In this document: one piece after another, positions 1-64,000 of the stretch
Numbering within the stretch: the stretch's first letter is position 1
How the letters are laid out: every line of letters begins with the position of its first letter
IMG/VR virus record: IMGVR_UViG_3300030339_000012
Span: 1-64,000 of that record
DNA: 64,000 bases
Strand: one strand, 5' to 3'
Source of the DNA: a virus
Position numbers and translations under genes: made by a program
Notes under the pieces: generated by a model
Database searches by the model: none
Told to the model about the DNA's origin: nothing
The model's input: the letters and a program-made list of their open reading frames with translations, nothing else

Positions 1-18
1 AAATAAAAATACACAATT

Positions 19-195
19 ATGATAAAAGCAATTTTCATAGGATATGATATTGGAATTAAAATGAATGAATTAAACAATGAATTAAAAAATTGTAAAAATA
101 TAATTGATAAAATAACAAATAATGACGGTTCAACAATTTTAATTGTTGATACTGTCACAAGAAAAGAAAAATTAGAAAAATTAAATGAATTATAA
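19..195 (+). CDS. small hypothetical protein, 58 aa
   Basis: A complete short reading frame with ATG at 19 and TAA at 193. It overlaps the next gene's start at 185 by 11 bases, the tight packing seen throughout this window. The protein is lysine- and asparagine-rich with a hydrophobic start (MIKAIFIGYDIGI) and no motif I recognise. The gene could extend upstream of the window only if ATG 19 is not the real start. Confidence 0.5.
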   Translation: MIKAIFIGYDIGIKMNELNNELKNCKNIIDKITNNDGSTILIVDTVTRKEKLEKLNEL

Positions 196-547
196 TATTA
201 AAAAGGAACTTCTGATAATAGTATATAAAATAAATGTATCAGGATTAACAAGACAGAATACAGAAGAAATGATGCAAAATTGTATTGAATCTGGAAATTT
301 ATCATCTGATGAAGAATTAAAAGAAAATTATACTATACGTGAGCTATATTTACCTATACATATAGGAGATAGCAACATTGAAGTTATTTATCCAATAGCA
401 GGAAATTCATTACCATTAGAATCATATAATACAATAAAGGAAATAAATAAATTATTAAAAGAAGATAATTTTAATGACATTAAGCCATGTTGGAATAGAT
501 TATTAAGAGAGTTAAAATTACGAATATTAGAGGATAAAGATGAATAA
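185..547 (+). CDS. hypothetical protein, 120 aa
   Basis: An acidic and lysine-rich protein with no recognised domain. Its stop overlaps the start of the downstream DNA methylase by 8 bases, so translation of the two is probably coupled. It may be an accessory gene of the methylase/thymidylate synthase group, but nothing in the sequence shows a function. Confidence 0.7.
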   Translation: MNYNIKKELLIIVYKINVSGLTRQNTEEMMQNCIESGNLSSDEELKENYTIRELYLPIHIGDSNIEVIYPIAGNSLPLESYNTIKEINKLLKEDNFNDIKPCWNRLLRELKLRILEDKDE

Positions 548-1376
548 ACAAATAATAAAATGGAGTGGATCCAAAAGGTCACAATCAGATAGTATTTGTA
601 ACAAAATTCCAAACAAATCATTTGAAACATATTATGAACCATTTTGCGGTTCATCATCTGTTTTAATTGAATTGTTAAATAGAGATGACAAATCTAAATT
701 TAATAAATTTCAATGTTCTGATTTAAACTCTGATTTAATTAATCTATGGAACATCATAAAAGATAATCCAATAGAATTAATGAAAGGATATACCGAATTA
801 TGGACAGAGTTCAATTCATCTGATATTAAACATAGAAAAGAATTTTTTAAATTAATAAGAAGCAGATACAATTTAAATCATAATCCTATTGATTTCATGT
901 TCATAATGAGAACAACTACTAATGGAATGCCAAGGTATAACAACAGTGGAAATTTTAATAATTCTTGTCACTTTTCAAGACCAGGTATAAATCCTAATTC
1001 ATTTTATGATATTATATTAAATGCTTCAGATTTATTGAATGATAATAATGTAGAATTTAATCATTGTTCATTTGATGAATATAATAACACAAATAAAAAT
1101 GATTTTTTTTATTTAGATCCACCTTATAATGCAACAAAAGGTATGTATTTTGGAAATTTTGACACTAATGGATTTTTCAATTGGATAAATAACAATGAAT
1201 TTACCTATATTTTATCGTATAATGGCAAGATTGAAGATGGTACTGATTCAACAATAGAAATTCCTATACATTATAAGAATCATGAATATTTAAAATCAGG
1301 AAATTCATCTTTCAGAAGAGTAACAGGTAGTAGCAATGATTCAATGATTTATGAATCATTATATATGAATTTTTAA
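540..1376 (+). CDS. dam: DNA adenine methyltransferase, D12/Dam class
   Basis: The protein (278 aa) is in the size range of T4 and E. coli Dam. It has the alpha-class N6-adenine methylase layout: an N-terminal KWSGSK in place of the usual KWAGGK, a cofactor-binding EPFCGSSS at about residues 33-40, and the catalytic DPPY at about 193-196. It would methylate adenine using S-adenosylmethionine. The target is likely GATC-like by family, but this is not shown by the sequence. Its probable role is protecting phage DNA or escaping host restriction. A second, different-class methylase lies at 62109-62861 on the opposite strand. Confidence 0.92.
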   Translation: MNKQIIKWSGSKRSQSDSICNKIPNKSFETYYEPFCGSSSVLIELLNRDDKSKFNKFQCSDLNSDLINLWNIIKDNPIELMKGYTELWTEFNSSDIKHRKEFFKLIRSRYNLNHNPIDFMFIMRTTTNGMPRYNNSGNFNNSCHFSRPGINPNSFYDIILNASDLLNDNNVEFNHCSFDEYNNTNKNDFFYLDPPYNATKGMYFGNFDTNGFFNWINNNEFTYILSYNGKIEDGTDSTIEIPIHYKNHEYLKSGNSSFRRVTGSSNDSMIYESLYMNF

Positions 1377-1392
1377 AATAACAAATAATAAA

Positions 1393-2223
1393 ATGAACAA
1401 AGCAGATAAATATTACATAGAAAATTTAAATAGAATCAAAACTGAAGGATGTTTTGATGAAAATCCAAGACCAAGATATAAAGATGGAACTGAGGCATAT
1501 ACAAAATTCATAACTCAAGTGTTTGAGGAATATGATATTTCAAAAGGTGAGTTTCCAATTCCAACACTGAGAAATACAGCGATAAAAACTGGAACAAAAG
1601 AAATATTTTGGATATATCAAAAACAAACAAACTCATTAGATGTAGCACATGATCTTGGAATAACATGGTGGGATGATTGGAATATTGGAGATAATTCAAT
1701 AGGGCAAAGATACGGTGCAACAGTTAAGAAATATGACTTGATGAATAAGCTATTATATGGTTTAGAAACAAATCCTTTTGGACGAAGACACTTAATTGAA
1801 TTATATCAATATTCAGACATGGATGAAACAAAAGGATTAGATCCCTGTGCTCATCTAACAGAATGGTCAGTTAGAAAAATAGATGACATTTTTTATTTGG
1901 ATATGACATTGACACAAAGGTCAAATGACTATATAACAGCAGGGTACATAAATAAAATTCAATATGTTGCACTACAGATGATGGTTGCTGGACATCTTGG
2001 ATATAAAGTTGGTAAATTTTGTCATTTAACACAAAATCTTCATGTATATGATAGACATTTTGATGCATTAGAGGAATTATTACTACGAACTCCATTAGAT
2101 GTTCAACCACAATTAATATTAAAAGAAAATAAGAATTTTTATGATTACACTATTAATGATTTTGAAATTATAGGAATAGAAGGAATAGAGAAAATTAAAT
2201 CTCCGTTGGAGTTGGCTATTTAA
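1393..2223 (+). CDS. thyA: thymidylate synthase, divergent
   Basis: The protein (276 aa) is recognised as a ThyA-family enzyme, which converts dUMP to dTMP using methylene-tetrahydrofolate. The catalytic cysteine is C152 in DPCAHLTEW. The phosphate-binding QRSND lies at about 175-179, and the dUMP-contacting Asn is N187 in YINKIQY. HVYDRH at about 216-221 matches the usual HIY motif. The cysteine motif is unusual: one residue separates Cys and His where most ThyA proteins have them adjacent, and the LGxPFN loop is not canonical. Dihydrofolate reductase is encoded at 51334-51822, as in the T4 td/frd pair, but far away here. A terminator follows directly. Confidence 0.9.
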   Translation: MNKADKYYIENLNRIKTEGCFDENPRPRYKDGTEAYTKFITQVFEEYDISKGEFPIPTLRNTAIKTGTKEIFWIYQKQTNSLDVAHDLGITWWDDWNIGDNSIGQRYGATVKKYDLMNKLLYGLETNPFGRRHLIELYQYSDMDETKGLDPCAHLTEWSVRKIDDIFYLDMTLTQRSNDYITAGYINKIQYVALQMMVAGHLGYKVGKFCHLTQNLHVYDRHFDALEELLLRTPLDVQPQLILKENKNFYDYTINDFEIIGIEGIEKIKSPLELAI

Positions 2224-2254
2224 AAAAAAGTTCAGAGAAATCTGAACTTTTTTT
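2223..2254. terminator. two-way hairpin terminator between convergent genes
   Basis: The stem arms are 2223-2236 and 2241-2254, a perfect 14-bp inverted repeat with A-run and T-run flanks around a GAAA tetraloop. It can end transcription from thyA on the plus strand and from the minus-strand genes that end at 2253. Its apex AGAGAAATCT recurs in the terminator at 4001-4030. Confidence 0.88.
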
Positions 2255-2486
2255 ATATATTAAATTTTTTAGCAGTTAAAGCAGTTAATAAACCTTGTTC
2301 TTTAAGATATTCAATTATTTTTTTTGATGTATCATATTTACTATTATTTGATATTTCAACATCACCATCACCGTATTCTACAGATTGAGTATATACGTTG
2401 TTATCAATAATATTATATATTATACTCACTAATTCATCTATTTGTTTATCGAATTCAAATTCTTCATTAAATCTTTCTATTTTCAT
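2253..2486 (-). CDS. doubly tagged small protein (leader MKIERFNEE, tail AKKFNI)
   Basis: A 77-residue protein, last gene of a three-gene minus-strand operon (3194 to 2253). The core is acidic and helical in appearance. The N-terminus MKIERFNEEF is a variant of the shared leader, and the C-terminus ends LTAKKFNI. The gene stops at a terminator with no gene after it, so its KFNI ending cannot be explained as a start-region sequence for a following gene. No enzymatic motif is visible. Confidence 0.75.
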   Translation of the reverse strand: MKIERFNEEFEFDKQIDELVSIIYNIIDNNVYTQSVEYGDGDVEISNNSKYDTSKKIIEYLKEQGLLTALTAKKFNI

Positions 2487-2806
2487 AAGCTAAATTTATT
2501 TGTGTCTTTTTCTAATTTATATTTTTCTGTATCTCTCACAAAAAGATTAATATCATCATACTCATCTTTTTTAATAAATTTAGACGTTTTATAAAAATTA
2601 CCTTTAATTGAAACAATAAGTTCATGATAATCTCTAAGTGAATCATAATAAAGATCATCAACTTTTAATACATCATATAATTTATATCTATTTCTAAAAA
2701 TATCATTCAATTTAATATATTCGCTAACCTTATAAAGTAATATTATACGCTGTTTTTTAAGATCATTTTCAAATTCTTTATATGTATCAAAATCTAATAC
2801 TTTCAT
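2483..2806 (-). CDS. doubly tagged small protein (leader MKVLDFDTYKE, tail NKFSL)
   Basis: I place the start at 2806 (MKVLDFDTYKEFENDL), directly after the stop of the upstream gene, not at an in-frame ATG 45 bases further upstream that lies inside that gene. This gives 107 residues. The tail is NKFSL, a Ser variant of the usual NKFNL. The stop overlaps the next start by 4 bases. The function is unknown. Confidence 0.72.
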   Translation of the reverse strand: MKVLDFDTYKEFENDLKKQRIILLYKVSEYIKLNDIFRNRYKLYDVLKVDDLYYDSLRDYHELIVSIKGNFYKTSKFIKKDEYDDINLFVRDTEKYKLEKDTNKFSL

Positions 2807-2807
2807 A

Positions 2808-3194
2808 TTAAATATTAAATTTATTTGAATTTCTAATATGTTCCAAATCACCTAATACAACAGGATCATATTTCATATTTACAACATATTCTATAGCATT
2901 TTTAAAAAATTCTTCTTTAAATTTTTTAATAAAAGGTTCAGGATTTTCCATATAGTAAATATCTCTTGTTTTATTACCCTCAAATACTACTGAATAATCA
3001 TTTGATTCCTTACCTTCCACTTTAAATTTAATAACATATATAGGATAATTATATCTACTAACAGAAATGTCAGACCAATTTTCATTTAGAACTTCATCTA
3101 CATTTTCATTCCAATATATAACTGATGATTTTCTCTGAAAACTTTCATTTACATTAAAATTATCATTTATAAAATCTAAATATTTGTTTATCAT
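2808..3194 (-). CDS. doubly tagged small protein (leader MINKYLDFI..NVNE, tail NKFNI)
   Basis: First gene of the minus-strand group, 128 residues. The leader runs to about residue 17 and contains VNE, which fits the hydrophobic-x-Glu pattern cleaved by the T4 prohead protease. The protein ends RNSNKFNI. It is transcribed divergently from 3247 out of a 20-bp inverted repeat that gives the two genes almost identical 5' leaders. Confidence 0.75.
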   Translation of the reverse strand: MINKYLDFINDNFNVNESFQRKSSVIYWNENVDEVLNENWSDISVSRYNYPIYVIKFKVEGKESNDYSVVFEGNKTRDIYYMENPEPFIKKFKEEFFKNAIEYVVNMKYDPVVLGDLEHIRNSNKFNI

Positions 3195-3195
3195 A

Positions 3196-3245
3196 AAATT
3201 TGAATATCATTTTTTAATATATATAAAAAAATGATATTCAAATTT
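3196..3245. promoter_or_regulatory. symmetrical divergent promoter inside a 20-bp inverted repeat
   Basis: Arms 3196-3215 and 3226-3245 are perfect reverse complements, with a loop of alternating A and T at 3216-3225. The loop holds the recurrent AATATATA box. Each arm ends next to a start codon (3194 on minus, 3247 on plus), so both transcripts would carry the same untranslated leader. It reads as a two-way promoter, though the same symmetry also allows a hairpin. Confidence 0.6.
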
Positions 3246-3246
3246 A

Positions 3247-4002
3247 ATGGAAAAGAATAAAGAAGAAGAAGAATTCAAAATTCCTATTATAAAATCATCA
3301 AATGATTTAAATAAAATATTTGATGCAATATACGAACAAGGCTTTGGATATGTACAAAATCAAGATAATTTTCATAAGAGCAAAATTGAAAAAATCATTC
3401 AAAAATATAATGTATTAAAAATAGATGTACCTAGTAGTTTTTATGCAGAATCATATAAAATAAAAAATTATGCAGAAGCAGAGAAAGAAATAAGTGCTCA
3501 TTTTTCTAAATTTAATCCTGATGATAAAATTAATGAATTTATAAAAAATAAATTCTCAATAAAATATGACGATAGATGTAAGCCACCTGAAGATAGAGGT
3601 GATAATTTAAGTACTGTAGTTGAATGGTTTAAATTTAAGACTAAATATAATCTCATAGATAAAGATTATAAATTAGGAGATAAATATTACATAAATGTTG
3701 ATATTTATAATTTAGATAAAAAATCATTGAAAATACATTTTGGAGATAATAACGATTTTAAATCATTATACAAATTAATATTCAATAAAGAATGTGCAGA
3801 GATCACTAACAAATTAGGAGAATGGCAGAATCTTGGTGAAATAGAACTAAAATTTTTTCAAAATGGAACAGCTAGTATTAAAGGAAATTTGACTAAAATA
3901 AAAGAATATTACTATAAAGATTTAATGAGTTCAGTTTTTTATAATAGTATTTATATCATATATTATAACAACAAAATTGAAAGAGTAAATCCAAAAAAAT
4001 AA
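3247..4002 (+). CDS. hypothetical protein, possible DUF4942-like C-terminus
   Basis: The protein has 251 residues. The C-terminal part, with a Gly-Glu-Ile-Glu-Leu strand followed by FFQNGTASIKG, loosely resembles the end of DUF4942 proteins found in Bacteroidota mobile elements. I base this on memory of the motif and hold it weakly. There is no leader or KFNI tail, unlike the genes on either side. It is monocistronic between the divergent promoter at 3196-3245 and a terminator at 4001-4030. Confidence 0.7.
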   Translation: MEKNKEEEEFKIPIIKSSNDLNKIFDAIYEQGFGYVQNQDNFHKSKIEKIIQKYNVLKIDVPSSFYAESYKIKNYAEAEKEISAHFSKFNPDDKINEFIKNKFSIKYDDRCKPPEDRGDNLSTVVEWFKFKTKYNLIDKDYKLGDKYYINVDIYNLDKKSLKIHFGDNNDFKSLYKLIFNKECAEITNKLGEWQNLGEIELKFFQNGTASIKGNLTKIKEYYYKDLMSSVFYNSIYIIYYNNKIERVNPKK

Positions 4003-4030
4003 AAAAATGTAGAGAAATCTACATTTTTTT
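4001..4030. terminator. two-way hairpin terminator
   Basis: Arms 4001-4013 and 4018-4030 are perfectly complementary around a GAAA tetraloop, with A- and T-runs outside. It sits between the convergent ends of 3247-4002 and 4019-5149 and overlaps both. Confidence 0.88.
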
Positions 4031-5149
4031 ATTTTTATAATATATTTTAATATCAAGTTCTATTTTTATTAATAAATCATTTAAATTCTTGATAATATCT
4101 TTATGTTTTTCTGATGCAGAAATTACATCAAATTTAAGAATTTTTTTATAAATTAGTATATCATTCTTATAATCTTCATAACGTAATCTATTATCATTTT
4201 TTACACCTAACTTAAATATTTTTTCTTCTATACTATTGGATAAATTAGTAATTTCTTTACTTTTAAATTTTATATACTTATCACTATTATTATAATCAAT
4301 TAATAATTTTGATATAATATTATATGTACTTGTCAATAATGAAACACTCATAACATAATTTCCATAGTATGTCATTGAATTATTAAAATCATCATCATTC
4401 AAACATTTTAAACTTAATTTTAAATTAAATTTCATATTACTGGTATAATATTCAAAATCTGTTTTTACAATTGAAATATATCTATTACCAACTTTAACAT
4501 ATTCTAATATTTTTCTATTATTTTCACATACCAAATTTAATTTATTGAGTTCTGATATTCTATTATCAAAATTTCTATAATCAGAAATTATATTATTAAT
4601 CTTTACTATTTTATTTAAGAATTTAGTTAATTTATTATCTAATACTTTCTGCTCATTAATAAGTCTGTTCATCCTAACTTTATTATAATCATTATCATTA
4701 TCTACATAAATTTCAGTGATAAATTTATTTAATTCTTCCTTAATATATTCTTCACAATAAGGATAATTATACTGTATATAATTTAGAATATCTGATTTAC
4801 TTTTTGATATTGATATAATTGAATTATCAATACTATTAACAATTTTCTTATATTCAATTAATGATTTATAAAGATTTTGTAATTTTATATAATAATTAGT
4901 TGTCACTATATCATTAGTTATATAATCAAATACAGATTCATCATAACTATTTAGAAATTCACAAGGCAAATCAAAATATGAAAACTTTAGTTCTTTGATA
5001 TTATTATTCAATGAGATTATATTATTTTTCAGAGTTTTAAAATTTCTAATCTGAATATATTTTAAATATATACAATTAAATAAAACATATAATATAAATA
5101 TCATAATTAGTAACAATGCAATAACTGATATTAAGATCAAAATTTTCAT
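4019..5149 (-). CDS. membrane-anchored coiled-coil protein
   Basis: The protein has 376 residues. One hydrophobic segment spans about residues 3-29 (MKILILISVIALLLIMIFIL and onward). It is followed by a long Lys/Asn/Ile-rich helical region with a heptad-like pattern and no Cys-rich or catalytic motif. It is probably an inner-membrane protein with one N-terminal anchor and a cytoplasmic coiled-coil body. No family is recognised. It is transcribed divergently from 5217. Confidence 0.7.
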   Translation of the reverse strand: MKILILISVIALLLIMIFILYVLFNCIYLKYIQIRNFKTLKNNIISLNNNIKELKFSYFDLPCEFLNSYDESVFDYITNDIVTTNYYIKLQNLYKSLIEYKKIVNSIDNSIISISKSKSDILNYIQYNYPYCEEYIKEELNKFITEIYVDNDNDYNKVRMNRLINEQKVLDNKLTKFLNKIVKINNIISDYRNFDNRISELNKLNLVCENNRKILEYVKVGNRYISIVKTDFEYYTSNMKFNLKLSLKCLNDDDFNNSMTYYGNYVMSVSLLTSTYNIISKLLIDYNNSDKYIKFKSKEITNLSNSIEEKIFKLGVKNDNRLRYEDYKNDILIYKKILKFDVISASEKHKDIIKNLNDLLIKIELDIKIYYKNKKM

Positions 5150-5188
5150 AAGTATTATAATATTAAAAAGGTTTTAAGTTTTTATTTA

Positions 5189-5200
5189 TTTATATATAAA
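5189..5200 (+). promoter_or_regulatory. candidate late-type promoter box
   Basis: TTTATATATAAA lies 17 to 28 bases before the start codon at 5217. It is one instance of an AT box that recurs at similar distances before 8582, 26992, 29962, 49192, 52004, 53304, 55770, 58758, 60876 and 61177. It resembles the single-box architecture of T4 late promoters, but that assignment is inferred. Confidence 0.4.
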
Positions 5201-5216
5201 GAAAAAACAGTCTATT

Positions 5217-5579
5217 ATGATTGATACAAGAAATGAAGATTTAGTAAAAAAATATTTTGATTTGGTTCAAGAAGAAATCAAAAGATTAATATCTCAAGAT
5301 AAAGAGATAAAGAAAAGTGAAATACAAACATTCAATGATGAAATATTCAATCAATCTGATGAGATAAAAAGTGAAATAAGTAATTATATCAATCAAGCAA
5401 CAATGAATGATTTAGAGATTAGTAAAATAGCTAAAACTCTTTATGATAAGTTTAAAGTACAGACTAAGAATAATGTTTTCAATCAAACTGATACACAGAA
5501 TGTACCTAATACCTTAATGGGTGAGAATAAGCACATAAAAACATTTGAAAAATTTAATTATGATAACAAAAATAGATAA
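5217..5579 (+). CDS. hypothetical helical protein with leader-like segment near its C-terminus
   Basis: The protein has 120 residues, charged and helical. The body has no recognised domain. Near the end, residues about 105-116 read KHIKTFEKFN, which looks like the shared leader and KFN tail run together. It then reads through to a stop 20 bases inside the next gene. This looks like a damaged gene junction (see findings). It heads a plus-strand operon running to 8499. Confidence 0.7.
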   Translation: MIDTRNEDLVKKYFDLVQEEIKRLISQDKEIKKSEIQTFNDEIFNQSDEIKSEISNYINQATMNDLEISKIAKTLYDKFKVQTKNNVFNQTDTQNVPNTLMGENKHIKTFEKFNYDNKNR

Positions 5580-5931
5580 TTATATATTAAATGAAGAGAA
5601 TAAAAATAATGAAAATTTAAAGTTAAAAATGACATTAGATGTATTTGATTTAGTTAAATTTATAGGTGGTAGTGACGATATAAACATAAACATTCCTTAT
5701 CGTAAGCATCATAATATAACTAAAATATATATAAAAAAATTTGAAGGTTTTGAACAAGATTTATTTGTAGAACTTACTACTATATTAGATAATTATACCT
5801 TTGATGTAGGATTTCTTAGTAATTTAAACATTAAAGAAATGACTAAAGTTTATAATTATTTAAAAAATAAATATCCTGATGAATACAATCAAATCATAGT
5901 CAAAAAAGAATCAGAAAAATTCAACATATGA
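5560..5931 (+). CDS. doubly tagged protein (leader MITKIDNYILNEE, tail SEKFNI)
   Basis: I choose ATG 5560 over a TTG 15 bases upstream because it restores a leader of the MIxxxxxYxLNE type shared with 6532 and 58758. The result is 123 residues. LNE fits the T4 prohead protease pattern Leu/Ile-x-Glu. The end EKFNI overlaps the next ATG (ATATGA arrangement). The core is unrecognised. Confidence 0.75.
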   Translation: MITKIDNYILNEENKNNENLKLKMTLDVFDLVKFIGGSDDININIPYRKHHNITKIYIKKFEGFEQDLFVELTTILDNYTFDVGFLSNLNIKEMTKVYNYLKNKYPDEYNQIIVKKESEKFNI

Positions 5932-6236
5932 AATATCTTAAAAAATTTGAAAGTAATTATGATATTATAAATGTAAAGAAATATGTCTTATGGAAAATGA
6001 AACATTTTATTTTTATATTAGAAGTTACTAAAATTTATGATAATTTAGTCCATATGAGAAGATTATATAAATATAGCGATGAATATGATAATATATCACC
6101 AACTGATATAATGGAATTTGATTTTTCATATGAAGACATATCAAAGAAAGTTATATACAGTTCAGATAATCTTAATGACTGTTTAGATTTAAATTTATTA
6201 GCGGCATCATTTATAACAGATAAATACAACATATGA
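5928..6236 (+). CDS. doubly tagged small protein, possible SH3-like fold (MKYLKKFE...TDKYNI)
   Basis: The protein has 102 residues. It has a canonical leader MKYLKKFESN and a Tyr variant of the tail (DKYNI). The middle (KKYVLWKM, a strand-rich stretch, then IEVTK-like) resembles the DYVL..II.V pattern of 6233 and 7553, suggesting a small barrel family. Start and stop codons overlap both neighbours by 4 bases. Confidence 0.75.
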   Translation: MKYLKKFESNYDIINVKKYVLWKMKHFIFILEVTKIYDNLVHMRRLYKYSDEYDNISPTDIMEFDFSYEDISKKVIYSSDNLNDCLDLNLLAASFITDKYNI

Positions 6237-6529
6237 TAACAAATTTTAAAATATTTGAAGAAGTTAAAGAAAGATCATCTAATGATAGATCAACTATACA
6301 AGATAATGATTATGTTATATTAGATCATCATTATTTTCATTATAAACTTCACGGAGATATTATAATAGGTAAAATTATTTCAAAAAATAAAAATACTTAT
6401 TTATCTAAATTTATAAAATTTGATGATGAATCATATAATGGTTACTATTCTGTAGACAAAATTTTATATTGGTCAGAAAGCAAAGAAGATATATTGGCGT
6501 ATTTATCAGCAAAAAAATTTAACATATAA
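6233..6529 (+). CDS. doubly tagged small protein, possible SH3-like fold (MITNFKIFEE...AKKFNI)
   Basis: The protein has 98 residues. After the leader and a charged linker comes NDYVILDHHYF, then IIIGKIIS and IKFDD strands, comparable to 7553 (GDYVLVDLPLI) and 5928. Small chromodomain- or SH3-like barrels have this rhythm, but no specific family is recognised. Confidence 0.72.
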   Translation: MITNFKIFEEVKERSSNDRSTIQDNDYVILDHHYFHYKLHGDIIIGKIISKNKNTYLSKFIKFDDESYNGYYSVDKILYWSESKEDILAYLSAKKFNI

Positions 6530-6531
6530 TA

Positions 6532-7230
6532 ATGATTACAAATTTTAATAAATATTCACTAAATGAAACATATGAATTATCTGGTAAGCACTCATTTTTA
6601 ACATACTTACAGATTGTATCAAATCATGATTATCATTTCATTTCAAATGACACATATAGAAAATTATATAAATACCATGTATTTTTTTCAACTGAAACAA
6701 TAACAGGAATAGAAGATTATGTAGATATATTCAAATATAAACACTCTTTATCTTCAGCATATGAAATATTATTACAAATAAAGGATAATAAATTAGCTTT
6801 CTTTTTTGGAATAAAAGAAAATTCTACATTGAGATATGGATTCTTAGATTTAGATACTCAAAGGAGTTATGTTGTTGGTGAATTTATGTTTACTAAAGAT
6901 TTTTTTGTTTCAATATCTAAATATAAATCAATGCAGTTTGTTAATAAGGTAATTCAAAATACAGATGCTAAAAAATTACCCATATTATCAAAGATAAAAC
7001 AAGATTGTGAGAATTTTTATAAAGGAAAAAAGAAAACAAAAGTGGAAATATCAGACAATAAAGTAATTATTTATATCACAAGAGATCAATTCACAGATGA
7101 TGATATAAATATGAATCGTCCATTTAGATCATTAGATAATTGGGCATCTAAAAAAATGTGGAGAAACAAAGTTGAATGCAGTGTTGATGATGAAGGGGAT
7201 CCAATAAAATTTATACTAATTGTAAAATGA
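6532..7230 (+). CDS. leader-bearing protein without the C-terminal tail
   Basis: The protein has 232 residues. The leader MITNFNKYSLNETY is intact, with LNE at 10-12, but the protein ends KFILIVK with no KFNI. It is one of four leader-only members in the window and larger than most. The core shows alternating strands and helices with no catalytic signature that I recognise. The stop overlaps the next MKYLKKFE start by 4 bases. Confidence 0.75.
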   Translation: MITNFNKYSLNETYELSGKHSFLTYLQIVSNHDYHFISNDTYRKLYKYHVFFSTETITGIEDYVDIFKYKHSLSSAYEILLQIKDNKLAFFFGIKENSTLRYGFLDLDTQRSYVVGEFMFTKDFFVSISKYKSMQFVNKVIQNTDAKKLPILSKIKQDCENFYKGKKKTKVEISDNKVIIYITRDQFTDDDINMNRPFRSLDNWASKKMWRNKVECSVDDEGDPIKFILIVK

Positions 7231-7556
7231 AATACTTAAAGAAATTTGAGTCCAATAATGATTATGGTGAATATTGGTCAGTTATTTATGATCCTATTAT
7301 TATTAGAAAATCTTTGAAAAAAATTGGATGTCCTGATAAAACAATAGATAGTATTATTTATTTTTTCTCTGATTCTGATATTTTTGATAGTGTATTATAT
7401 ATTGTAATGGAAATAAAAAATGATAATGTATATTGGGACGCATCATTAAATGATGGTACATATAAATATTATAAATATAATGGTGATATTAAACTATCAA
7501 AGAAAGAATTAGAAGAAGTAGAAATAGAAAAACACTCAAATAAATTTAATATATGA
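7227..7556 (+). CDS. doubly tagged YW-family paralog (MKYLKKFE...SNKFNI)
   Basis: The protein has 109 residues. It is a divergent member of a six-copy family (7227, 15223, 15549, 15890, 16229, 24078). It shares YW near residue 15, RKSLKKIGCPDKTI aligning with KSLKQI-CPKDRI of 16229, a Trp/Tyr-rich middle, and a Gly-rich strand followed by an acidic helix into the tail. It is closest to 24078, whose tail is preceded by a similar VEIEK/FKLEK stretch. Confidence 0.75.
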   Translation: MKYLKKFESNNDYGEYWSVIYDPIIIRKSLKKIGCPDKTIDSIIYFFSDSDIFDSVLYIVMEIKNDNVYWDASLNDGTYKYYKYNGDIKLSKKELEEVEIEKHSNKFNI

Positions 7557-7873
7557 AATACTTGAAAAAATTTGAATATAATGAATATGAATATGAAATA
7601 GGTGATTATGTTTTAGTCGATTTACCTCTAATAAAAGACTATTATTTTAATTATGCTACAAATGGAATTATTGATGATCATGCTATTATAATTGAGGTAA
7701 ATGATGATAAAGATGATGATCATGAAGATCATTATATTAGAACATATAAATTATTATTTTATAATGATAAAGTACTTGATGAAGTTAGACCAATATTAAT
7801 TACTAGAAAATTAACAAATACAGAAGCAAAAGATTTAATTTTTAAAACTAATTTAAAAAAATTTAACATATGA
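7553..7873 (+). CDS. doubly tagged small acidic protein, possible SH3-like fold (MKYLKKFE...LKKFNI)
   Basis: The protein has 106 residues. GDYVLVDLPLI starts the core, and IIIEVNDDKDDDHEDH forms an acidic His/Asp-rich loop that could bind metal, although that is only suggested by composition. The gene overlaps both neighbours through ATATGA junctions. Confidence 0.75.
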   Translation: MKYLKKFEYNEYEYEIGDYVLVDLPLIKDYYFNYATNGIIDDHAIIIEVNDDKDDDHEDHYIRTYKLLFYNDKVLDEVRPILITRKLTNTEAKDLIFKTNLKKFNI

Positions 7874-8499
7874 AATACTTAAAATATTTTGAAAATAATA
7901 ATATTATAGAACAGCAACCTTTTTATATTAGTAATAACACATTATATATATCAGATGATATGGCAAAATTATTAACTCCTACATATAATGATCTAAAGAA
8001 AAGATATAAAAATAATCAAAATGCTATTGACTATCAATTTCAAAAAAATGTTGATTTCTTAAATAACGAAAAAGATGAAAATGGACGCAATAAAGTCAGA
8101 GAAGTATATACTAATATTACAGTTAGATGGAGAAATATGTATGCTATGAGTATAATCATTAAATATCGTGGAAGTGGAAATACTATAGATAATAAATTTG
8201 GAAAATTTAATTATTATATTACTGGAAATTCAGGTGATAGTGAGATGCATGGAAAAAATATGAAAAGAGCAACAAGAGAATGTAATTATAATCTTATGAT
8301 AAAATTATATCCTATTGTTAAATATATTGATAATTTCATGAAAATTTTTGAATCTAAAGAAAAAGGATTTTTAGAAATAATTAAAGATTCATTAAATAAA
8401 GATATTATGTTAGCTAAATACGGGGTACCAAAGGAATTAAAAAAATATTTCAAAGGAGCAGAAGAAGCTATTATAAATTCGGATAAATATAATATATAA
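7870..8499 (+). CDS. doubly tagged protein (MKYLKYFE...SDKYNI)
   Basis: The protein has 209 residues and is the last gene of the 5217-8499 operon. The core is mixed, with a basic central part (KYRGSGN, MKRATREC) and no recognised domain. The tail is present although no gene follows for 82 bases, which again separates the tail from any translation-coupling role. Confidence 0.75.
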   Translation: MKYLKYFENNNIIEQQPFYISNNTLYISDDMAKLLTPTYNDLKKRYKNNQNAIDYQFQKNVDFLNNEKDENGRNKVREVYTNITVRWRNMYAMSIIIKYRGSGNTIDNKFGKFNYYITGNSGDSEMHGKNMKRATRECNYNLMIKLYPIVKYIDNFMKIFESKEKGFLEIIKDSLNKDIMLAKYGVPKELKKYFKGAEEAIINSDKYNI

Positions 8500-8581
8500 T
8501 ATATATATCATGATCTTGCATCATTTTATTTCTTATGAAATAGAGTTTTTTTATATATAGATAAAAATTAAATTATTAAAC

Positions 8582-11500
8582 ATGATAAATCAACAAAACA
8601 GTTTTGTGTCTTTAGCTGAACAACTAGCTGTATTAAATAAGAATTCAGTAGAAGTTATGACAAAATTAAATGATGTTGTAGCTAGTAGAAATTCTGTTGT
8701 AAACGTTAACTTAATGAATACAGATGGAACAACATCATCATATCAATTTCCAACAGTTGGTCAATTAAAAAATGAATTAGATATTGCAAATAGAAATATT
8801 CAGAAATTAGCAGGATTATCTGATAGTACAGCTTATGTATCAGATGGTACAACTATGAGAAGAATATATGTAGATGATTTGAATAGTGAGCCTAGTCCTA
8901 TTGATAGTTTAGATAGTATAAAAAAATTCACATCTATAAACAATTCTTTTTTTGAATCTCTTTATAATCCTATGTTAGCGATAGAACTTGATTTAACTGA
9001 TAGAATTGATCAAAAAGTAAAAAAGGTATTATCACGTAGATATATAATAAAATTTCAGACAGATCAATATGGTAATTTAACATCAGATGGTTCAAATTCA
9101 AAATCAGATTTTGAAACTAAATTCTTAAATAGAAATGATGTTTTTATTGATGATTTGACTTCATGGTACACAAATATAAAAAATACTGGTGTTTTTCATA
9201 GTAATCAACCTTATGATGAGCAAGTATTTGACTTAGATTATGATAAACTTCAATATTATGGAATATTTGATGTGGTTGGTATTGATAATGATACAATTAA
9301 TAGTAAAATGTGGTATGTATTAGGATCGATAACTTATTATGATTATACAGGTAACACTAGACAATTATCAGTAGGAGATGAATTAATAATAAATAAAAAA
9401 GATTCATCAACATTATGGACAATAAAGGAAGTTAGTACAGCTAAAAGTAATTATAGAGTTATTTTAGAGAGGGTGGAAGGGTTAGAACCTGTTCCAATAC
9501 TATCACAAGGATTGAAGATTTATAGTCCTGTATTACCAGAAAAAACAATAAAAATATCTATTGGTTATGATGAATACAATGTAGTTTTTATCAAACCTAT
9601 TAATACAGATTCAAATGTCATTTCATCAACATGGTCTTATGGTACATCTTTTTATAGTAACAATTTAGTTTTAGATACAAATAGTACTGTTTCTATGACA
9701 AAATTCTATAGTGATACTGTATTTGATTATGGTTCTATATTAAAAGATTTAATATCTAAAAATATACCTAGTAAATTTGGAATAACACCAAATGTACCAA
9801 CTTTAGTATCTAGTAATTTTAAAGTTTTACAAATAAATACACATTTAACTGATACAGCGGATTCAGCAAAAATTCAAAATTTAAATACTCAAAAAGTATC
9901 TATAAAATCACAATTAGAACAATTAAGTGATGCTATAGTTGAACAGAATAAAGAACTTAGTACTAAGCAATACAAATCAACATCAGATAAGCAGGCAAGT
10001 CAAAATCAATTAAATACTTTGATAAGTCAGCAATCATCATTAACTAAATCATACACATCGATAGTTAGTCAAATTACTGCTGAGAATACTGGTTCAATTT
10101 CAAGTGTAACTGCAAAATTTAGGGTAAGAGGTTTTTGGAGTATTCCAGAACCTATTATAATTAATACAGTAGGAGAACAACAAAAACAAGAAGTTGTTCA
10201 GTTTATTGTTCAATATAGATATAAGGCTACAGGAGGTTCTGAGCCTACAACAGAAGGATTTAATTTAAATCTTACAGAAACTATATACACAAATTCTACA
10301 TCTACTGGAGATATTACTGATCAAACTAAAGCATATCTTAATCCAAGTATAACAACTCAAAATGTTACTGAAACTGGATATTTTTCCAATTGGAATCAAT
10401 ATATGACAGATGCAAGGACAAGAACTTATAATAGAGCTTTAGATGTTTGGACATGGGATGTTGAAAATGTTTCTGATGCAAATTCACCTAAAGTTAATCA
10501 ATTAGACATATCTTTACATCCAAATGAAACAGTTGAAATTAAAATTAAATCTATATCAGAAGTTGGATTTCCAGACTCACTTATAGTATCTGATTGGTCT
10601 GACGTTATGACAATTGATTTTCCAACTGATCTTTCTCAAGTAGGTAACGAAAATTCTACTATTTTACAATCTGCTCAAAATGAACAAATATATTCACAAA
10701 TAGAAAGTGATTTTAATGCAAAAGGATTAACAACGCATCTTCAGCAATCATATTATGTTAATGATTTATATGTTGCTCATACTGATGTAAATGTAGGCAC
10801 ATCATTTAAAGATAGCTCAGGTAATATAATTATGTTAAATGATTATTTAAAATTATTAACAGATAAAATAACTGCTCTTGAAGAAATTGTATCTAATGCA
10901 AAAGGAGAACTTTCAATTAGTTTATATAAGAATTCAACAAATGTTACAATAGAAAATGGTGCATCTATAATTCAAAATATTACATGTGAAGATTATGCAG
11001 AATTATCTGGTACAACAACAAGAACATATTACAATAATATATATTCTTCTGATGATTTCTACATACAATTTGGAAATGTTTCACAATCTGCACAATTAGG
11101 ATTACTTTCATATAGAAAATATGTACCTACTGTTAATGGTGATAATAGATTTTATAATACACAATATTCAAATGGATCATTAGCAACTTATATTGATTCA
11201 GAAGATATGCTTAGAACACAAGTAGATAATCAATTTATTTGGATTTCTGATGTATCAGGAACAAATGCAATATATAATTCAGGAAAAACATATAATTCTA
11301 ATGGATTAGGACAAGTTTTGTACTCTAAAAATTGGAATGTTGGATTAACTGGAACTACAACACCAAATTCAGGAGGTACTTATTCAACTCCAATAAATAT
11401 ATTTAATGATGTTAATTGGACTGGAGTTACTTGGAGTGCTGACAATGATTATCAAACTGATTTTCCTGTTACGATACATCCACATATTGATAATATTTCA

Positions 11501-11764
11501 GATTATGTTTATTCTGATAAAAGTGGAGTTAAATTGATAAATTCTAATAGCAAATTTACATTACCTATTAAATTTTTATTTAAATTATCAGGAGGAACAA
11601 GTGATTCAATATCATTTCCTACAAATTTATCTACATCTCCATCAGTTACAAAAAAACTCAGAATCTTTATTGAATCTGAAAGCTTAAATAGACCATTTGA
11701 ATTTGAAATAGTGTTTAAGATATTTAGAAACAGAACATCATCAGTAAGAAGTATTGGATCTTAA
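8582..11764 (+). CDS. large virion structural protein, probably baseplate or tail
   Basis: The protein has 1060 residues. Its size, its Ser/Thr/Asn-rich beta composition and a central coiled coil (about residues 430-490, rich in Gln, Lys and Ser) with strand-rich regions on both sides are typical of tail or baseplate proteins. FRVRGFWSIPEPIIIN at about 510-525 starts a fibronectin-like stretch. A candidate TTATATATAG promoter box lies at 8551-8560. It precedes another very large protein with which it likely assembles. The exact T4 counterpart cannot be assigned. Confidence 0.65.
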   Translation: MINQQNSFVSLAEQLAVLNKNSVEVMTKLNDVVASRNSVVNVNLMNTDGTTSSYQFPTVGQLKNELDIANRNIQKLAGLSDSTAYVSDGTTMRRIYVDDLNSEPSPIDSLDSIKKFTSINNSFFESLYNPMLAIELDLTDRIDQKVKKVLSRRYIIKFQTDQYGNLTSDGSNSKSDFETKFLNRNDVFIDDLTSWYTNIKNTGVFHSNQPYDEQVFDLDYDKLQYYGIFDVVGIDNDTINSKMWYVLGSITYYDYTGNTRQLSVGDELIINKKDSSTLWTIKEVSTAKSNYRVILERVEGLEPVPILSQGLKIYSPVLPEKTIKISIGYDEYNVVFIKPINTDSNVISSTWSYGTSFYSNNLVLDTNSTVSMTKFYSDTVFDYGSILKDLISKNIPSKFGITPNVPTLVSSNFKVLQINTHLTDTADSAKIQNLNTQKVSIKSQLEQLSDAIVEQNKELSTKQYKSTSDKQASQNQLNTLISQQSSLTKSYTSIVSQITAENTGSISSVTAKFRVRGFWSIPEPIIINTVGEQQKQEVVQFIVQYRYKATGGSEPTTEGFNLNLTETIYTNSTSTGDITDQTKAYLNPSITTQNVTETGYFSNWNQYMTDARTRTYNRALDVWTWDVENVSDANSPKVNQLDISLHPNETVEIKIKSISEVGFPDSLIVSDWSDVMTIDFPTDLSQVGNENSTILQSAQNEQIYSQIESDFNAKGLTTHLQQSYYVNDLYVAHTDVNVGTSFKDSSGNIIMLNDYLKLLTDKITALEEIVSNAKGELSISLYKNSTNVTIENGASIIQNITCEDYAELSGTTTRTYYNNIYSSDDFYIQFGNVSQSAQLGLLSYRKYVPTVNGDNRFYNTQYSNGSLATYIDSEDMLRTQVDNQFIWISDVSGTNAIYNSGKTYNSNGLGQVLYSKNWNVGLTGTTTPNSGGTYSTPINIFNDVNWTGVTWSADNDYQTDFPVTIHPHIDNISDYVYSDKSGVKLINSNSKFTLPIKFLFKLSGGTSDSISFPTNLSTSPSVTKKLRIFIESESLNRPFEFEIVFKIFRNRTSSVRSIGS

Positions 11765-11785
11765 AAAATATAATAAAATATAATA

Positions 11786-14700
11786 ATGATAAATAACAGT
11801 TTTCAATTATTAAGAACTAATCCCGCTCTAACAACTAACATAAAATTAGTTGTTAGTTCTGATTATAAACTATACTTAGAATCATTTGATACTAATACTC
11901 AATTATCTAATCAAAAATATAAACATTATTCAGTTGCTAAAAATAAACTATACGAAAATCAAATAGTTAATTATTATGATGGTTTGTCATCACAATTAGC
12001 ATTTGATGTTAAATATGATTCTGATGTTACTAATGTATTCACTAAATATAATCAACAATTCGATGATATTTATTGGAGTGGAGCAAAATCAGTAGAAGAT
12101 AATTGGTATAATGAAGATTTTGAGTATTTAGCACCTTTATTTATAAGAAAAGAAAATTTACCAGATGGTTTTATTATTTTAAGAGTCGATGGCGCTGCAC
12201 CTTATGAAAATGAAGATGACGATTTAGGTTCAAGTAAATTAAATAAAGATAACTTTCATACTCAAATAGTTGATAAATGGAAATGTGTATCTGTAATTGA
12301 TATGAGGTATAATACTGATTTTGGGTTATTTTTATATACTAATTTCACAAACAATGCATCATTTCCAGAAAGATCATTTGATTTAGATTTTAGACAATAT
12401 GAGTATTCTAAATTTTATGGAATTGATTATAATAATGGTAGTTATGTAAACAAATCGAATTTTTTACAATCAATACTAAAATATGAACAGCCACATTTTA
12501 AGCTTGAACATGAAATCATTAAATCTTTTGAAAATAATAATTTAATATTTCCGCATATTTTAAATCTGAAGTTTTTATTTGATGATGTTCCTGCTAATCC
12601 AGTTAATATAAATAATTATTCTATAAATAGATATTATGGTTTTTACGCTGATAAATTAGAATTAGTAACAAATTTAACATCATATATTACTCCTGAACTA
12701 AAAAGTGGATTTACATTAAAAAATAATATCTTCGGATATATGTCAGGTGATAAATTTGTAGAAAGTAATGAATCTCCTTTTATTGAAGGATTTTTTTTAG
12801 ATAAAACCTATTGGATTCAACTTACAAATTCAGATTATGATAATGAATTTTATAACGTCATAAGAGTAAATAATAATGGAAAAAATACATATAGAATTGT
12901 CAGTGATATAGATTTGAGTGGATATACATTCAATGTTTCTAATGATAGAACTTGTTACATTAATTATACTAACGGATTTAATTATAATTGTAAAATTATT
13001 AATAATCCTTCTGGTATAACTAATCATATATCTGGATATACATCAAATTTTAATATTGATCCATATTATTCAGGAGAAACAACAGAATCAATGTATGGAG
13101 ATTTATATCTAATACAAATAGACGGGATTTATCATGTATTAAAGAATAAAAATGGAGCTTATTTTATACAAAGTGATTATGCAATAAATTCATATTCAAC
13201 AGGTTTAGAATATTGGAAAGGTGGAAAAGATAGTATATATTATACCAAGAAAGAAATATATAAATATGGAAATAAACCAATAGTTTATCCTGTTTATAGA
13301 ATAAAATTCAGCGACATTAAAGATTTTGATTTTAATAGGGTAAATTCTCATTTTGCAGATTTCGATTATGAGAAAGATACATATACGTCAACAGATGAAC
13401 AAAAATTATATGCTGTTGATTATACTGATACATCATCATTAACTAAAAAAAATATGACTCATTCAAGAGGAGAAGATGGACAATACCAAGTAATGAATGT
13501 TTCATCTGAATATGTTTCAGATGATGAACTTTATGAAATATCATTTAACAATTTAACTGAAATATGGAGAAAAAATCCATCAGTAGTAAAATGGGGATTT
13601 GCTGGATCAAATTCTAATTGTGATTATCCTTATAAATTAAACAATTCAATTAATATTGGAGATACTTTTAATTCTACTTGTAATGTGTTTAGTTTAATGC
13701 CAACTGAGGTAGAAAAAAACTTAGACTATTTTTATAGAATAGGAAATTTTTTCTCAGGAACTACTGATAATATTGTAAAATATTTAAATCAAACTACTAA
13801 TATTGAAGTTGATTTTATGGAAATTTATAGTAAAAAATTTAACTTAGAATTATATTTAAATTCTGATATTGACTATTTTGATTATTTTTTCAAAAATAAG
13901 TCAAATTTCACTATTGATGATATTGATTATGTTAAACAAACATTAAAATATTCTACTTTTCAATCTGGTGATAACTATACTGCATCCAATACATTATTTA
14001 AAGGATTAAATATTAATGCGTTAAATGTATCAAATGTATCAAGAGATATCAACGGAAGAATAATAAACATAGTTGCTGATAATAGTAAAAATTTCAATAA
14101 TTATAAATTTTCAATTATTCTAAATGATGTTTATGAATATTATGTTGATGGATCATATGATTCAACTTATGAAAACGGATTATCTAATAATAAAGTAATA
14201 GATAAAACATCAAATTCCATCCATGTTATTTTAAATGAAAAATTTAAGAATTTTTTAATAGTTATTAATGTTAAAATTCCAATACAAAAAAAATATGTAA
14301 ATATAAATAATGTTGCTATTTTTGGAGAAAAATTTGGATTATATAATTCTAAAACATTAGATGGACATAGTTTATCATATCCTGCAACCAATGTTAATGA
14401 TTTTGATTCATCTTTAATTGTAGCTTCTAATATATTTGATGCATTTGATGATATGAATACATTATCTGAATTTGATTCTGGTATAACATACTACTATGTT
14501 AATTCAATTGGACAATCTGGATATACACATCCAATGAATATCACAGGAGGTACAATGAAAAATGTATCAGATTGGACTAAAAATTATCCACCTTTTATTT
14601 TTACATTTAATGATCCAAAATTATTAGAAACAAATCAAAACTCTTATATTAAAAGTTCAATAAAAGGACCATCAGTTAATATTTATGATAAATATCAAAT

Positions 14701-15223
14701 TTATTATGACAATAATAAAAAACAAAAATATAATGTAACAGATCCTTTAGCAAGATCAATGTATCTAAATAATAATGAAACTATAATGAATACATCAAAT
14801 GGAGTATCATCAACGAATTCAATATATAGATATAACGGATCATACGAACCAATATTCAATAATGTGTCAATATTTAATAATGTATCTTTATATTTATCTG
14901 GTGATACTATAAAATCATGGAATTCAAATTATAAATTTGATACAACATATGAAAATTTTGGAAGAATAGAAGAGTTGATGTATTCAAAAATAAATCCTAT
15001 ATCATCGCCATTAAAATTGAAAAATACTGATACTGATTTATCAATTTACCCAATGGTGGATGAATTCGGTTATGAGTTCAGTTCAAGATTTATATTTAAT
15101 TCATCTTGGGATAAAGATTTTTATGTTATTACTAATAGTGATCAAAATATGAATAATAATATATTTTCTAATTATTCTCATGTGGAATATATAATAGATC
15201 CTATAAAAACTATAAATGATTAA
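11786..15223 (+). CDS. large virion structural protein, 1145 aa
   Basis: The largest protein in the window. The N-terminal region (INNSFQLLRTNPALTTNIKL) followed by a YLESFDTN segment and a QFDDIYWSGA segment looks like a protein type that I associate with structural genes of large Bacteroidota phages. The remainder is Asn/Tyr-rich beta structure with no transmembrane segment. A gap of 21 bases separates it from 8582-11764, and its stop is shared with the start of 15223. A tail or baseplate role is inferred from size and context. Confidence 0.62.
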   Translation: MINNSFQLLRTNPALTTNIKLVVSSDYKLYLESFDTNTQLSNQKYKHYSVAKNKLYENQIVNYYDGLSSQLAFDVKYDSDVTNVFTKYNQQFDDIYWSGAKSVEDNWYNEDFEYLAPLFIRKENLPDGFIILRVDGAAPYENEDDDLGSSKLNKDNFHTQIVDKWKCVSVIDMRYNTDFGLFLYTNFTNNASFPERSFDLDFRQYEYSKFYGIDYNNGSYVNKSNFLQSILKYEQPHFKLEHEIIKSFENNNLIFPHILNLKFLFDDVPANPVNINNYSINRYYGFYADKLELVTNLTSYITPELKSGFTLKNNIFGYMSGDKFVESNESPFIEGFFLDKTYWIQLTNSDYDNEFYNVIRVNNNGKNTYRIVSDIDLSGYTFNVSNDRTCYINYTNGFNYNCKIINNPSGITNHISGYTSNFNIDPYYSGETTESMYGDLYLIQIDGIYHVLKNKNGAYFIQSDYAINSYSTGLEYWKGGKDSIYYTKKEIYKYGNKPIVYPVYRIKFSDIKDFDFNRVNSHFADFDYEKDTYTSTDEQKLYAVDYTDTSSLTKKNMTHSRGEDGQYQVMNVSSEYVSDDELYEISFNNLTEIWRKNPSVVKWGFAGSNSNCDYPYKLNNSINIGDTFNSTCNVFSLMPTEVEKNLDYFYRIGNFFSGTTDNIVKYLNQTTNIEVDFMEIYSKKFNLELYLNSDIDYFDYFFKNKSNFTIDDIDYVKQTLKYSTFQSGDNYTASNTLFKGLNINALNVSNVSRDINGRIINIVADNSKNFNNYKFSIILNDVYEYYVDGSYDSTYENGLSNNKVIDKTSNSIHVILNEKFKNFLIVINVKIPIQKKYVNINNVAIFGEKFGLYNSKTLDGHSLSYPATNVNDFDSSLIVASNIFDAFDDMNTLSEFDSGITYYYVNSIGQSGYTHPMNITGGTMKNVSDWTKNYPPFIFTFNDPKLLETNQNSYIKSSIKGPSVNIYDKYQIYYDNNKKQKYNVTDPLARSMYLNNNETIMNTSNGVSSTNSIYRYNGSYEPIFNNVSIFNNVSLYLSGDTIKSWNSNYKFDTTYENFGRIEELMYSKINPISSPLKLKNTDTDLSIYPMVDEFGYEFSSRFIFNSSWDKDFYVITNSDQNMNNNIFSNYSHVEYIIDPIKTIND

Positions 15224-15549
15224 TGAAAAATATTAAGCAATTCGAATCTTATCTATATGAATCTGAGAGTTATTGGCTTTTACCAACTGATGATAGATTT
15301 AAAAAATCTCTAATTCAAATAAAATGTGATAGAGACAAAATGAAAGAATTTTTGAATAATAGTAGAATACGAAATATGAAATATGTATTTATTTGTTATA
15401 AGCCATATTCACTTAACGAATGGGGTTGGAATCCATATAATGGTAAAATGACTAATGATTCATTTGAATCTGATAATTATCAATTTATGGGCACTGTAAA
15501 TATAGATTTAAATGATGTAGAAATAGCAGTAAATAAATTTAACTTATAA
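15223..15549 (+). CDS. doubly tagged YW-family paralog 1 (MKNIKQFE...VNKFNL)
   Basis: First of four tandem paralogs, 108 residues. After the leader comes SYWLLPTDDRFKKSLIQI, then a Tyr/Phe strand and GWNPYNGKMT, then NYQFMGTVNIDLND before the tail. The stop TAA and the next ATG are adjacent or overlapping. The large structural gene upstream ends at this gene's start codon, so the group is probably co-transcribed with late virion genes. Confidence 0.8.
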   Translation: MKNIKQFESYLYESESYWLLPTDDRFKKSLIQIKCDRDKMKEFLNNSRIRNMKYVFICYKPYSLNEWGWNPYNGKMTNDSFESDNYQFMGTVNIDLNDVEIAVNKFNL

Positions 15550-15890
15550 TGAAATATATTAAAAAATTTGAAAAATATAGTCAAAAAATGTATTGGCTAA
15601 TACCAACAGATAAAAGATTTAAAAAATCACTAAAACAATTGAATTTCTCTATTGAAAAAATAAAAGGTTTTTCAAATAGCAAAGAAATAAAAAAACATAA
15701 TTATATATTTGTAGGTTATAATCCAAATCTAAATTCAAATAATAATAATAATATTGATGATTATAATTGGGGCTGGAATAGATACAGAGGTAAGCCAACT
15801 GAAGATTATTATGAAGATAATAATTATAAATTTATGGGTAATATAAACATAGATGAATCTGAATTCGCCGCAAATAAATTTAACTTATAA
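15549..15890 (+). CDS. doubly tagged YW-family paralog 2 (MKYIKKFE...ANKFNL)
   Basis: The protein has 113 residues. It shares MYWLIPTDKRFKKSLKQL, a YNPN loop with an Asn run that is length-variable between paralogs, WGWNRYRGKPTEDYYEDN and NYKFMGNINIDES. It is very close to paralog 3, so duplication is recent relative to the others. Confidence 0.8.
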   Translation: MKYIKKFEKYSQKMYWLIPTDKRFKKSLKQLNFSIEKIKGFSNSKEIKKHNYIFVGYNPNLNSNNNNNIDDYNWGWNRYRGKPTEDYYEDNNYKFMGNINIDESEFAANKFNL

Positions 15891-16225
15891 TGAAATATAT
15901 TAAAAAATTCGAAAATAAAAGAAATTCTAAAAGGAAATATTGGTTACTTCCAACTGATGATAGATTTGTAAAATCATTAAAACAAATAAATTGTACAGAT
16001 AGAAAAATAAGGGGATTTTTAGATAGTAGCAGCTTAAAAGAATGTAAATATATATTTGTTGGATATGACAATTCTAATAACAATTTTAATGTGGATGATA
16101 AATGGGGTTGGAATGAATATAAAAATAAATTGACTGATAATTATTATGAAGATAATAATTATAAATTTATGGGTATTGTAAATATAGATGATTCAGAATT
16201 AGCAGCAAATAAATTTAATATATAA
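15890..16225 (+). CDS. doubly tagged YW-family paralog 3 (MKYIKKFE...ANKFNI)
   Basis: The protein has 111 residues. KYWLLPTDDRFVKSLKQINC and the WGWNEYKNKLTDNYYEDN block match paralog 2 closely. The leader differs only after residue 8. The conserved Trp-Gly-Trp and the acidic YYEDNN loop are the best candidates for a binding surface. No catalytic signature is seen. Confidence 0.8.
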   Translation: MKYIKKFENKRNSKRKYWLLPTDDRFVKSLKQINCTDRKIRGFLDSSSLKECKYIFVGYDNSNNNFNVDDKWGWNEYKNKLTDNYYEDNNYKFMGIVNIDDSELAANKFNI

Positions 16226-16228
16226 AAT

Positions 16229-16576
16229 ATGAAATATTTAAAATTCTTTGAAGATGATTTATATGATGATACAATATATTGGTTAGTTCCAACAGATAAA
16301 AGATTCAAAAATTCTCTAAAACAAATAAGTTGTCCTAAAGACAGAATTCAAAATTATGTTAAGTATGCATTGGAAAATGTATTAACAATAAAAGATTATA
16401 GAAGAAATTATATGTATATTGTTTATCATCCAGAATATGAACCTCTTAAAAAATGGGGATATGAGTACTATGATGAAGGTATAAATGACAAATGGATGGA
16501 TAAAAAAGGTTATAAATTCGGCGGTATAATAAACATAGATGAATCTGAGTTAGTTGCTAATAAATTCAACATATAA
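16229..16576 (+). CDS. doubly tagged YW-family paralog 4 (MKYLKFFE...ANKFNI)
   Basis: The protein has 115 residues and is the most divergent of the tandem four. TIYWLVPTDKRFKNSLKQIS is kept, but the second half has KKWGYEYYDEG instead of WGWN and a Gly-Gly in YKFGGIINIDES. It forms a sequence bridge to the distant members 7227 and 24078. Confidence 0.8.
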   Translation: MKYLKFFEDDLYDDTIYWLVPTDKRFKNSLKQISCPKDRIQNYVKYALENVLTIKDYRRNYMYIVYHPEYEPLKKWGYEYYDEGINDKWMDKKGYKFGGIINIDESELVANKFNI

Positions 16577-16592
16577 AAAAAATTAAAAAATA

Positions 16593-17327
16593 GTGAAAAG
16601 TAACTTAATATTAAAAAAATTTTCAGTTAACTCTGTTCCTGGTACAATGAATCAAACAGAATTGAGAACTTTTTTTGGTGGTAAAATAATTTATACAGAA
16701 GATAAAATTTCTATTAATGATGATGCTATAAAATTTAGTCAGATAGTTAATGACACAACCAATGGAAATAATGGTTATCAATACTATGATATTAATACAA
16801 TACCTGATGGATGGGAAGTTAATTATAATGAAAATCTATCAGATTTAAAAGAAAATAATCAAATAATATCGCCATATAGTCAAACTGAATCAGATAAGAA
16901 TAATAATACAAGATGGCAGATAAATATAAATGGTTCTCAAATATTAAAAGATTATTTATTTTTTAAAATTAAAGAACAAAGAGTATTTAAAATTATAAGA
17001 CAAGATGATATATATTCAAATGATATAAATAATGCTATCTATGAATATATAAATAGTAATATTTTTAGTAGATATAGACTAGATACTATACAATTTTACG
17101 TTAACTATTATAGCATAGCAGATCAAACAATTTATAATAATATCATTTTACAATATAATCCAAAATTTAATCCTGATGTATATAAACCTGAAAATTTGAC
17201 AAATATAAGTGTTCAAGGTTATGATCCATATAATTTTAATAATATAACTCTTTTATATAATCAAAATAAAACTTCTAATCAATATAATTTTGAATATTAT
17301 TTTGATCTTAATTTCACAAAAATTTAA
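16593..17327 (+). CDS. probable virion-associated protein, 244 aa
   Basis: The start is a GTG at 16593. The next in-frame ATG would lose 18 residues that look like part of the fold (LKKFSVNSVPGTMN). The protein is Asn/Tyr/Ile-rich with mostly beta character, like its large neighbours, and has no leader tag. It sits between the tagged paralogs and uvsY. In T4 the uvsY side of the genome borders baseplate genes such as 25, so a baseplate or tail role is plausible but unproven. Confidence 0.6.
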   Translation: MKSNLILKKFSVNSVPGTMNQTELRTFFGGKIIYTEDKISINDDAIKFSQIVNDTTNGNNGYQYYDINTIPDGWEVNYNENLSDLKENNQIISPYSQTESDKNNNTRWQININGSQILKDYLFFKIKEQRVFKIIRQDDIYSNDINNAIYEYINSNIFSRYRLDTIQFYVNYYSIADQTIYNNIILQYNPKFNPDVYKPENLTNISVQGYDPYNFNNITLLYNQNKTSNQYNFEYYFDLNFTKI

Positions 17328-17375
17328 ACTATACTAGTTATTTATAATACATAAAAATAAAATAAAGTAATAACT

Positions 17376-17834
17376 ATGTCTGAAAACGAAGATTTAGATT
17401 CACGTCAAAAGTTACAAAAAAAGATGTTAGAATCTACTAAACAATGGATTGCTATTGTAAATAAATTAACTGGTAGATTAATTCATGATGATTTGAAAAA
17501 TATTGCAGATATTCAAGCTGAAGCAATAAGTCAAAGACAAATGGTAGTTGAAGAAATAAAAAATTATAGTGTTAAAATACATAAACTTGTTCAAAAAACA
17601 AAGGTATTAACAAAAGCTAAATTTGAATTCTACGCAACATCATATCAAGTTAAAACTTCTGGAACTGAAAAATTGAGATTAATTGAAGCAGATTTATCTG
17701 AACATCAATGTTTTATAAATGAATTAGATGAACATGTTAATTTTTTAAGAGATACATCTAAAAATTTAGAATCAATAAACTATTCTGTTAAAGCTAAAAT
17801 TGAACTTGCAAATATACTAGGAGGATATAAATAA
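17376..17834 (+). CDS. uvsY: UvsY-like recombination mediator
   Basis: The protein has 152 residues against 137 in T4. It is all-helical, with a Lys-rich central region (KIHKLVQKTKVLTKAKFEFYATSYQ) that parallels the basic, Tyr-containing middle of T4 UvsY. The late helix has the same spacing. UvsY loads the UvsX recombinase on single-stranded DNA coated with gp32. Identification relies on size, pattern and position just upstream of uvsW, as in T4-type genomes. Sequence identity is low, so the call is moderate. Confidence 0.65.
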   Translation: MSENEDLDSRQKLQKKMLESTKQWIAIVNKLTGRLIHDDLKNIADIQAEAISQRQMVVEEIKNYSVKIHKLVQKTKVLTKAKFEFYATSYQVKTSGTEKLRLIEADLSEHQCFINELDEHVNFLRDTSKNLESINYSVKAKIELANILGGYK

Positions 17835-18073
17835 TGTTAATCAATGAAGAATTAAAAACCTATGGAATTAAATCAGCTTCTATGATATCAGAAGGAATAT
17901 TTAAACCAAGAATTATTATAAAACATTTAGATAACTCTGTATATAGTTATTATGTAAATGAAGAAATAATATCTATTGAATTATTAAATGATATAATTAA
18001 TAAACATATTAATACTGTTTGTATAAAAAAAATCAGAATTAATAAATTAAATGAAATAGATGAAAATAGATGA
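17834..18073 (+). CDS. small hypothetical protein between uvsY and uvsW
   Basis: The protein has 79 residues. Its start codon overlaps the uvsY stop. In T4 this interval also holds tiny genes (uvsY.-1 and uvsY.-2), but I cannot align the sequences by eye. The strand-rich first half (PRIIIKHLDNSVYSYYV) suggests a small beta fold. Confidence 0.65.
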   Translation: MLINEELKTYGIKSASMISEGIFKPRIIIKHLDNSVYSYYVNEEIISIELLNDIINKHINTVCIKKIRINKLNEIDENR

Positions 18074-18245
18074 ATTAGCATATAAAATATTCCTTGATGA
18101 ATTTTATGCTAAATTTGATTTCAAATCAAAAATTTATGGGGATTATAATTTTTTTTTAAAAAATAAAAAAAGTTATAAAAAATATTATATAAAAGCAAAT
18201 TCTATCATAAGAAAAGAAAAATTAAAGGCACTAAATGAAATTTAA
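18060..18245 (+). CDS. small basic hypothetical protein between uvsY and uvsW
   Basis: The protein has 61 residues, rich in Lys, Tyr and Phe and helical. It overlaps the previous gene by 14 bases and the uvsW start by 11, so all four genes are translationally linked. The position mirrors T4 uvsY.-2. The function is unknown. Confidence 0.65.
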   Translation: MKIDELAYKIFLDEFYAKFDFKSKIYGDYNFFLKNKKSYKKYYIKANSIIRKEKLKALNEI

Positions 18246-19791
18246 ACTAAATAAAGATAATTCAAAATTAATTTTAACTGAATCAACCAAAGGAGAATAT
18301 AATCAACTTAAACTATATTTAACAAGAAAAGTTAATAATTATCGTTTTATGAAAAGATTCAAACTCGGTGTTTGGAATGGCGATATAAGCTACTTTTCAG
18401 ACGGAGTAATTAACTTTGGCTTATGGGGTGAAATATATAAATGCTGTAAAGAGTATGGTTACAAATTTATAATAGAAAATCAAGACCAATTTCCACGTAA
18501 TAAAGATATATCAAAAGATAATTTACAAGAATTTATTGAGGATTTTTATAAAGATCATAAAACTCCTGATGGTAAATCATTTATGCCTTATGAGCATCAA
18601 GTAGATGCCATATATCAATTACTCAAACATCAATATGGGTTAATTGAAATCGCAACTGCTGGAGGTAAATCATTAGTATTTGGTACTCTACTTTTTTATT
18701 ACTTAAAAAACGTAAATCAAAAAGCGAAAGTTCTATTGATTGTTCCAAGTATAAGTTTAGTTACACAATTTTATAATGATTTGAATGACTATAACTACGG
18801 TTTCAATAATGATAATAAAACTCCATTAGATATTCGTATAGATGAAGTAATGAGTGATAAACCAAGAAAATATAGAGAAGGTGAAAAATTACCTAATGTA
18901 TATATTGGTACTTATCAATCTCTTGAAAAATATCCAAAAGAGTGGTTTTCACAATTTGAAATAGTCGCCTGTGATGAGGCTCATACAGCTAAGGCTGTTA
19001 CCATTCAAACTATTTTAACAAAAACTTTTGGAACTGCTAAATTTAGATTTGGTATGAGTGGTTCTTATCCATCTGATGCTTCAGTTGAAATATTAACTAT
19101 TCAATCATTATTGGGTCCAAAATTATTAAATATTAGTGCAAGAAAGTTAATTGATAAAGGATTAATTTCTGATCTTAAAATAAAAGTTATTATGTTACAT
19201 CATGATAATCATAAGTTTGCAGAAGGAGTTAATAGTATTAAAAAGTCAAATGGACAGCAAGCTTGGACGTTGGAAAGAGAATACATACACAATTCAGCTA
19301 AAAGAATGACATTCATTAAAAACTTAGTAGATAAATTCAAATCAAATTCACTTATATTATTTCATACTATTGTATATGGTACAGAATTATATAATCACAT
19401 TAAAGATAATTGTATTGGAAAGGATGTATTCTATATGGATGGTGGCACATCTACTGAGAAAAGAGAATATATTAAGAAAAAACTAGAAGATACATCAGGT
19501 AATCCTAAAATACTCATAGCATCATTCGGTGTATTTTCAACAGGTGTTTCTGTGAAAGCAATTGCTAATATTATCTTTGCAGATTCTTACAAAGAACCTA
19601 AAATAATACGTCAGGCAATTGGTAGAGGATTGAGATTACATAAAGAAAAGTCAAAACTAATAGTGTTTGATTTGGTTGATATTTTTCATCCTGATTATAA
19701 AACAATATTGTGGAAACAATATGAATCAAGAAGAGATGAAGTATATAAATTACAACAATATCCATATGACGAATTAAAGATTAAACTATAA
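18235..19791 (+). CDS. uvsW: UvsW-type superfamily 2 DNA helicase
   Basis: The protein has 518 residues, near the T4 UvsW length. The N-terminal DNA-binding part carries YRFMKRFKLGVWNGDISYF and FGLWGEI, which match T4 UvsW closely. Walker A is ATAGGKS at about 140-146, motif II is DEAH at 247-250, and a GMSGS motif III and an IGRGLRLH motif VI follow. UvsW unwinds branched DNA and R-loops, promotes branch migration and helps switch from origin-dependent to recombination-dependent replication. The gene lies in one transcription unit with uvsY. Confidence 0.95.
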   Translation: MKFKLNKDNSKLILTESTKGEYNQLKLYLTRKVNNYRFMKRFKLGVWNGDISYFSDGVINFGLWGEIYKCCKEYGYKFIIENQDQFPRNKDISKDNLQEFIEDFYKDHKTPDGKSFMPYEHQVDAIYQLLKHQYGLIEIATAGGKSLVFGTLLFYYLKNVNQKAKVLLIVPSISLVTQFYNDLNDYNYGFNNDNKTPLDIRIDEVMSDKPRKYREGEKLPNVYIGTYQSLEKYPKEWFSQFEIVACDEAHTAKAVTIQTILTKTFGTAKFRFGMSGSYPSDASVEILTIQSLLGPKLLNISARKLIDKGLISDLKIKVIMLHHDNHKFAEGVNSIKKSNGQQAWTLEREYIHNSAKRMTFIKNLVDKFKSNSLILFHTIVYGTELYNHIKDNCIGKDVFYMDGGTSTEKREYIKKKLEDTSGNPKILIASFGVFSTGVSVKAIANIIFADSYKEPKIIRQAIGRGLRLHKEKSKLIVFDLVDIFHPDYKTILWKQYESRRDEVYKLQQYPYDELKIKL

Positions 19792-19866
19792 ACTTTATTT
19801 AAAAAATTATATATATATTACTTATGAAAATTAATTTACATTCTCCGCCAATCATCATCATTAACG

Positions 19867-20088
19867 ATGATGAAAACAATATCTAAAACTCGACTTTGGA
19901 GAGTCGAAATCGTAAACCGTAATGGTTACGAAGCTCCATCAATATTGATTGAAGCTAAATTAACTGAAGTACACAAAGATGTACAAAAATTAAACTTAAG
20001 ATTATTAGATTTTCCTAACAAATGGAGTTATCATTTGATTGATCTTGAAAAAAGATTTGATGACAGAAAGGGTAAATGGGTAGATTAA
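19867..20088 (+). CDS. small protein downstream of uvsW
   Basis: The protein has 73 residues (MMKTISKTRLWRVEIVNRNG...). Start and end strands flank a helix, and the C-terminus is charged (DDRKGKWVD). Its position matches T4 uvsW.1, but sequence support is weak. A 20-codon frame at 19824-19886 (MKINLHSPPIIII...) overlaps the start out of frame and might be a leader peptide. I do not call it separately. Confidence 0.65.
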   Translation: MMKTISKTRLWRVEIVNRNGYEAPSILIEAKLTEVHKDVQKLNLRLLDFPNKWSYHLIDLEKRFDDRKGKWVD

Positions 20089-20092
20089 AATA

Positions 20093-20120
20093 AAAAAGAC
20101 TGTCAATTGACAGTCTTTTT
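20093..20120. terminator. two-way palindromic terminator
   Basis: A 28-base perfect palindrome, centre between 20106 and 20107, with stem GACTGTCAA and outer A/T runs. It separates the plus-strand uvs operon from the minus-strand tagged operon that ends at 20120. Confidence 0.88.
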
Positions 20121-20545
20121 TATATATTGAATTTATCAGATGATTTTTTTATTAGGAAGTTATCATAATTTTCTTTTGTTAATTTTTCAATACAATTTGG
20201 AATATCTTTTTCTGTTATATCAAAATAAATATAATTAAGATTAATATCGACATCAAAAATTTCATAAATAAAATCAACAAGATTTTCATTCTCATTTAAA
20301 TTTGCATGATACACATTAATTTTAATAAACTGTAAATTCATAGTTCTCATTTTATATGAATCAATAGTCAATAATCTAAGATTATTGAAATTATTATTTA
20401 TTGATATAAATCTTCCGTTTTTTTCATAATAACATTTTAAATTATAATCAATTGAATTAATAAAATTAACTAATGATTCTGCTAATTTAATAGTAGGACT
20501 TGTTTTTTTACTAAAAAAATCTAAAAAACTTTCATACATCATCAT
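20120..20545 (-). CDS. doubly tagged paralog pair, member 2 (MMMYESFLDFF...SDKFNI)
   Basis: The protein has 141 residues. The leader is a variant, MMMYESFLDFFSKK, shared only with the upstream neighbour at 20548. Both proteins have the same plan: a helix after the leader (KLAESLVNFINSI / KFADAIIIFLNIV), a Tyr-rich middle, and a C-terminal block KLTKENYDNFLIKK before the tail. They clearly arose by duplication. The gene ends at a terminator. Confidence 0.78.
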   Translation of the reverse strand: MMMYESFLDFFSKKTSPTIKLAESLVNFINSIDYNLKCYYEKNGRFISINNNFNNLRLLTIDSYKMRTMNLQFIKINVYHANLNENENLVDFIYEIFDVDINLNYIYFDITEKDIPNCIEKLTKENYDNFLIKKSSDKFNI

Positions 20546-20547
20546 AA

Positions 20548-20961
20548 TTATAAATTAAATTTATTTGCAGTATATTTAATGGAAAAATCATCAAAATTTT
20601 CTTTTGTTAATTTTTTTATTACATATTTAATATCATCAATTGATACAGTAATATCTAAAATCGTCATATAATCTTTATTAAAAAGATGTAACAAAAATTC
20701 AATCACATGACCACCTAGTATTGAATAATTCTGATTATAATGAAAATCACAATTGATATTATAGTATGATTTGTGATCACCTTTAACTATTTTAAATACA
20801 AATTTGTTCGAATTTGCATATATCCAAACATCATCATCAAATTTTTTATAACTCCAATTACATTCAGGCTTAACTATATTTAAAAAAATTATAATAGCAT
20901 CAGCGAATTTAACTTCAATTGGATTAAATATTGTTTTTAAAAAACTCTCATACATCATCAT
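20548..20961 (-). CDS. doubly tagged paralog pair, member 1 (MMMYESFLKTIF...ANKFNL)
   Basis: The protein has 137 residues. Its conserved C-terminal block KKLTKENFDDFSIKYTANKFNL-type ending matches that of 20120-20545. Three consecutive ATG codons open both genes, and any of them could be used. The MYESFL hydrophobic/Glu spacing still fits the general leader pattern. No functional motif is seen. Confidence 0.78.
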   Translation of the reverse strand: MMMYESFLKTIFNPIEVKFADAIIIFLNIVKPECNWSYKKFDDDVWIYANSNKFVFKIVKGDHKSYYNINCDFHYNQNYSILGGHVIEFLLHLFNKDYMTILDITVSIDDIKYVIKKLTKENFDDFSIKYTANKFNL

Positions 20962-20964
20962 AAT

Positions 20965-21783
20965 TTATAAATTGAATTTTGCCATATCATCGTCCAAATT
21001 AAAAACATTAGTTATCTTACAATAGTATATAGAAGTAAATTTAATTCCTACTATTTCTTTATGCTCTTTTACTTTTGCTGTCATATATACAACATCATTT
21101 TTTCTAAGAGTTCTGCCAATATTATAAGCTATATATCTATTACCATCATCATCTATTAGTTTGCAGGTATATTGTGTTCCAAATGCGCTCTGAGTTGTAT
21201 TAAAATTATAAACAGTTGCTTTTATTTCAATTTTTTTACCAACTTCTCCTATATATTTACTTGTACTTTCTTCTTGGTTTTTCTTTGTCAATGTTTCAAA
21301 AAATAATTTTTTATATTCTTGAATTTCTTTTGCCATATCAGCATTTCCATTAAAATCTTTAGATAACCAAACAACATATTGAGGATCTTCTACAAATACT
21401 TCTCCAATTGTTTGCCCTCTATGTTTTCCAAATGTTAAGATTTTATTTTTTTCTGCTTGAAAAAGTCCAGCATATGTTCCAAATCTATCAATTATTACTT
21501 GAATCCTACCTGAAGCTTTAGCTGCTTTTTTAACTGCAGTCATAAAGTCAGTACTTAGATTACAAATATAATAACAAGATGCAGATTTTGGATTCCATCT
21601 CCAAAATGTATAATATACTGAGTATTTACCAGATACATCTATATAAAAACAACCAACATCTTTCATTGAATCTGGATCTTTTCCTTCTGCTAATATTTTT
21701 TCAGCTTCTTCAATTTCTTCATCACTTGGTTGAATGAGTTTAGACATTTTAGCTTCTTTGATGTATTGTAAATAATTTTTCAT
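20965..21783 (-). CDS. doubly tagged protein with exonuclease-associated (ExoX-like C-terminal) domain
   Basis: The protein has 272 residues. The leader MKNYLQYIKEA is strikingly close to the T4 internal-protein leader MKTYQEFIAEA, including a possible I-x-E/A cleavage site. In the middle, LTFGKHRGQTIGEVFVEDPQ then YVVWL is the FGKHKG..DPxYLxWL motif found at the C-terminus of DnaQ/ExoX-type exonucleases. No DEDD nuclease core is present. The last 80 residues look like an OB-type barrel. It ends MAKFNL. It may bind nucleic acid after delivery into the host. Confidence 0.75.
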   Translation of the reverse strand: MKNYLQYIKEAKMSKLIQPSDEEIEEAEKILAEGKDPDSMKDVGCFYIDVSGKYSVYYTFWRWNPKSASCYYICNLSTDFMTAVKKAAKASGRIQVIIDRFGTYAGLFQAEKNKILTFGKHRGQTIGEVFVEDPQYVVWLSKDFNGNADMAKEIQEYKKLFFETLTKKNQEESTSKYIGEVGKKIEIKATVYNFNTTQSAFGTQYTCKLIDDDGNRYIAYNIGRTLRKNDVVYMTAKVKEHKEIVGIKFTSIYYCKITNVFNLDDDMAKFNL

Positions 21784-21787
21784 GTTT

Positions 21788-22558
21788 TTATAAATTAAAT
21801 TTATTTAAATTAAATTCTTTTTCAATATGAGTAATATTCTCTATATTATCATTATGTTCTTTCTGTTTTGATAATAATTTTTCCAATTCTTGATATTTAT
21901 CAAATCCGAATAATTTAGCGTTTTCAATTTCTTTTTTCTGATCAGAATTTAATATTATTCTATTTTTACTAATTATTTTAATTTCACGTAGACTTCCACT
22001 ACTATATATTGATATGTTATATTTATCATTAAGGTTATGTGTATCTATTATGTCATTAATTATGTTTGTTTCTTTTTCTTCTTCTATTTTTTCACTATTA
22101 TTAAAACTTCTTGTTCTGAATCTAATGTAATAATATGACTTAAATTTTTCATCATTAACTTCTCTAGAAATTATATCAGACATGTGATTTCCTATTTTGG
22201 AAAAATATTTACCATTTTTCTCGTAAATAATAAATCTATTATAACCTAATTTTCCTGAATTGCAGTCATCATATATATCAATATAATCATTATTAATTAT
22301 CATATTAAACATTTTATGTAATTGAACAGTTACTGTATCTATTATAGGAATAAAGAATGATTCAGATAAATTTGAAAATCCAAAAAATGGCATTTCACAT
22401 TTCACATTTAGTTCATTTTCAATATCAGTTTTAAAAATATTAAATATATTATAATCTTCAAAGTGATATGTTATCATTTTTAAATTCGAAAAAAACTCTC
22501 TAATATCAGTTATTTTTTTATTCATATAATTTTCATTGTGATGTTTGATATATTTCAT
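21788..22558 (-). CDS. doubly tagged protein (MKYIKHHNE...LNKFNL)
   Basis: The protein has 256 residues and is the first gene of a four-gene minus-strand operon of tagged proteins (22558 to 20120). The leader is MKYIKHHNENY. The core is mixed with a charged C-terminal helix. A host-type -7 element TACCTTTG lies 37 bases upstream on the minus strand, so this operon may be transcribed early. Confidence 0.75.
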   Translation of the reverse strand: MKYIKHHNENYMNKKITDIREFFSNLKMITYHFEDYNIFNIFKTDIENELNVKCEMPFFGFSNLSESFFIPIIDTVTVQLHKMFNMIINNDYIDIYDDCNSGKLGYNRFIIYEKNGKYFSKIGNHMSDIISREVNDEKFKSYYYIRFRTRSFNNSEKIEEEKETNIINDIIDTHNLNDKYNISIYSSGSLREIKIISKNRIILNSDQKKEIENAKLFGFDKYQELEKLLSKQKEHNDNIENITHIEKEFNLNKFNL

Positions 22559-22594
22559 AATAAGAGAACGATAATATGTTTTTATTAAACATCA

Positions 22595-22602
22595 CAAAGG
22601 TA
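22595..22602 (-). promoter_or_regulatory. candidate host-type -7 promoter element
   Basis: On the minus strand this reads TACCTTTG, matching the Bacteroidota consensus TAnnTTTG, 37 bases before the start at 22558. No clear TTG is seen at the expected -33 distance, so it is weaker than the sites at 53172 and 53802. Confidence 0.4.
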
Positions 22603-22685
22603 CTAAAATCTTTGATATTTAATCTTATATATTAAAAAAAAATAAACAAAAAAAAATAATATTAATACAATTTATTAATAACAAA

Positions 22686-23153
22686 AAAAAAATTCGATAT
22701 TATATGATTATTACACTAACAATTGATGATATTTTTAGACGTTGCTTATGGTCAGACTACAAGCGATTTGTTCTTAAAGATAAAAATGAGCAAGAAATAC
22801 AAGCAATTGTAAAAGAAAATAAACCAATTGTCATTTCAGAGAATGATGCATATGCAATAGGACTTCTTAAAACAATAGAAACAGATAATTTAGTACATAG
22901 ATTTACTGTACATATGAAAGATATGATAAGTATAAAATCAAATATATTTGATAAAAATGTTTATTTATCAGTTAGAATAGTAGAAAATGAATTAGAAAGT
23001 TTTAAGAAAAGATTTCCTGATTATTGGGATTCAGATCCAGTATATACTGAATCAATAGTAGATTTGAATAATTTCATTTGTAATTTGCAACAGCAGATTA
23101 AAACATTTGAAGCTTATGAATTTAAAATTAAAGATAAAAAAATTCGATATTAT
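22686..23153 (+). repeat. 18-base direct repeat flanking one gene
   Basis: An identical 18-base segment (seven A, TTCGATAT, TAT) occurs at 22686-22703, just before the ATG of 22704, and at 23136-23153 inside the 3' end of the same gene. Chance is possible in AT-rich DNA, but the CG-containing core makes it less likely. Confidence 0.5.
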
Positions 23154-23189
23154 TTATCTAAAGATATTAAAAAAATGATTGAAAATTAA
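22704..23189 (+). CDS. hypothetical protein, 161 aa
   Basis: Starts MIITLTIDDIFRRCLW. It is a mixed alpha/beta protein with no leader or tail tag and no recognised family. It is monocistronic between a divergent promoter region and a terminator. The direct repeat covering its translation start and its C-terminal codons suggests possible control at the RNA level. Confidence 0.7.
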   Translation: MIITLTIDDIFRRCLWSDYKRFVLKDKNEQEIQAIVKENKPIVISENDAYAIGLLKTIETDNLVHRFTVHMKDMISIKSNIFDKNVYLSVRIVENELESFKKRFPDYWDSDPVYTESIVDLNNFICNLQQQIKTFEAYEFKIKDKKIRYYLSKDIKKMIEN

Positions 23190-23193
23190 AATG

Positions 23194-23219
23194 AAAAGAA
23201 CCTTAATTAAGGTTCTTTT
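23194..23219. terminator. two-way palindromic terminator
   Basis: A 26-base perfect palindrome with core AGAACCTTAATTAAGGTTCT, A-rich left and T-rich right, between the convergent genes 22704-23189 and 23221-24081. Confidence 0.87.
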
Positions 23220-23220
23220 T

Positions 23221-24081
23221 TTATTTTCCTTTCCATACTAATTTATATTCATATGTTCCTGGTAGCATTATAATTTCTCTTTGATTAGTATGATAGTATT
23301 TCTTTGGTAACATCTGTACATCAACTAAAATGTCATCTGGTGAAGTAGTCATAACTGCAACAAATGGAGGTGTTGATGGTTCATCATCAATAAATCTAAT
23401 AGCTGTTAATATGTTAGTAGTCCAAGAAGTTGGATAATTAAAAAATGATTTTATTGTTTGTCCTTTTTTATAAGGAGAATCTACTTCTGATGAATGTACA
23501 ATTTGAACTTCTTCTAATCCTTTATATATTTTTATTGATTCAGTTGGTCTAAATTGTTTCAATTCATCTATAATATTTTGTGTCAATTTTGGTAATCTTA
23601 ATGATCCTGATATATATAAGTATAACCATCTATCAGTTTCTTCTGAATATTTTATTTTTAATCTTGATGTCTTATTTTTATCATACATTACAAATCCTCC
23701 TACAAGTTTGAAACTTACTACATCATTAACATCTTCTATATAAATTTGCCAATCATTCATATAATTCTTTAAAAAATATCCAGAATAACCAGAATGTTCA
23801 TCTTTAATGTCCTTCTTATCACTAAAAATATCTTCATCATCTATCATATCAATAAGTCTTTTCTTTTTGTATATTGGCTTATTTAATTTAATTTGATAAA
23901 TATATTCACTACCTGTATCTGAAGCATCTGCTCTATTATATGGAAATATTAAAGCTTTACTAAAATTTTTTTTAGTCAAAGGTTTATCAGAGTATGCATA
24001 TAAAAAACCGTCATATTCATCTATTTCATCAAAATCAGTTTCTTTATAATCTACTATTTCATATTTCTTAATATATTTCAT
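23221..24081 (-). CDS. ADP-ribosyltransferase with packaging-type leader (Alt/ModA-like)
   Basis: The protein has 286 residues. The C-terminal 110 residues show the order of an arginine/VIP2-type mono-ADP-ribosyltransferase. The motif I region is IKIYKGL at 183-189, with Lys where Arg is usual. A turn SWTT at 219-222 corresponds to the S-T-S motif. QRE at 267-269, directly before IIMLPGTYEYKLV, is the Q/E-x-E catalytic loop with its typical LPxG strand. The enzyme would move ADP-ribose from NAD to host proteins, as T4 Alt and Mod proteins do to RNA polymerase. The leader MKYIKKYE suggests packaging and injection like Alt. There is no KFNI tail. The substituted motif I leaves activity uncertain. 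Confidence 0.72.
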   Translation of the reverse strand: MKYIKKYEIVDYKETDFDEIDEYDGFLYAYSDKPLTKKNFSKALIFPYNRADASDTGSEYIYQIKLNKPIYKKKRLIDMIDDEDIFSDKKDIKDEHSGYSGYFLKNYMNDWQIYIEDVNDVVSFKLVGGFVMYDKNKTSRLKIKYSEETDRWLYLYISGSLRLPKLTQNIIDELKQFRPTESIKIYKGLEEVQIVHSSEVDSPYKKGQTIKSFFNYPTSWTTNILTAIRFIDDEPSTPPFVAVMTTSPDDILVDVQMLPKKYYHTNQREIIMLPGTYEYKLVWKGK

Positions 24082-24431
24082 ATGTTAAACTTATTTGTCT
24101 CTTTTTCTAATTTGAATTGTTTTATATCTTGTTTTGTGACTTCAATTTCTCCTTGATACTCAAATCTACCTCGTTCTATATTACCTTTAACATATTCATC
24201 ATAAATACACCATTTAAAGTTATTAAAATTTCTATTTGGATCATATGTTATATAAATTTTATTATTCTTTTTTTTGTATGTGTACATTGAAAATGTTTCA
24301 TCATCTTTAATGTTTTTATAACAATTTAATGCATCAATTTTTTTCATACTTATTTCAAAATATGGCTCACGTACATTAACTACCCAATATTTTTTTTCAT
24401 TAATACCTTCAAAAAATTTTATGTATTTCAT
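24078..24431 (-). CDS. doubly tagged YW-family paralog (MKYIKFFE...TNKFNI)
   Basis: I start at 24431 rather than two codons upstream because this gives the usual leader and the usual ATGA overlap with the preceding gene's stop (117 residues). YWVVNVREPYFEISMKKI corresponds to YWLLPTDDRFKKSLKQI of the tandem four, and ITYDPN...FKW...YDEY and FEYQGEIEV match their second half. Its stop overlaps the ADP-ribosyltransferase start, so the two are co-expressed. Confidence 0.78.
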   Translation of the reverse strand: MKYIKFFEGINEKKYWVVNVREPYFEISMKKIDALNCYKNIKDDETFSMYTYKKKNNKIYITYDPNRNFNNFKWCIYDEYVKGNIERGRFEYQGEIEVTKQDIKQFKLEKETNKFNI

Positions 24432-26917
24432 TCCCATCTATCATTATAAATATTTTTAGTGAATAATTTTTTAGTAGCATTATCTGCTAATATCAAATTA
24501 TTAGAATCTTGCACAACTCTCTGTAACAATAAATTAGATTTAGATTCATCAGGAATTACATCATCATATATTCTAATATTAGTTAATTTAATATCAGATG
24601 AATTTATTGTTATAGTTTGATCTATATTAAATGTGTTTAATGGAACAACAGAATTATTATATCCATCAACATATTTTATTGATGCAAGTTTATATAAACT
24701 AGTATCAGGTAATCTGGTAGCTATTTCAGTATTTTTAACTGGTCTATATCCATTTGAGTTATAATATGTAATACCAGATGTGTTAGTATTATCTAATATA
24801 ACACTCTTATAATCATGTGTAAACATTGTTATTTTATAATTGTATCTTCTTTTAAATAAATCTAAACTCACTTCTCTTTGTCTATTATCTAAATTTACAG
24901 TTAAACCGTACCACATATTTGTTGTTAATCCTGTTGCAGTTAAACTATAATCAATATTATTTATAGTTAATGAAATTTTACTATTTTTATATGATAATTT
25001 ATATCCTTTGTTATTAATTGAATCATAATTATTTAAAAATTCGAAATTACTAGTACTATTGATATTATATGACCTAAATGTACTTTCATCAATTGCTTTA
25101 TTTGTATCGTAAATATTATTAAAATTGAACCAAACATTAAATGATCTATTATCACTAACTTTCAAATTTGAATCTTTGTAAGTATATGACACGGCTGTAA
25201 TTCCAGATGGTAAAGAAGATAAATTATAATAACTATCAGCTATTTTTATATCCTTTAAAGAATTATAAATATCCTTTTTAATTATATTTAATTTAGGATT
25301 TACATTTAATCTATAAACTTCATGTGTAATTGGTTTTAATTGTTTACTTACTATTTTATCTTCTTGCTCTCTTATCTCAACTCCAAATAATGAATCAATA
25401 GTATTATTATTTGTTAATATATCTATCAAATTTGTTGATTTAGTAGAAAGATTTTTTTCATTTGCAAGTTTTTCATATTTTTCAAGTACAACATTATAAT
25501 AAATACCCATATACATCACATCTCTTTTTACTTGAGCACTTTTTACTCTGTACATACGATTTGCCTGGCAAAAAAATATTATATCTTTTTGTGACGGTCT
25601 TTTTTCAATTCCAAACGCATTATGAAATTCATCTTTTAGTATTATAACTTGAAAGGTGTCCATCATATCTAGCATATATTCATTCACTTGAACTTGATTA
25701 TCAGGAAATGTATTTTCAGGTACTATTATTTTAATTTTTTGTGTATCTACTATATTATATAATTGATATTCATGAAGAATACTATCAATTCCTTTTCCGT
25801 CTGGATCTGTTAAATGATAATCAACTGTCCATCCGAATATTTTACCTACAGTGTTTGCTAAATATGCATACCAATTACCAATTTTAATAGATCCAGCATA
25901 TGGATTAAAAATACCATCTGATGCTGCTGTTTGGGTTGAATTGAATCCAGGATCATTAACTTGTGAGCTTAACTTTGTTACTACATTTCCTGATAAATAA
26001 CAACTCAATCCCTTTGTTATCCAATCTCTATTATAATCAATTGCTCCTCCAGTTTGATAAATTGTTGTTCCACATAAACATATAGCATTTGGATTATCAA
26101 CATAATCAATGGTTGTACCAGTATTTAGGGATGGATATGTCAAAGAGCAATCCTCTCTAACTCCATATCTATTAAGTTTAAGATAATTTTTATTAATATT
26201 TTGAAAATCTCCTAATAATATTATATCGTATATTTTAGATGTAATTCCATTTGTTTTTTTAGAAACAGAATATTCAACTTGAGCAAATCTGATAGGATTT
26301 ATTTTTACTGTTGATATATTTTCAGTTGTTAAAGGTTCCCATGGAGTATATGTTCTACCATTATCTTGAGTAAATCTATATTTAATTTGTAAATTATTTG
26401 TATTTACACCATAAACTTCATATCCTGTTAATTTGAAAACTTTATAAATATTTTTAGGACTAAATATTATAAAATCATCATCTGGTATATCGACAATGGT
26501 ATCAGTTTCCTCAATATTATAAGTTCCTTCAATTACAATTGTGTTTATTGCTAATGTAGGTATTGTATCAATATTTTCATCAATTCTATAATATGATAGA
26601 TTTAAATATAAGTCATTCAATGCACAATACACTTGAGTAATTCCTGTAATAGGCATAGATTCACTATAGCTCACTTCACTATAACTTACTCCACTTCTTA
26701 AATTACTATAAGAAAAATATTTTTTAAAATAATGTTCATCTGTTTCACCTTTTATTACATCTGTGAAATTTGTAATTGATGATATACTTTTTAATGGTAC
26801 AATTGAAAATGTTTTAATATCACGAAGTTGAGTTGAGATTTCATCTGTATACATTGGAGCACCTATCCAACTCATTGTAAATGTACCATCAAATTTAGGC
26901 GTATAAATATATCTCAT
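24428..26917 (-). CDS. large probable virion (tail/baseplate) protein, 829 aa
   Basis: Ser/Thr/Asn-rich beta protein without signal or membrane segments. A region around residues 580-720 (FNVWFNF..., MWYGLTVNLDNRQREVSL) has the look of a concanavalin/LamG-like jelly roll, a fold often used for carbohydrate contact. The N-terminus MRYIYTPKFDGTF is not a leader tag. It is divergent from the 26992 fibre group and probably belongs to the same adsorption apparatus. The call rests on size, composition and context. Confidence 0.6.
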   Translation of the reverse strand: MRYIYTPKFDGTFTMSWIGAPMYTDEISTQLRDIKTFSIVPLKSISSITNFTDVIKGETDEHYFKKYFSYSNLRSGVSYSEVSYSESMPITGITQVYCALNDLYLNLSYYRIDENIDTIPTLAINTIVIEGTYNIEETDTIVDIPDDDFIIFSPKNIYKVFKLTGYEVYGVNTNNLQIKYRFTQDNGRTYTPWEPLTTENISTVKINPIRFAQVEYSVSKKTNGITSKIYDIILLGDFQNINKNYLKLNRYGVREDCSLTYPSLNTGTTIDYVDNPNAICLCGTTIYQTGGAIDYNRDWITKGLSCYLSGNVVTKLSSQVNDPGFNSTQTAASDGIFNPYAGSIKIGNWYAYLANTVGKIFGWTVDYHLTDPDGKGIDSILHEYQLYNIVDTQKIKIIVPENTFPDNQVQVNEYMLDMMDTFQVIILKDEFHNAFGIEKRPSQKDIIFFCQANRMYRVKSAQVKRDVMYMGIYYNVVLEKYEKLANEKNLSTKSTNLIDILTNNNTIDSLFGVEIREQEDKIVSKQLKPITHEVYRLNVNPKLNIIKKDIYNSLKDIKIADSYYNLSSLPSGITAVSYTYKDSNLKVSDNRSFNVWFNFNNIYDTNKAIDESTFRSYNINSTSNFEFLNNYDSINNKGYKLSYKNSKISLTINNIDYSLTATGLTTNMWYGLTVNLDNRQREVSLDLFKRRYNYKITMFTHDYKSVILDNTNTSGITYYNSNGYRPVKNTEIATRLPDTSLYKLASIKYVDGYNNSVVPLNTFNIDQTITINSSDIKLTNIRIYDDVIPDESKSNLLLQRVVQDSNNLILADNATKKLFTKNIYNDRWE

Positions 26918-26966
26918 GTTTAATTATTTTATATTTATATTATATATAAATTTTTGGATGCTAAAT

Positions 26967-26980
26967 TTTATATATAAGAG
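26967..26980 (+). promoter_or_regulatory. candidate late-type promoter box
   Basis: TTTTATATATAAGA lies 12 to 25 bases before ATG 26992, fitting the recurrent AT box. It heads the long plus-strand run of fibre and adhesin genes. Confidence 0.4.
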
Positions 26981-26991
26981 AAAACATTAGT

Positions 26992-27765
26992 ATGGCTATA
27001 ATAACACCTAATTCTCTTATTAATACAACAGAGAGAACAATAAAAAATTGGAATTGCTCATTTATTGCGGTTGAAGGTCCAAATATAATTAATAAATTAA
27101 GTTTAGAGGATTTAGCTATTCCATATGAATCACAATACAGATCAAGAATAGTTTTGAAAGCAGGAGAATCCAATAAATTACTTTATGGATTTGTTGGTAA
27201 AGCGGTTACATTTTTAATGATAAAAGTAACTTATGATAGTTTAAAAGATCCATATTATATATATGAGCAAATAAAATATAATATAAATTATTACTTCGAA
27301 AATGACCCAATTTTAAGACCATTGAATAGATTATTGATAATGACAGGATCTTCTGAAGAAAGAATTCCACAAATTTATGTGACTAATCCACTTGATTATG
27401 ATGTTGTTTTAGATATATTACATGCTACGGTCGATTCAGAATTTGATGATGAAACAGATGTACCATCTGATTACCAAATACATTATGGAGTAAAAAACAT
27501 ATCAAGCACATACACTGGTACAACAACAGATGAATATATCAGATGTTCTGGTACAACAGATAATTCCTCAACATATTCTTTATATTTACCAATATCAACA
27601 GGTTCTGGTAATGTATTAACAATTAAAAACATATCAGAAGGAGTTATAACTATCATTCCTGAAAGCATTCAAACAATAGATTATTCAACATCATATGAAT
27701 ATATTCATCAATATGAGGTTTTAAGATTAATTGATGCCAGTGTTGGAAACTGGGATAAAATTTAA
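26992..27765 (+). CDS. virion-associated protein, paralog A
   Basis: The protein has 257 residues. Its first 155 residues are shared in plan with the next gene: MAxITxNSL, RxIKNW, GPxxxxxLSLxDxxIxYES, FLxIKVxY, DPYY, YNINYY and a DYDVxLDxxxA block. This marks a tandem duplication. The C-terminal quarter (TYSLYLPISTGSGNVLTIKN) resembles a short beta domain seen in fibre tips. A structural role is inferred from the neighbourhood. Confidence 0.65.
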   Translation: MAIITPNSLINTTERTIKNWNCSFIAVEGPNIINKLSLEDLAIPYESQYRSRIVLKAGESNKLLYGFVGKAVTFLMIKVTYDSLKDPYYIYEQIKYNINYYFENDPILRPLNRLLIMTGSSEERIPQIYVTNPLDYDVVLDILHATVDSEFDDETDVPSDYQIHYGVKNISSTYTGTTTDEYIRCSGTTDNSSTYSLYLPISTGSGNVLTIKNISEGVITIIPESIQTIDYSTSYEYIHQYEVLRLIDASVGNWDKI

Positions 27766-27775
27766 TATAAATATA

Positions 27776-28645
27776 GTGGCTAAAATAACTAGTAATTCAC
27801 TTAGTAGTAAAATAAAAAGAGAAATAAAAAATTGGGATAGAGATTTTAGAACATCTGATGGGCCTCAAACTTCAACATTATTAAGTCTTAGTGATATTGA
27901 AATATCATATGAATCATGCTACAATGCAAGATTAATACTACCTGCTTACACTGAAAATTTTTTACTAGATTATGGAACATCAGGAGAATCTACTTTTTTA
28001 TTAATAAAAGTTATTTATAATGGAAATTATAGTAGTACTAATGAGAGTTCTTATGATCCTTACTATTACTTTGATGAAAGTACATATAATATAAATTATT
28101 ATTATGATTCTGATTCAGGTACAACATTTCCAATAGGTAGATTACTACTTTTAAATGGCTCTCTTACAAATAAAATAGGAAAAATTTATTTGAATAATCC
28201 TTCTGATTACGATGTGGCATTAGATGTTATGCAAGCAAATATTGATTATCCTCCTGCTATTCCTCCAAGTAGTGCTATAACAATATCAAATTTATATTTT
28301 AATGACATTATTACCAATCAAGTAAATTGTGAATCTATTAGCGGAATTACAACAGGATCAACAGAATTTATTATTAGTGAATATAAACCATCAGGAACAG
28401 GTTATACAATATTTAAATATTATATTCCATATAATACTATTACATCATTGAGTTTAGATACAACACTAAATTATATATATTTAGGTACTACATCAACTTA
28501 TTATACTATTAAATTTTTAACAAATTTTGATAGTCAACAATCATATAATAGAATAATATTTTCATATTCTTCATATACATCAGATGTTTGTAGATATTTA
28601 ACTAGTGATGTAGCATATGATAATGGAATTATCACTAATTGTTAA
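27776..28645 (+). CDS. virion-associated protein, paralog B
   Basis: I start at GTG 27776, which gives MAKITSNSL aligned with MAIITPNSL of paralog A and a 10-base gap after its stop. An in-frame ATG 45 bases upstream would lie inside paralog A. The protein has 289 residues. The N-terminal domain is shared with paralog A, while the C-terminal domain is unrelated to it, which suggests a conserved virion-attachment module carrying variable distal domains. Confidence 0.65.
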   Translation: MAKITSNSLSSKIKREIKNWDRDFRTSDGPQTSTLLSLSDIEISYESCYNARLILPAYTENFLLDYGTSGESTFLLIKVIYNGNYSSTNESSYDPYYYFDESTYNINYYYDSDSGTTFPIGRLLLLNGSLTNKIGKIYLNNPSDYDVALDVMQANIDYPPAIPPSSAITISNLYFNDIITNQVNCESISGITTGSTEFIISEYKPSGTGYTIFKYYIPYNTITSLSLDTTLNYIYLGTTSTYYTIKFLTNFDSQQSYNRIIFSYSSYTSDVCRYLTSDVAYDNGIITNC

Positions 28646-28663
28646 AATTAAAATATTAAATTA

Positions 28664-29917
28664 ATGAATATTATATATAACCCACATATATTATATAGCG
28701 TAACTGACACTACTACTGACTATTATAAAGTAAGTTCAGGTATAAGTTCAGGTATTAATATTTATAGCGGATTTACTCTAAATATTGGTGATTTTGATAG
28801 AAATATAATCAATAGGGTAGATATTATTAGTAATGTTATAAATTATATATCAGATGATGAAAATGAAAATGAAAATATAAATAGATTTCAATTAAATACC
28901 TTAATTGTTGATACTAATCAAATATATGAAAATATAACTAAAACAGGTAATTATTGTATTAAATTTTCATATGATGATAATGATGAAGATGATGATATAG
29001 CAGATTATCTTATTATGAATATAATTGATTTGAAAATAAATACAACAACAACTACAACATTTAGAATAATATCGACAACTACAACAACAAATATTAAAGA
29101 ATCAGAAGGACCAATTATTTATTATAAATATCCTATTAGCGGAACAACTTGGACTGGCGGAGGAACAATAGTACCTCACGATGCAAGGTTGCATTTATCT
29201 CATGACGGAATAACTGGATGGACATCAGATAGTTTAAAATATTTATTTATTGATAGAATAATAGATTGCTTTAATTTGAATATATCATTAGATAATATTA
29301 TTTTCTATTTATATGTAATTGATAAAAATATTATATTACCTGAAATAATTGAATATGGAATTTATAATATTTATATTTCAGTTTCAGATTATGTCGGCAA
29401 TACTACATCAAGTTATATTTATAATATTATTGTTAATGATAGTGTTCCTGAAATTGTATTTATACCTAATGTTTTAACAACAGAAATAACAGGTAACACA
29501 AGTGATTTTTCAAATGCATCTGGAATAACTGGTGAAATTTATATTGAGAGTGGATTTACTCTTACTCTTAATCAATTTGATAAAAATATTATTCATACAA
29601 TTGATATTATTAATAATCTTATACTTTACATAGATGATGCTACTGATCCTAATATCAATAAATATTATTCAAATGTTTTAATTGTAGGAGAAAAATTTTC
29701 AGATTATGAAAATATAATATATCCTAATATTCAAAATCCTGGATATTATTGCATAAAAATATCAATAACAAACAATATAGGAAATGAAGGAATTTATTAT
29801 TTTATTTTAAAGGTAACATATAATATTAGTATTTTTTCTCAAGGATATTGGCAAGATGGTAAAGTTTGGATAGATTCTTCTATATGGATAGATAATCCTA
29901 TTATATCTAAAGTATAA
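28664..29917 (+). CDS. probable fibre protein with Ig-like/DUF5011-type repeats
   Basis: The protein has 417 residues. Two copies of a similar unit are visible: SGxNIYSGFTLNIGDFDRNIINRVDII near residue 30 and ESGFTLTLNQFDKNIIHTIDII near 300, each followed by a D/N-rich loop and a GxYCIKxS strand. Thr-rich linkers (NTTTTTTFRI) separate domains. The end IFSQGYWQDGKVWIDSSIWI may be a capping element. It is likely part of a tail fibre or virion surface. Confidence 0.58.
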   Translation: MNIIYNPHILYSVTDTTTDYYKVSSGISSGINIYSGFTLNIGDFDRNIINRVDIISNVINYISDDENENENINRFQLNTLIVDTNQIYENITKTGNYCIKFSYDDNDEDDDIADYLIMNIIDLKINTTTTTTFRIISTTTTTNIKESEGPIIYYKYPISGTTWTGGGTIVPHDARLHLSHDGITGWTSDSLKYLFIDRIIDCFNLNISLDNIIFYLYVIDKNIILPEIIEYGIYNIYISVSDYVGNTTSSYIYNIIVNDSVPEIVFIPNVLTTEITGNTSDFSNASGITGEIYIESGFTLTLNQFDKNIIHTIDIINNLILYIDDATDPNINKYYSNVLIVGEKFSDYENIIYPNIQNPGYYCIKISITNNIGNEGIYYFILKVTYNISIFSQGYWQDGKVWIDSSIWIDNPIISKV

Positions 29918-29924
29918 AGATTAA

Positions 29925-29941
29925 TTTAAATATATACATAA
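29925..29941 (+). promoter_or_regulatory. candidate late-type promoter box
   Basis: TTTAAATATATACATAA lies 21 to 37 bases before the start of the collagen-like fibre gene. It matches the boxes at 49161 and 60843, which also have TATATACA. Confidence 0.4.
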
Positions 29942-29961
29942 ATAAATAAATAAATTATAAT

Positions 29962-31968
29962 ATGAGTGAATGGATATTGGAATATGAAAATGGTGGAAAC
30001 ATAAGAAAAAAACTAAATGACTTAAAATATACAGTTGATTCAATTGTTGAATCTGGAAGAACATCTACATCAGGAACAGATGGTACAACAGGTATCTCAG
30101 GAACAGATGGAACATCAGGAACATCAGGTAGTTCTGGAACATCAGGAACATCAGGTAGCTCAGGAACATCAGGTTCATCAGGTAGCTCAGGAACATCAGG
30201 AAGCTCTGGCTCATCAGGAACATCAGGTTCATCAGGAAGCTCTGGCTCATCAGGAACTTCAGGTACAGATGGAACATCAGGAAGCTCAGGAACATCAGGA
30301 AGCTCTGGTTCATCAGGTAGCTCAGGATCGTCAGGTACAGATGGAACATCAGGTTCATCAGGTAGCTCAGGATCGTCAGGTACAGATGGAACATCAGGTA
30401 GCTCAGGTTCATCAGGTAGCTCAGGAACATCAGGCACAGATGGTACATCAGGTACATCAGGAAGCTCTGGCTCATCAGGTAGTTCTGGTAGTTCAGGAAC
30501 ATCAGGCACAGATGGTACATCAGGCACAGGCTTTGATACAGTAACTAATTACTCAAATAATAGAATATTAAAATCTGATGGTACTACAAACGGCGCATAT
30601 GCTGATAGTGGATTAACATATAATGGATTAACATTAGAAGTAAATGGAGGAATTAATTCAACTGAAAATATAATATCAAAAGGAAGCATAATTTCTGCTA
30701 TTGTATCAGTAACAGGAGGTACATCAAATCAATTTTTAAAAGCAGATGGTTCTATTGATTCAACATCATATTCTAATACTAATCATAATCATTATCAATT
30801 ATATCAACCTAATGGATTAAATCCTTTTGTATATACTGATAACGGAGGATCATTTCATATTGATGGAAATATTATACAGTCAGGAACAACTTATGAAACT
30901 CATTCTGAACAAATATTTACAACGAAAGATTATATAATATTAAGAAGTGGAGCAACAACAGGATTATCAGAAGGTGAATATACTGGATTTGAATCTGTAA
31001 AATATGATGGATTGAGTAATGGTAGATTAGTTTTTGATAATCATGGTATAGCTAGAGTAGGAGATATTGGATATGAACAACCTCTATCTACAAGAGAAGA
31101 AATTCCAACAGATAATTATTTGGCTATTTGGAACTCTGGCAAAACAAGATTTGAATCTATAAATCCAATAGATTTACCTGTTTCAACACAGACTATAAAT
31201 TTAATTAGTGATGAGACTATTAGTAGAATAAGCGGAGATACTATATTAACTAATTTAATAAGTGATGAAACATTCAATAGACTGTCTGGTGATACTTCAT
31301 TAACAAGCATAATAAGTGATGAAACATCTAATAGAATAAGCGGATATACATCATTAAATAATTTAATAAGTGATGAAACATTCAATAGAATAAGCGGATA
31401 TACATATTTAAACAATTTAATTACAGGAGAAACATTTAATAGAATTTCTGGTGAAACATCATTAACAAACTTAATAAGCGATGAGACTATTGACAGAATA
31501 AGTGGAGATACACAATTGAATAACTTAATTACAGGAATAACACAAAATATTATTAATTATATTCCTTATACTGGTTCAACTTCAAATGTTGATTTAGGTA
31601 ATAATAATATTTCAGCCAGTTTATTTATTAAATCAGGAGGAACATCATCTCAATTCTTAAAAGCTAACGGTACGGTAGATAGTAATTATTATATAAATGC
31701 AACAATAATAAATACAATATCTATATTAATTTTAAATTGGTCTAGTTCTGTAAATGCGAACGGTTTTTATTATTATACAATATCAGATACAAATGTATCA
31801 ATAACATCATGGATAGATGCAGTATTTTCAAATTTGAACTCATCTGATGTTTCAAGTTCTGGAATACAACCATCTATAACAACAGCATCAGGAAGTTTTA
31901 TAATAGAATCAACTTCTGTACCAAAAACTGATTTAACATTAACATACAAAATAATAGGAGGAATATAA
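29962..31968 (+). CDS. tail fibre with collagen-like Gly-Ser-Ser/Gly-Thr-Ser repeats
   Basis: The protein has 668 residues. A short coiled N-terminus (IRKKLNDLKYTVDSIVE) is followed by about 150 residues of GSS, GTS and GTD triplets from residue 37 on, a triple-helix-type shaft. Next come fibre domains with SxQFLKADGS motifs, a segment TTKDYIILRSGATTG common in phage fibres, six 18-residue repeats (LISDETxNRISGDTSLxN), and a final beta domain. There is no chaperone or peptidase signature. It would form a trimeric fibre. The Ser/Thr-rich shaft is a plausible target for the glycosyltransferases encoded downstream. Confidence 0.82.
   Translation: MSEWILEYENGGNIRKKLNDLKYTVDSIVESGRTSTSGTDGTTGISGTDGTSGTSGSSGTSGTSGSSGTSGSSGSSGTSGSSGSSGTSGSSGSSGSSGTSGTDGTSGSSGTSGSSGSSGSSGSSGTDGTSGSSGSSGSSGTDGTSGSSGSSGSSGTSGTDGTSGTSGSSGSSGSSGSSGTSGTDGTSGTGFDTVTNYSNNRILKSDGTTNGAYADSGLTYNGLTLEVNGGINSTENIISKGSIISAIVSVTGGTSNQFLKADGSIDSTSYSNTNHNHYQLYQPNGLNPFVYTDNGGSFHIDGNIIQSGTTYETHSEQIFTTKDYIILRSGATTGLSEGEYTGFESVKYDGLSNGRLVFDNHGIARVGDIGYEQPLSTREEIPTDNYLAIWNSGKTRFESINPIDLPVSTQTINLISDETISRISGDTILTNLISDETFNRLSGDTSLTSIISDETSNRISGYTSLNNLISDETFNRISGYTYLNNLITGETFNRISGETSLTNLISDETIDRISGDTQLNNLITGITQNIINYIPYTGSTSNVDLGNNNISASLFIKSGGTSSQFLKANGTVDSNYYINATIINTISILILNWSSSVNANGFYYYTISDTNVSITSWIDAVFSNLNSSDVSSSGIQPSITTASGSFIIESTSVPKTDLTLTYKIIGGI
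30070..30534 (+). repeat. short tandem coding repeats (GSS/GTS/GTD triplets)
   Basis: Nine-base units based on TCAGGA/T, AGCTCA and ACATCA repeat imperfectly through this stretch. Synonymous differences between units show selection at the protein level, but long identical blocks remain (for example the units ending ACAGATGGAACATCAGG). The array can expand or contract by slippage, changing shaft length. Confidence 0.85.
31201..31524 (+). repeat. six tandem 54-base repeats encoding LISDET...RISGDTSLxN
   Basis: Six consecutive 18-residue units with period 54 bases, starting at Leu codon 31201. Leu/Ile and Ile at fixed spacing suggest a coiled or beta-helical stalk. The next, partial unit begins at 31525 (LITGITQNI) and breaks the pattern. 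Confidence 0.8.
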
Positions 31969-31969
31969 T

Positions 31970-34093
31970 ATGTCAGGAATAATAAGATTACCAAGTCAAA
32001 CATCAATATCATCATCACCAGTAATAACACCGATAATACCATGGACCCCACAACCAGATTGGATAGATATTTCAGATACTAGTATAAATGAGATTAAATT
32101 GCTTGTAGCTGATGATTGTATCGCATATTGTTTTAACGTTATAACATCAACTGGGTCAGTATATACTATTGATTGGGGTGATGGAATCGTAACAACTAAT
32201 AATATTAGCGGAACAAATTATCAGCATAAGTATGTAATTGGTACTGGGCAACCTTGTTCTCTCGGGTATACAACATTTGTGATTAGTATTCGTAGTGTAA
32301 TTGGGAATCTTAGTACGTTTGCCATAAAAGCTCATACACTTACTAAATCTACTCAAATACAAAAAATTTTATATGCGAATATTATGAATGCTATTTATTT
32401 AACAACTTATAATAGTATGTTTTATAGTAACTATTCTTTATTCTCTCTTCCTTTTTTGGAAAGTGTAATCTTTCCGTTAAATTCTACAGGTCTATCAATA
32501 AATTCAAGTTCTATGCTTAATAATAGTGGAGTGATATCAATAGTATTACCATTAGATTTTAATTTAATTACAGATTCAAGTTACATGTTTAATAATTGTA
32601 CTAAGTTGAAATCAATAGTTATGCCAGTATCATGGGGTGCAAATAAAAACACCAGTTATATGTTTCAAAATTGCGCAAAATTACAATCAATTACATTACC
32701 ATCTAGTTTTAATTTAGTTACAACCTGCACATATATGTTTTCACGCTGTGATATTTTAATTGACGTAAATTTTTCTTATTGGGGTAATGTTACGAATACA
32801 AGTTATATGTTTTACGTTTGCCCTTATATATCTTCAATTATATTACCATTATCTTGGGGTAAAGTAATAACAACTAGTAATATGTTTGCCTTATGCCCAA
32901 AATTAAAAAGCATAAGATTTCCGTCATCTTGGGGAAGTGTAAATACTATTACTTATATGTTCTTTGCGTGTAATTCTTTAGTGTCAGTATACCTACCTGA
33001 ATGGGGAAGTGTGACAAATGCTAGTTATTTATTTTATAACTGTGCTTCTTTACAGAATGTAAGCTTTCCAACATCTTGGGGAAACCTTAATACTATAGCA
33101 TATATGTTTTATGGATGTACATCTTTAGTGTCAATAAAATTTCCAACATCATTTACAAACGTAACTATCGCTACTTTAATGTTTTATGGATGTACCTCTT
33201 TAGTGTCAATAATTTTTCCACCATCTTTTGGAAGCCTAACAACAGTTCAAAATATGTTTCAAAGTTGTACATCTTTATCTTCAATTGCTTTCCCAGATTG
33301 GGGAAATGTTACAAACGCAAATGGTATCACTTATGGGTGTTCTTCTTTAGTTTCTGTAACATTTCCACCAACATGGGGTAACGTTACGGATGCGAGTCAA
33401 ATGTTTTACGTGTGTAATAGTTTATCATCAATAATATTGCCATCGTCTTGGGGAAAAGTTACAAATCTTAGTACTATGTTTTGGTATTGTAGTTCTTTAA
33501 CAAAAATAGAATTACCAACATCTTGGGATCTAGTTACTAGTATTTCAGTTATGTTTTCACATTCTTCTATTTCTTCATTAGTACTACCGTCTTCATGGGG
33601 TGTCGTGAGTAATATTGGGGGTTTTGCGTCTAACATGCTAAGATTACAATCAATTGTTTTGCCATTAGCATTCGGAAATATAATTGACGCTAGTAATATG
33701 TTTTCTGGCTGTCCTAATTTACCGAATAACCCTGGCTTTGAATATATAGGTAGCTTAACTTCTCAATGTAATTTCAATGGGGCATTTCTTTCTACTGAAT
33801 ATGTTAATGGTGAAATGATTTTAGATTCTAAAATTTCTTCGATTACGATTGCTGGGACTTCAGGAATTCCAAATCAAGTTACAAGCATAAGGCTAACTAA
33901 TACTGGTAGTACATTCACTGGTTCTTCTCCTCAAGTTGATGTTTCTTATTGTAATTTAGATGCGATAGCCTTAAATACATTATTTGGAGACTTACCAACA
34001 TTATCTGGTAAAGCAATAAAAATTACAGGTTGTTTAGGATTTTCTACTTGTGATAAAACTATTGCAACAAATAAAGGTTGGACCGTATCCTAA
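31970..34093 (+). CDS. BspA-type leucine-rich-repeat adhesin with PKD-like domain
   Basis: The protein has 707 residues. After a Pro/Ser-rich start there is a PKD-like segment (YTIDWGDGIVTTNN ... HKY, about 63-86). From about residue 150 to 600 there are around 18 imperfect repeats of about 23 residues, SLxSIxLPxSWGxVTxASxMFxxCxSL. This is the TpLRR/DUF285 pattern of Bacteroidota and mycoplasma surface proteins. Each unit holds a Cys and a Met-Phe. It is likely a receptor-binding protein at the fibre tip, starting one base after the fibre stop. Codon choice (GGG, ACG, TGC, CGC) differs from its neighbours, hinting at recent acquisition. Confidence 0.8.
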   Translation: MSGIIRLPSQTSISSSPVITPIIPWTPQPDWIDISDTSINEIKLLVADDCIAYCFNVITSTGSVYTIDWGDGIVTTNNISGTNYQHKYVIGTGQPCSLGYTTFVISIRSVIGNLSTFAIKAHTLTKSTQIQKILYANIMNAIYLTTYNSMFYSNYSLFSLPFLESVIFPLNSTGLSINSSSMLNNSGVISIVLPLDFNLITDSSYMFNNCTKLKSIVMPVSWGANKNTSYMFQNCAKLQSITLPSSFNLVTTCTYMFSRCDILIDVNFSYWGNVTNTSYMFYVCPYISSIILPLSWGKVITTSNMFALCPKLKSIRFPSSWGSVNTITYMFFACNSLVSVYLPEWGSVTNASYLFYNCASLQNVSFPTSWGNLNTIAYMFYGCTSLVSIKFPTSFTNVTIATLMFYGCTSLVSIIFPPSFGSLTTVQNMFQSCTSLSSIAFPDWGNVTNANGITYGCSSLVSVTFPPTWGNVTDASQMFYVCNSLSSIILPSSWGKVTNLSTMFWYCSSLTKIELPTSWDLVTSISVMFSHSSISSLVLPSSWGVVSNIGGFASNMLRLQSIVLPLAFGNIIDASNMFSGCPNLPNNPGFEYIGSLTSQCNFNGAFLSTEYVNGEMILDSKISSITIAGTSGIPNQVTSIRLTNTGSTFTGSSPQVDVSYCNLDAIALNTLFGDLPTLSGKAIKITGCLGFSTCDKTIATNKGWTVS

Positions 34094-34117
34094 TACTTAT
34101 AAATATTATAAATTTAT

Positions 34118-34149
34118 TTTGTATATGTCAATTATTATATGTATTTTTG
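34118..34149 (+). promoter_or_regulatory. host-type promoter before nadE
   Basis: TTTG at 34118-34121, then 20 bases, then TATTTTTG at 34142-34149, fits the Bacteroidota form TTG-N19/20-TAnnTTTG. The start codon is 28 bases downstream. It would allow transcription by unmodified host RNA polymerase. Confidence 0.5.
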
Positions 34150-34176
34150 TAGTCAAATTAAAAACATTTACAAATT

Positions 34177-35949
34177 ATGATTGAAAATGCAAATATTTCA
34201 GTACATCAAATCAATACTGTAACAGGAGATTTAATTGGTAATACTAGAAAAATACTACAATGTTTAAAATTAGATCATAGCTATGACTCTTATGTAGACA
34301 TATCAGTGTTTCCAGAAACTTCAATTAGTGGATATTGTTGTGGTTCTCTTTGGGATCGAGAAGATTTCATTCGTGATCAAATAACAAAATTGAAAGATAT
34401 AGAAAGATATAGAAAAGAATTGAATATGTCAGGAATTATCGTGATAGGATTTGTTTCATCTCACGGTAATAACAGAAATGGATTTCCAGTATTAAAAAAT
34501 TCAGTAGCTGTTATTGATAATAATGGTATTCGTACATATGATAAACAATTATTAGCTGATACAGATCATCACGAAGATAGAAAATATTTCACAGAAGGAA
34601 CTGAAACTAAAGTTTTTGAAGTTTATTTACCAAATGTAGGTAAAACTATAATTGGAACTCCAATATGTGAAGATGCATGGTTTATGAATCATCACAGAGA
34701 TATTCCTCAAGAAATGGTTAACATGGGAGCAGAAATTTTGATTATTCCAAATCAATCATATTTTTATTATGGAAAGCAAAAAATTAGAAAAAATCTTTTT
34801 TCTAAAATAGCTAAAAATAATATGGTTCCTGTTGTTTCTGTAAATTCAGTTGGTTGTGGTGACATCGTTAAAAATATTATAATTTATGATGGTGGATCTC
34901 TTGTTTATAATAGTTATGGAAGATTAATTAAAGAACTACCTAAATTTGAAGATGCAAATTCAAATTTCAAAATATCAGATTGTGATCCAATTATAGGAAG
35001 TGATGATAGTAAATATAAAGAAATAACTGATGCTATTCTATTTGAGCAAAAAGAATTCTTCAAATTGTCAGGAATTAAAAATGCTCAAGTTCATGTATCA
35101 GGAGGACTTGATTCATCTATTGTAGCAGCATTAGTTTATAAAGCTATGGGTAAAGAACATACCATATTTATTTCAAATCCATCATCATTGAATACTAAAT
35201 CAAGAGATTATGTGACTCAATTAGATGAAAAATTAGGAACTACTACCTATTGGCAACCAATTCAATCTACTGTCAATGAAATATTAGAAGTTGATAAAAT
35301 TCATATGAGTGATGCTCCTGAATTAAGTGATACAGGTAAAGCATCAATACATGCAGTGTTAAGAACTGTACTAGGATTAGAAGATACTCACAGATTTAAA
35401 AGTGGCATTGTTTCAACAGGTAATCATACTGAGATCGTTTTGGGTTGGGCATCCTTCCATGATATTGGTTCAATTGGTGTTCATGCTATAATTGGAGATT
35501 TAACAAAAGTTGAATTGTATGAATTATCAGATTATATTAACACTGAATTATATAAAGATGAAATTGTGCCTTTTGATTTATATAATGGAAAATTTAAACC
35601 TGCCGCAGAATTACCTGATGCAAATGAAGATCCAATTGATTATTGGGTACAAAGTGGAATATGTGCATCTTTAATTCGTGATAGAATGACAAGAGATGAT
35701 TTAATTTTGAATTATAAAAATCATTCATTGAATATTGACTATTTTCCTAAAATGGAGGAAGTTTATAAATATGATATTAAACAATGGGATGAGCAAGTTA
35801 ATTTTGCAGTTAGTAAAATGAAAATATCAGTATATAAAGCTGCTCAAAGTTCTCCAATTGTTATCATGAGTCCAAGGAGCAGAGGATTTAGTAATCGTGA
35901 AACATTAATTAATAAATATACACCAATTAATACAGTATCTTTAGATTAA
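34177..35949 (+). CDS. nadE: glutamine-dependent NAD+ synthetase
   Basis: The protein has 590 residues, full length for the two-domain form. The N-terminal nitrilase-type glutaminase shows the triad: Glu in FPETSISGY (E47), Lys in YDKQLL (about 124) and Cys in TPICEDAWF (about 165). The C-terminal ATP-pyrophosphatase domain carries SGGLDSS at about 308-314, plus STGNHTEIVLGW and a GDLTKVELYEL segment. It makes NAD from nicotinate adenine dinucleotide, ATP and glutamine. It may refill NAD during infection, when host defences or the phage's own ADP-ribosyltransferase consume it. It has its own promoter and terminator. Confidence 0.95.
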   Translation: MIENANISVHQINTVTGDLIGNTRKILQCLKLDHSYDSYVDISVFPETSISGYCCGSLWDREDFIRDQITKLKDIERYRKELNMSGIIVIGFVSSHGNNRNGFPVLKNSVAVIDNNGIRTYDKQLLADTDHHEDRKYFTEGTETKVFEVYLPNVGKTIIGTPICEDAWFMNHHRDIPQEMVNMGAEILIIPNQSYFYYGKQKIRKNLFSKIAKNNMVPVVSVNSVGCGDIVKNIIIYDGGSLVYNSYGRLIKELPKFEDANSNFKISDCDPIIGSDDSKYKEITDAILFEQKEFFKLSGIKNAQVHVSGGLDSSIVAALVYKAMGKEHTIFISNPSSLNTKSRDYVTQLDEKLGTTTYWQPIQSTVNEILEVDKIHMSDAPELSDTGKASIHAVLRTVLGLEDTHRFKSGIVSTGNHTEIVLGWASFHDIGSIGVHAIIGDLTKVELYELSDYINTELYKDEIVPFDLYNGKFKPAAELPDANEDPIDYWVQSGICASLIRDRMTRDDLILNYKNHSLNIDYFPKMEEVYKYDIKQWDEQVNFAVSKMKISVYKAAQSSPIVIMSPRSRGFSNRETLINKYTPINTVSLD

Positions 35950-35964
35950 TTTATTATTTTTAAT

Positions 35965-35997
35965 AAAAAGCATCATTGATTTTCAATGATGCTTTTT
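35965..35997 (+). terminator. hairpin terminator after nadE
   Basis: Arms 35965-35979 and 35983-35997 (core GCATCATTGA) with a three-T loop and an eight-T tail. The next gene is on the same strand, so nadE is a separate unit. Confidence 0.88.
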
Positions 35998-36059
35998 TTT
36001 GTTAAAATTATAAACTTATCATAAAAGTTAGAATAAAAAATAAAAATAAATAATTTATA

Positions 36060-38525
36060 ATGAAAATATTGATAATTTTGCCACATGCCAGTACTGGCGG
36101 ACTTCCTTCTGTGTCATTAAAAAGAGTAGAATCTTTAATAAATACAAATGATGTCTATGTAATTGAATATAGACAAATCTCTTGGAGTTTTGTAGTACAA
36201 AGGAATAGACTGATTGAATTATTAGGAGATAAATTCATTTCACTTGGAGGAATGGAAGATGAAACAAAACGTGATTTTTTTCAAGAAATAATTAATACTA
36301 TTAATCCTGATATTGTTCATATGGAAGAAATACCAGAATTATTTATTTTTGGAATGAGAAATGATCATGTGAGTTGGTTATATAGAGATGATAGACCATA
36401 TAAAATAATAGAAACAACTCACACTTCAACTTTTGATATTAATAAAAAAATATACTTTCCAGATAAGTTTTTATTTGTATCTAAATATTCACAACTACAA
36501 TATAGTAAATTTGACATACCATCTTCTGTTGTTGAATATCCAGTAGAAAAATTAGCATGTAATAACGGATTAGCAATTGATGTATTGAAATTTGATCCTG
36601 AGTATTTTCATGTTTTGAATGTTGGATTATTTACATCAGGAAAAAATCAAGGATATGTTTTTGATATAGCAGAAAAATTGATAGATTATAAAATACAATT
36701 TCATTTTGTAGGCAATCAAGCAGAGAATTTTTCTGATTATTGGAGTCCATTATTAAATAAAAAACCAGCCAATTGTATAATTCATGGAGAAAGAAGTGAT
36801 GTTGATTTATTTTATCAAGCATCTGATTTACTAATTCATTCATCTTTACTAGAACTTAATCCATTAGCTATCAAAGAAGCAACATCGTATGATTTGCCTG
36901 TTTATTTAAACAATCTTAATACATATTTAGATACATATGATTTATATAAAAACATTAAATATTTGACAATGAATGTTGATAAAGATTCTAAAAGAATATT
37001 AGATAATTTCAATATAAAAAGATTAGATGATAATATAACATTTCAAGATATATTATTAAAAGAGTATAATAATACTCTTTATATAAATAAAACAACTCAA
37101 AGAATAGTAGAACCACAATATGATTATAATATTGATTTCATTAAAGGAGCAAAGGTAGAAATTGTTGGTGATTCTCCATCTGAATTTTATGTTGAAATAT
37201 TAGATAAAAATACAAATGAAATTATATACAAAAAAATGTTAAACAACAATAATTGGTGTCGTACTAATTATGAATGTTATAAAGAATACAAAATTAACAT
37301 ATTTAAAAATAATAAATTAGTAATTACTCATGATTTTGATTTAACTAATAAAAATGTATTGATAACATTAGAAAGCAAATCAATAGGAGATACATTGGCA
37401 TGGTTTCCATATATTGAAGAATTTAGAAAAAAGCATAATTGTAAAGTTCAGTGCTCAACATTTTGGAATAGTTGGTTCATAAATCAATATTCAGAAATAA
37501 CTTTTGTTGAACCAGGACAAGAAAACACTGAAAATTTGTATGCAAAATATAAAATAGGTTGGTATTCTCCATATGACAACAATAGAAATCCTATTGATTA
37601 TAAAACTATTCCTTTGCAAAAAACAGCAAGTGATATACTTGGATTAGAATACGAAGAAATTATACCAAAAATTGAAATTCCTGAAGGAATTAGACCAATC
37701 AAAGAGAAATATGTTTGCATTGGTCAATTCTCAACAGCTAACTCTAAGCACTGGCATTATCCTTGCAAAGATAGCAATAAAGGCTGGCAAATTTTAGTTG
37801 ATTGGTTTAATACACAAGGATATAAAGTTATGGTAATAAGTAAACAACCAACCAATCTTAAAAATATAATAGATAGAACTGGAAATTTTCCTATTGAACA
37901 CAGAATCAATGAATTAAAATGGTCTGAATTTTATATTGGTATTGGATCAGGATTAAGTTGGTTGGCATGGGCTGTTGGTAAGCAAGTAGTAATGATGTCA
38001 GGGTTTTCTAAACCTTTTTGCGAATTTAAAACTAATAACATAAACATACATAATTTTAAAGTGTGTAATGGATGTTTTAATACACACAAATTTGATCCAG
38101 GAGATTGGAATTGGTGTCCGATAAATAAAAATACTGATAAGCAATTTGAATGCTCTACTAGCATAACACCAGAAATGATAACTGATAGAATAATAGAGTC
38201 AAAATTAATTGAAAATCCAAAGAAATTTGATTTTAAAAAATATGATGTTAAATATAACTTAGATAAAAACAATATAAATATAACGTATGATAAAAATGAA
38301 AATAAATTGATGTTATATTATAATGGAGAAGATATGCAAGCATTAAATATTGATATTAAAGATTTAAAATCAAACAAAATATATTATACTTTATCTGAAA
38401 CATCATTAAATAAAAATAGTGTGATTTGGTGCATACCAAAAATAAATTTAGCTGAAGATACAAATAAGTTGAATATAGTATTTTATGAAAAAAATAAAAT
38501 ATTAGAAATACAATATGGAATTTAA
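36060..38525 (+). CDS. bifunctional glycosyltransferase: GT4-like half plus TibC-like heptosyltransferase half
   Basis: The protein has 821 residues. The first 300 residues are a GT-B enzyme: MKILIILPHASTGGLP start, LNVGLFTSGKNQGY, HGERSDVDLFYQASDLLIHSS and an E-x7-E-like LELNPLAIKEA. A linker domain follows. The last part (about 430-720) resembles bacterial autotransporter heptosyltransferases such as TibC: SIGDTLAWFPYIEEF, WHYPC, GIGSGLSWLAWAVGK and VVMMSGFS. The family's iron site is present as four Cys, C669-x2-C672, C686 and C698. It probably adds heptose or another sugar to a protein, with the neighbouring fibre as a possible acceptor. Confidence 0.85.
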   Translation: MKILIILPHASTGGLPSVSLKRVESLINTNDVYVIEYRQISWSFVVQRNRLIELLGDKFISLGGMEDETKRDFFQEIINTINPDIVHMEEIPELFIFGMRNDHVSWLYRDDRPYKIIETTHTSTFDINKKIYFPDKFLFVSKYSQLQYSKFDIPSSVVEYPVEKLACNNGLAIDVLKFDPEYFHVLNVGLFTSGKNQGYVFDIAEKLIDYKIQFHFVGNQAENFSDYWSPLLNKKPANCIIHGERSDVDLFYQASDLLIHSSLLELNPLAIKEATSYDLPVYLNNLNTYLDTYDLYKNIKYLTMNVDKDSKRILDNFNIKRLDDNITFQDILLKEYNNTLYINKTTQRIVEPQYDYNIDFIKGAKVEIVGDSPSEFYVEILDKNTNEIIYKKMLNNNNWCRTNYECYKEYKINIFKNNKLVITHDFDLTNKNVLITLESKSIGDTLAWFPYIEEFRKKHNCKVQCSTFWNSWFINQYSEITFVEPGQENTENLYAKYKIGWYSPYDNNRNPIDYKTIPLQKTASDILGLEYEEIIPKIEIPEGIRPIKEKYVCIGQFSTANSKHWHYPCKDSNKGWQILVDWFNTQGYKVMVISKQPTNLKNIIDRTGNFPIEHRINELKWSEFYIGIGSGLSWLAWAVGKQVVMMSGFSKPFCEFKTNNINIHNFKVCNGCFNTHKFDPGDWNWCPINKNTDKQFECSTSITPEMITDRIIESKLIENPKKFDFKKYDVKYNLDKNNINITYDKNENKLMLYYNGEDMQALNIDIKDLKSNKIYYTLSETSLNKNSVIWCIPKINLAEDTNKLNIVFYEKNKILEIQYGI

Positions 38526-38532
38526 AAATTTA

Positions 38533-38561
38533 TATATAACGAAAAGAAAAATCGTTATATA
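38533..38561 (+). promoter_or_regulatory. inverted repeat over promoter box and start codon
   Basis: TATATAACGA (38533-38542) and its reverse complement TCGTTATATA (38552-38561) flank nine A/G-rich bases. The right arm reaches the ATG at 38561. The left arm includes a TTTATATATAA box. A hairpin in the mRNA leader could limit translation of the next gene. Confidence 0.4.
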
Positions 38562-40600
38562 TGAGTTATATTAAAATTAAAAAAATACTTAAAGATGATG
38601 TTGAAACTCCAGAGAAAGGTTATATTTATTTTGGATATGAAGATACAACAGTAAGTAGTGGAAGTACTAAAGGATTTTGGATAAAAGATGATGATGGTAG
38701 TGAAGCATCATATATATTGGAAGGATATTCAAATGCCCCAATTATTTCAGATTTTGATCCTACAAGTGCATATAATGGTGATTTGATAACAATATATGGA
38801 ATAAATTTTGTTAAAAATACAGTTGCATCTTTTAGCGGAATAACAGGAGTAACAACATTAGTTTCTCCTAATCAATTAAATGTTGTAATACCTGATCTTA
38901 CTAATTATGACAATGAAGTTGAAGTGGTATTAAAATCTCCATTAGCGACAGGTCCATCAGCAAAATATAAAGTATTTAAACAAAATAATAAACCTATAAT
39001 AACAATAAGTCCTACTAGCGCAGATATAAATTCTACTATAACAATAGAAGGATTATATTTCATACCTGGAAAAACAGAGTTATTTTTTGTACCAGTAACT
39101 CATGCAATTACTACTGTTATTAGTTCAACAAAATTAACTGCTATAGTACCATTATTAACACTTGGTCTTACTCAATTATATCTTCAAACAGATCTTGGAT
39201 TGATAAATCCTGGACAAAGTTTATTTGCAAACATAATAATTAACAATGGAACAATTCCTTTATTTGAAAGTTTTTATCCATCATCTGCAAGTCAAGGTGG
39301 ATATGTAGATATATTTGGAGCAAATTTTGATGTCTCAACTACATTAGTTCATATTGGTCCTACTCAATCATCAAAAATAACTTTTATAGATTCTGGACAT
39401 ATAAGAGCAGATATTTCAAATGATACTCCTATTGGAGATACAATAATTAGAGTTGATGAAATATCAAAATCTGGATTTACAGTTTATGGATCTACTAGTA
39501 CTCTAATTCCAACTATAACAAATATAAATCCATCAGTTTATCCAGGTAATACAGTAATTCTAACAGGAACTAATTTAAATGTTCCTTTGACTATTACATT
39601 TAGTGGAGTTATATGTAAATCAACACCTATAAATTTCAATTCTTGTTCGATTTATATAGGAACTGATGTTACGCCAGGTATAAATAGCGTTATAGTAATT
39701 AACAAATACGGATCATCATTACCATATTCATATAATTTACTAACAATTGGAAATTTATCATTAAGTAGTTTTAGTTCTACACATATGAAAAGAGGACAGC
39801 ATTCAATAGGTGTATATGGCACTGGATTTATAAACAGTCCATCAATGAGTGTTTATGTAGGAAATGTATTATCAAGGTTTTCATATAATAGTCCAACAGC
39901 ATTAACAGTCCAGATATTAAATTCTACATCAACTAATGACACAATACCAACTGGTAATGTTGATATTAGAGTAGAAAGTATAAACGGTAATTATACATTA
40001 AATGGTTTCACTGTTGATACAACAAATCAACCTATAATATCAAAAATAAGTCCTATATTTGGAAAATATGGTGATTCTATTGATATATATGGTAGTCTAT
40101 TATCAGGAGGACTTATTAGTTTTGGAACATCTTATCCAGGTACTTATGGTGTAACATCTACAATAGATAATAGTCATTTAAAAGTAATTGTACCATCTGG
40201 ACTAACAACTTCAGGTATGAATGAAATAATGAATGTTTATGCAACAACATCTAATGGTTCTATAACATATTCACCGTTTGAATCTTATATACAAGCGACA
40301 TCAGCTCCATCTATTTTAAGTTTTACTCCAATGGATGTCACAGGATCTACTTCATCAAAAGGAACATTAATTACCATATCAGGACAAAATTTTTCTAAAT
40401 ATTATACTGACGCTTACATTAGTATAGCGCCATCTGGTAATCTTAAATATATATATTTAGATTCACAAGAATATATATCTGACACAGAAATAAGAGGTAT
40501 TATTCCTAAAACGTTAGGATATATTGGCTCATCAATTATTAAAGTTGTAACATCTGCAGGTGTTGATCAAGAAGCGAATTTATATATATCAAAACTATAA
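38561..40600 (+). CDS. IPT/TIG-repeat virion surface protein
   Basis: The protein has 679 residues. After an N-terminal 60-residue domain come about seven IPT/TIG immunoglobulin-like domains, each opening with the type PIIxxFxPxSAxxGDxITIxGxNF (for example near residues 63, 146, 238, 320, 400, 488, 580) and closing with a VxxPxxxxxG strand. Such domains often decorate fibres or capsids and bind surfaces or glycans. It lies between glycosyltransferase genes and ahead of a terminator. Confidence 0.8.
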   Translation: MSYIKIKKILKDDVETPEKGYIYFGYEDTTVSSGSTKGFWIKDDDGSEASYILEGYSNAPIISDFDPTSAYNGDLITIYGINFVKNTVASFSGITGVTTLVSPNQLNVVIPDLTNYDNEVEVVLKSPLATGPSAKYKVFKQNNKPIITISPTSADINSTITIEGLYFIPGKTELFFVPVTHAITTVISSTKLTAIVPLLTLGLTQLYLQTDLGLINPGQSLFANIIINNGTIPLFESFYPSSASQGGYVDIFGANFDVSTTLVHIGPTQSSKITFIDSGHIRADISNDTPIGDTIIRVDEISKSGFTVYGSTSTLIPTITNINPSVYPGNTVILTGTNLNVPLTITFSGVICKSTPINFNSCSIYIGTDVTPGINSVIVINKYGSSLPYSYNLLTIGNLSLSSFSSTHMKRGQHSIGVYGTGFINSPSMSVYVGNVLSRFSYNSPTALTVQILNSTSTNDTIPTGNVDIRVESINGNYTLNGFTVDTTNQPIISKISPIFGKYGDSIDIYGSLLSGGLISFGTSYPGTYGVTSTIDNSHLKVIVPSGLTTSGMNEIMNVYATTSNGSITYSPFESYIQATSAPSILSFTPMDVTGSTSSKGTLITISGQNFSKYYTDAYISIAPSGNLKYIYLDSQEYISDTEIRGIIPKTLGYIGSSIIKVVTSAGVDQEANLYISKL

Positions 40601-40620
40601 TAAAAATATAAAATAATTAA

Positions 40621-40658
40621 AAAAAATAACTTGTAATATTTATTACAAGTTATTTTTT
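40621..40658 (+). terminator. hairpin terminator
   Basis: Arms 40621-40638 and 40641-40658 form an 18-bp stem (core AACTTGTAATA) followed by T-run. It ends the 36060-40600 unit. Confidence 0.88.
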
Positions 40659-40710
40659 TTAAACATATTAATATTTTTTACATACAATAAATAAATAAAT
40701 AGAAATAATA

Positions 40711-41622
40711 ATGAAAATATTAGTAGCAACTTTTGATCATAATTATTATTTGTGGCAAGTACTTGTACAGATAAATAATTTTATGAAATATGGATATGAT
40801 AATGATACAATTTATGTAGTATCAACTTCAAATCCTAGTCCAATTTTAAAATCATTAATGAATAATGAAAAAATAAAATCTAAATTCTTCATTTATAACG
40901 ATGAAAGAGTAAATCCAAAATATCCATCATCATTAAGACCTCACATATTAGAAAAATTATTCATTGAACATCCTGAATATAATAATGAAACATTTTTTTA
41001 TTGTGATCCAGATATGATTTTCACAAAAAAATTAGATTTCACGGATATGGTGAATGATAATAAATGGCATTTGAGTGATACTAGGTCTTATATTGATACC
41101 ATGTATATAAAAAGTAAGAGTGAACAATTGTTTAATGAAATGTGTGAAATATCTAAAGTAAAACCAGAAGATATTGTAGCAATTGATAATAATGCAGGAG
41201 GAGCACAATATTTAATGAAAGGAATAAATTCTGATTATTGGAAAAAGGTGTATGATGATAGTGAAAATTTATATTCTCATATGAAAAACACAGAAAGTAT
41301 ATATAATCCTGAACATCCTATTCAATCATGGACATCTGATATGTGGGCAGTTTTATGGAATGCCGTTTATTATAATCATGAAGTCGAGATTAATAAAGAT
41401 TTAGAATTTAGTTGGGCTACTGATAATATAAAAAGATGGGACGAAACTTATATTTTTCACAATGCTGGAATAGTAGGCAAAAGTGATACACATTTTAGCA
41501 AAATTGAATATCAAGTTTCTCCATTCAATAAAGAAATAAAAGTTGATAATGATAATTGTACATATAATTATGTGAAAGAAATAAAAGAAACAGAAGAAAA
41601 TTTTAAAGATATAATCTGGTAA
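40711..41622 (+). CDS. GT-A type glycosyltransferase with DPD motif
   Basis: The protein has 303 residues. The start MKILVATFDHNYYLWQ, a nucleotide-sugar DxD motif in FFYCDPDMIF (about 90-99) and a later NNAGGAQYLMKG and TSDMWAVLWN arrangement recall eukaryote-like protein O-glycosyltransferases (serine galactosyl- or hydroxyproline arabinosyltransferase type). That resemblance is tentative, while the GT-A fold is well supported. It is first in a three-gene glycosyltransferase operon. Confidence 0.72.
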   Translation: MKILVATFDHNYYLWQVLVQINNFMKYGYDNDTIYVVSTSNPSPILKSLMNNEKIKSKFFIYNDERVNPKYPSSLRPHILEKLFIEHPEYNNETFFYCDPDMIFTKKLDFTDMVNDNKWHLSDTRSYIDTMYIKSKSEQLFNEMCEISKVKPEDIVAIDNNAGGAQYLMKGINSDYWKKVYDDSENLYSHMKNTESIYNPEHPIQSWTSDMWAVLWNAVYYNHEVEINKDLEFSWATDNIKRWDETYIFHNAGIVGKSDTHFSKIEYQVSPFNKEIKVDNDNCTYNYVKEIKETEENFKDIIW

Positions 41623-41637
41623 AAAATAAAAAATTAA

Positions 41638-42393
41638 ATGAATATAGGAATAGTTGTATTAGCTACAAATGCTTATTTTGTGTTAGGAATAAGATTTATT
41701 AAAAGATTTATGAATTTTTACAAAGGTGATAAAAACATCACCTTCTATTTTTTCTCGGATAATAATCCAAAAAATTATATACCTGATAATATTGATGTTG
41801 AATATTTTCATGTGACTAATAATAATTGGGTAGATGGAACAAACTTAAAATTTACATCTATATTATCAATTAAAGATAAATTAAAAAGTGATTATCTATT
41901 TTATTTTGATGCTGATACTAATGTAAATAAAGATTTTATTGAAGATTGGTTTATTGGAGATTTAGTTGGTGGTCAGCATTATGGAGATCAAGATTGGATG
42001 AAAAATGAAAAATCATTTGATAGAAATCCATCATCAAAAGCATATGTACCATTTGATACTAAATTATCACAAATGTATTTTTATGGTGCATTTTTTGGAG
42101 GTAATTCTAACAATATGATAAATTTTTGTGAAACTATGAGATATTATCAATTAGAAGATAAAAAAATACCTTATGAGCCTGGTGTGAATGATGAAAGTTA
42201 TATCAATAGATATTTTCATTTTAATCCACCTACAAAAGTAGTATTATGTCCAGATTTTTCATTTGTAATTAGTGATAAAGGTGGTATTGGTGAAACTAGA
42301 GATATAAATTTGAATATCGAAGAACTCAAAAAAGAATTATTAATAAATAAAAATAACTCTATTGATATACAGAGTAATAAATTAATTTTATGA
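41638..42393 (+). CDS. family GT6 glycosyltransferase (ABO-like)
   Basis: The protein has 251 residues, the size of bacterial GT6 enzymes. LFYFDADTNVN (DxD at 91-93), YFYGAFFGGNSNNM (148-160) and NDESYINRYFHFNPPTKVV (184-202) match the conserved blocks of the alpha-1,3-galactosyl/N-acetylgalactosaminyl transferase family, including the HDES-like segment (here NDES). GT6 enzymes add alpha-linked Gal or GalNAc. They occur in vertebrates, some Bacteroides and rare phages. The stop overlaps the next gene by 4 bases. Confidence 0.85.
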   Translation: MNIGIVVLATNAYFVLGIRFIKRFMNFYKGDKNITFYFFSDNNPKNYIPDNIDVEYFHVTNNNWVDGTNLKFTSILSIKDKLKSDYLFYFDADTNVNKDFIEDWFIGDLVGGQHYGDQDWMKNEKSFDRNPSSKAYVPFDTKLSQMYFYGAFFGGNSNNMINFCETMRYYQLEDKKIPYEPGVNDESYINRYFHFNPPTKVVLCPDFSFVISDKGGIGETRDINLNIEELKKELLINKNNSIDIQSNKLIL

Positions 42394-43247
42394 TAAAAAT
42401 ATATTCAATTCATTATATTAAGCCAGAATTTGTTGAGTTACAATATCATCAATTCAAAAAAAATTGTAATGATGAATATGAACTAATAATTGTAAATAAT
42501 GCATTTGATGATAACACAAAAAATAGTATTATTGATATTTGTAAAAAATTTAATATAAATAGCATTAAAATAACTGATAATAATAGTGAAAAATTTACAT
42601 CACAATCTCATTTTTTTGCATTAGAATATATTTTACAAAATTACATAAAAATAGATGATACTAATAATATAAGTGTTATTTTAGATTGCGATGTTTTTCC
42701 TTTTAAAAAATTTAGTTTTATTGATATATTAAATGGTAAAAAAATTTGTGGATTATATCAACAAAGAAATATTAATAATACATCATATGAATATTTATCT
42801 GCAATATTTACAATATTTCATAATGATATAGATTTATCTAATTTCACTTTTAATGGAATTGCGGATACTGGATCTGGAACAAATATATTAATGAAAAAAT
42901 ATAGCACAGAGTTAGTTATACACACAGCAGCAATAGATATTGAATCCGATTATATATTTACTAATAATAAATTGGAATATCCATATAAACAAGAATATAG
43001 ATGTCAATTTATAAGTAATGAATTCATACACTATTATAGAGGTTCAAATTGGTCAGAATCTGATGAGAATTATCACAATAAAAAAAATTTATTTTTGTTA
43101 AATTTTATAAATAATTATAATATTTACAAATTAAATTTAGATGATGTTGTATTATATGATACTGCTCATAGTGACAAAGGACTTAACGGAGTTGATCACA
43201 ATTATAATAATTACAGATATATCGAAAAAATGAAAAATGAAAAATGA
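42390..43247 (+). CDS. GT-A type glycosyltransferase, 285 aa
   Basis: The start MIKIYSIHYIKPEFVELQYHQF resembles many phage and bacterial family 2-like transferases. ISVILDCDVFPF (about 90-101) supplies the DxD metal site, and FIHYYRGSNWSES near 212-224 is a typical late acceptor-loop His/Trp motif. It is the last gene of the operon, its end overlapping a terminator. Confidence 0.72.
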   Translation: MIKIYSIHYIKPEFVELQYHQFKKNCNDEYELIIVNNAFDDNTKNSIIDICKKFNINSIKITDNNSEKFTSQSHFFALEYILQNYIKIDDTNNISVILDCDVFPFKKFSFIDILNGKKICGLYQQRNINNTSYEYLSAIFTIFHNDIDLSNFTFNGIADTGSGTNILMKKYSTELVIHTAAIDIESDYIFTNNKLEYPYKQEYRCQFISNEFIHYYRGSNWSESDENYHNKKNLFLLNFINNYNIYKLNLDDVVLYDTAHSDKGLNGVDHNYNNYRYIEKMKNEK

Positions 43248-43269
43248 ATTAATTTCATTTTTCATTTTT
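43233..43269. terminator. two-way hairpin terminator
   Basis: Arms 43233-43248 and 43254-43269 pair around a five-base loop. The left arm includes the last codons and stop of the glycosyltransferase gene. The right arm precedes the convergent gene ending at 43289. Confidence 0.8.
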
Positions 43270-43288
43270 ATTATAAATAGAATGAAAA

Positions 43289-43690
43289 TTATTTATATAA
43301 TAACTGAATTAAATTTTCAGTTAGAAAAGTAATCATTTTTTTACCTGGTTGTACTTCTACATCAGGAATTGATTTTATTATACTAAATTTATCATTTCCT
43401 TCAATTTTAAGCTCATCAATATATTTCTGAATATGTTCATCCTTTTCGTAATATGATTTCATTCCTTCTATTAATACTGTCAAATTTACACCCATCTTAT
43501 TGTTATATTTAATGCACTGTAATTCATTCTCATCTTTTTCAATAAGAATGTACCACAATTTACTTTTACTAACCTTTATATTTTCTAAAAATGTATAAGC
43601 ACTCTTAGCTTTAGTATTTCTAGGCATTTTAGCAACTTTACCAGTAAATTGTACTATTTTATCTTTATCATTCTCTTGATTATTCTCCAT
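43289..43690 (-). CDS. hypothetical protein, paralog of 53304-53789
   Basis: The protein has 133 residues. The C-terminal half (YYEKDEHIQKYIDELKIEGNDKFSIIKSIPD) matches the C-terminal half of the protein at 53304 (FYSTKPELKKI-EGIKVKGNDKFSIVENM). The shared GNDKFSI block defines a small family of unknown function. The N-terminal half is basic. It is transcribed away from the DNA polymerase gene. Confidence 0.7.
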   Translation of the reverse strand: MENNQENDKDKIVQFTGKVAKMPRNTKAKSAYTFLENIKVSKSKLWYILIEKDENELQCIKYNNKMGVNLTVLIEGMKSYYEKDEHIQKYIDELKIEGNDKFSIIKSIPDVEVQPGKKMITFLTENLIQLLYK

Positions 43691-43816
43691 TAAATATATT
43701 TATTTTTATACATCTATATATTAACATTAAAAGGTTCAATTTGTTTCAATTTTTGTTATATAAAAACATTTTTATATAAAATATAAAGATTATTTAATTT
43801 AACTATAAATACTAAA

Positions 43817-43867
43817 ATGAATCAGTTTTTAAATAAACATTTGGACGAAATTATACTAAATAAATAA
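43817..43867 (+). CDS. possible 16-residue peptide upstream of the polymerase
   Basis: ATG AAT CAG ... TAA gives MNQFLNKHLDEIILNK. It sits in the 223-base leader region before the DNA polymerase gene, in a stretch otherwise empty of genes. It could be a leader peptide or chance. I see no hairpin or ribosome-binding evidence that decides this. Confidence 0.2.
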   Translation: MNQFLNKHLDEIILNK

Positions 43868-43913
43868 AAGTTCGTTGAAACTTTAATTGAAAATAAATTA
43901 AAATAAATAATAT

Positions 43914-45395
43914 ATGCTTGTAGATTACGAATATAAAAATAACAATTTAATATTAAGTTTTATAAACTCCAAAGGTAATATTGAACTTAAATATTATCCT
44001 TGGGCTAGACCAACAAAATTCATAAAAACTACTGATGATGATTCAGAAAAAAGTGGTAGATATGTAACCTGGGATGGCTCCTCAGTAAAGGAAATTTATT
44101 CAAAATATCCAAATCGTTATTCAGTTTATGATTTTATTGATAGTTTTGATAAAAAAGAAAGGGATGAAATTTATTCATATAATGAACCTGATATATTCTT
44201 TGTAGATATAGAAAATGAGATATTAGACAAAAAACCTGAGCCTCATTTAGCTGAAAGTGCAATTCAAACAATTTCAATTGTAAATAAGAATAAAGTGTTA
44301 GTAATTGGTACAGAACCATTAGATTCCAAACAAATTTTAAGTATAGAATCCGATTTGGTTACATACTTCAAAAAATTTGATATTGATTATAAATTTAAGT
44401 ATATTCATTATAAAACTGAATTTGATATGCTTCATGCATTTTTTAATAAATTAGTTCCAAAGATGGCTGTAATAACTGGTTGGAATTTCATTGGTTATGA
44501 CTGGACATTCTTAGTTGCAAGAGCTAGAAAATTAGGACTTGAACCTGAGGTTGCATCATTCACAAGAAAACTTAATAAACCATTCAACCCACCAAATGCA
44601 ATACATCCAGATTATTCTGAATTACCTGCTCATAGAGTTATTGTTGATTATATGGAATTATTTAAGAAATGGGATCAATCTGTTAAAGTTAAAGAAAGTT
44701 TATCACTTGATTTTGCATCTGAAAAAATACTTGGTAAAGAGATTAAGAAAATTAACTATGATGGTGATTTAAAAAGATTACACAGAGAAGATTTTAAAAA
44801 ATTCGTGTTTTATAATGCAGTAGATAGTTGTCTTGTACAAAGGATTCATGAAAAAATGAAATATGTAGACATTCTTTATGGTATGGCTGTATTAGGTAAA
44901 ATTAAGATTAAAGATGCTATTTCTACTCTTGCTCTAACAGAAGGAATTTTAAGAGAGAAATTAAGAGATCAAAAAAATATTGTACTTGTAAGAAATGAAG
45001 ATAGTGAATATGGAGACACAGAATCTGAAGCTATAAAAGGAGGATGGGTTAAAGATCCAGTAAGAGGTATGGCAACATGGACATGTTGTTTTGACTTTGC
45101 ATCTCTATATCCTACAACAATGAGGGAATTTAATATATCAGCAGATTCATATAAAGGACAAAAAGTAAAAGGAAAAGACTACTCAATTTTTAATGGACAT
45201 CAATTAGAAATTGATTCTGATGATATTGTTACTCTAAATGGTTCAGTATTTAAGAATGAAGACGGAGTTGTTACTCAAGTAATGGCTGAAGTATATTCAG
45301 ATAGAAAAAAATGGAAGAAAGTAATGAATCAAAAGCACGAAGAACTTGAAAAATTAAAAGATGAATTAAAAAAATTAGAAGAAACTGCATTATAA
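43914..45395 (+). CDS. family B DNA polymerase, N-terminal half only (T4 gp43 type)
   Basis: The protein has 493 residues against about 900 for intact T4 gp43. The 3'-5' exonuclease is complete: ExoI FFVDIENE (D98, E100), ExoII GWNFIGYDWTFL (N191-D196) and ExoIII YNAVDSCLV (Y300, D304). Polymerase motif A is present (DFASLYPTTMREFNIS, D394). The frame ends in a charged helix corresponding to the T4 finger region just before motif B. Neither motif B (KxxxNSxYG) nor motif C (DTDS) occurs anywhere in the window. It is therefore one subunit of a split polymerase, or a broken gene, with the rest encoded elsewhere. Confidence 0.93.
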   Translation: MLVDYEYKNNNLILSFINSKGNIELKYYPWARPTKFIKTTDDDSEKSGRYVTWDGSSVKEIYSKYPNRYSVYDFIDSFDKKERDEIYSYNEPDIFFVDIENEILDKKPEPHLAESAIQTISIVNKNKVLVIGTEPLDSKQILSIESDLVTYFKKFDIDYKFKYIHYKTEFDMLHAFFNKLVPKMAVITGWNFIGYDWTFLVARARKLGLEPEVASFTRKLNKPFNPPNAIHPDYSELPAHRVIVDYMELFKKWDQSVKVKESLSLDFASEKILGKEIKKINYDGDLKRLHREDFKKFVFYNAVDSCLVQRIHEKMKYVDILYGMAVLGKIKIKDAISTLALTEGILREKLRDQKNIVLVRNEDSEYGDTESEAIKGGWVKDPVRGMATWTCCFDFASLYPTTMREFNISADSYKGQKVKGKDYSIFNGHQLEIDSDDIVTLNGSVFKNEDGVVTQVMAEVYSDRKKWKKVMNQKHEELEKLKDELKKLEETAL

Positions 45396-45409
45396 GTAAT
45401 AATAAAAAT

Positions 45410-45916
45410 ATGGTAATTCCAATATATTTAAAGCCAAAATTTAAAGTAGGAGATATAATTATATCATTATTTGATATTAATTTAGAATATTATCGTTTCA
45501 CTCCTTATCATGAATTTACAATAATTAGTCATAATGATGAAGATGGTTATACAATTAAAGATAACGAATTAGGAATAGAATTAGTAGTAGATTCACATTA
45601 TAAAAAAAATCCAATTCATGATTTATTAAAAAACTTTACGATAAAAACAGATTTAAATACTGCTAGAAAAAGATCAAATTATTTAAATAGAAAGAAAAAT
45701 TTTATCGAATTTATTAGAACGAATTGTCCAAATCTAAGTTATGGTTATGATGAATATGAAAGATATGAAACTTGTAAAATAAAAAAAGGATATTGTAATT
45801 CTTGTAATATATCAGAAGATTGTATTTGTCATATTAGTTCTGATGCTGTTAATAAAAATTCAGATGTAATTAAATATATTAGGGATAAAAAATTAAAAAA
45901 AATTAAAAATATTTGA
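45410..45916 (+). CDS. hypothetical protein with Cys-rich C-terminal cluster
   Basis: The protein has 168 residues. FKVGDIIISL and EFTIISHNDEDGYTIKDNE give a small SH3-like barrel at the N-terminus. The C-terminal TCKIKKGYCNSCNISEDCICH has five Cys and one His within about 20 residues, a likely zinc-binding knuckle. It lies directly downstream of the truncated polymerase, where one would expect the missing half, but is not polymerase sequence. Confidence 0.7.
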   Translation: MVIPIYLKPKFKVGDIIISLFDINLEYYRFTPYHEFTIISHNDEDGYTIKDNELGIELVVDSHYKKNPIHDLLKNFTIKTDLNTARKRSNYLNRKKNFIEFIRTNCPNLSYGYDEYERYETCKIKKGYCNSCNISEDCICHISSDAVNKNSDVIKYIRDKKLKKIKNI

Positions 45917-46206
45917 TGCCAAAAAATCTTGAATTATATCAAAAAATCTTAGATGCTTCAAATATGATTCACAATAAATCATTGAAAGGAAGCGGAAATT
46001 ATATCATATTGAATTCGAAATGTTCAGAAATATTAGAAAAATACGAAGAACAACGAAAGAAAAAGGAAGATAGAAAGAAAAAATTGAAACAGATAGAAAA
46101 ATTATCAACTAATACAGATGATGAAATTAATAATATCCTATATTTTAGAAAGAATGAATCAGAAAAATATAGGCAAAAAATAGAATTTAAACATAAAAAA
46201 CATTAA
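45916..46206 (+). CDS. small basic coiled-coil protein, 96 aa
   Basis: The start is ATG 45916, overlapping the previous TGA (TGATG), in preference to an in-frame TTG one codon earlier. A Lys/Glu-rich helix (EEQRKKKEDRKKKLKQIEK) dominates. The function is unknown. It is followed by a terminator. Confidence 0.65.
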   Translation: MPKNLELYQKILDASNMIHNKSLKGSGNYIILNSKCSEILEKYEEQRKKKEDRKKKLKQIEKLSTNTDDEINNILYFRKNESEKYRQKIEFKHKKH

Positions 46207-46220
46207 ATTAATAAAAATAT

Positions 46221-46248
46221 AATGAACTACATATTATTGTAGTTCATT
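46221..46248 (+). terminator. hairpin terminator
   Basis: Arms 46221-46231 and 46238-46248 (AATGAACTACA) with a six-base loop and a following T-run. It ends the polymerase operon just before a host-type promoter. Confidence 0.85.
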
Positions 46249-46263
46249 TTTTTATTATCTTTG
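46237..46263 (+). promoter_or_regulatory. host-type promoter before the membrane-gene operon
   Basis: TATCTTTG at 46256-46263 matches TAnnTTTG exactly. A TTG at 46237-46239 lies 16 bases upstream, a little closer than in the best sites. The ATG at 46293 is 30 bases downstream. The promoter overlaps the terminator stem. Confidence 0.5.
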
Positions 46264-46292
46264 TACATTAATTATAAAAAAACAAATAGGGC

Positions 46293-46619
46293 ATGAAATC
46301 AGAATATGGATATAGCTTAGAAAATTCTTGGATAAACGAGAATAACATTGAAAATTATAAAGCATTTAACAAATTAATGGAAACATTTGAATTTGTAGGT
46401 GTTTTTTCAGATAAATTGATAATAAAAGTATTTAATCTAGCTTTTAGAATGACTGAAATTAAAAATTATTTGATAGATAATAAAATTTCTAAAATAGAAG
46501 CAGACGTCAAATATAAAGAAGTTACAAATGAATTCGTAGATTTATTGAATGTTTATTGTATTTTCTCAAGTATTTTTAAAAGCAATTGTACAATGTTATT
46601 TATAAGTATAGGATTATGA
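46293..46619 (+). CDS. hypothetical protein, 108 aa
   Basis: First gene of a probable early operon of small and membrane proteins. The protein is mostly helical with a hydrophobic C-terminus (CIFSSIFKSNCTMLFISIGL) that might be membrane-associated. Its stop overlaps the next ATG (ATGA). Confidence 0.65.
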   Translation: MKSEYGYSLENSWINENNIENYKAFNKLMETFEFVGVFSDKLIIKVFNLAFRMTEIKNYLIDNKISKIEADVKYKEVTNEFVDLLNVYCIFSSIFKSNCTMLFISIGL

Positions 46620-46819
46620 AAATATTAATGGCTATAATTTTCTTTATCGCTTTTTGCGGAACAGTATTCTTTTTTGGTAAATTAATGGTTTGGATGACAT
46701 CTAAAATAAATCCAAGTTCATTTGAAAATAAAATGACAAATTCTCAAATATTGAGTTATAATATAATTATGACAGTATCAATTTTTTTGTGGACAATTCT
46801 CTATTATTTAAGCTTATAA
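46616..46819 (+). CDS. small two-helix membrane protein
   Basis: The start is ATG 46616 (MKILMAIIFFIAFCGTVFFF), overlapping the previous stop. An earlier in-frame ATG lies inside the upstream gene. The protein has 67 residues. Membrane segments span about 2-25 and 43-65 with a short basic loop. It could be a holin, a membrane inhibitor or a superinfection factor, and the sequence does not discriminate between these. Confidence 0.65.
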   Translation: MKILMAIIFFIAFCGTVFFFGKLMVWMTSKINPSSFENKMTNSQILSYNIIMTVSIFLWTILYYLSL

Positions 46820-46831
46820 AAAATAAAAATT

Positions 46832-47269
46832 ATGAAACCAGTAAGAGTTTTTTTTAAATCAGTGAGTAAATATTTTGAAACCTGTTCATTATGGGTTATT
46901 TTTGGTGTGACATACATATCAGCATTAGTTATTTTTCTATTGATGTTTCGTCTTTTTATTGGTAATAACGATGTTATTATTCTTAATGTTTTTATAAAAC
47001 TTTCATTCTTTTTATCTTTTATATTTTCTTGCTTATCAACATTAACAGTTAGTAGTTCAAGAAAAAGTGATGTTTTTTGGAAATATCATAATGAAGTTGA
47101 AACTTTGATAAATGATTCTGATACAGTTGATTCTTTACACGATATATTTGATAACGAAATACAAAAATTATGGAAAATGTCAATTGGTGGAATACATAAT
47201 TTAGAAGCAAATAGATTGGTTTCATTAATTAATATAAAAATAAAAACAATTGAGAAAATAAAGCCATGA
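46832..47269 (+). CDS. two-helix membrane protein, 145 aa
   Basis: Hydrophobic segments span about 20-45 (LWVIFGVTYISALVIFLLMF) and 52-75 (NVFIKLSFFLSFIFSCLSTL), followed by a soluble helical domain that ends in a Lys-rich tail. The stop overlaps the next gene. Family unknown. Confidence 0.68.
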   Translation: MKPVRVFFKSVSKYFETCSLWVIFGVTYISALVIFLLMFRLFIGNNDVIILNVFIKLSFFLSFIFSCLSTLTVSSSRKSDVFWKYHNEVETLINDSDTVDSLHDIFDNEIQKLWKMSIGGIHNLEANRLVSLINIKIKTIEKIKP

Positions 47270-47505
47270 AAAATACAACAGTAGAGAGTTATTTATTATC
47301 TATTGAGGCATTAGGAGAAAATATTATAAAAAAAATAAAAATTTCTGCATATACAGATGATGTAGCATGTTATAATGTAACTTATTTTGATGTTGAATTA
47401 GCAAAAAATAGAAAAAAATTAATCACTATTAAATTATCTGAATATCATTTATTTATAAATAAATTGATTCGTAAACAAAAACTTCAAAAACTATCTGAAT
47501 ATTAA
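47266..47505 (+). CDS. small hypothetical protein, 79 aa
   Basis: A mixed strand/helix protein with a basic C-terminus (NKLIRKQKLQKLSEY). It lies between a membrane protein and the cation transporter in the same operon. No motif is recognised. Confidence 0.62.
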   Translation: MKNTTVESYLLSIEALGENIIKKIKISAYTDDVACYNVTYFDVELAKNRKKLITIKLSEYHLFINKLIRKQKLQKLSEY

Positions 47506-47525
47506 TAATATTTAATAAATAAAAA

Positions 47526-48395
47526 ATGGAAAAAACTTTAGATATTACTGAGAAAAAGAGTGCTGCTTTTTTGTCTGTTATTGCATCAGGAGCATTGACT
47601 ATATTTAAGCTAATTGTTGGTTTATTAACAGGTAGTTTAGGAATATTGTCGGAAGCATTACACTCAACTTTGGATATGATAGCTGCTATTATAACATATT
47701 TTTCTGTTAGAATTTCAGATAAGCCTGCAGATAATGAACATAATTATGGACATGGTAAAGTAGAAAATTTGTCAGCATTTGCAGAGGCCATATTATTAGC
47801 AATTACAAGTATTTGGATAATTTATGAATCAATAACAAAGTTAATTTTAAATGATTTTAATGTTGAAGTGACTATATGGAGTTATGTGGTTATTATATCA
47901 TCTATTGTAATTGACATAAATAGATCAAGAATGCTTAAAAAAGTTGCATTAAAATATAATAGTCAAGCATTAGAAGCTGATTCTATTCATTTTAAAACCG
48001 ATATATGGAGTTCATGTGTTGTTTTAGTAGGGTTGATTCTTGTTAATTTTAATATACATTGGGCAGATTCAATTGCAGCATTAGGTGTTGCCTTTATCAT
48101 AATTTTAGTTTCTTATAGATTAGCTAAAAACGCAATTGATGTTCTGTTAGATAAAGCGCCAGAAGGTGTAAGAGATATTATAATAGAAATATTAAATAAT
48201 CATGAAGAAGTTAAAATATACCATGATTTAAAAACCAGAAGTTCAGGAGCAGATACTTTCATTAAATTTGACTTGCATTTGAATCCAGAACTAAGTTTAT
48301 TAGAAGCTCATTCTGTTTGTGACAAAATTGAAATTGAGATTAAAGAAAAAATAAAAAGAAGTGAAATTTATATTCACATAGAACCAAACGAATAA
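47526..48395 (+). CDS. cation diffusion facilitator (FieF/CzcD-type metal exporter)
   Basis: The protein has 289 residues, standard CDF length. Six membrane segments are visible. Metal-site pairs occur as H46-x3-D50 in TM2 (SEALHSTLDM) and H155-x3-D159 in TM5 (ADSIHFKTD). The YGHGKVE signature is at 75-81. The cytoplasmic domain ends with HLNPELSLLEAH and IYIHIEPNE, as in FieF. It should export Zn, Fe or Mn by proton antiport across the inner membrane. The His-Asp TM2 site is typical of Zn-preferring members. Such a transporter is unusual in a phage. Confidence 0.93.
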   Translation: MEKTLDITEKKSAAFLSVIASGALTIFKLIVGLLTGSLGILSEALHSTLDMIAAIITYFSVRISDKPADNEHNYGHGKVENLSAFAEAILLAITSIWIIYESITKLILNDFNVEVTIWSYVVIISSIVIDINRSRMLKKVALKYNSQALEADSIHFKTDIWSSCVVLVGLILVNFNIHWADSIAALGVAFIIILVSYRLAKNAIDVLLDKAPEGVRDIIIEILNNHEEVKIYHDLKTRSSGADTFIKFDLHLNPELSLLEAHSVCDKIEIEIKEKIKRSEIYIHIEPNE

Positions 48396-48399
48396 ATAA

Positions 48400-48606
48400 A
48401 TGATAAAATTTGATTTAACTGAAAAAGAAGAACAATCTGCAAATAAGTGGATTGAAAAACAAGAAAAAAAGAAAAAATCTCCTAAAACAGCAATAGGTGG
48501 TAGATTTAGTTACAAATTTACTCCAACAGGAATAGCAACAGCAGTGACTATAATTGATAATTATTTGAAAAAAGAAGAAAATATAACTGATTATGACTGT
48601 TGGTAA
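48400..48606 (+). CDS. small basic hypothetical protein, 68 aa
   Basis: Lys/Glu-rich N-terminus (EKQEKKKKSPKTA), then a small strand-turn region (GGRFSYKFTPTGIATAVTI) and an acidic, aromatic end. It starts 4 bases after the transporter stop and overlaps the next gene by 14 bases. Confidence 0.65.
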   Translation: MIKFDLTEKEEQSANKWIEKQEKKKKSPKTAIGGRFSYKFTPTGIATAVTIIDNYLKKEENITDYDCW

Positions 48607-49120
48607 AAATAAAAAAATGACAAAGGAAGAATTCATTGAACTAAATAATAGCATAAAAAATTCAATAATTGAAAAATATGGCGATATGGCTTACTATGTG
48701 ATAAATGATATTTTTAATGTTGGATTTATGGAAGATATCTGTATAGAACTCGGATATACAGTAACACGTTGTAATCTTGATTTTACTATTTATTCTAAAC
48801 TATTTGATGAGAATGGTAAAGAGATTGGAGTCATTAGTAATCAAGGAACACCTAGTATTGAGATTTATAAAAGACTAAAAAAACATGCTATTAAAATATC
48901 AAAAAATGAAAATGTAATTTCACCTATAGAAGGAATTCATAGAATTTTAGATTGGCATACAGTTGAAGGTAAATTACACAAATTAGCAGGTGGTGAAATA
49001 ATTTTACATTTTAAGCCATTAGAAATTACTGATGAAGAAATTAAAGAATTTGATAATAGAACAAAAATGCTTGATTTATTAAAAACGATGGTGACAAAAA
49101 ATGATAATGTTGTGAATTAA
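48593..49120 (+). CDS. hypothetical protein, 175 aa
   Basis: A mixed alpha/beta protein with no recognised signature. It is the last gene of the operon beginning at 46293. Its stop lies inside the loop of the terminator at 49106-49133. An internal start at residue 9 (MTKEEFIEL) is also possible. Confidence 0.65.
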   Translation: MTVGKNKKMTKEEFIELNNSIKNSIIEKYGDMAYYVINDIFNVGFMEDICIELGYTVTRCNLDFTIYSKLFDENGKEIGVISNQGTPSIEIYKRLKKHAIKISKNENVISPIEGIHRILDWHTVEGKLHKLAGGEIILHFKPLEITDEEIKEFDNRTKMLDLLKTMVTKNDNVVN

Positions 49121-49133
49121 TTTTCACAACATT
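49106..49133 (+). terminator. hairpin terminator
   Basis: Arms 49106-49116 and 49123-49133 (AATGTTGTGAA) with loop TTAATT and T-run after it. Confidence 0.85.
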
Positions 49134-49160
49134 TTTTTATATGAAAAACGGAAAATGTTT

Positions 49161-49177
49161 TTTAATATATACATAAA
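49161..49177 (+). promoter_or_regulatory. candidate late-type promoter box
   Basis: TTTAATATATACATAAA lies 15 to 31 bases before ATG 49192. With 60843-60858 it is the cleanest copy of the recurrent AT box. Confidence 0.42.
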
Positions 49178-49191
49178 AATAACAAATTAAT

Positions 49192-49932
49192 ATGTTACCA
49201 AGAGATACTACTATTAGACAATTAAAAAAGTTAAGAAAGGAAACAAAAGGAAAAGACATTGGAGATTTAACAACTAATGATAGATTGAATAAAGGTATTC
49301 CAAATTTACAATATATAGGAAATCCTGTTGATAACCATATAAGTAGCTGGGAAGAATTTGCTGCAAAGGATAGTAAACTACAAACAATAGCATTCAAATC
49401 TAAATTAGTAAATAAATCAGTGAAAGAAAATAAATATAGTAATATGAAAGATATAAAAAATGTATTAAAATTTAAAGATTTTGATGAAAACGTTGAAAAA
49501 ACAGCCCATCATGTAACAGAAGGACCAGAAAAAGGTAATAATAAAATTGTAAACTCAGAAACACCAAATGCTGAACCAGATACTAAAAAATCAAAGTCTA
49601 ATATTGATACAATAAAGGAAGCTAATGAAATGCCAAAATATACAATGTTAGGTCAAGAAAAAGATAACAAATCAAATCCTCTTTTTGGTATTGGAGCAGT
49701 TAAAGCACAAGAAATAAAGAAAATAACTGATTTTAATGTTATTGATCCACAAACACCAAAAGAAAGACCAATATTAAATGCTGGAGTATTTATTGATAAT
49801 GATATAGTTAAAGGATATGTTAATAGAATAGAAGGTAGAGATGTTTATGTTGAATCTGTTGATGAACCAATGGTAATAAAAAAGTTTAATATTAAAGATG
49901 CTGTTAAAATAAAAAAAGATAAAAAAGAATAA
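49192..49932 (+). CDS. hypothetical soluble protein, 246 aa
   Basis: A highly charged, mostly disordered-looking protein rich in Lys, Asn, Asp and Glu. A more ordered end (PILNAGVFIDNDIVKGYVNRIEGRDVYVE) could form a small beta barrel. It is monocistronic, with a late-type box before and a terminator after, which suggests a virion or assembly protein, but no family is recognised. Confidence 0.65.
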   Translation: MLPRDTTIRQLKKLRKETKGKDIGDLTTNDRLNKGIPNLQYIGNPVDNHISSWEEFAAKDSKLQTIAFKSKLVNKSVKENKYSNMKDIKNVLKFKDFDENVEKTAHHVTEGPEKGNNKIVNSETPNAEPDTKKSKSNIDTIKEANEMPKYTMLGQEKDNKSNPLFGIGAVKAQEIKKITDFNVIDPQTPKERPILNAGVFIDNDIVKGYVNRIEGRDVYVESVDEPMVIKKFNIKDAVKIKKDKKE

Positions 49933-49960
49933 AAAAAGCTACTCATTTGAGTAGCTTTTT
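49933..49960. terminator. two-way hairpin terminator
   Basis: Arms 49933-49945 and 49948-49960 (core AGCTACTCA) with A- and T-runs, between the convergent 49192 gene and phoH. Confidence 0.88.
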
Positions 49961-49962
49961 GT

Positions 49963-51303
49963 TTATAATAATTCATTAGCTATATTTGCTAATTCAGATC
50001 TTTCACCTTTCTCTAATGTTACATGAGCATAAATTGCCTGATTTTTTATCTTTGCTATTAAATGTGATAATCCATTACTTTGTGCATCCAAATATGGAGT
50101 ATCAATTTGATTTATATCACCAGTAAAAATAATTTTAGTTCCTTCTCCTGCTCTTGTTATAATTGTTTTAATTTCATGTGGAGTTAAATTTTGAGCTTCA
50201 TCAACAATGAAAAATACATTAGATATACTACGACCACGAATATAAGCTAATGGAGTAATAACTAATTTTTCATCTTTAACGCAATCTTGAATAAATTTAT
50301 ATTCTTTATCACTATCTTTGAATTGACTTTGTATAAATTTTAGATTATCCCAAAGTGGAAGCATATATGGACTTATTTTCTCATCAACTGAGCCAGGAAG
50401 ATAGCCTAAATCCTTACCACTCAATGGTATAATTGGTCTAGCTAAAAATATTTGTTTAAAATTTCTCTTCTGACTAAGTGCTGCAGCTAATGCCAATAAA
50501 GTTTTTCCTGTTCCAGCAACTCCTTGTAACGATACTAGTTTGACATCAGGGTTTAGTAATGCATGTAATGCGAATACTTGCTCAGAATTTCTTGGTGTTA
50601 TTTTATAACAAGTTTCTTTATCAATTCTTTCAACCATTTTTTTTGATGCATTGTAATATGCTAATGCAGATGCTGCCGAAATAGTTGATTTAATAATAAG
50701 ATATTTATTGTTTAGTAAATTTGTAATTCCAAGTTCTTGAGGAGTACAAACATTATCTTGATATAATTTAGTAATAATGTCATCATTATCTAATTCTATT
50801 GTTGATCTACCTGTGAATAATTTATCAGTATCTTTAATTTTACCTGTTAAATAATCTTCTGAGTTAACATTTAAAGATTTTGCTTTTAATCTTAAATTTA
50901 TATCTTTTGATACAAGTATAATCTTTTTATCAGGATATTCCTCTACCAATGACAATGCGGTATTTAAAATTAAATGATCTGGTTTTGTTGATTTGAAAAC
51001 TAAACAAGCATCAGTTGTTCCAGTTGTTTCATTCATCACTACTTTTACTCTACCTTTTCCTTTGCCAATAGGAATCCACTCACTTAAATTACATTTTGAT
51101 GCTAATTTGTCTGTTTTTCTAATAAATTCTCTTGCTTCATAATTAATTGTATCATTACCTTTTTTGAAATCATCTAATTCTTCGAATACTGTAATAGGAA
51201 TTGCAACATCATTTTCTTCAAAATTGTAAATTGCATTGTGATCGTAAAGTATTACACTTGTGTCAAGTACAAATATTTTATCACTTTTTTCTTTTTTAGC
51301 CAT
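49963..51303 (-). CDS. phoH: PhoH-like ATPase with N-terminal PIN domain (PhoH2 type)
   Basis: The protein has 446 residues. The PIN nuclease domain opens with FVLDTSVILYD (D14) and has further acidic residues at about 42-45 and 98 (TTDAC). The PhoH ATPase has Walker A GVAGTGKT (261-268) and Walker B FFIVDEAQN (364-372), followed by the TGDINQID sensor. The PIN-PhoH architecture is linked to RNA unwinding and cleavage in bacteria. In T4-like phages PhoH is common, but its role is unsettled. It is co-directional with DHFR. Confidence 0.93.
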   Translation of the reverse strand: MAKKEKSDKIFVLDTSVILYDHNAIYNFEENDVAIPITVFEELDDFKKGNDTINYEAREFIRKTDKLASKCNLSEWIPIGKGKGRVKVVMNETTGTTDACLVFKSTKPDHLILNTALSLVEEYPDKKIILVSKDINLRLKAKSLNVNSEDYLTGKIKDTDKLFTGRSTIELDNDDIITKLYQDNVCTPQELGITNLLNNKYLIIKSTISAASALAYYNASKKMVERIDKETCYKITPRNSEQVFALHALLNPDVKLVSLQGVAGTGKTLLALAAALSQKRNFKQIFLARPIIPLSGKDLGYLPGSVDEKISPYMLPLWDNLKFIQSQFKDSDKEYKFIQDCVKDEKLVITPLAYIRGRSISNVFFIVDEAQNLTPHEIKTIITRAGEGTKIIFTGDINQIDTPYLDAQSNGLSHLIAKIKNQAIYAHVTLEKGERSELANIANELL

Positions 51304-51333
51304 TTATTTTAATTATTTTTTTGTTTGTTATTA

Positions 51334-51822
51334 TTAATTTTTATTATATATTTTATATGTATGGTCATAATCATTCTTTTCGTCTTTTGATTTAAATTCT
51401 TCTGATACACAATACCATTTATCGTCAAGTTCTGGAAAAGTTGTATCTCCATCTATAATAGTAAGAACTACAGTCAAATATACAGTATCTGAAATATCTA
51501 AAAATTGTTTGTATATACTACCACCTCCTGTTATAAAAACTTCATCTCCATACATGTTAGCTGTTTCTAATGCATCTTCTATTGAATATACTGGAATAGT
51601 ATCAGGTTCATTAAAACTCTTGTCTAATGTCAATACTATATTTGTTCTATTTGGTAATGCTCCTTTTGGTAAAGAATAAAATGTTTTATCACCCATGATA
51701 ATAGGTTTATTAAGAGTCAATTCTTTGAATTTTTTAAGATCACTGCTTAATCTCCACAATAATTTATTATCTTTTCCTATCACCAAATTTTCTGATACTG
51801 CTACAATTATATTTACTTTCAT
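51334..51822 (-). CDS. folA: dihydrofolate reductase
   Basis: The protein has 162 residues, standard length. It starts VNIIVAVSENLVIGKDNKLLWRL, with Leu where Pro-Trp is usual (LLW for LPW). The catalytic Asp is in LSSDLKKFKELT, with PIIMGDKTFYSLP and FITGGGSIYKQFL for NADPH binding, and TFPE near the end. It regenerates tetrahydrofolate consumed by the phage thymidylate synthase. It is the first gene of a two-gene minus-strand unit with phoH. Confidence 0.95.
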   Translation of the reverse strand: MKVNIIVAVSENLVIGKDNKLLWRLSSDLKKFKELTLNKPIIMGDKTFYSLPKGALPNRTNIVLTLDKSFNEPDTIPVYSIEDALETANMYGDEVFITGGGSIYKQFLDISDTVYLTVVLTIIDGDTTFPELDDKWYCVSEEFKSKDEKNDYDHTYKIYNKN

Positions 51823-51952
51823 TCTTTATTGATTAATTTAAATTATTTATATTATTTTTCATGTAAAGTTTAATAAATAACTATTATCAAAAAAACAAAA
51901 ATTCATTTTTTTTATTTAATATATATAATTGAATAAAAATAGACATATGAAT

Positions 51953-51970
51953 TTTAATATATAATATACA
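51953..51970 (+). promoter_or_regulatory. candidate late-type promoter box
   Basis: TTTAATATATAATATACA lies 34 to 51 bases before ATG 52004. A second copy, TTTAATATATATAAT, is at 51915-51929. The 181-base region 51823-52003 contains no credible gene, only these boxes. Confidence 0.38.
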
Positions 51971-52003
51971 AAATTAATATACAAAAAAAATAATATTGAA
52001 AAA

Positions 52004-52516
52004 ATGACAAAAAATATTTTAAGTTTAAATGATTTCAAAGGTAAGAAATCTACTACACAAGAATCTTCAGTAAATGAAATGGTAGACGCAATTGACGATT
52101 TCTATCGTGTTAGTGTCGATGTAGATCTACCAAAATCATTAGTTGGTTCATTTATTAAGAAAGTTAAAGAAAGTTCAGGAAAAGATTTAAGAGCTGAAAT
52201 GGGTGAAAAAAGATTAGCTGAAAGATTAGTACAATGGGCTAATGAAAACTATTTGAATATTGAAAATCTTCCAGTTGAAATAGTAACAGGATCTGATAAA
52301 GGACCAGTTCAAGCACAGCCACAAGCACAAGGTGCTCAAGATGAATTTGGAGATGAATCACAAGTTCAACCAGCACAAGGAGCACAAGCACAAGCTCAAG
52401 TTCAGCCCGGAACAGCACAAGCTCAACCTGCAGGTAGTACTCAAGCTCAAGTTCAAGCAACTATTCAACCAAGTGCTCAATCTGCTGCTGCACAAGTTCC
52501 AGCACAAGAAATTTAA
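52004..52516 (+). CDS. hypothetical protein with Gln/Ala/Pro-rich C-terminal half
   Basis: The protein has 170 residues. Residues 1-95 form a charged helical domain (SLVGSFIKKVKESSGKDLRA and onward). Residues 100-170 are low complexity, dominated by Gln, Ala, Pro and Val pairs (VQPAQGAQAQAQVQPG). The coding DNA there uses CAAGCACAAG units and has a higher GC content than its surroundings. A linker or scaffold-type virion role is possible. No family is recognised. Confidence 0.7.
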   Translation: MTKNILSLNDFKGKKSTTQESSVNEMVDAIDDFYRVSVDVDLPKSLVGSFIKKVKESSGKDLRAEMGEKRLAERLVQWANENYLNIENLPVEIVTGSDKGPVQAQPQAQGAQDEFGDESQVQPAQGAQAQAQVQPGTAQAQPAGSTQAQVQATIQPSAQSAAAQVPAQEI

Positions 52517-52530
52517 TTAGAATTTAACAA

Positions 52531-52568
52531 AAAAAAAGATTATTACAATTAAGTAATAATCTTTTTTT
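52531..52568. terminator. two-way hairpin terminator
   Basis: Arms 52531-52545 and 52554-52568 (core AGATTATTA) with long A and T runs, between 52004-52516 and the minus-strand pair ending at 52587. Confidence 0.85.
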
Positions 52569-52586
52569 TTATGTAATTTTTTTTAT

Positions 52587-52895
52587 TTAATCTAAATAAT
52601 CTGGAGTTTTCAAAATAAGTCTATCAAATATATTTAAAAGTCTTTCATCTGATAAAAAAGATTCAGCTAATTCATTTTTGTCATCATTATGACTCATATA
52701 TTTATATCCATTATCAAGAATATAAATTATGATAGATTCTTGTTCCTCATCTGTTAAACTAAGAATAAAAATCTTAACTTCATCTTTCTGTTCAGATGTC
52801 ATTTTCATAATGTCAAAATTTTTGATTGAATCATAAAATTTTGAATTTTTGATTACATCAAATTCCTCAATTTGTTTAAATTTAATTTCTTCCAT
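52587..52895 (-). CDS. small acidic helical protein, 102 aa
   Basis: A helical, Asp/Glu/Ser-rich protein with no recognised motif. It is second gene of a two-gene minus-strand unit driven by a strong host-type promoter, so probably made early after infection. Small acidic early proteins of phages often inhibit host factors, but nothing here identifies a target. Confidence 0.68.
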   Translation of the reverse strand: MEEIKFKQIEEFDVIKNSKFYDSIKNFDIMKMTSEQKDEVKIFILSLTDEEQESIIIYILDNGYKYMSHNDDKNELAESFLSDERLLNIFDRLILKTPDYLD

Positions 52896-52912
52896 AATTT
52901 TTTTATATATTT

Positions 52913-53152
52913 TTAAATTTTAAATATTTTAAATGTATAATCTCCATCATCTTGTACTGCAAACTCAGTTTCAACAGACCAATCATTAAATGGAAAATCA
53001 AATCCATCATCAAAATAAACATAATTATCATCAATAGTATGAACTTTGGTGTTTTCTTTAATACTACCATCTTCATAGTGCTTATATTCAACATAAACTT
53101 CATCTCCTACTTTAAGGAGTTTTAATTCTGATAATGTATACAATTTTTTCAT
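52913..53152 (-). CDS. small early protein with SH3-like barrel pattern, 79 aa
   Basis: MKKLYTLSELKLLKVGDEVY starts a barrel-like strand series (VEYKHYEDGS, TKVHTIDDNYVYFDDGFDF) rich in Asp and Tyr. The preceding promoter at 53172-53201 is one of the best Bacteroidota-type promoters in the window, suggesting strong immediate-early expression. Confidence 0.7.
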   Translation of the reverse strand: MKKLYTLSELKLLKVGDEVYVEYKHYEDGSIKENTKVHTIDDNYVYFDDGFDFPFNDWSVETEFAVQDDGDYTFKIFKI

Positions 53153-53171
53153 ATTTCAATTATTTATAGTA

Positions 53172-53201
53172 CAAAGATACAACATTATTAGTAATATACA
53201 A
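53172..53201 (-). promoter_or_regulatory. host-type promoter (TTG-N19-TATCTTTG) on the minus strand
   Basis: On the minus strand TTG (53199-53201) is followed after exactly 19 bases by TATCTTTG (53172-53179), the full Bacteroidota vegetative promoter form. The start codon at 53152 is 20 bases further. The facing site at 53802-53831 has the identical -7 element and spacing. Confidence 0.75.
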
Positions 53202-53273
53202 TACAATATAGACAAATAATATTCATTTAATTATAATTAACAATATTAGTTAAAAATTAAATGATATTTAAAA

Positions 53274-53289
53274 TTTAATATATAATAAA
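53274..53289 (+). promoter_or_regulatory. candidate late-type promoter box
   Basis: TTTAATATATAATAAA lies 15 to 30 bases before ATG 53304. Confidence 0.4.
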
Positions 53290-53303
53290 AATTAATAAAA
53301 AAT

Positions 53304-53789
53304 ATGTCAATAAAACGCTATAGTGATTTTGATACATCAAATGTACAAAATATTCCTACTGAATCTAAAATATCAATAGATAATTATTCTAAAGATGAAA
53401 CTATTAAAGAAGAAGTGTTATTAACGCCTAAAGATAGCTCTGATTTGACAATTGAAATATTAGAAGAAAAAATAATTAAATTTAATAGCGGGCATATAAC
53501 TGATATTCTTGAAACAATAAAAAATAAGTATTCTGATACTGATTACTTCATTAGAAAAAAAGATAATCAATTGCATATTGTTAAGTATAATGAAACATTA
53601 AAAATGAATATTAATGAATTTGTTAATAGCTTATTGAAATTCTACTCCACAAAACCTGAATTGAAAAAAATAACAGAAGGAATAAAAGTAAAAGGAAATG
53701 ATAAATTTTCAATTGTTGAAAATATGCATCCAAAATATTCTGAAAAGTTTATCAATGATATAACATCTTTACTCTCAAAGAAAAATTAA
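53304..53789 (+). CDS. hypothetical protein, paralog of 43289-43690
   Basis: The protein has 161 residues. The C-terminal region with IKVKGNDKFSIVENMHPKY repeats the block of the protein at 43289. Both have a helix preceding it (EFVNSLLKFYSTKPELKKI / VLIEGMKSYYEKDEHIQKY). The N-terminal 50 residues are charged and unstructured in appearance. Function unknown. Confidence 0.7.
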   Translation: MSIKRYSDFDTSNVQNIPTESKISIDNYSKDETIKEEVLLTPKDSSDLTIEILEEKIIKFNSGHITDILETIKNKYSDTDYFIRKKDNQLHIVKYNETLKMNINEFVNSLLKFYSTKPELKKITEGIKVKGNDKFSIVENMHPKYSEKFINDITSLLSKKN

Positions 53790-53801
53790 ACAGTTAAATA
53801 G

Positions 53802-53831
53802 TTGTATATTAGAAATATTTTTGTATCTTTG
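53802..53831 (+). promoter_or_regulatory. host-type promoter (TTG-N19-TATCTTTG) before the DHH gene
   Basis: TTG at 53802-53804, a 19-base spacer, then TATCTTTG at 53824-53831, with ATG 53858 26 bases after. It is the best evidence in the window for a Bacteroidota host. Confidence 0.78.
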
Positions 53832-53857
53832 TAATCTAATTATAAAGATATAAATTT

Positions 53858-55717
53858 ATGGCCGCACCAAAACTTCCAAAAGATATAAATTATTGGTTAA
53901 AAAAAGGCAAATCTGGAAAAGATGTATGCTTAATTACACACGATGACTTAGATGGAATAGTATCAGCAATTATAATGAAAAATTATTTAATTCATCAAGG
54001 TTTTACTATTAAAAAGTATGGTATTATAAATTATCAAGAAGGAGTTGATGCATTTAAACTTGATAATAGTTTAATTAATATCACATTAGACTTTGCTAAT
54101 GATGATGAGACATTTGATTACTATGTTGATCATCATGGAATTTTTTCAGAGGAGGAAAAAATAAAAGCTCAAAAGAAAGGTAGTATAAAAACTAATACTG
54201 GCTCTGCTGCTGAAGGGTTAGCTATTCAATTAGGCATACCTTTTTCAAATGATACAAAAGATTGGATAGATATGATAGATTCAGCAAAGTATGATGAATA
54301 TGATGTTGATATAAAAGGAATATTAGATTTTGACTTAAATAATATTATCAATAGTCCTAATGCAAAATTAAATTTTGCAGCATCTTTCAATCAAATGCTT
54401 AAACGTTCTGATCACAAAACATTTATTGAAGTTATAAATGCTTCTAATGAGCCATCAATATATAATATATTCAGACTATTCAAAATATTCTATCCTAAAA
54501 ATAATCCTAATTTCAAAAATGGTGATGAGCCTGAATTTGTATCTGATGCATATTCTAGATTATCTCAAATGAAAACAAAAACTAGGGGAATTGGAGATAA
54601 ATCACAAGGCTTCACAGAAGATGGTAAAAAAATAATATTTTCATCACAAGATGAATTTTGGAAAAAATTTGCGCAAAACATTCCATATATAAATTATGAT
54701 GATGATGGTAATGCTATAAACTCAGATGAATTAAAATGGCAAGTTAAACCTGTGGTGTATCAAATAATTGGAAATTTAATGTATGTACCATCAGGAACTT
54801 GGGCTAATGCATTAAGAGCGAAATCTATTTTTTCACAAGATGTTGAATCAGGAATAATAAAAAATAATCCTAAACTAAACTTCGTTTTACTACAATATGG
54901 AAACACTCTTCAAATTGCAAATTTGACTACTAAAATGTCAGATATGTCAGAAGAAGATTTACCAAAAGACAAAAATGGATTATCAATTGACAATTTAGGA
55001 TCATATATGAATGGTTTGTTAAAAAATTTCAATCAATATATGGATTATAATGATGAAAGAACTGTTGCAGGAGGACATCCTGGTATCGGATCAATATCTA
55101 ATATATTCAAAAGCTGCAAAAAAGATAATTATAAAAATATAAAATTTTTAGATTTATTAAGAAATAAAATTATTAATGATATTTCAGGAGTTAAATGGGG
55201 TATTACAATGGCTTGGAATGAATCAGACGAAAAAGGAAAAGTATTTGCTCCTGATGAAGTTAATAAGAAACTAATTGACATTGAAAATATCAGTAGTGAA
55301 AATGATATTAAAACTGAGAATGATGAACTTGAAATATTAAATTATATTGTTATTAACAATATTAAAGATAAAATATTATTTTTTAAAAATGAAACAATTA
55401 GAAAAATTTACGATATTTGGTTGAGTACAGATTTCTATGAAGTTAAATCTAAAAAAGTAAAGCCAGATGATTTAGAAAAAATATACTTCAAAAAAAATAA
55501 AGAAATAGAAAATAGTATATTATTTAAAGAAATTTACACCAGATTTGAATTAAATGATATTTATAGTGATACTCTAATAGATGCAAGAAAGACACAAAGG
55601 AAAGAGCTTAAAAGGGTATTCAAATACATATTCAATATAATGAATAGTTTTTATATTAAGAATGACATAAAGAAAAAATATGATAATATTATAAAAACAA
55701 AAAAGACACTTATTTAA
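53858..55717 (+). CDS. DHH-family phosphoesterase
   Basis: The protein has 619 residues. The metal site motifs are THDDLDG (27-33), an Asp in LDFANDD (78), and YYVDHHG (88-94), the DHH signature. A GGHPGIGS at about 403-410 matches the GGH substrate motif of a DHHA1 domain, but about 200 residues of extra helical sequence separate the two halves and 200 more follow. Relatives include RecJ nucleases, nano-RNases and cyclic-dinucleotide phosphodiesterases. The substrate could be short RNA, DNA ends or a defence signal nucleotide. The strong host-type promoter suggests early use. Confidence 0.85.
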   Translation: MAAPKLPKDINYWLKKGKSGKDVCLITHDDLDGIVSAIIMKNYLIHQGFTIKKYGIINYQEGVDAFKLDNSLINITLDFANDDETFDYYVDHHGIFSEEEKIKAQKKGSIKTNTGSAAEGLAIQLGIPFSNDTKDWIDMIDSAKYDEYDVDIKGILDFDLNNIINSPNAKLNFAASFNQMLKRSDHKTFIEVINASNEPSIYNIFRLFKIFYPKNNPNFKNGDEPEFVSDAYSRLSQMKTKTRGIGDKSQGFTEDGKKIIFSSQDEFWKKFAQNIPYINYDDDGNAINSDELKWQVKPVVYQIIGNLMYVPSGTWANALRAKSIFSQDVESGIIKNNPKLNFVLLQYGNTLQIANLTTKMSDMSEEDLPKDKNGLSIDNLGSYMNGLLKNFNQYMDYNDERTVAGGHPGIGSISNIFKSCKKDNYKNIKFLDLLRNKIINDISGVKWGITMAWNESDEKGKVFAPDEVNKKLIDIENISSENDIKTENDELEILNYIVINNIKDKILFFKNETIRKIYDIWLSTDFYEVKSKKVKPDDLEKIYFKKNKEIENSILFKEIYTRFELNDIYSDTLIDARKTQRKELKRVFKYIFNIMNSFYIKNDIKKKYDNIIKTKKTLI

Positions 55718-55726
55718 GTGTCTTTT
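55701..55726 (+). terminator. hairpin terminator
   Basis: Arms 55701-55712 and 55715-55726 (core AGACACTTA) with T-run. The stop codon of the DHH gene lies in the right arm. Confidence 0.87.
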
Positions 55727-55769
55727 TTTATTATTTTTTTTATATATAATAAAAAATAAAAATAATATA

Positions 55770-56351
55770 ATGAGATATATTAAAAATTATGAGGAAAAAA
55801 TTAACGAAGAATTTAAAATACCTCAATTTATTAGAAATTATAAAGAAACAGGAGATTTAATAAAAGATAAAGTATATGAAAATCTTCAAATCGCAAAAGA
55901 TAAAATAAATGATCCCGAAAATATTCGTAAATTAAATGATTTTTTAGATAATGTAGAAGAGACAACTACAAAAATTTCTAATACAATGAAAAATAATAGA
56001 AATCTAAAAATAATAGAAAATATGTTGACTGGTAGTAAATGGATTGCTATTGTAACATCAGTTTACCAATTAATATTTAATACTACAATATCACTCACTA
56101 GTTTTAGTTTAGGTGGAATAGGGGCAATTAAAATTGCATTGTTTTTATACATATTAAAATTAATAGTTAATATATTTAGGAATTATAATAATTTTATATC
56201 CTTGACAAAAGCAGCTAAAGATTTTGTCATTAATATAACCAAAATATTTAAGACTACTAATAATTCAAACAATCCTGTCATAAATAATAATTCGTCTGAT
56301 AATATTAGTGAAAGTTATATTCTATATTTGACAGAAAAAGGAATTATATAA
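55770..56351 (+). CDS. leader-bearing membrane protein without tail (MRYIKNYE)
   Basis: The protein has 193 residues. The leader MRYIKNYEEKINEEF is close to MKYIKKYE of the ADP-ribosyltransferase. A helical region is followed by two hydrophobic segments at about 92-112 (WIAIVTSVYQLIFNTTISL) and 120-145 (IGAIKIALFLYILKLIVNIF). There is no KFNI ending. An injected membrane-active protein is one possibility. Confidence 0.7.
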   Translation: MRYIKNYEEKINEEFKIPQFIRNYKETGDLIKDKVYENLQIAKDKINDPENIRKLNDFLDNVEETTTKISNTMKNNRNLKIIENMLTGSKWIAIVTSVYQLIFNTTISLTSFSLGGIGAIKIALFLYILKLIVNIFRNYNNFISLTKAAKDFVINITKIFKTTNNSNNPVINNNSSDNISESYILYLTEKGII

Positions 56352-56365
56352 AAAAAATTGTTTTA

Positions 56366-56674
56366 ATGAATCACGTAAAATTAATTACAGAGATGTATAA
56401 TAAAAATCCAGAGTATGAAACAAACTCATTTGGATGGAAAATTCCAGTAAGAAATTATATTGATGATGTATTTGATCATATATCATACATATATTGTAAT
56501 GATAAACATATAAGTGAAAAATCATTTAATCAATTAGATGAAGCAGATTCTTATATAAAAAGTATTTTTGATAATAATTCAGAAATATTAGAAGAAATTA
56601 ATAATCTTAAAGATAAAAGAATAGAGTATACAGCAGAGTTTATTTATGATAGATATTTTAAAAATGTAAATTGA
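56366..56674 (+). CDS. hypothetical protein, 102 aa, no tags
   Basis: An acidic helical protein (MNHVKLITEMYNKN...). The start MNHVKLITE has an ITE that loosely fits the leader cleavage pattern, but the body does not otherwise resemble tagged members, and it ends KNVN. Five bases separate it from the next gene. Confidence 0.65.
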   Translation: MNHVKLITEMYNKNPEYETNSFGWKIPVRNYIDDVFDHISYIYCNDKHISEKSFNQLDEADSYIKSIFDNNSEILEEINNLKDKRIEYTAEFIYDRYFKNVN

Positions 56675-56678
56675 TAAT

Positions 56679-57017
56679 ATGAAAGTAAATAAATATAAAG
56701 AATATTTAAAATTTAAAGATAAGTATGAAATTATTAGACAAGAAATTATGAATCTAATAGAAGAATATTATATTTTTAATGATAATTTCAGAATAGAACA
56801 TCTTGGAGATACAAAGCATAGCTATATGTCAATTACTAATTTAAATAAATCTGATGAAAAAGATTATGAAACTGGAGAATATTGGTATTGGGTTGAATAC
56901 CACTATCCGTATGCAGATAAAAATTTTGATAAAATAAGTCAAAGTGAATTTGATGATATTATGAAATTTATAGACAATCCTGAAGTATATAAAAAAGCAA
57001 AAAAATTTAACTTGTGA
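56679..57017 (+). CDS. doubly tagged protein (MKVNKYKEYLKF...AKKFNL)
   Basis: The protein has 112 residues. The leader MKVNKYKEYLKF is shared in its first five residues with the next gene. The middle has a Trp/Tyr cluster (GEYWYWVEYHYPY). The last two tail codons are TTG TGA, different from most copies, but the peptide is the same. Confidence 0.74.
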   Translation: MKVNKYKEYLKFKDKYEIIRQEIMNLIEEYYIFNDNFRIEHLGDTKHSYMSITNLNKSDEKDYETGEYWYWVEYHYPYADKNFDKISQSEFDDIMKFIDNPEVYKKAKKFNL

Positions 57018-57018
57018 T

Positions 57019-57303
57019 ATGAAAGTAAATAAATTTGAAGAAATAAACGAAAGTTCAAGAGTAAGAGGATATTATATTAATTCTGAAAATGGTGAATTAA
57101 GAACAGGATATACTCACAATTCTAATATTTTTTTAACTGATGAAGAATATAAAAGAATAAAAGGATTAGCAGATAGTATTAAAGCATCTTGTGAAAATTA
57201 TAATGATATGAAAGAAACTAAAATTTCAATGCTAAGAGCAGCAATACATAAAGTTAAAGATGATTCTGAATTTATGAAGACAACAAATAAATTTAATATT
57301 TAA
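57019..57303 (+). CDS. doubly tagged protein (MKVNKFEEINES...TNKFNI)
   Basis: The protein has 94 residues. After MKVNKFEEINESS comes a short strand region and a helix ending KTTNKFNI. The tail is encoded with ATT TAA at the end, another synonymous variant. It is followed after 6 bases by an untagged glycosyltransferase. Confidence 0.74.
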   Translation: MKVNKFEEINESSRVRGYYINSENGELRTGYTHNSNIFLTDEEYKRIKGLADSIKASCENYNDMKETKISMLRAAIHKVKDDSEFMKTTNKFNI

Positions 57304-57309
57304 TTACAT

Positions 57310-58071
57310 ATGAAAAATGTAATATTATTATTAACTAAATCATCATCACAGGTTATTATTAATCAATACAACAAATTAAAAACAGAATTAAATCCCGAAA
57401 AATATGACATTTTTATTTTATATCATGATAAAATTAATAATATTCCTAATATAATAAAAAATGAAAATTATTTTTCTTTTAATAACAACATTCTACAAGA
57501 ATTAAATTTTAAACCGATTGGTAAATTTTTATTACCAGGTAGTAATCACTTTCCCCTTTTTAAATTTAAAAAAATTCATTCTGAATACAAATATTATTGG
57601 ATAATTGAAGATGATGTTAGATTCAATGGTAATTGGAATACATTTTTTGGTGAATTTGAAAATTTTAATTGTGATTTTTTATCATCTAATATGAGAAATT
57701 ATATAGATGATTCATCATGGTGTTATTTTAATTCATTGTCTCACCCTATTATAAAAATAAAAGATGAAAATAAAATAGCATCATTCAACCCAATATACAG
57801 AATATCAAATAATTCAATTGATTATCTTAGTGATATGTTTTTAGATGGTTGGTCTGGACATCATGAAGTATCAATTTCAACTTTATTAAATTATGGAGGA
57901 TTTCATATTGCAGATTTTGGAGGTAACGGAAAATACACTCCAGATGAATTTAAAAATAAAAATTATAATATAAATGATAGTAAAACTCACATTTATAGAC
58001 AGATTTTCACTGAAGTAGGAAATATTCCTGATGTAATTTATCATCCAGTTAAAAATTTTAAAAATAATTAA
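57310..58071 (+). CDS. GT-A type glycosyltransferase, 253 aa
   Basis: KYYWIIEDDVRFNGNW at about 96-111 is the strand-EDD motif of GT-A enzymes. DGWSGHHEVSISTLLNYGGF at about 178-197 matches the acceptor-region His-Glu motif (GHHEV) seen in DUF3405/GT25-like transferases. It lies in an operon of tagged genes, away from the main glycosyltransferase cluster. Target unknown. Confidence 0.7.
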   Translation: MKNVILLLTKSSSQVIINQYNKLKTELNPEKYDIFILYHDKINNIPNIIKNENYFSFNNNILQELNFKPIGKFLLPGSNHFPLFKFKKIHSEYKYYWIIEDDVRFNGNWNTFFGEFENFNCDFLSSNMRNYIDDSSWCYFNSLSHPIIKIKDENKIASFNPIYRISNNSIDYLSDMFLDGWSGHHEVSISTLLNYGGFHIADFGGNGKYTPDEFKNKNYNINDSKTHIYRQIFTEVGNIPDVIYHPVKNFKNN

Positions 58072-58074
58072 TAA

Positions 58075-58701
58075 TTATTTTCTTTTAGATGCTAATATAA
58101 TATCAATTGATTTGTTGATGTCTCTATCAGAAATTCTCATATCTTTATACTTATCATGTATTTCTACTTCAGTATCTCCTATATTAATTTCCTTCAATTC
58201 TTCTTTAAGATCTTTGAAAAACTCTTTCATACTTTTTTGTAATTTATATAGAGTCTCAATACAATCTTTCATTTCTCTTTGAAACATTGATACTGCTTGA
58301 AATAAATCTGCATCAGAACTACCATTATCTATTTGTTTCATTAGATTAATTAATCCTCTTTTAGAACAGGATATAGAGAATTTTAAATCAGAAATTGCAA
58401 GAGCATCATTTTTAATTATGTTATTTATATTTTTATTTAACATAATATCTTCTGATAAATATAAATTTGCTATACATTCTAATGTTTCTTTTGATTCCTC
58501 TCTGATTACTTCCAAATCTTTTTCATAATCATGCATTTCAATTTTAAAATTCAAGTCTATGTTATTATTAACTGGAAAAAACTCAGATGGATCAAAATCC
58601 AATTCTTCTTGAGCATCTTCTATTTCAGTTTTTAACTGTTCTATATTTGATTGAAATGATTCTCTGTAGTCTTGTGCGGTTGGTGTTTCACTTTTAGCCA
58701 T
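58075..58701 (-). CDS. coiled-coil hypothetical protein, 208 aa
   Basis: Helical throughout, with acidic N-terminus and heptad-like runs (MKDCIETLYKLQKSMKEFFKDLKEELKEI). It has no membrane segment and no tags. It is divergent from the ankyrin gene across a region with AT boxes in both directions. It could be a virion or assembly chaperone. Confidence 0.65.
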   Translation of the reverse strand: MAKSETPTAQDYRESFQSNIEQLKTEIEDAQEELDFDPSEFFPVNNNIDLNFKIEMHDYEKDLEVIREESKETLECIANLYLSEDIMLNKNINNIIKNDALAISDLKFSISCSKRGLINLMKQIDNGSSDADLFQAVSMFQREMKDCIETLYKLQKSMKEFFKDLKEELKEINIGDTEVEIHDKYKDMRISDRDINKSIDIILASKRK

Positions 58702-58715
58702 AAAAATAACTTTAA

Positions 58716-58733
58716 TTTTTTAATATATATAAA
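58716..58733 (+). promoter_or_regulatory. candidate late-type promoter box, possibly divergent
   Basis: A run TTTTTAATATATATAAAT, the same sequence as the loop region of the divergent promoter at 3211-3227. It lies about 25 bases before ATG 58758 and about 15 before the minus start at 58701. Confidence 0.4.
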
Positions 58734-58757
58734 TAAATATAAGTTAGAATATATAAT

Positions 58758-59702
58758 ATGATAAAAAAATATAACATGTTTCTATTAAATGAAAATATAT
58801 CTATGTCAAATGAAGATATAATTGAAATACTAAAATCATTAGAGACAGAAGACAATAAAAACTCTATTTTAATTAAAAGATTAGTTAATTATACTGATAA
58901 AAGTGGTAAGAATGTACTAATGAGCGTAGTATCATCTAATAATATTGATTTAATAGATTATATTTTGAAATTTGATGTAAATTTAAACCAAGTAGTAACA
59001 AGTACTGGAGAAAACGTATTATTTTTTTGTAAAAACATTAATGTATTTAAAAAATTATATGAATTAGGAGCCAATGCGAATCAAATTACTAAAATTGATC
59101 GTACAGTATTAAATTCACTATCAAGAAAGAAATTATTTAATGTTGAGTTATATCAAAAAATAATTACAGATGATGTTGATATAAATAAAATTGATATGAA
59201 TAATGAATCTGTTCTTACTGGATCTATATTAAATAAAAAAATATTGGAATTATTATTAAATAACAATGTGAATTTGAATGGATTGGATCAATCAAATTTT
59301 TTATATAGGTTATCTTATGAACTAAATTATTATCCTAAAAAACAAAATATAATATTAGACATATTTAAAATCCTATTTAAAAATGGAATGATAATTCAAA
59401 ACGAGACAAATTTTATAAATATATTAAGATTAGATTCAAATAATATAGATATTATATATGATTTCATTGTTCCACTAAATAAATATATAACTGATAATAT
59501 GATAATATTAATTTATGATAAATTATGTCATGAATCTGGAATGGATAGAATAAAGATGGCTAATAAATTATTGAGATTAGGCTCATATCCTAAATTCTAC
59601 AATAAGTTAAAAAATAGTTTTAGAGAACAATTCTATATCGAATTCGCTGATTATATAAAGGAGAATCCATTTTATGAAGATGCCGAAAAATTTAACTTGT
59701 AA
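58758..59702 (+). CDS. doubly tagged ankyrin-repeat protein (MIKKYNMFLLNE...AEKFNL)
   Basis: The protein has 314 residues. The leader MIKKYNMFLLNEN contains LNE, like 5560 and 6532. From about residue 50 there are four to six ankyrin-type units: SGKNVLMSVVSSNNIDLIDYILK, then TGENVLFFCKN...LYELGANANQITKIDRTVL and a DVDINKIDMNNESVLTGSI unit. The C-terminal third is helical. The ankyrin surface implies protein binding, and with the tags it may be a delivered effector that binds a host protein. The tail is just before the next leader gene. Confidence 0.8.
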   Translation: MIKKYNMFLLNENISMSNEDIIEILKSLETEDNKNSILIKRLVNYTDKSGKNVLMSVVSSNNIDLIDYILKFDVNLNQVVTSTGENVLFFCKNINVFKKLYELGANANQITKIDRTVLNSLSRKKLFNVELYQKIITDDVDINKIDMNNESVLTGSILNKKILELLLNNNVNLNGLDQSNFLYRLSYELNYYPKKQNIILDIFKILFKNGMIIQNETNFINILRLDSNNIDIIYDFIVPLNKYITDNMIILIYDKLCHESGMDRIKMANKLLRLGSYPKFYNKLKNSFREQFYIEFADYIKENPFYEDAEKFNL

Positions 59703-59721
59703 TATTAATATATACACAAAT

Positions 59722-60084
59722 ATGAAACATTTAAAAAAATTTGAGACTAATTATAACTATAGTAGCACTGAGCCATATATTATAGAATTTGAAATAGTAA
59801 ATAAAATAATTGAGTTTATTAAAACAAATAAGTTGAAATATATTGACAATATTAAAATATATGATGGTGAATATTATATAACATTAGGAAAAATTGGAAA
59901 TTATGACAATACTTTATTGAAATATAAATATCCAGGTGATGAGCCAATAGAAATTATGATAGGCATACCTAGAAATGAAGGAGTTGATATTAATAATAGT
60001 ATATTAGAACAAATAAGAAAATTAACAGAAGAAGATATTAACGTTCTACATACTAAACAAGCATCATCAAAATTTAACATATAA
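59722..60084 (+). CDS. doubly tagged protein (MKHLKKFE...SSKFNI)
   Basis: I place the start at 59722, giving the leader MKHLKKFETN. An ATG 48 bases upstream overlaps the ankyrin gene and would bury the leader inside the protein. The protein has 120 residues, a mixed fold, no motif. It ends SSKFNI although the following gene (60106) is untagged and starts 21 bases later. Confidence 0.75.
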   Translation: MKHLKKFETNYNYSSTEPYIIEFEIVNKIIEFIKTNKLKYIDNIKIYDGEYYITLGKIGNYDNTLLKYKYPGDEPIEIMIGIPRNEGVDINNSILEQIRKLTEEDINVLHTKQASSKFNI

Positions 60085-60105
60085 CACAAAAATAACATAA
60101 AAATT

Positions 60106-60594
60106 ATGGAATATTACGATCAATCGTATTTAGACTTATTCAAAAAAGTTAATACCCAAAAAATTGAAACATCAAATCAATCATATGAACAATTAAGAGG
60201 AAATGATAACTCATTTAATTCTCAAATGTTAAAAGAAACTCCTGATTATACTAATTATAACAAAAATTATAGTAATTTTAATAATCAAAATTTAAATGAA
60301 GTAAGAAGACAAGAATACTCACAAGATTTCAATATTAATGAATTTAATATTGAAACAAGAGTAAATGGTCAGATTATAAATGAAGTTAAACAAGAGGAAA
60401 AAGGAAATAAGTTAAATGAAGTTATGCAAAAACTTCGTGACGAAAGACTAAATGAAATTAAACAATCACAAGAACTTCAAAGTTTAAATGAAAATATTGA
60501 TTTTTCAAATTCTGATTACATATCAGTAGAAATGTTTGAAAAAGCAAGATACAATTCAATGATGCAAGTCGCTAATAGAATTAATCCAAGATGA
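60106..60594 (+). CDS. hypothetical Asn/Gln/Glu-rich protein, 162 aa
   Basis: Low-complexity and probably disordered, with repeated LNEV/INEV motifs (NLNEVRRQE, IINEVKQEE, KLNEVMQKL, RLNEIKQSQ). Leu/Ile-Asn-Glu is the pattern of T4 prohead protease sites, so a core or scaffold protein cut at several points is a reasonable guess. It is not proven by sequence. Confidence 0.65.
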   Translation: MEYYDQSYLDLFKKVNTQKIETSNQSYEQLRGNDNSFNSQMLKETPDYTNYNKNYSNFNNQNLNEVRRQEYSQDFNINEFNIETRVNGQIINEVKQEEKGNKLNEVMQKLRDERLNEIKQSQELQSLNENIDFSNSDYISVEMFEKARYNSMMQVANRINPR

Positions 60595-60606
60595 AATATA
60601 ATAAAA

Positions 60607-60828
60607 ATGAAATTGGAAATGTTTAAAGAATATTACATAGGAAGAAAAGGTTTTTATCATAATAAAAATGTAATAATTATATCTAACAGATACGATGAAA
60701 TCGAGTATCAAGATTTTGGTTTTATTTTTGACAATTTTGAGATTTCTATTTTTTTTGATGATGGTTCTAAAAAAATAGTTAAATTGAAAGGCAATTTAAT
60801 AAAAAGACAAATTAAACTAAAATTTTAA
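60607..60828 (+). CDS. small hypothetical protein, 73 aa
   Basis: A beta-rich protein with many aromatic residues (DFGFIFDNFEISIFFDDGS) and a basic end. It starts 12 bases after the previous gene. No family recognised. Confidence 0.65.
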   Translation: MKLEMFKEYYIGRKGFYHNKNVIIISNRYDEIEYQDFGFIFDNFEISIFFDDGSKKIVKLKGNLIKRQIKLKF

Positions 60829-60842
60829 AAATGATTTTTATT

Positions 60843-60858
60843 ATTTAATATATACAAA
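60843..60858 (+). promoter_or_regulatory. candidate late-type promoter box
   Basis: TTTAATATATACAAAA lies 17 to 32 bases before ATG 60876. Confidence 0.42.
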
Positions 60859-60875
60859 AAAACAGAAACATACAC

Positions 60876-61142
60876 ATGAATAAGATCAAAGATTTTAAAC
60901 AATATAATGAAAGTTTATCTTTAACTGAAAAATTGTCAGATTTACAAATAGAATACAGAGAATATTTCAAATTTATACTTGATTGTTATGATGTAAAATC
61001 ACCAGCCAAATTATCAGATGAAAAGAAAAGTGAATTCTTTGATAACGTAAACAAGTATTGGACTAAAGGAAAAGGTGCAACTAAAGATTTAGATAAAATA
61101 AAAATAGATATCTGCGGTGAAGAAAAAGTAATTAAAAAATAA
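60876..61142 (+). CDS. leader-bearing small protein without tail (MNKIKDFKQYNE)
   Basis: The protein has 88 residues. The first 12 residues fit the longer leader type ending in NE, followed by SLSLTEKLSDLQ. The body is a helical, Lys-rich domain (YFKFILDCYDVKSPAKLSDE) ending KVIKK. It is monocistronic or first gene of a short unit with its own AT box. Confidence 0.7.
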   Translation: MNKIKDFKQYNESLSLTEKLSDLQIEYREYFKFILDCYDVKSPAKLSDEKKSEFFDNVNKYWTKGKGATKDLDKIKIDICGEEKVIKK

Positions 61143-61155
61143 TATATATACAATA
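61141..61155 (+). promoter_or_regulatory. candidate late-type promoter box
   Basis: AATATATATACAATA lies 22 to 36 bases before ATG 61177 and directly after the stop of 60876-61142. Confidence 0.35.
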
Positions 61156-61176
61156 TAAAAATAAAATAATAAACAC

Positions 61177-61704
61177 ATGAAAGATAGCAAATTAAATAAT
61201 CTACTTAGCATTGATAATTTCTCTGAAAAAGAAGTTTTCAAAAACGCAAAAGCAACTAAAAGAACTGAAGTAGCAAAAGACATTTTAGAAAGAAAAGAAG
61301 AATCTGGTGAAAACGTATCAGAAAAATCAAAAACCAAAGAAGAACATTCATATGGTAAATTAAACAACCTTTGTGATCTTGAAAATTTTACTGAAAAAGA
61401 TTTTTTCAAAAGTTATGGTCCAACTAAACGTACTGATGTAGCAAAAGACATTCTTAAAGAATTCAAAAACATCAAAGCAGATGATGACGAAGATGATGAT
61501 AAATATGAAAAGAAAGGTAAAGTCGTAAAAAAACTTAAAGATGACGATAAGAAAGATAAAGACGATAAGAAAAAACCAATGAGCAAATCTAAAAAAGAAG
61601 ATGAAGATGAAGATGACAAAGATGGAAAAAAAGAATTGTCAGCAGCTCAAAAGAAATTACCTGAAAGTTTACAAAAGGTTATGCTAAAAAGAATGAACAA
61701 ATAA
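61177..61704 (+). CDS. highly charged protein with internal duplication, possible core/scaffold
   Basis: The protein has 175 residues. Two copies of a 33-residue unit are visible: KLNNLLSIDNFSEKEVFK with ATKRTEVAKDIL at about 5-37, and KLNNLCDLENFTEKDFFK with PTKRTDVAKDIL at about 61-93. The rest is mixed acidic/basic low complexity (ADDDEDDDKYEKK, KKEDEDEDDKDGKK) and an ordered end LPESLQKVMLKRMNK. Composition recalls T4 prohead-core proteins such as gp67, but that is a composition argument only. Confidence 0.68.
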   Translation: MKDSKLNNLLSIDNFSEKEVFKNAKATKRTEVAKDILERKEESGENVSEKSKTKEEHSYGKLNNLCDLENFTEKDFFKSYGPTKRTDVAKDILKEFKNIKADDDEDDDKYEKKGKVVKKLKDDDKKDKDDKKKPMSKSKKEDEDEDDKDGKKELSAAQKKLPESLQKVMLKRMNK

Positions 61705-61708
61705 AATT

Positions 61709-62059
61709 ATGAAAAAAACTTATTTTTTTGGATGGACAAATATTAAAAAATTTATTACTGAAATAATAAAAATGTATTCGAATAAAGATTCTTATTTTTC
61801 TAAAAAGAGAGTAGAATCATCTATTGCATTTATAATTGGACAATGGGGTATGATTTATTTTTTACTTCAATCAATAAGCACATTATCAGCGGGAGATTTC
61901 GCAATCTGGGCTGGTGTAGAATTTGCAGTAGCTGGATATATTGTTCATTATATACAGCAAGAAAAAAAGGTTATAAATACTGTTGATACTACTAAAACTG
62001 ATTCTAATGATAATACAACAGCAATCAATACAGTTAAAACTGACTCTACTGAAAAATAA
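61709..62059 (+). CDS. small two-helix membrane protein, 116 aa
   Basis: A basic N-terminus (FSKKRVESS), then membrane segments at about 38-58 (AFIIGQWGMIYFLLQSIST) and 62-82 (GDFAIWAGVEFAVAGYIVHYI), then a Thr/Asp/Lys tail. Topology and size are compatible with a holin or spanin-associated protein, but no lysis enzyme is encoded nearby. It ends at a terminator. Confidence 0.68.
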   Translation: MKKTYFFGWTNIKKFITEIIKMYSNKDSYFSKKRVESSIAFIIGQWGMIYFLLQSISTLSAGDFAIWAGVEFAVAGYIVHYIQQEKKVINTVDTTKTDSNDNTTAINTVKTDSTEK

Positions 62060-62075
62060 TTCACAAAATTAAAAC

Positions 62076-62110
62076 AAAAAAAAGCTTCATTTTTTATGAA
62101 GCTTTTTTTT
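62076..62110. terminator. two-way hairpin terminator
   Basis: Arms 62076-62090 and 62096-62110 (core AAGCTTCAT) with A/T runs and a five-T loop, between convergent 61709-62059 and 62109-62861. Confidence 0.9.
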
Positions 62111-62861
62111 ATTTTGACATTTTTAATTCTTCATCTTTAATTCTATTCTTTGAAACATTAAAATATTTTATATCTAATTCAATTCCTATGAAATTTCTAT
62201 CATATCTTAAACATGCAATTCCAGTTGTTCCACTACCCATGCAATTATCTAATACAGTATCACCTTTTTCAGTGTATGTCTTTATTAACTCACTCAGTAA
62301 ATCTATGGATTTTTCTGTTGGATGCTTTACTATACTTGGATGAGGTTTAGGAAATTTCCAAATTGATTTAGGGTATTTTAAAGTTGTTCCTGCTCTTGAA
62401 TCATCAGTACTTTTAAATTTACCATAATTTTGATTCTTAGGAATTTTATTCATATATGTTTTACCTTTAGAATGTAAAGGAACTCCAGTGTCTATCATTT
62501 GAGGAAAATACTTAGGTAATTTCTTATAAAATACTGCAATCTGCTCATGTGATCTAAGTGGCATACGTTTAGAATTTAAAAATCCTGTTGTCAATTCTTT
62601 GTCCCAAATAATATCATATCTAAACATCTTTCTATTGCTATTAACCAAGTCCACATAGAACAATCCTTGAGCAAACAATACAATTGCACCATTAGACTTT
62701 ATTATTCTCTTATACTGCTCCCATAAAGGTTCAAATGGTATTTTCAAATCTTTTTTATTTTGGGTAACTCCAAAAGGCAAATCGCACAAAATCAAATCAA
62801 CAGATTTATCTGGAATATCTATCATCATCTCTAAGCAATCACCATTTTTTAAATCATACAT
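62109..62861 (-). CDS. DNA methyltransferase, N4-cytosine/N6-adenine class
   Basis: The protein has 250 residues. The catalytic motif is CDLPFG at 26-31 (a DPPY variant, seen in phage and plasmid methylases of this class). The cofactor motif is DNCMGSGTTGIACLRYDRNFIGIE at about 205-228. This order (catalytic motif first) marks the beta class, different from the alpha-class enzyme at 540. No restriction subunit is adjacent, so an orphan protective methylase is likely. Confidence 0.92.
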   Translation of the reverse strand: MYDLKNGDCLEMMIDIPDKSVDLILCDLPFGVTQNKKDLKIPFEPLWEQYKRIIKSNGAIVLFAQGLFYVDLVNSNRKMFRYDIIWDKELTTGFLNSKRMPLRSHEQIAVFYKKLPKYFPQMIDTGVPLHSKGKTYMNKIPKNQNYGKFKSTDDSRAGTTLKYPKSIWKFPKPHPSIVKHPTEKSIDLLSELIKTYTEKGDTVLDNCMGSGTTGIACLRYDRNFIGIELDIKYFNVSKNRIKDEELKMSK

Positions 62862-62865
62862 ATTA

Positions 62866-62906
62866 TTTTGTTATTTTATATTATTTTATTTTATATTATT
62901 TTATAT
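62866..62906. repeat. short AT tandem repeat in the methylase leader
   Basis: Units related to TTATTTTATA repeat three to four times between the methylase start and the upstream gene. No gene is present. It may be a promoter region or simple sequence. Confidence 0.4.
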
Positions 62907-62910
62907 GTTA

Positions 62911-63228
62911 TTATTGGTAAAAAGATTTAATTTTTTTGCAATATCCTTTATATTTTGTTGGAATATCACTATCAAAATCACAAATATTCCATTCCTGTTG
63001 ATTAATCATTGAAGATAATGTTCTTTGGGAATTTTCTCCAAACATTATCTTATGAGAAGGATGAGAATCTACCCAAGCTCCATGTAGCATACTCCAATAA
63101 ACTAATGATTCCCATTTAGTTGAAATTTCCATTGGACAAAATAATTCTACAGTATCACCAGCATATATATTTTTACCAAAATCATCTTTGTATATTAAAT
63201 ATTTCTTCTTATAATTTTGTATTGTCAT
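62911..63228 (-). CDS. hypothetical protein, 105 aa
   Basis: N-terminal strand pattern YLIYKDDFGKNIYAGDTVEL suggests a small barrel. Trp-rich middle (KWESLVYWSMLHGAWVD) and a basic end with CKKI. It overlaps its upstream neighbour by 20 bases. No family recognised. Confidence 0.65.
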   Translation of the reverse strand: MTIQNYKKKYLIYKDDFGKNIYAGDTVELFCPMEISTKWESLVYWSMLHGAWVDSHPSHKIMFGENSQRTLSSMINQQEWNICDFDSDIPTKYKGYCKKIKSFYQ

Positions 63229-63427
63229 TTGATTTAGAAATTATTTCATTTAATTTATCAAGTCTTATTTTTATTTTTTCTTTTCTTATTTGTTCAATCT
63301 TATATTGTTGACTTAATATAGTCCACTCCTTTAACATGCTAGTAACTGAATTTGTCTTTATTTGATCAGGTAATTCATCTCGACTGAATTTAACATCAAA
63401 TTTTGTTTCGTCTATTGTTATTTTCAT
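63209..63427 (-). CDS. small charged hypothetical protein, 72 aa
   Basis: A helical, Lys/Ile-rich protein (KIEQIRKEKIKIRLDKLNEII). It overlaps genes on both sides, 4 bases with the upstream gene and 20 with the downstream one. Function unknown. Confidence 0.65.
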   Translation of the reverse strand: MKITIDETKFDVKFSRDELPDQIKTNSVTSMLKEWTILSQQYKIEQIRKEKIKIRLDKLNEIISKSNDNTKL

Positions 63428-64000
63428 TTTAATTTTTTTAATTTTTTATATCTAATATATGATTTTGTTTCTTGATGTTCATAATAACTCCAAATTTCTT
63501 TCAATTGAGATTCATCTTTAATACGACTTTCATCATCAATCTCTATAACATTAACATAAAATGTTTTTGGTGTGAAAGGAATTTTTATTGTTTGTTTGCT
63601 TGTAATACTTTCATTCTTATTATTAAGTGCTCCGCCAGTATATGATGAATTATTTTCATCAACAAAAACAATTGCATCCAAATAATATGGACTACCATCA
63701 GTTGATACTTTAAAAACAGCACTACAACGATTATTCTGAAATAACATTTCACTATCATCCATAGTCACATCAATCCATTCATCATCAGTACACATGATAG
63801 GTGCAATTGGCTTAAAATTAGCTAATTTTGTAAAATAACTAATAGCATATGACGCTGAAAACCCAGAATGTCCTTGTTTAGAAAAAACTTCTAGTAACTC
63901 TAACACATTTTCTTGTACCCATTTATCTGGATCATTTTCACATTCTTCAACAGGTTTATAACCTATTTTTAGAAATTCTCTTTTAGCGTGTTCTATTAAA
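63424..64000 (-). CDS. hypothetical phage protein, 5' end outside the window
   Basis: The frame stays open to the window edge at 64000. The GTG at 63906 is therefore not a good start, and the readable N-terminal part includes LIEHAKREFLKIGYKPVEE. The segment VLELLEVFSKQGHSGFSASY then FTKLANFKPIAPI, CTDDEW, matches a protein type that I have seen in many unrelated tailed phages, of unknown function. At least 191 residues are visible. Confidence 0.75.
   Translation of the reverse strand, partial: LIEHAKREFLKIGYKPVEECENDPDKWVQENVLELLEVFSKQGHSGFSASYAISYFTKLANFKPIAPIMCTDDEWIDVTMDDSEMLFQNNRCSAVFKVSTDGSPYYLDAIVFVDENNSSYTGGALNNKNESITSKQTIKIPFTPKTFYVNVIEIDDESRIKDESQLKEIWSYYEHQETKSYIRYKKLKKLK

Follow-up and report, generated by a model that had tools for sequence, protein, structure and literature searches.

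Locus and architecture of the fusion protein

The window analysed here is a 64,000-nucleotide stretch, positions 1 to 64,000 of the IMG/VR virus record IMGVR_UViG_3300030339_000012. The full record is 97,084 bases long and carries genes for phage DNA polymerase, helicase, PhoH and fibre proteins, bearing out the phage origin supposed in an earlier note on this DNA. At 58% identity its polymerase resembles that of LR756501, a 735-kb phage encoding a homologous fusion. The central feature of the locus, recognised in that note as a GT4-like transferase joined to a TibC-type heptosyltransferase, was confirmed as one forward-strand gene (Table 1). A BspA-type leucine-rich repeat protein (LRR_5, DUF285; 31970-34093, +) is encoded directly after the tail-fibre-like gene, and repeat proteins of similar appearance occur close to the HldE pair in L225. 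Between fibre and fusion, here and in L002 and L003, stands a glutamine-dependent NAD synthetase (NAD_synthase and CN_hydrolase domains; 34177-35949, +), possibly a counter to NAD-depleting defence.

Table 1. Positions in the window of the fusion gene, its parts and neighbouring genes
Feature	Position	Strand	Basis or remark
Tail-fibre-like protein, proposed acceptor	29962..31968	+	668 aa; Pfam Collagen 76.7 bits; PHROG tail fibre
51 uninterrupted Gly-X-Y triplets, proposed glycosylated stretch	30073..30531	+	inside the fibre gene
GT4-TibC fusion protein	36060..38525	+	821 aa; single uninterrupted ORF, ATG start
GT4 half	36060..37094	+	aa 1-345; Pfam domain, HMM 324 bits
EX7E motif, E265-E273, GT4 half	36852..36878	+	sequence
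TibC-type heptosyltransferase half	37116..38198	+	aa 353-713; TIGR04414, TibC alignment, structural match
D444 codon, equivalent of catalytic base TibC Asp110	37389..37391	+	alignment
Beta-hairpin thumb position	37839..37889	+	9 residues shorter than TibC
Iron-finger segment, C669, C672, C686 and C698 codons	38064..38153	+	alignment with TibC
C-terminal beta domain	38262..38519	+	aa 735-820; predicted strands, pLDDT 84-92
TIG-repeat protein, alternative acceptor	38561..40600	+	Pfam TIG 81.4 bits; directly downstream of fusion
GT6-family glycosyltransferase, possible further glycan extension	41638..42393	+	Pfam Glyco_transf_6 67.2 bits

The profile search proposed for the second half returned the NCBIfam model TIGR04414 (hepto_Aah_TibC) at 307.2 bits against a curated cut-off of 200 (E 1.5e-91, aa 355-711), and the PDB sequences of TibC (4rap, 4rb4) aligned with aa 356-708 at an E value of about 1e-56. 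The first half likewise proved to be a transferase, with the hallmarks of a retaining GT4 enzyme: Pfam Glycos_transf_1 matched aa 176-291 at 34.1 bits (cut-off 26.4), and an EX7E motif is present whose first glutamate, E265, is almost invariant among 19 fusions. This half belongs to the same family as a separate GT4 gene in other phages (HMM 324 bits; best identities 42-49%), so that the fusion joins genes that adjoin or nearly adjoin elsewhere, a sign of joint function. Full-length fusions with 66-100% identity occur on twelve further contigs (L002-L012, L016), and the gene is therefore not an assembly artefact. Judging by protein lengths, members of the window clade have the C-terminal beta domain and the 700-aa fusions lack it; PHROGs offered no useful family for the fusion protein. 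Related arrangements include L035 and L037, where GT4, a middle piece and TibC follow one another in three successive frames (7986-10821) and thus represent the fusion in an unfused or frameshifted form, and the cultured Microcystis phage Mel-JY01 (PP395634.1, L051), in which a product labelled FkbM (4750-8430) holds a GT4, a methyltransferase-like and a TibC part.

An AlphaFold model built from the 19 fusions reached a mean pLDDT of 80.9 and a pTM of 0.54, the latter so low that the relative arrangement of the two halves in the model is unreliable. The first 21 PDB hits in a structural search with this model were all TibC chains (4rap_A, target TM 0.85, E 1.7e-31), and GT4 enzymes, MshA among them, came next; a fold of the second half outside the GT-B heptosyltransferases, named in the earlier note as grounds for rejection, was not found. 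Although the Pfam model TibC_1st scored only 15.5 bits on the window protein, below its cut-off of 27, the N-terminal beta-barrel characteristic of the TIGR04414 or TibC-Aah family is present, as strands at aa 354-425 of the model and in the full-length match to 4rap.

Conserved active site and shortened thumb

Residues shown or proposed to matter in TibC (D110, T226, K230, R286, W305, C339, C342, C358 and C370; PMC4358343) are retained. D110, T226, K230, R286 and W305 align with D444, T559, K563, R615 and W634, giving the window protein both the catalytic Asp and the Thr/Lys/Arg/Trp donor site of the family, and Asp occupies the D444 position in 87/87 viral rows. The four cysteines that the earlier note had listed at 669, 672, 686 and 698 align with TibC Cys339, Cys342, Cys358 and Cys370 and are kept in all 87 viral rows; the GSGLSWLAWAVGK and MSGFS segments it had pointed out are also present. 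The putative iron site is intact in the form of these four conserved cysteines. Where TibC has Pro300, which selects ADP-D,D-heptose, the window protein has Gly629.

The thumb, in contrast, has changed. In TibC this beta-hairpin holds the dodecamer together, and mutation of its tip, F265/V266, leaves inactive dimers. The alignment places a nine-residue deletion in the window protein at that tip, which makes a TibC-like ring dodecamer doubtful. The thumb region measures 24-25 residues in 52/52 classical bacterial rows, 15-27 in the viral clade and 16 in the window protein. Most unfused viral proteins have a thumb region of about TibC length with a different sequence, so that its loss marks the window clade and some others but not the whole branch.

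An initial search found relatives at 46 viral loci, and a TibC-domain profile search confirmed at least 574 viral and at least 319 bacterial stretches as relatives. Among 88 dereplicated viral loci, 29 encode long proteins (>600 aa) and 58 unfused ones. A 125-row tree groups every viral row with 17 bacterial ones on a single branch (SH-aLRT 100, length 0.78), leaving E. coli TibC and the remaining bacterial rows outside it. The earlier assignment to the autotransporter heptosyltransferases thus stands as far as the TIGR04414 family is concerned, but the enzyme falls in a sister clade made up mostly of viral sequences and not in the autotransporter-modifying branch itself; with its shortened thumb, and with no TIGR04415 target repeat found (below), it is not an autotransporter heptosyltransferase (BAHT) in the strict sense. 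Two contigs binned as bacterial (L053, a Winogradskyella MAG, and L069, MAG Cli_8) have tail sheath genes beside TibC and are probably phage.

Tail-module context and collagen-like arrays

Unfused viral TibC genes occupy a conserved tail module, consisting of a giant collagen-like fibre, a protein with GT4 and further transferase domains, GT4, TibC, a small protein, tail sheath, tail tube and a baseplate protein. Among the 42 such genes with enough flanking sequence, 29 lie within 150 bp after a GT4 gene and 35 share their locus with a tail sheath gene. The upstream fibres of relatives consist of Gly-X-Y repeats in which X and Y are mostly Ser or Thr, and in the triplet array of the window fibre Ser or Thr fills X in 50 and Y in 43 of the 51 triplets. 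A strict Ser/Thr Gly-X-Y pattern matched 16 times in the 97-kb record, all within the fibre gene among the matches listed.

Association between enzyme and arrays was assessed against control loci with a related tail sheath, pooled from the TibC and sheath searches. Ser/Thr-rich Gly-X-Y frames were found in 26/35 TibC-positive and 2/29 TibC-negative tail-sheath loci (p 3e-8, a value that overstates independence, there being only five independent pairs on the sheath tree, which point in the same direction, 3.1 versus 0.1 on average, without significance). For any Gly-X-Y fibre the counts were 28/35 and 5/29 (p 8e-7), with array and Ser/Thr thresholds chosen after the first loci had been seen. 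Strict arrays occurred in 16 of 24 TibC-bearing viral records, against none with a reversed-pattern control; the eight records where none was found include that of the window-clade member G003, a 94-kb fragment. Separately, the reverse strand of LR756501.1 (W01) carries 1130 strict matches within its 735 kb, an exceptionally high amount of collagen-like sequence, and Mel-JY01 encodes, ahead of its GT4 and TibC product, an unannotated 1016-aa Ser/Thr-rich collagen-like frame (L051, 1-3049), in place of which an antisense CDS, 739-2298 (-), had been called.

The association extends to bacterial chromosomes and is not random. In 10/14 bacterial loci of this clade, a gene for a Gly-Ser/Thr repeat protein, in most cases one that begins with a signal peptide or like a lipoprotein, lies less than 2 kb from TibC, compared with 0/52 classical TibC-type loci (p 5e-9). 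Of six whole bacterial genomes with strict arrays, five (3.6-4.7 Mb) have all of them inside the TibC locus. Across 91 genomes of one bacterial family, arrays were present in 6/8 with clade TibC and 2/83 without (p 1e-6), and one of the latter two arrays contains stop codons. Two of the six have the array that the pattern detected far from TibC, so the link reaches beyond the immediate neighbourhood. Small secreted proteins or lipoproteins with Gly-Thr-Ser or Gly-Ser-Ser stretches were also seen beside TibC in methanotrophs and other gammaproteobacteria (L062, L064, L066, L070, L071), and antisense ORFs mask some bacterial arrays of this kind.

The classical acceptor repeat TIGR04415 was detected in 3/3 classical genomes, but in 0/24 viral records (the 97-kb record among them being a fragment) and 0/4 clade bacteria. 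The idea that the enzyme modifies serines of secreted bacterial adhesins calls for revision, their strand-loop-strand repeat not having been found in the 24 viral records, and a collagen-like fibre of Ser/Thr-rich Gly-X-Y triplets is the likely acceptor. The broader proposal that virion parts are glycosylated is supported by this context.

A candidate two-headed O-glycosyltransferase for the tail fibre

We propose, with a probability of roughly 0.6, that the fusion, produced in the course of phage infection, is a two-headed protein O-glycosyltransferase whose TibC half heptosylates the phage's own collagen-like tail fibre and whose GT4 half extends the glycan. The TibC half would transfer heptose from ADP-heptose to Ser (or Thr) in the triplet array of the fibre, the GT4 half would add a second sugar onto the heptose, and the nearby GT6 enzyme would perhaps add a third. 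Such a division of labour, with one half priming and the other extending, was suggested in the earlier note and is plausible. The resulting fibre would be stiff, resistant to proteases and coated with glycans, in analogy to the glycosylated collagen-like filaments of spores. We further infer that the shortened thumb fits a shift in substrate, away from a beta-helix within a dodecamer ring and towards a thin triple helix or the unfolded chains that form it.

The heptose donor would come from the host, maybe topped up in relatives by phage enzymes. GmhA and HldE make ADP-heptose. GmhA was found at 251 bits in LR756504, above the cut-off of 209, and at 202-208 bits, just below it, in four window-clade records (G001, G002, G004, G006). 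An HldE adenylyltransferase scored above cut-off in the record of the window-clade relative L016, an HldE kinase domain occurs in the 735-kb LR756501, and another record holds a split HldE pair. No ADP-heptose gene was found in the 97-kb record; this record is a fragment, and a host whose LPS contains heptose would in any case provide the donor. Candidates set aside were GmhB, for which all matches were weak (61-64 bits, cut-off 150), and a 'cytidylyltransferase like protein' taken for HldE in Mel-JY01, a record without a TIGR02199 match. It is conceivable, though we consider it a minority possibility, that the TibC half acts on the fibre with a different sugar nucleotide, or that the GT4 half has a separate acceptor and the fusion only co-regulates the two. 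The position of Arg286, which reads the adenine, is substituted in 22/87 viral relatives, so that donors may vary within the clade. In the window clade, nevertheless, the ADP-heptose site retains its Arg, Thr, Lys and Trp, and GmhA or HldE is encoded by relatives; 16/19 fusions also match a GT9-like profile.

It counts against the fibre as acceptor that its gene lies 4 kb upstream of the fusion rather than adjacent to it, and that, of the neighbours conserved in the window clade, the TIG protein is the nearest. This protein is long, repetitive and Ser/Thr-rich, and its gene, separated from the fusion by 35 bp in the window, follows it in all five window-clade lineages examined, with L002, L003, L007 and L016 as the other carriers. 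An acceptor other than the fibre, most probably this TIG protein or else the leucine-rich repeat protein, is nonetheless unlikely, as outside the window clade TIG proteins do not accompany TibC (cluster 14, five loci), whereas Gly-X-Y arrays do so in viruses and bacteria alike. The leucine-rich repeat protein was rejected as a conserved acceptor, inspection having revealed no counterpart beside TibC in L003, L007 and L016.

Modification of a host surface glycan during infection (LPS core or O-antigen), for instance to exclude other phages, appears quite improbable. Phage glycosyltransferases often act on such glycans, those of pelagimyophages, together with rfaE, have been read in this way (PMC7029224), and the TibC half does resemble the LPS heptosyltransferases of GT9. 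Yet all LPS heptosyltransferase models fall far short of the TIGR04414 score (44 against 328 bits in L153), and the cysteine finger, which TibC needs for TibA modification (PMC4358343), is invariant. The tail-module position in relatives also argues against host glycans, as does the fact that TibC and Ser/Thr Gly-X-Y proteins go closely together, in bacterial chromosomes too. DNA glycosylation was considered and finds no support in family or context.

On balance we favour a wider reading as well, in which the mostly viral TibC branch switched acceptor from beta-helical autotransporters to Ser/Thr-rich collagen-like triplets, part of the branch having lost the ring-forming thumb. Huge phages and phages with a tail sheath would coat their tail fibres with heptose-based glycans, using the enzyme alone or fused to GT4, while a few bacteria would apply it to secreted Gly-Thr-Ser repeat proteins and lipoproteins. 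If true, this would make O-glycosylated prokaryotic collagen available in a genetically simple system, explain the Ser/Thr-rich collagen-like fibres beside glycosyltransferases in many environmental phages, and give a reason unrelated to LPS for the presence of glycosyltransferases in such phages.

Comparison with known systems

To our knowledge, glycosylation of phage tails is hardly known. Within the open-access literature, and thus outside subscription journals and preprints, we found no paper linking TibC-type enzymes to phages or collagen-like proteins and nothing on glycosylation of the phage virion proteome; the open-access paper containing both 'heptosyltransferase' and 'collagen-like' merely cites unrelated work. 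Phage-encoded glycosyltransferases of mycobacteriophages such as Maravista (PMC11256854) are, as here, thought to modify virion proteins, but there the proposed acceptor is the capsid protein, and the abstract mentions neither a TibC-type enzyme nor a collagen-like acceptor.

The closest relatives are TibC and Aah (PMC4358343; 4rap, 4rb4; TIGR04414), which share the fold, catalytic Asp, ADP-heptose site, four-Cys finger and N-terminal beta-barrel. They lack the GT4 fusion and are encoded in autotransporter operons instead of a phage genome, their partners have strand-loop-strand target repeats of which none was found for the viral enzyme in 24 viral records, and they are separated from its clade by a long, fully supported branch. 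The LPS heptosyltransferases of GT9 (WaaC, WaaF, WaaQ) have the GT-B fold and the ADP-heptose donor type in common with the window enzyme, but give only weak scores, are without the cysteine finger and use a different acceptor. For the proposed product the nearest parallel is the BclA-type spore filament, in which collagen-like Gly-X-Thr/Ser repeats carry O-glycans on a surface filament, although other enzymes and sugars are involved and the system is non-viral.
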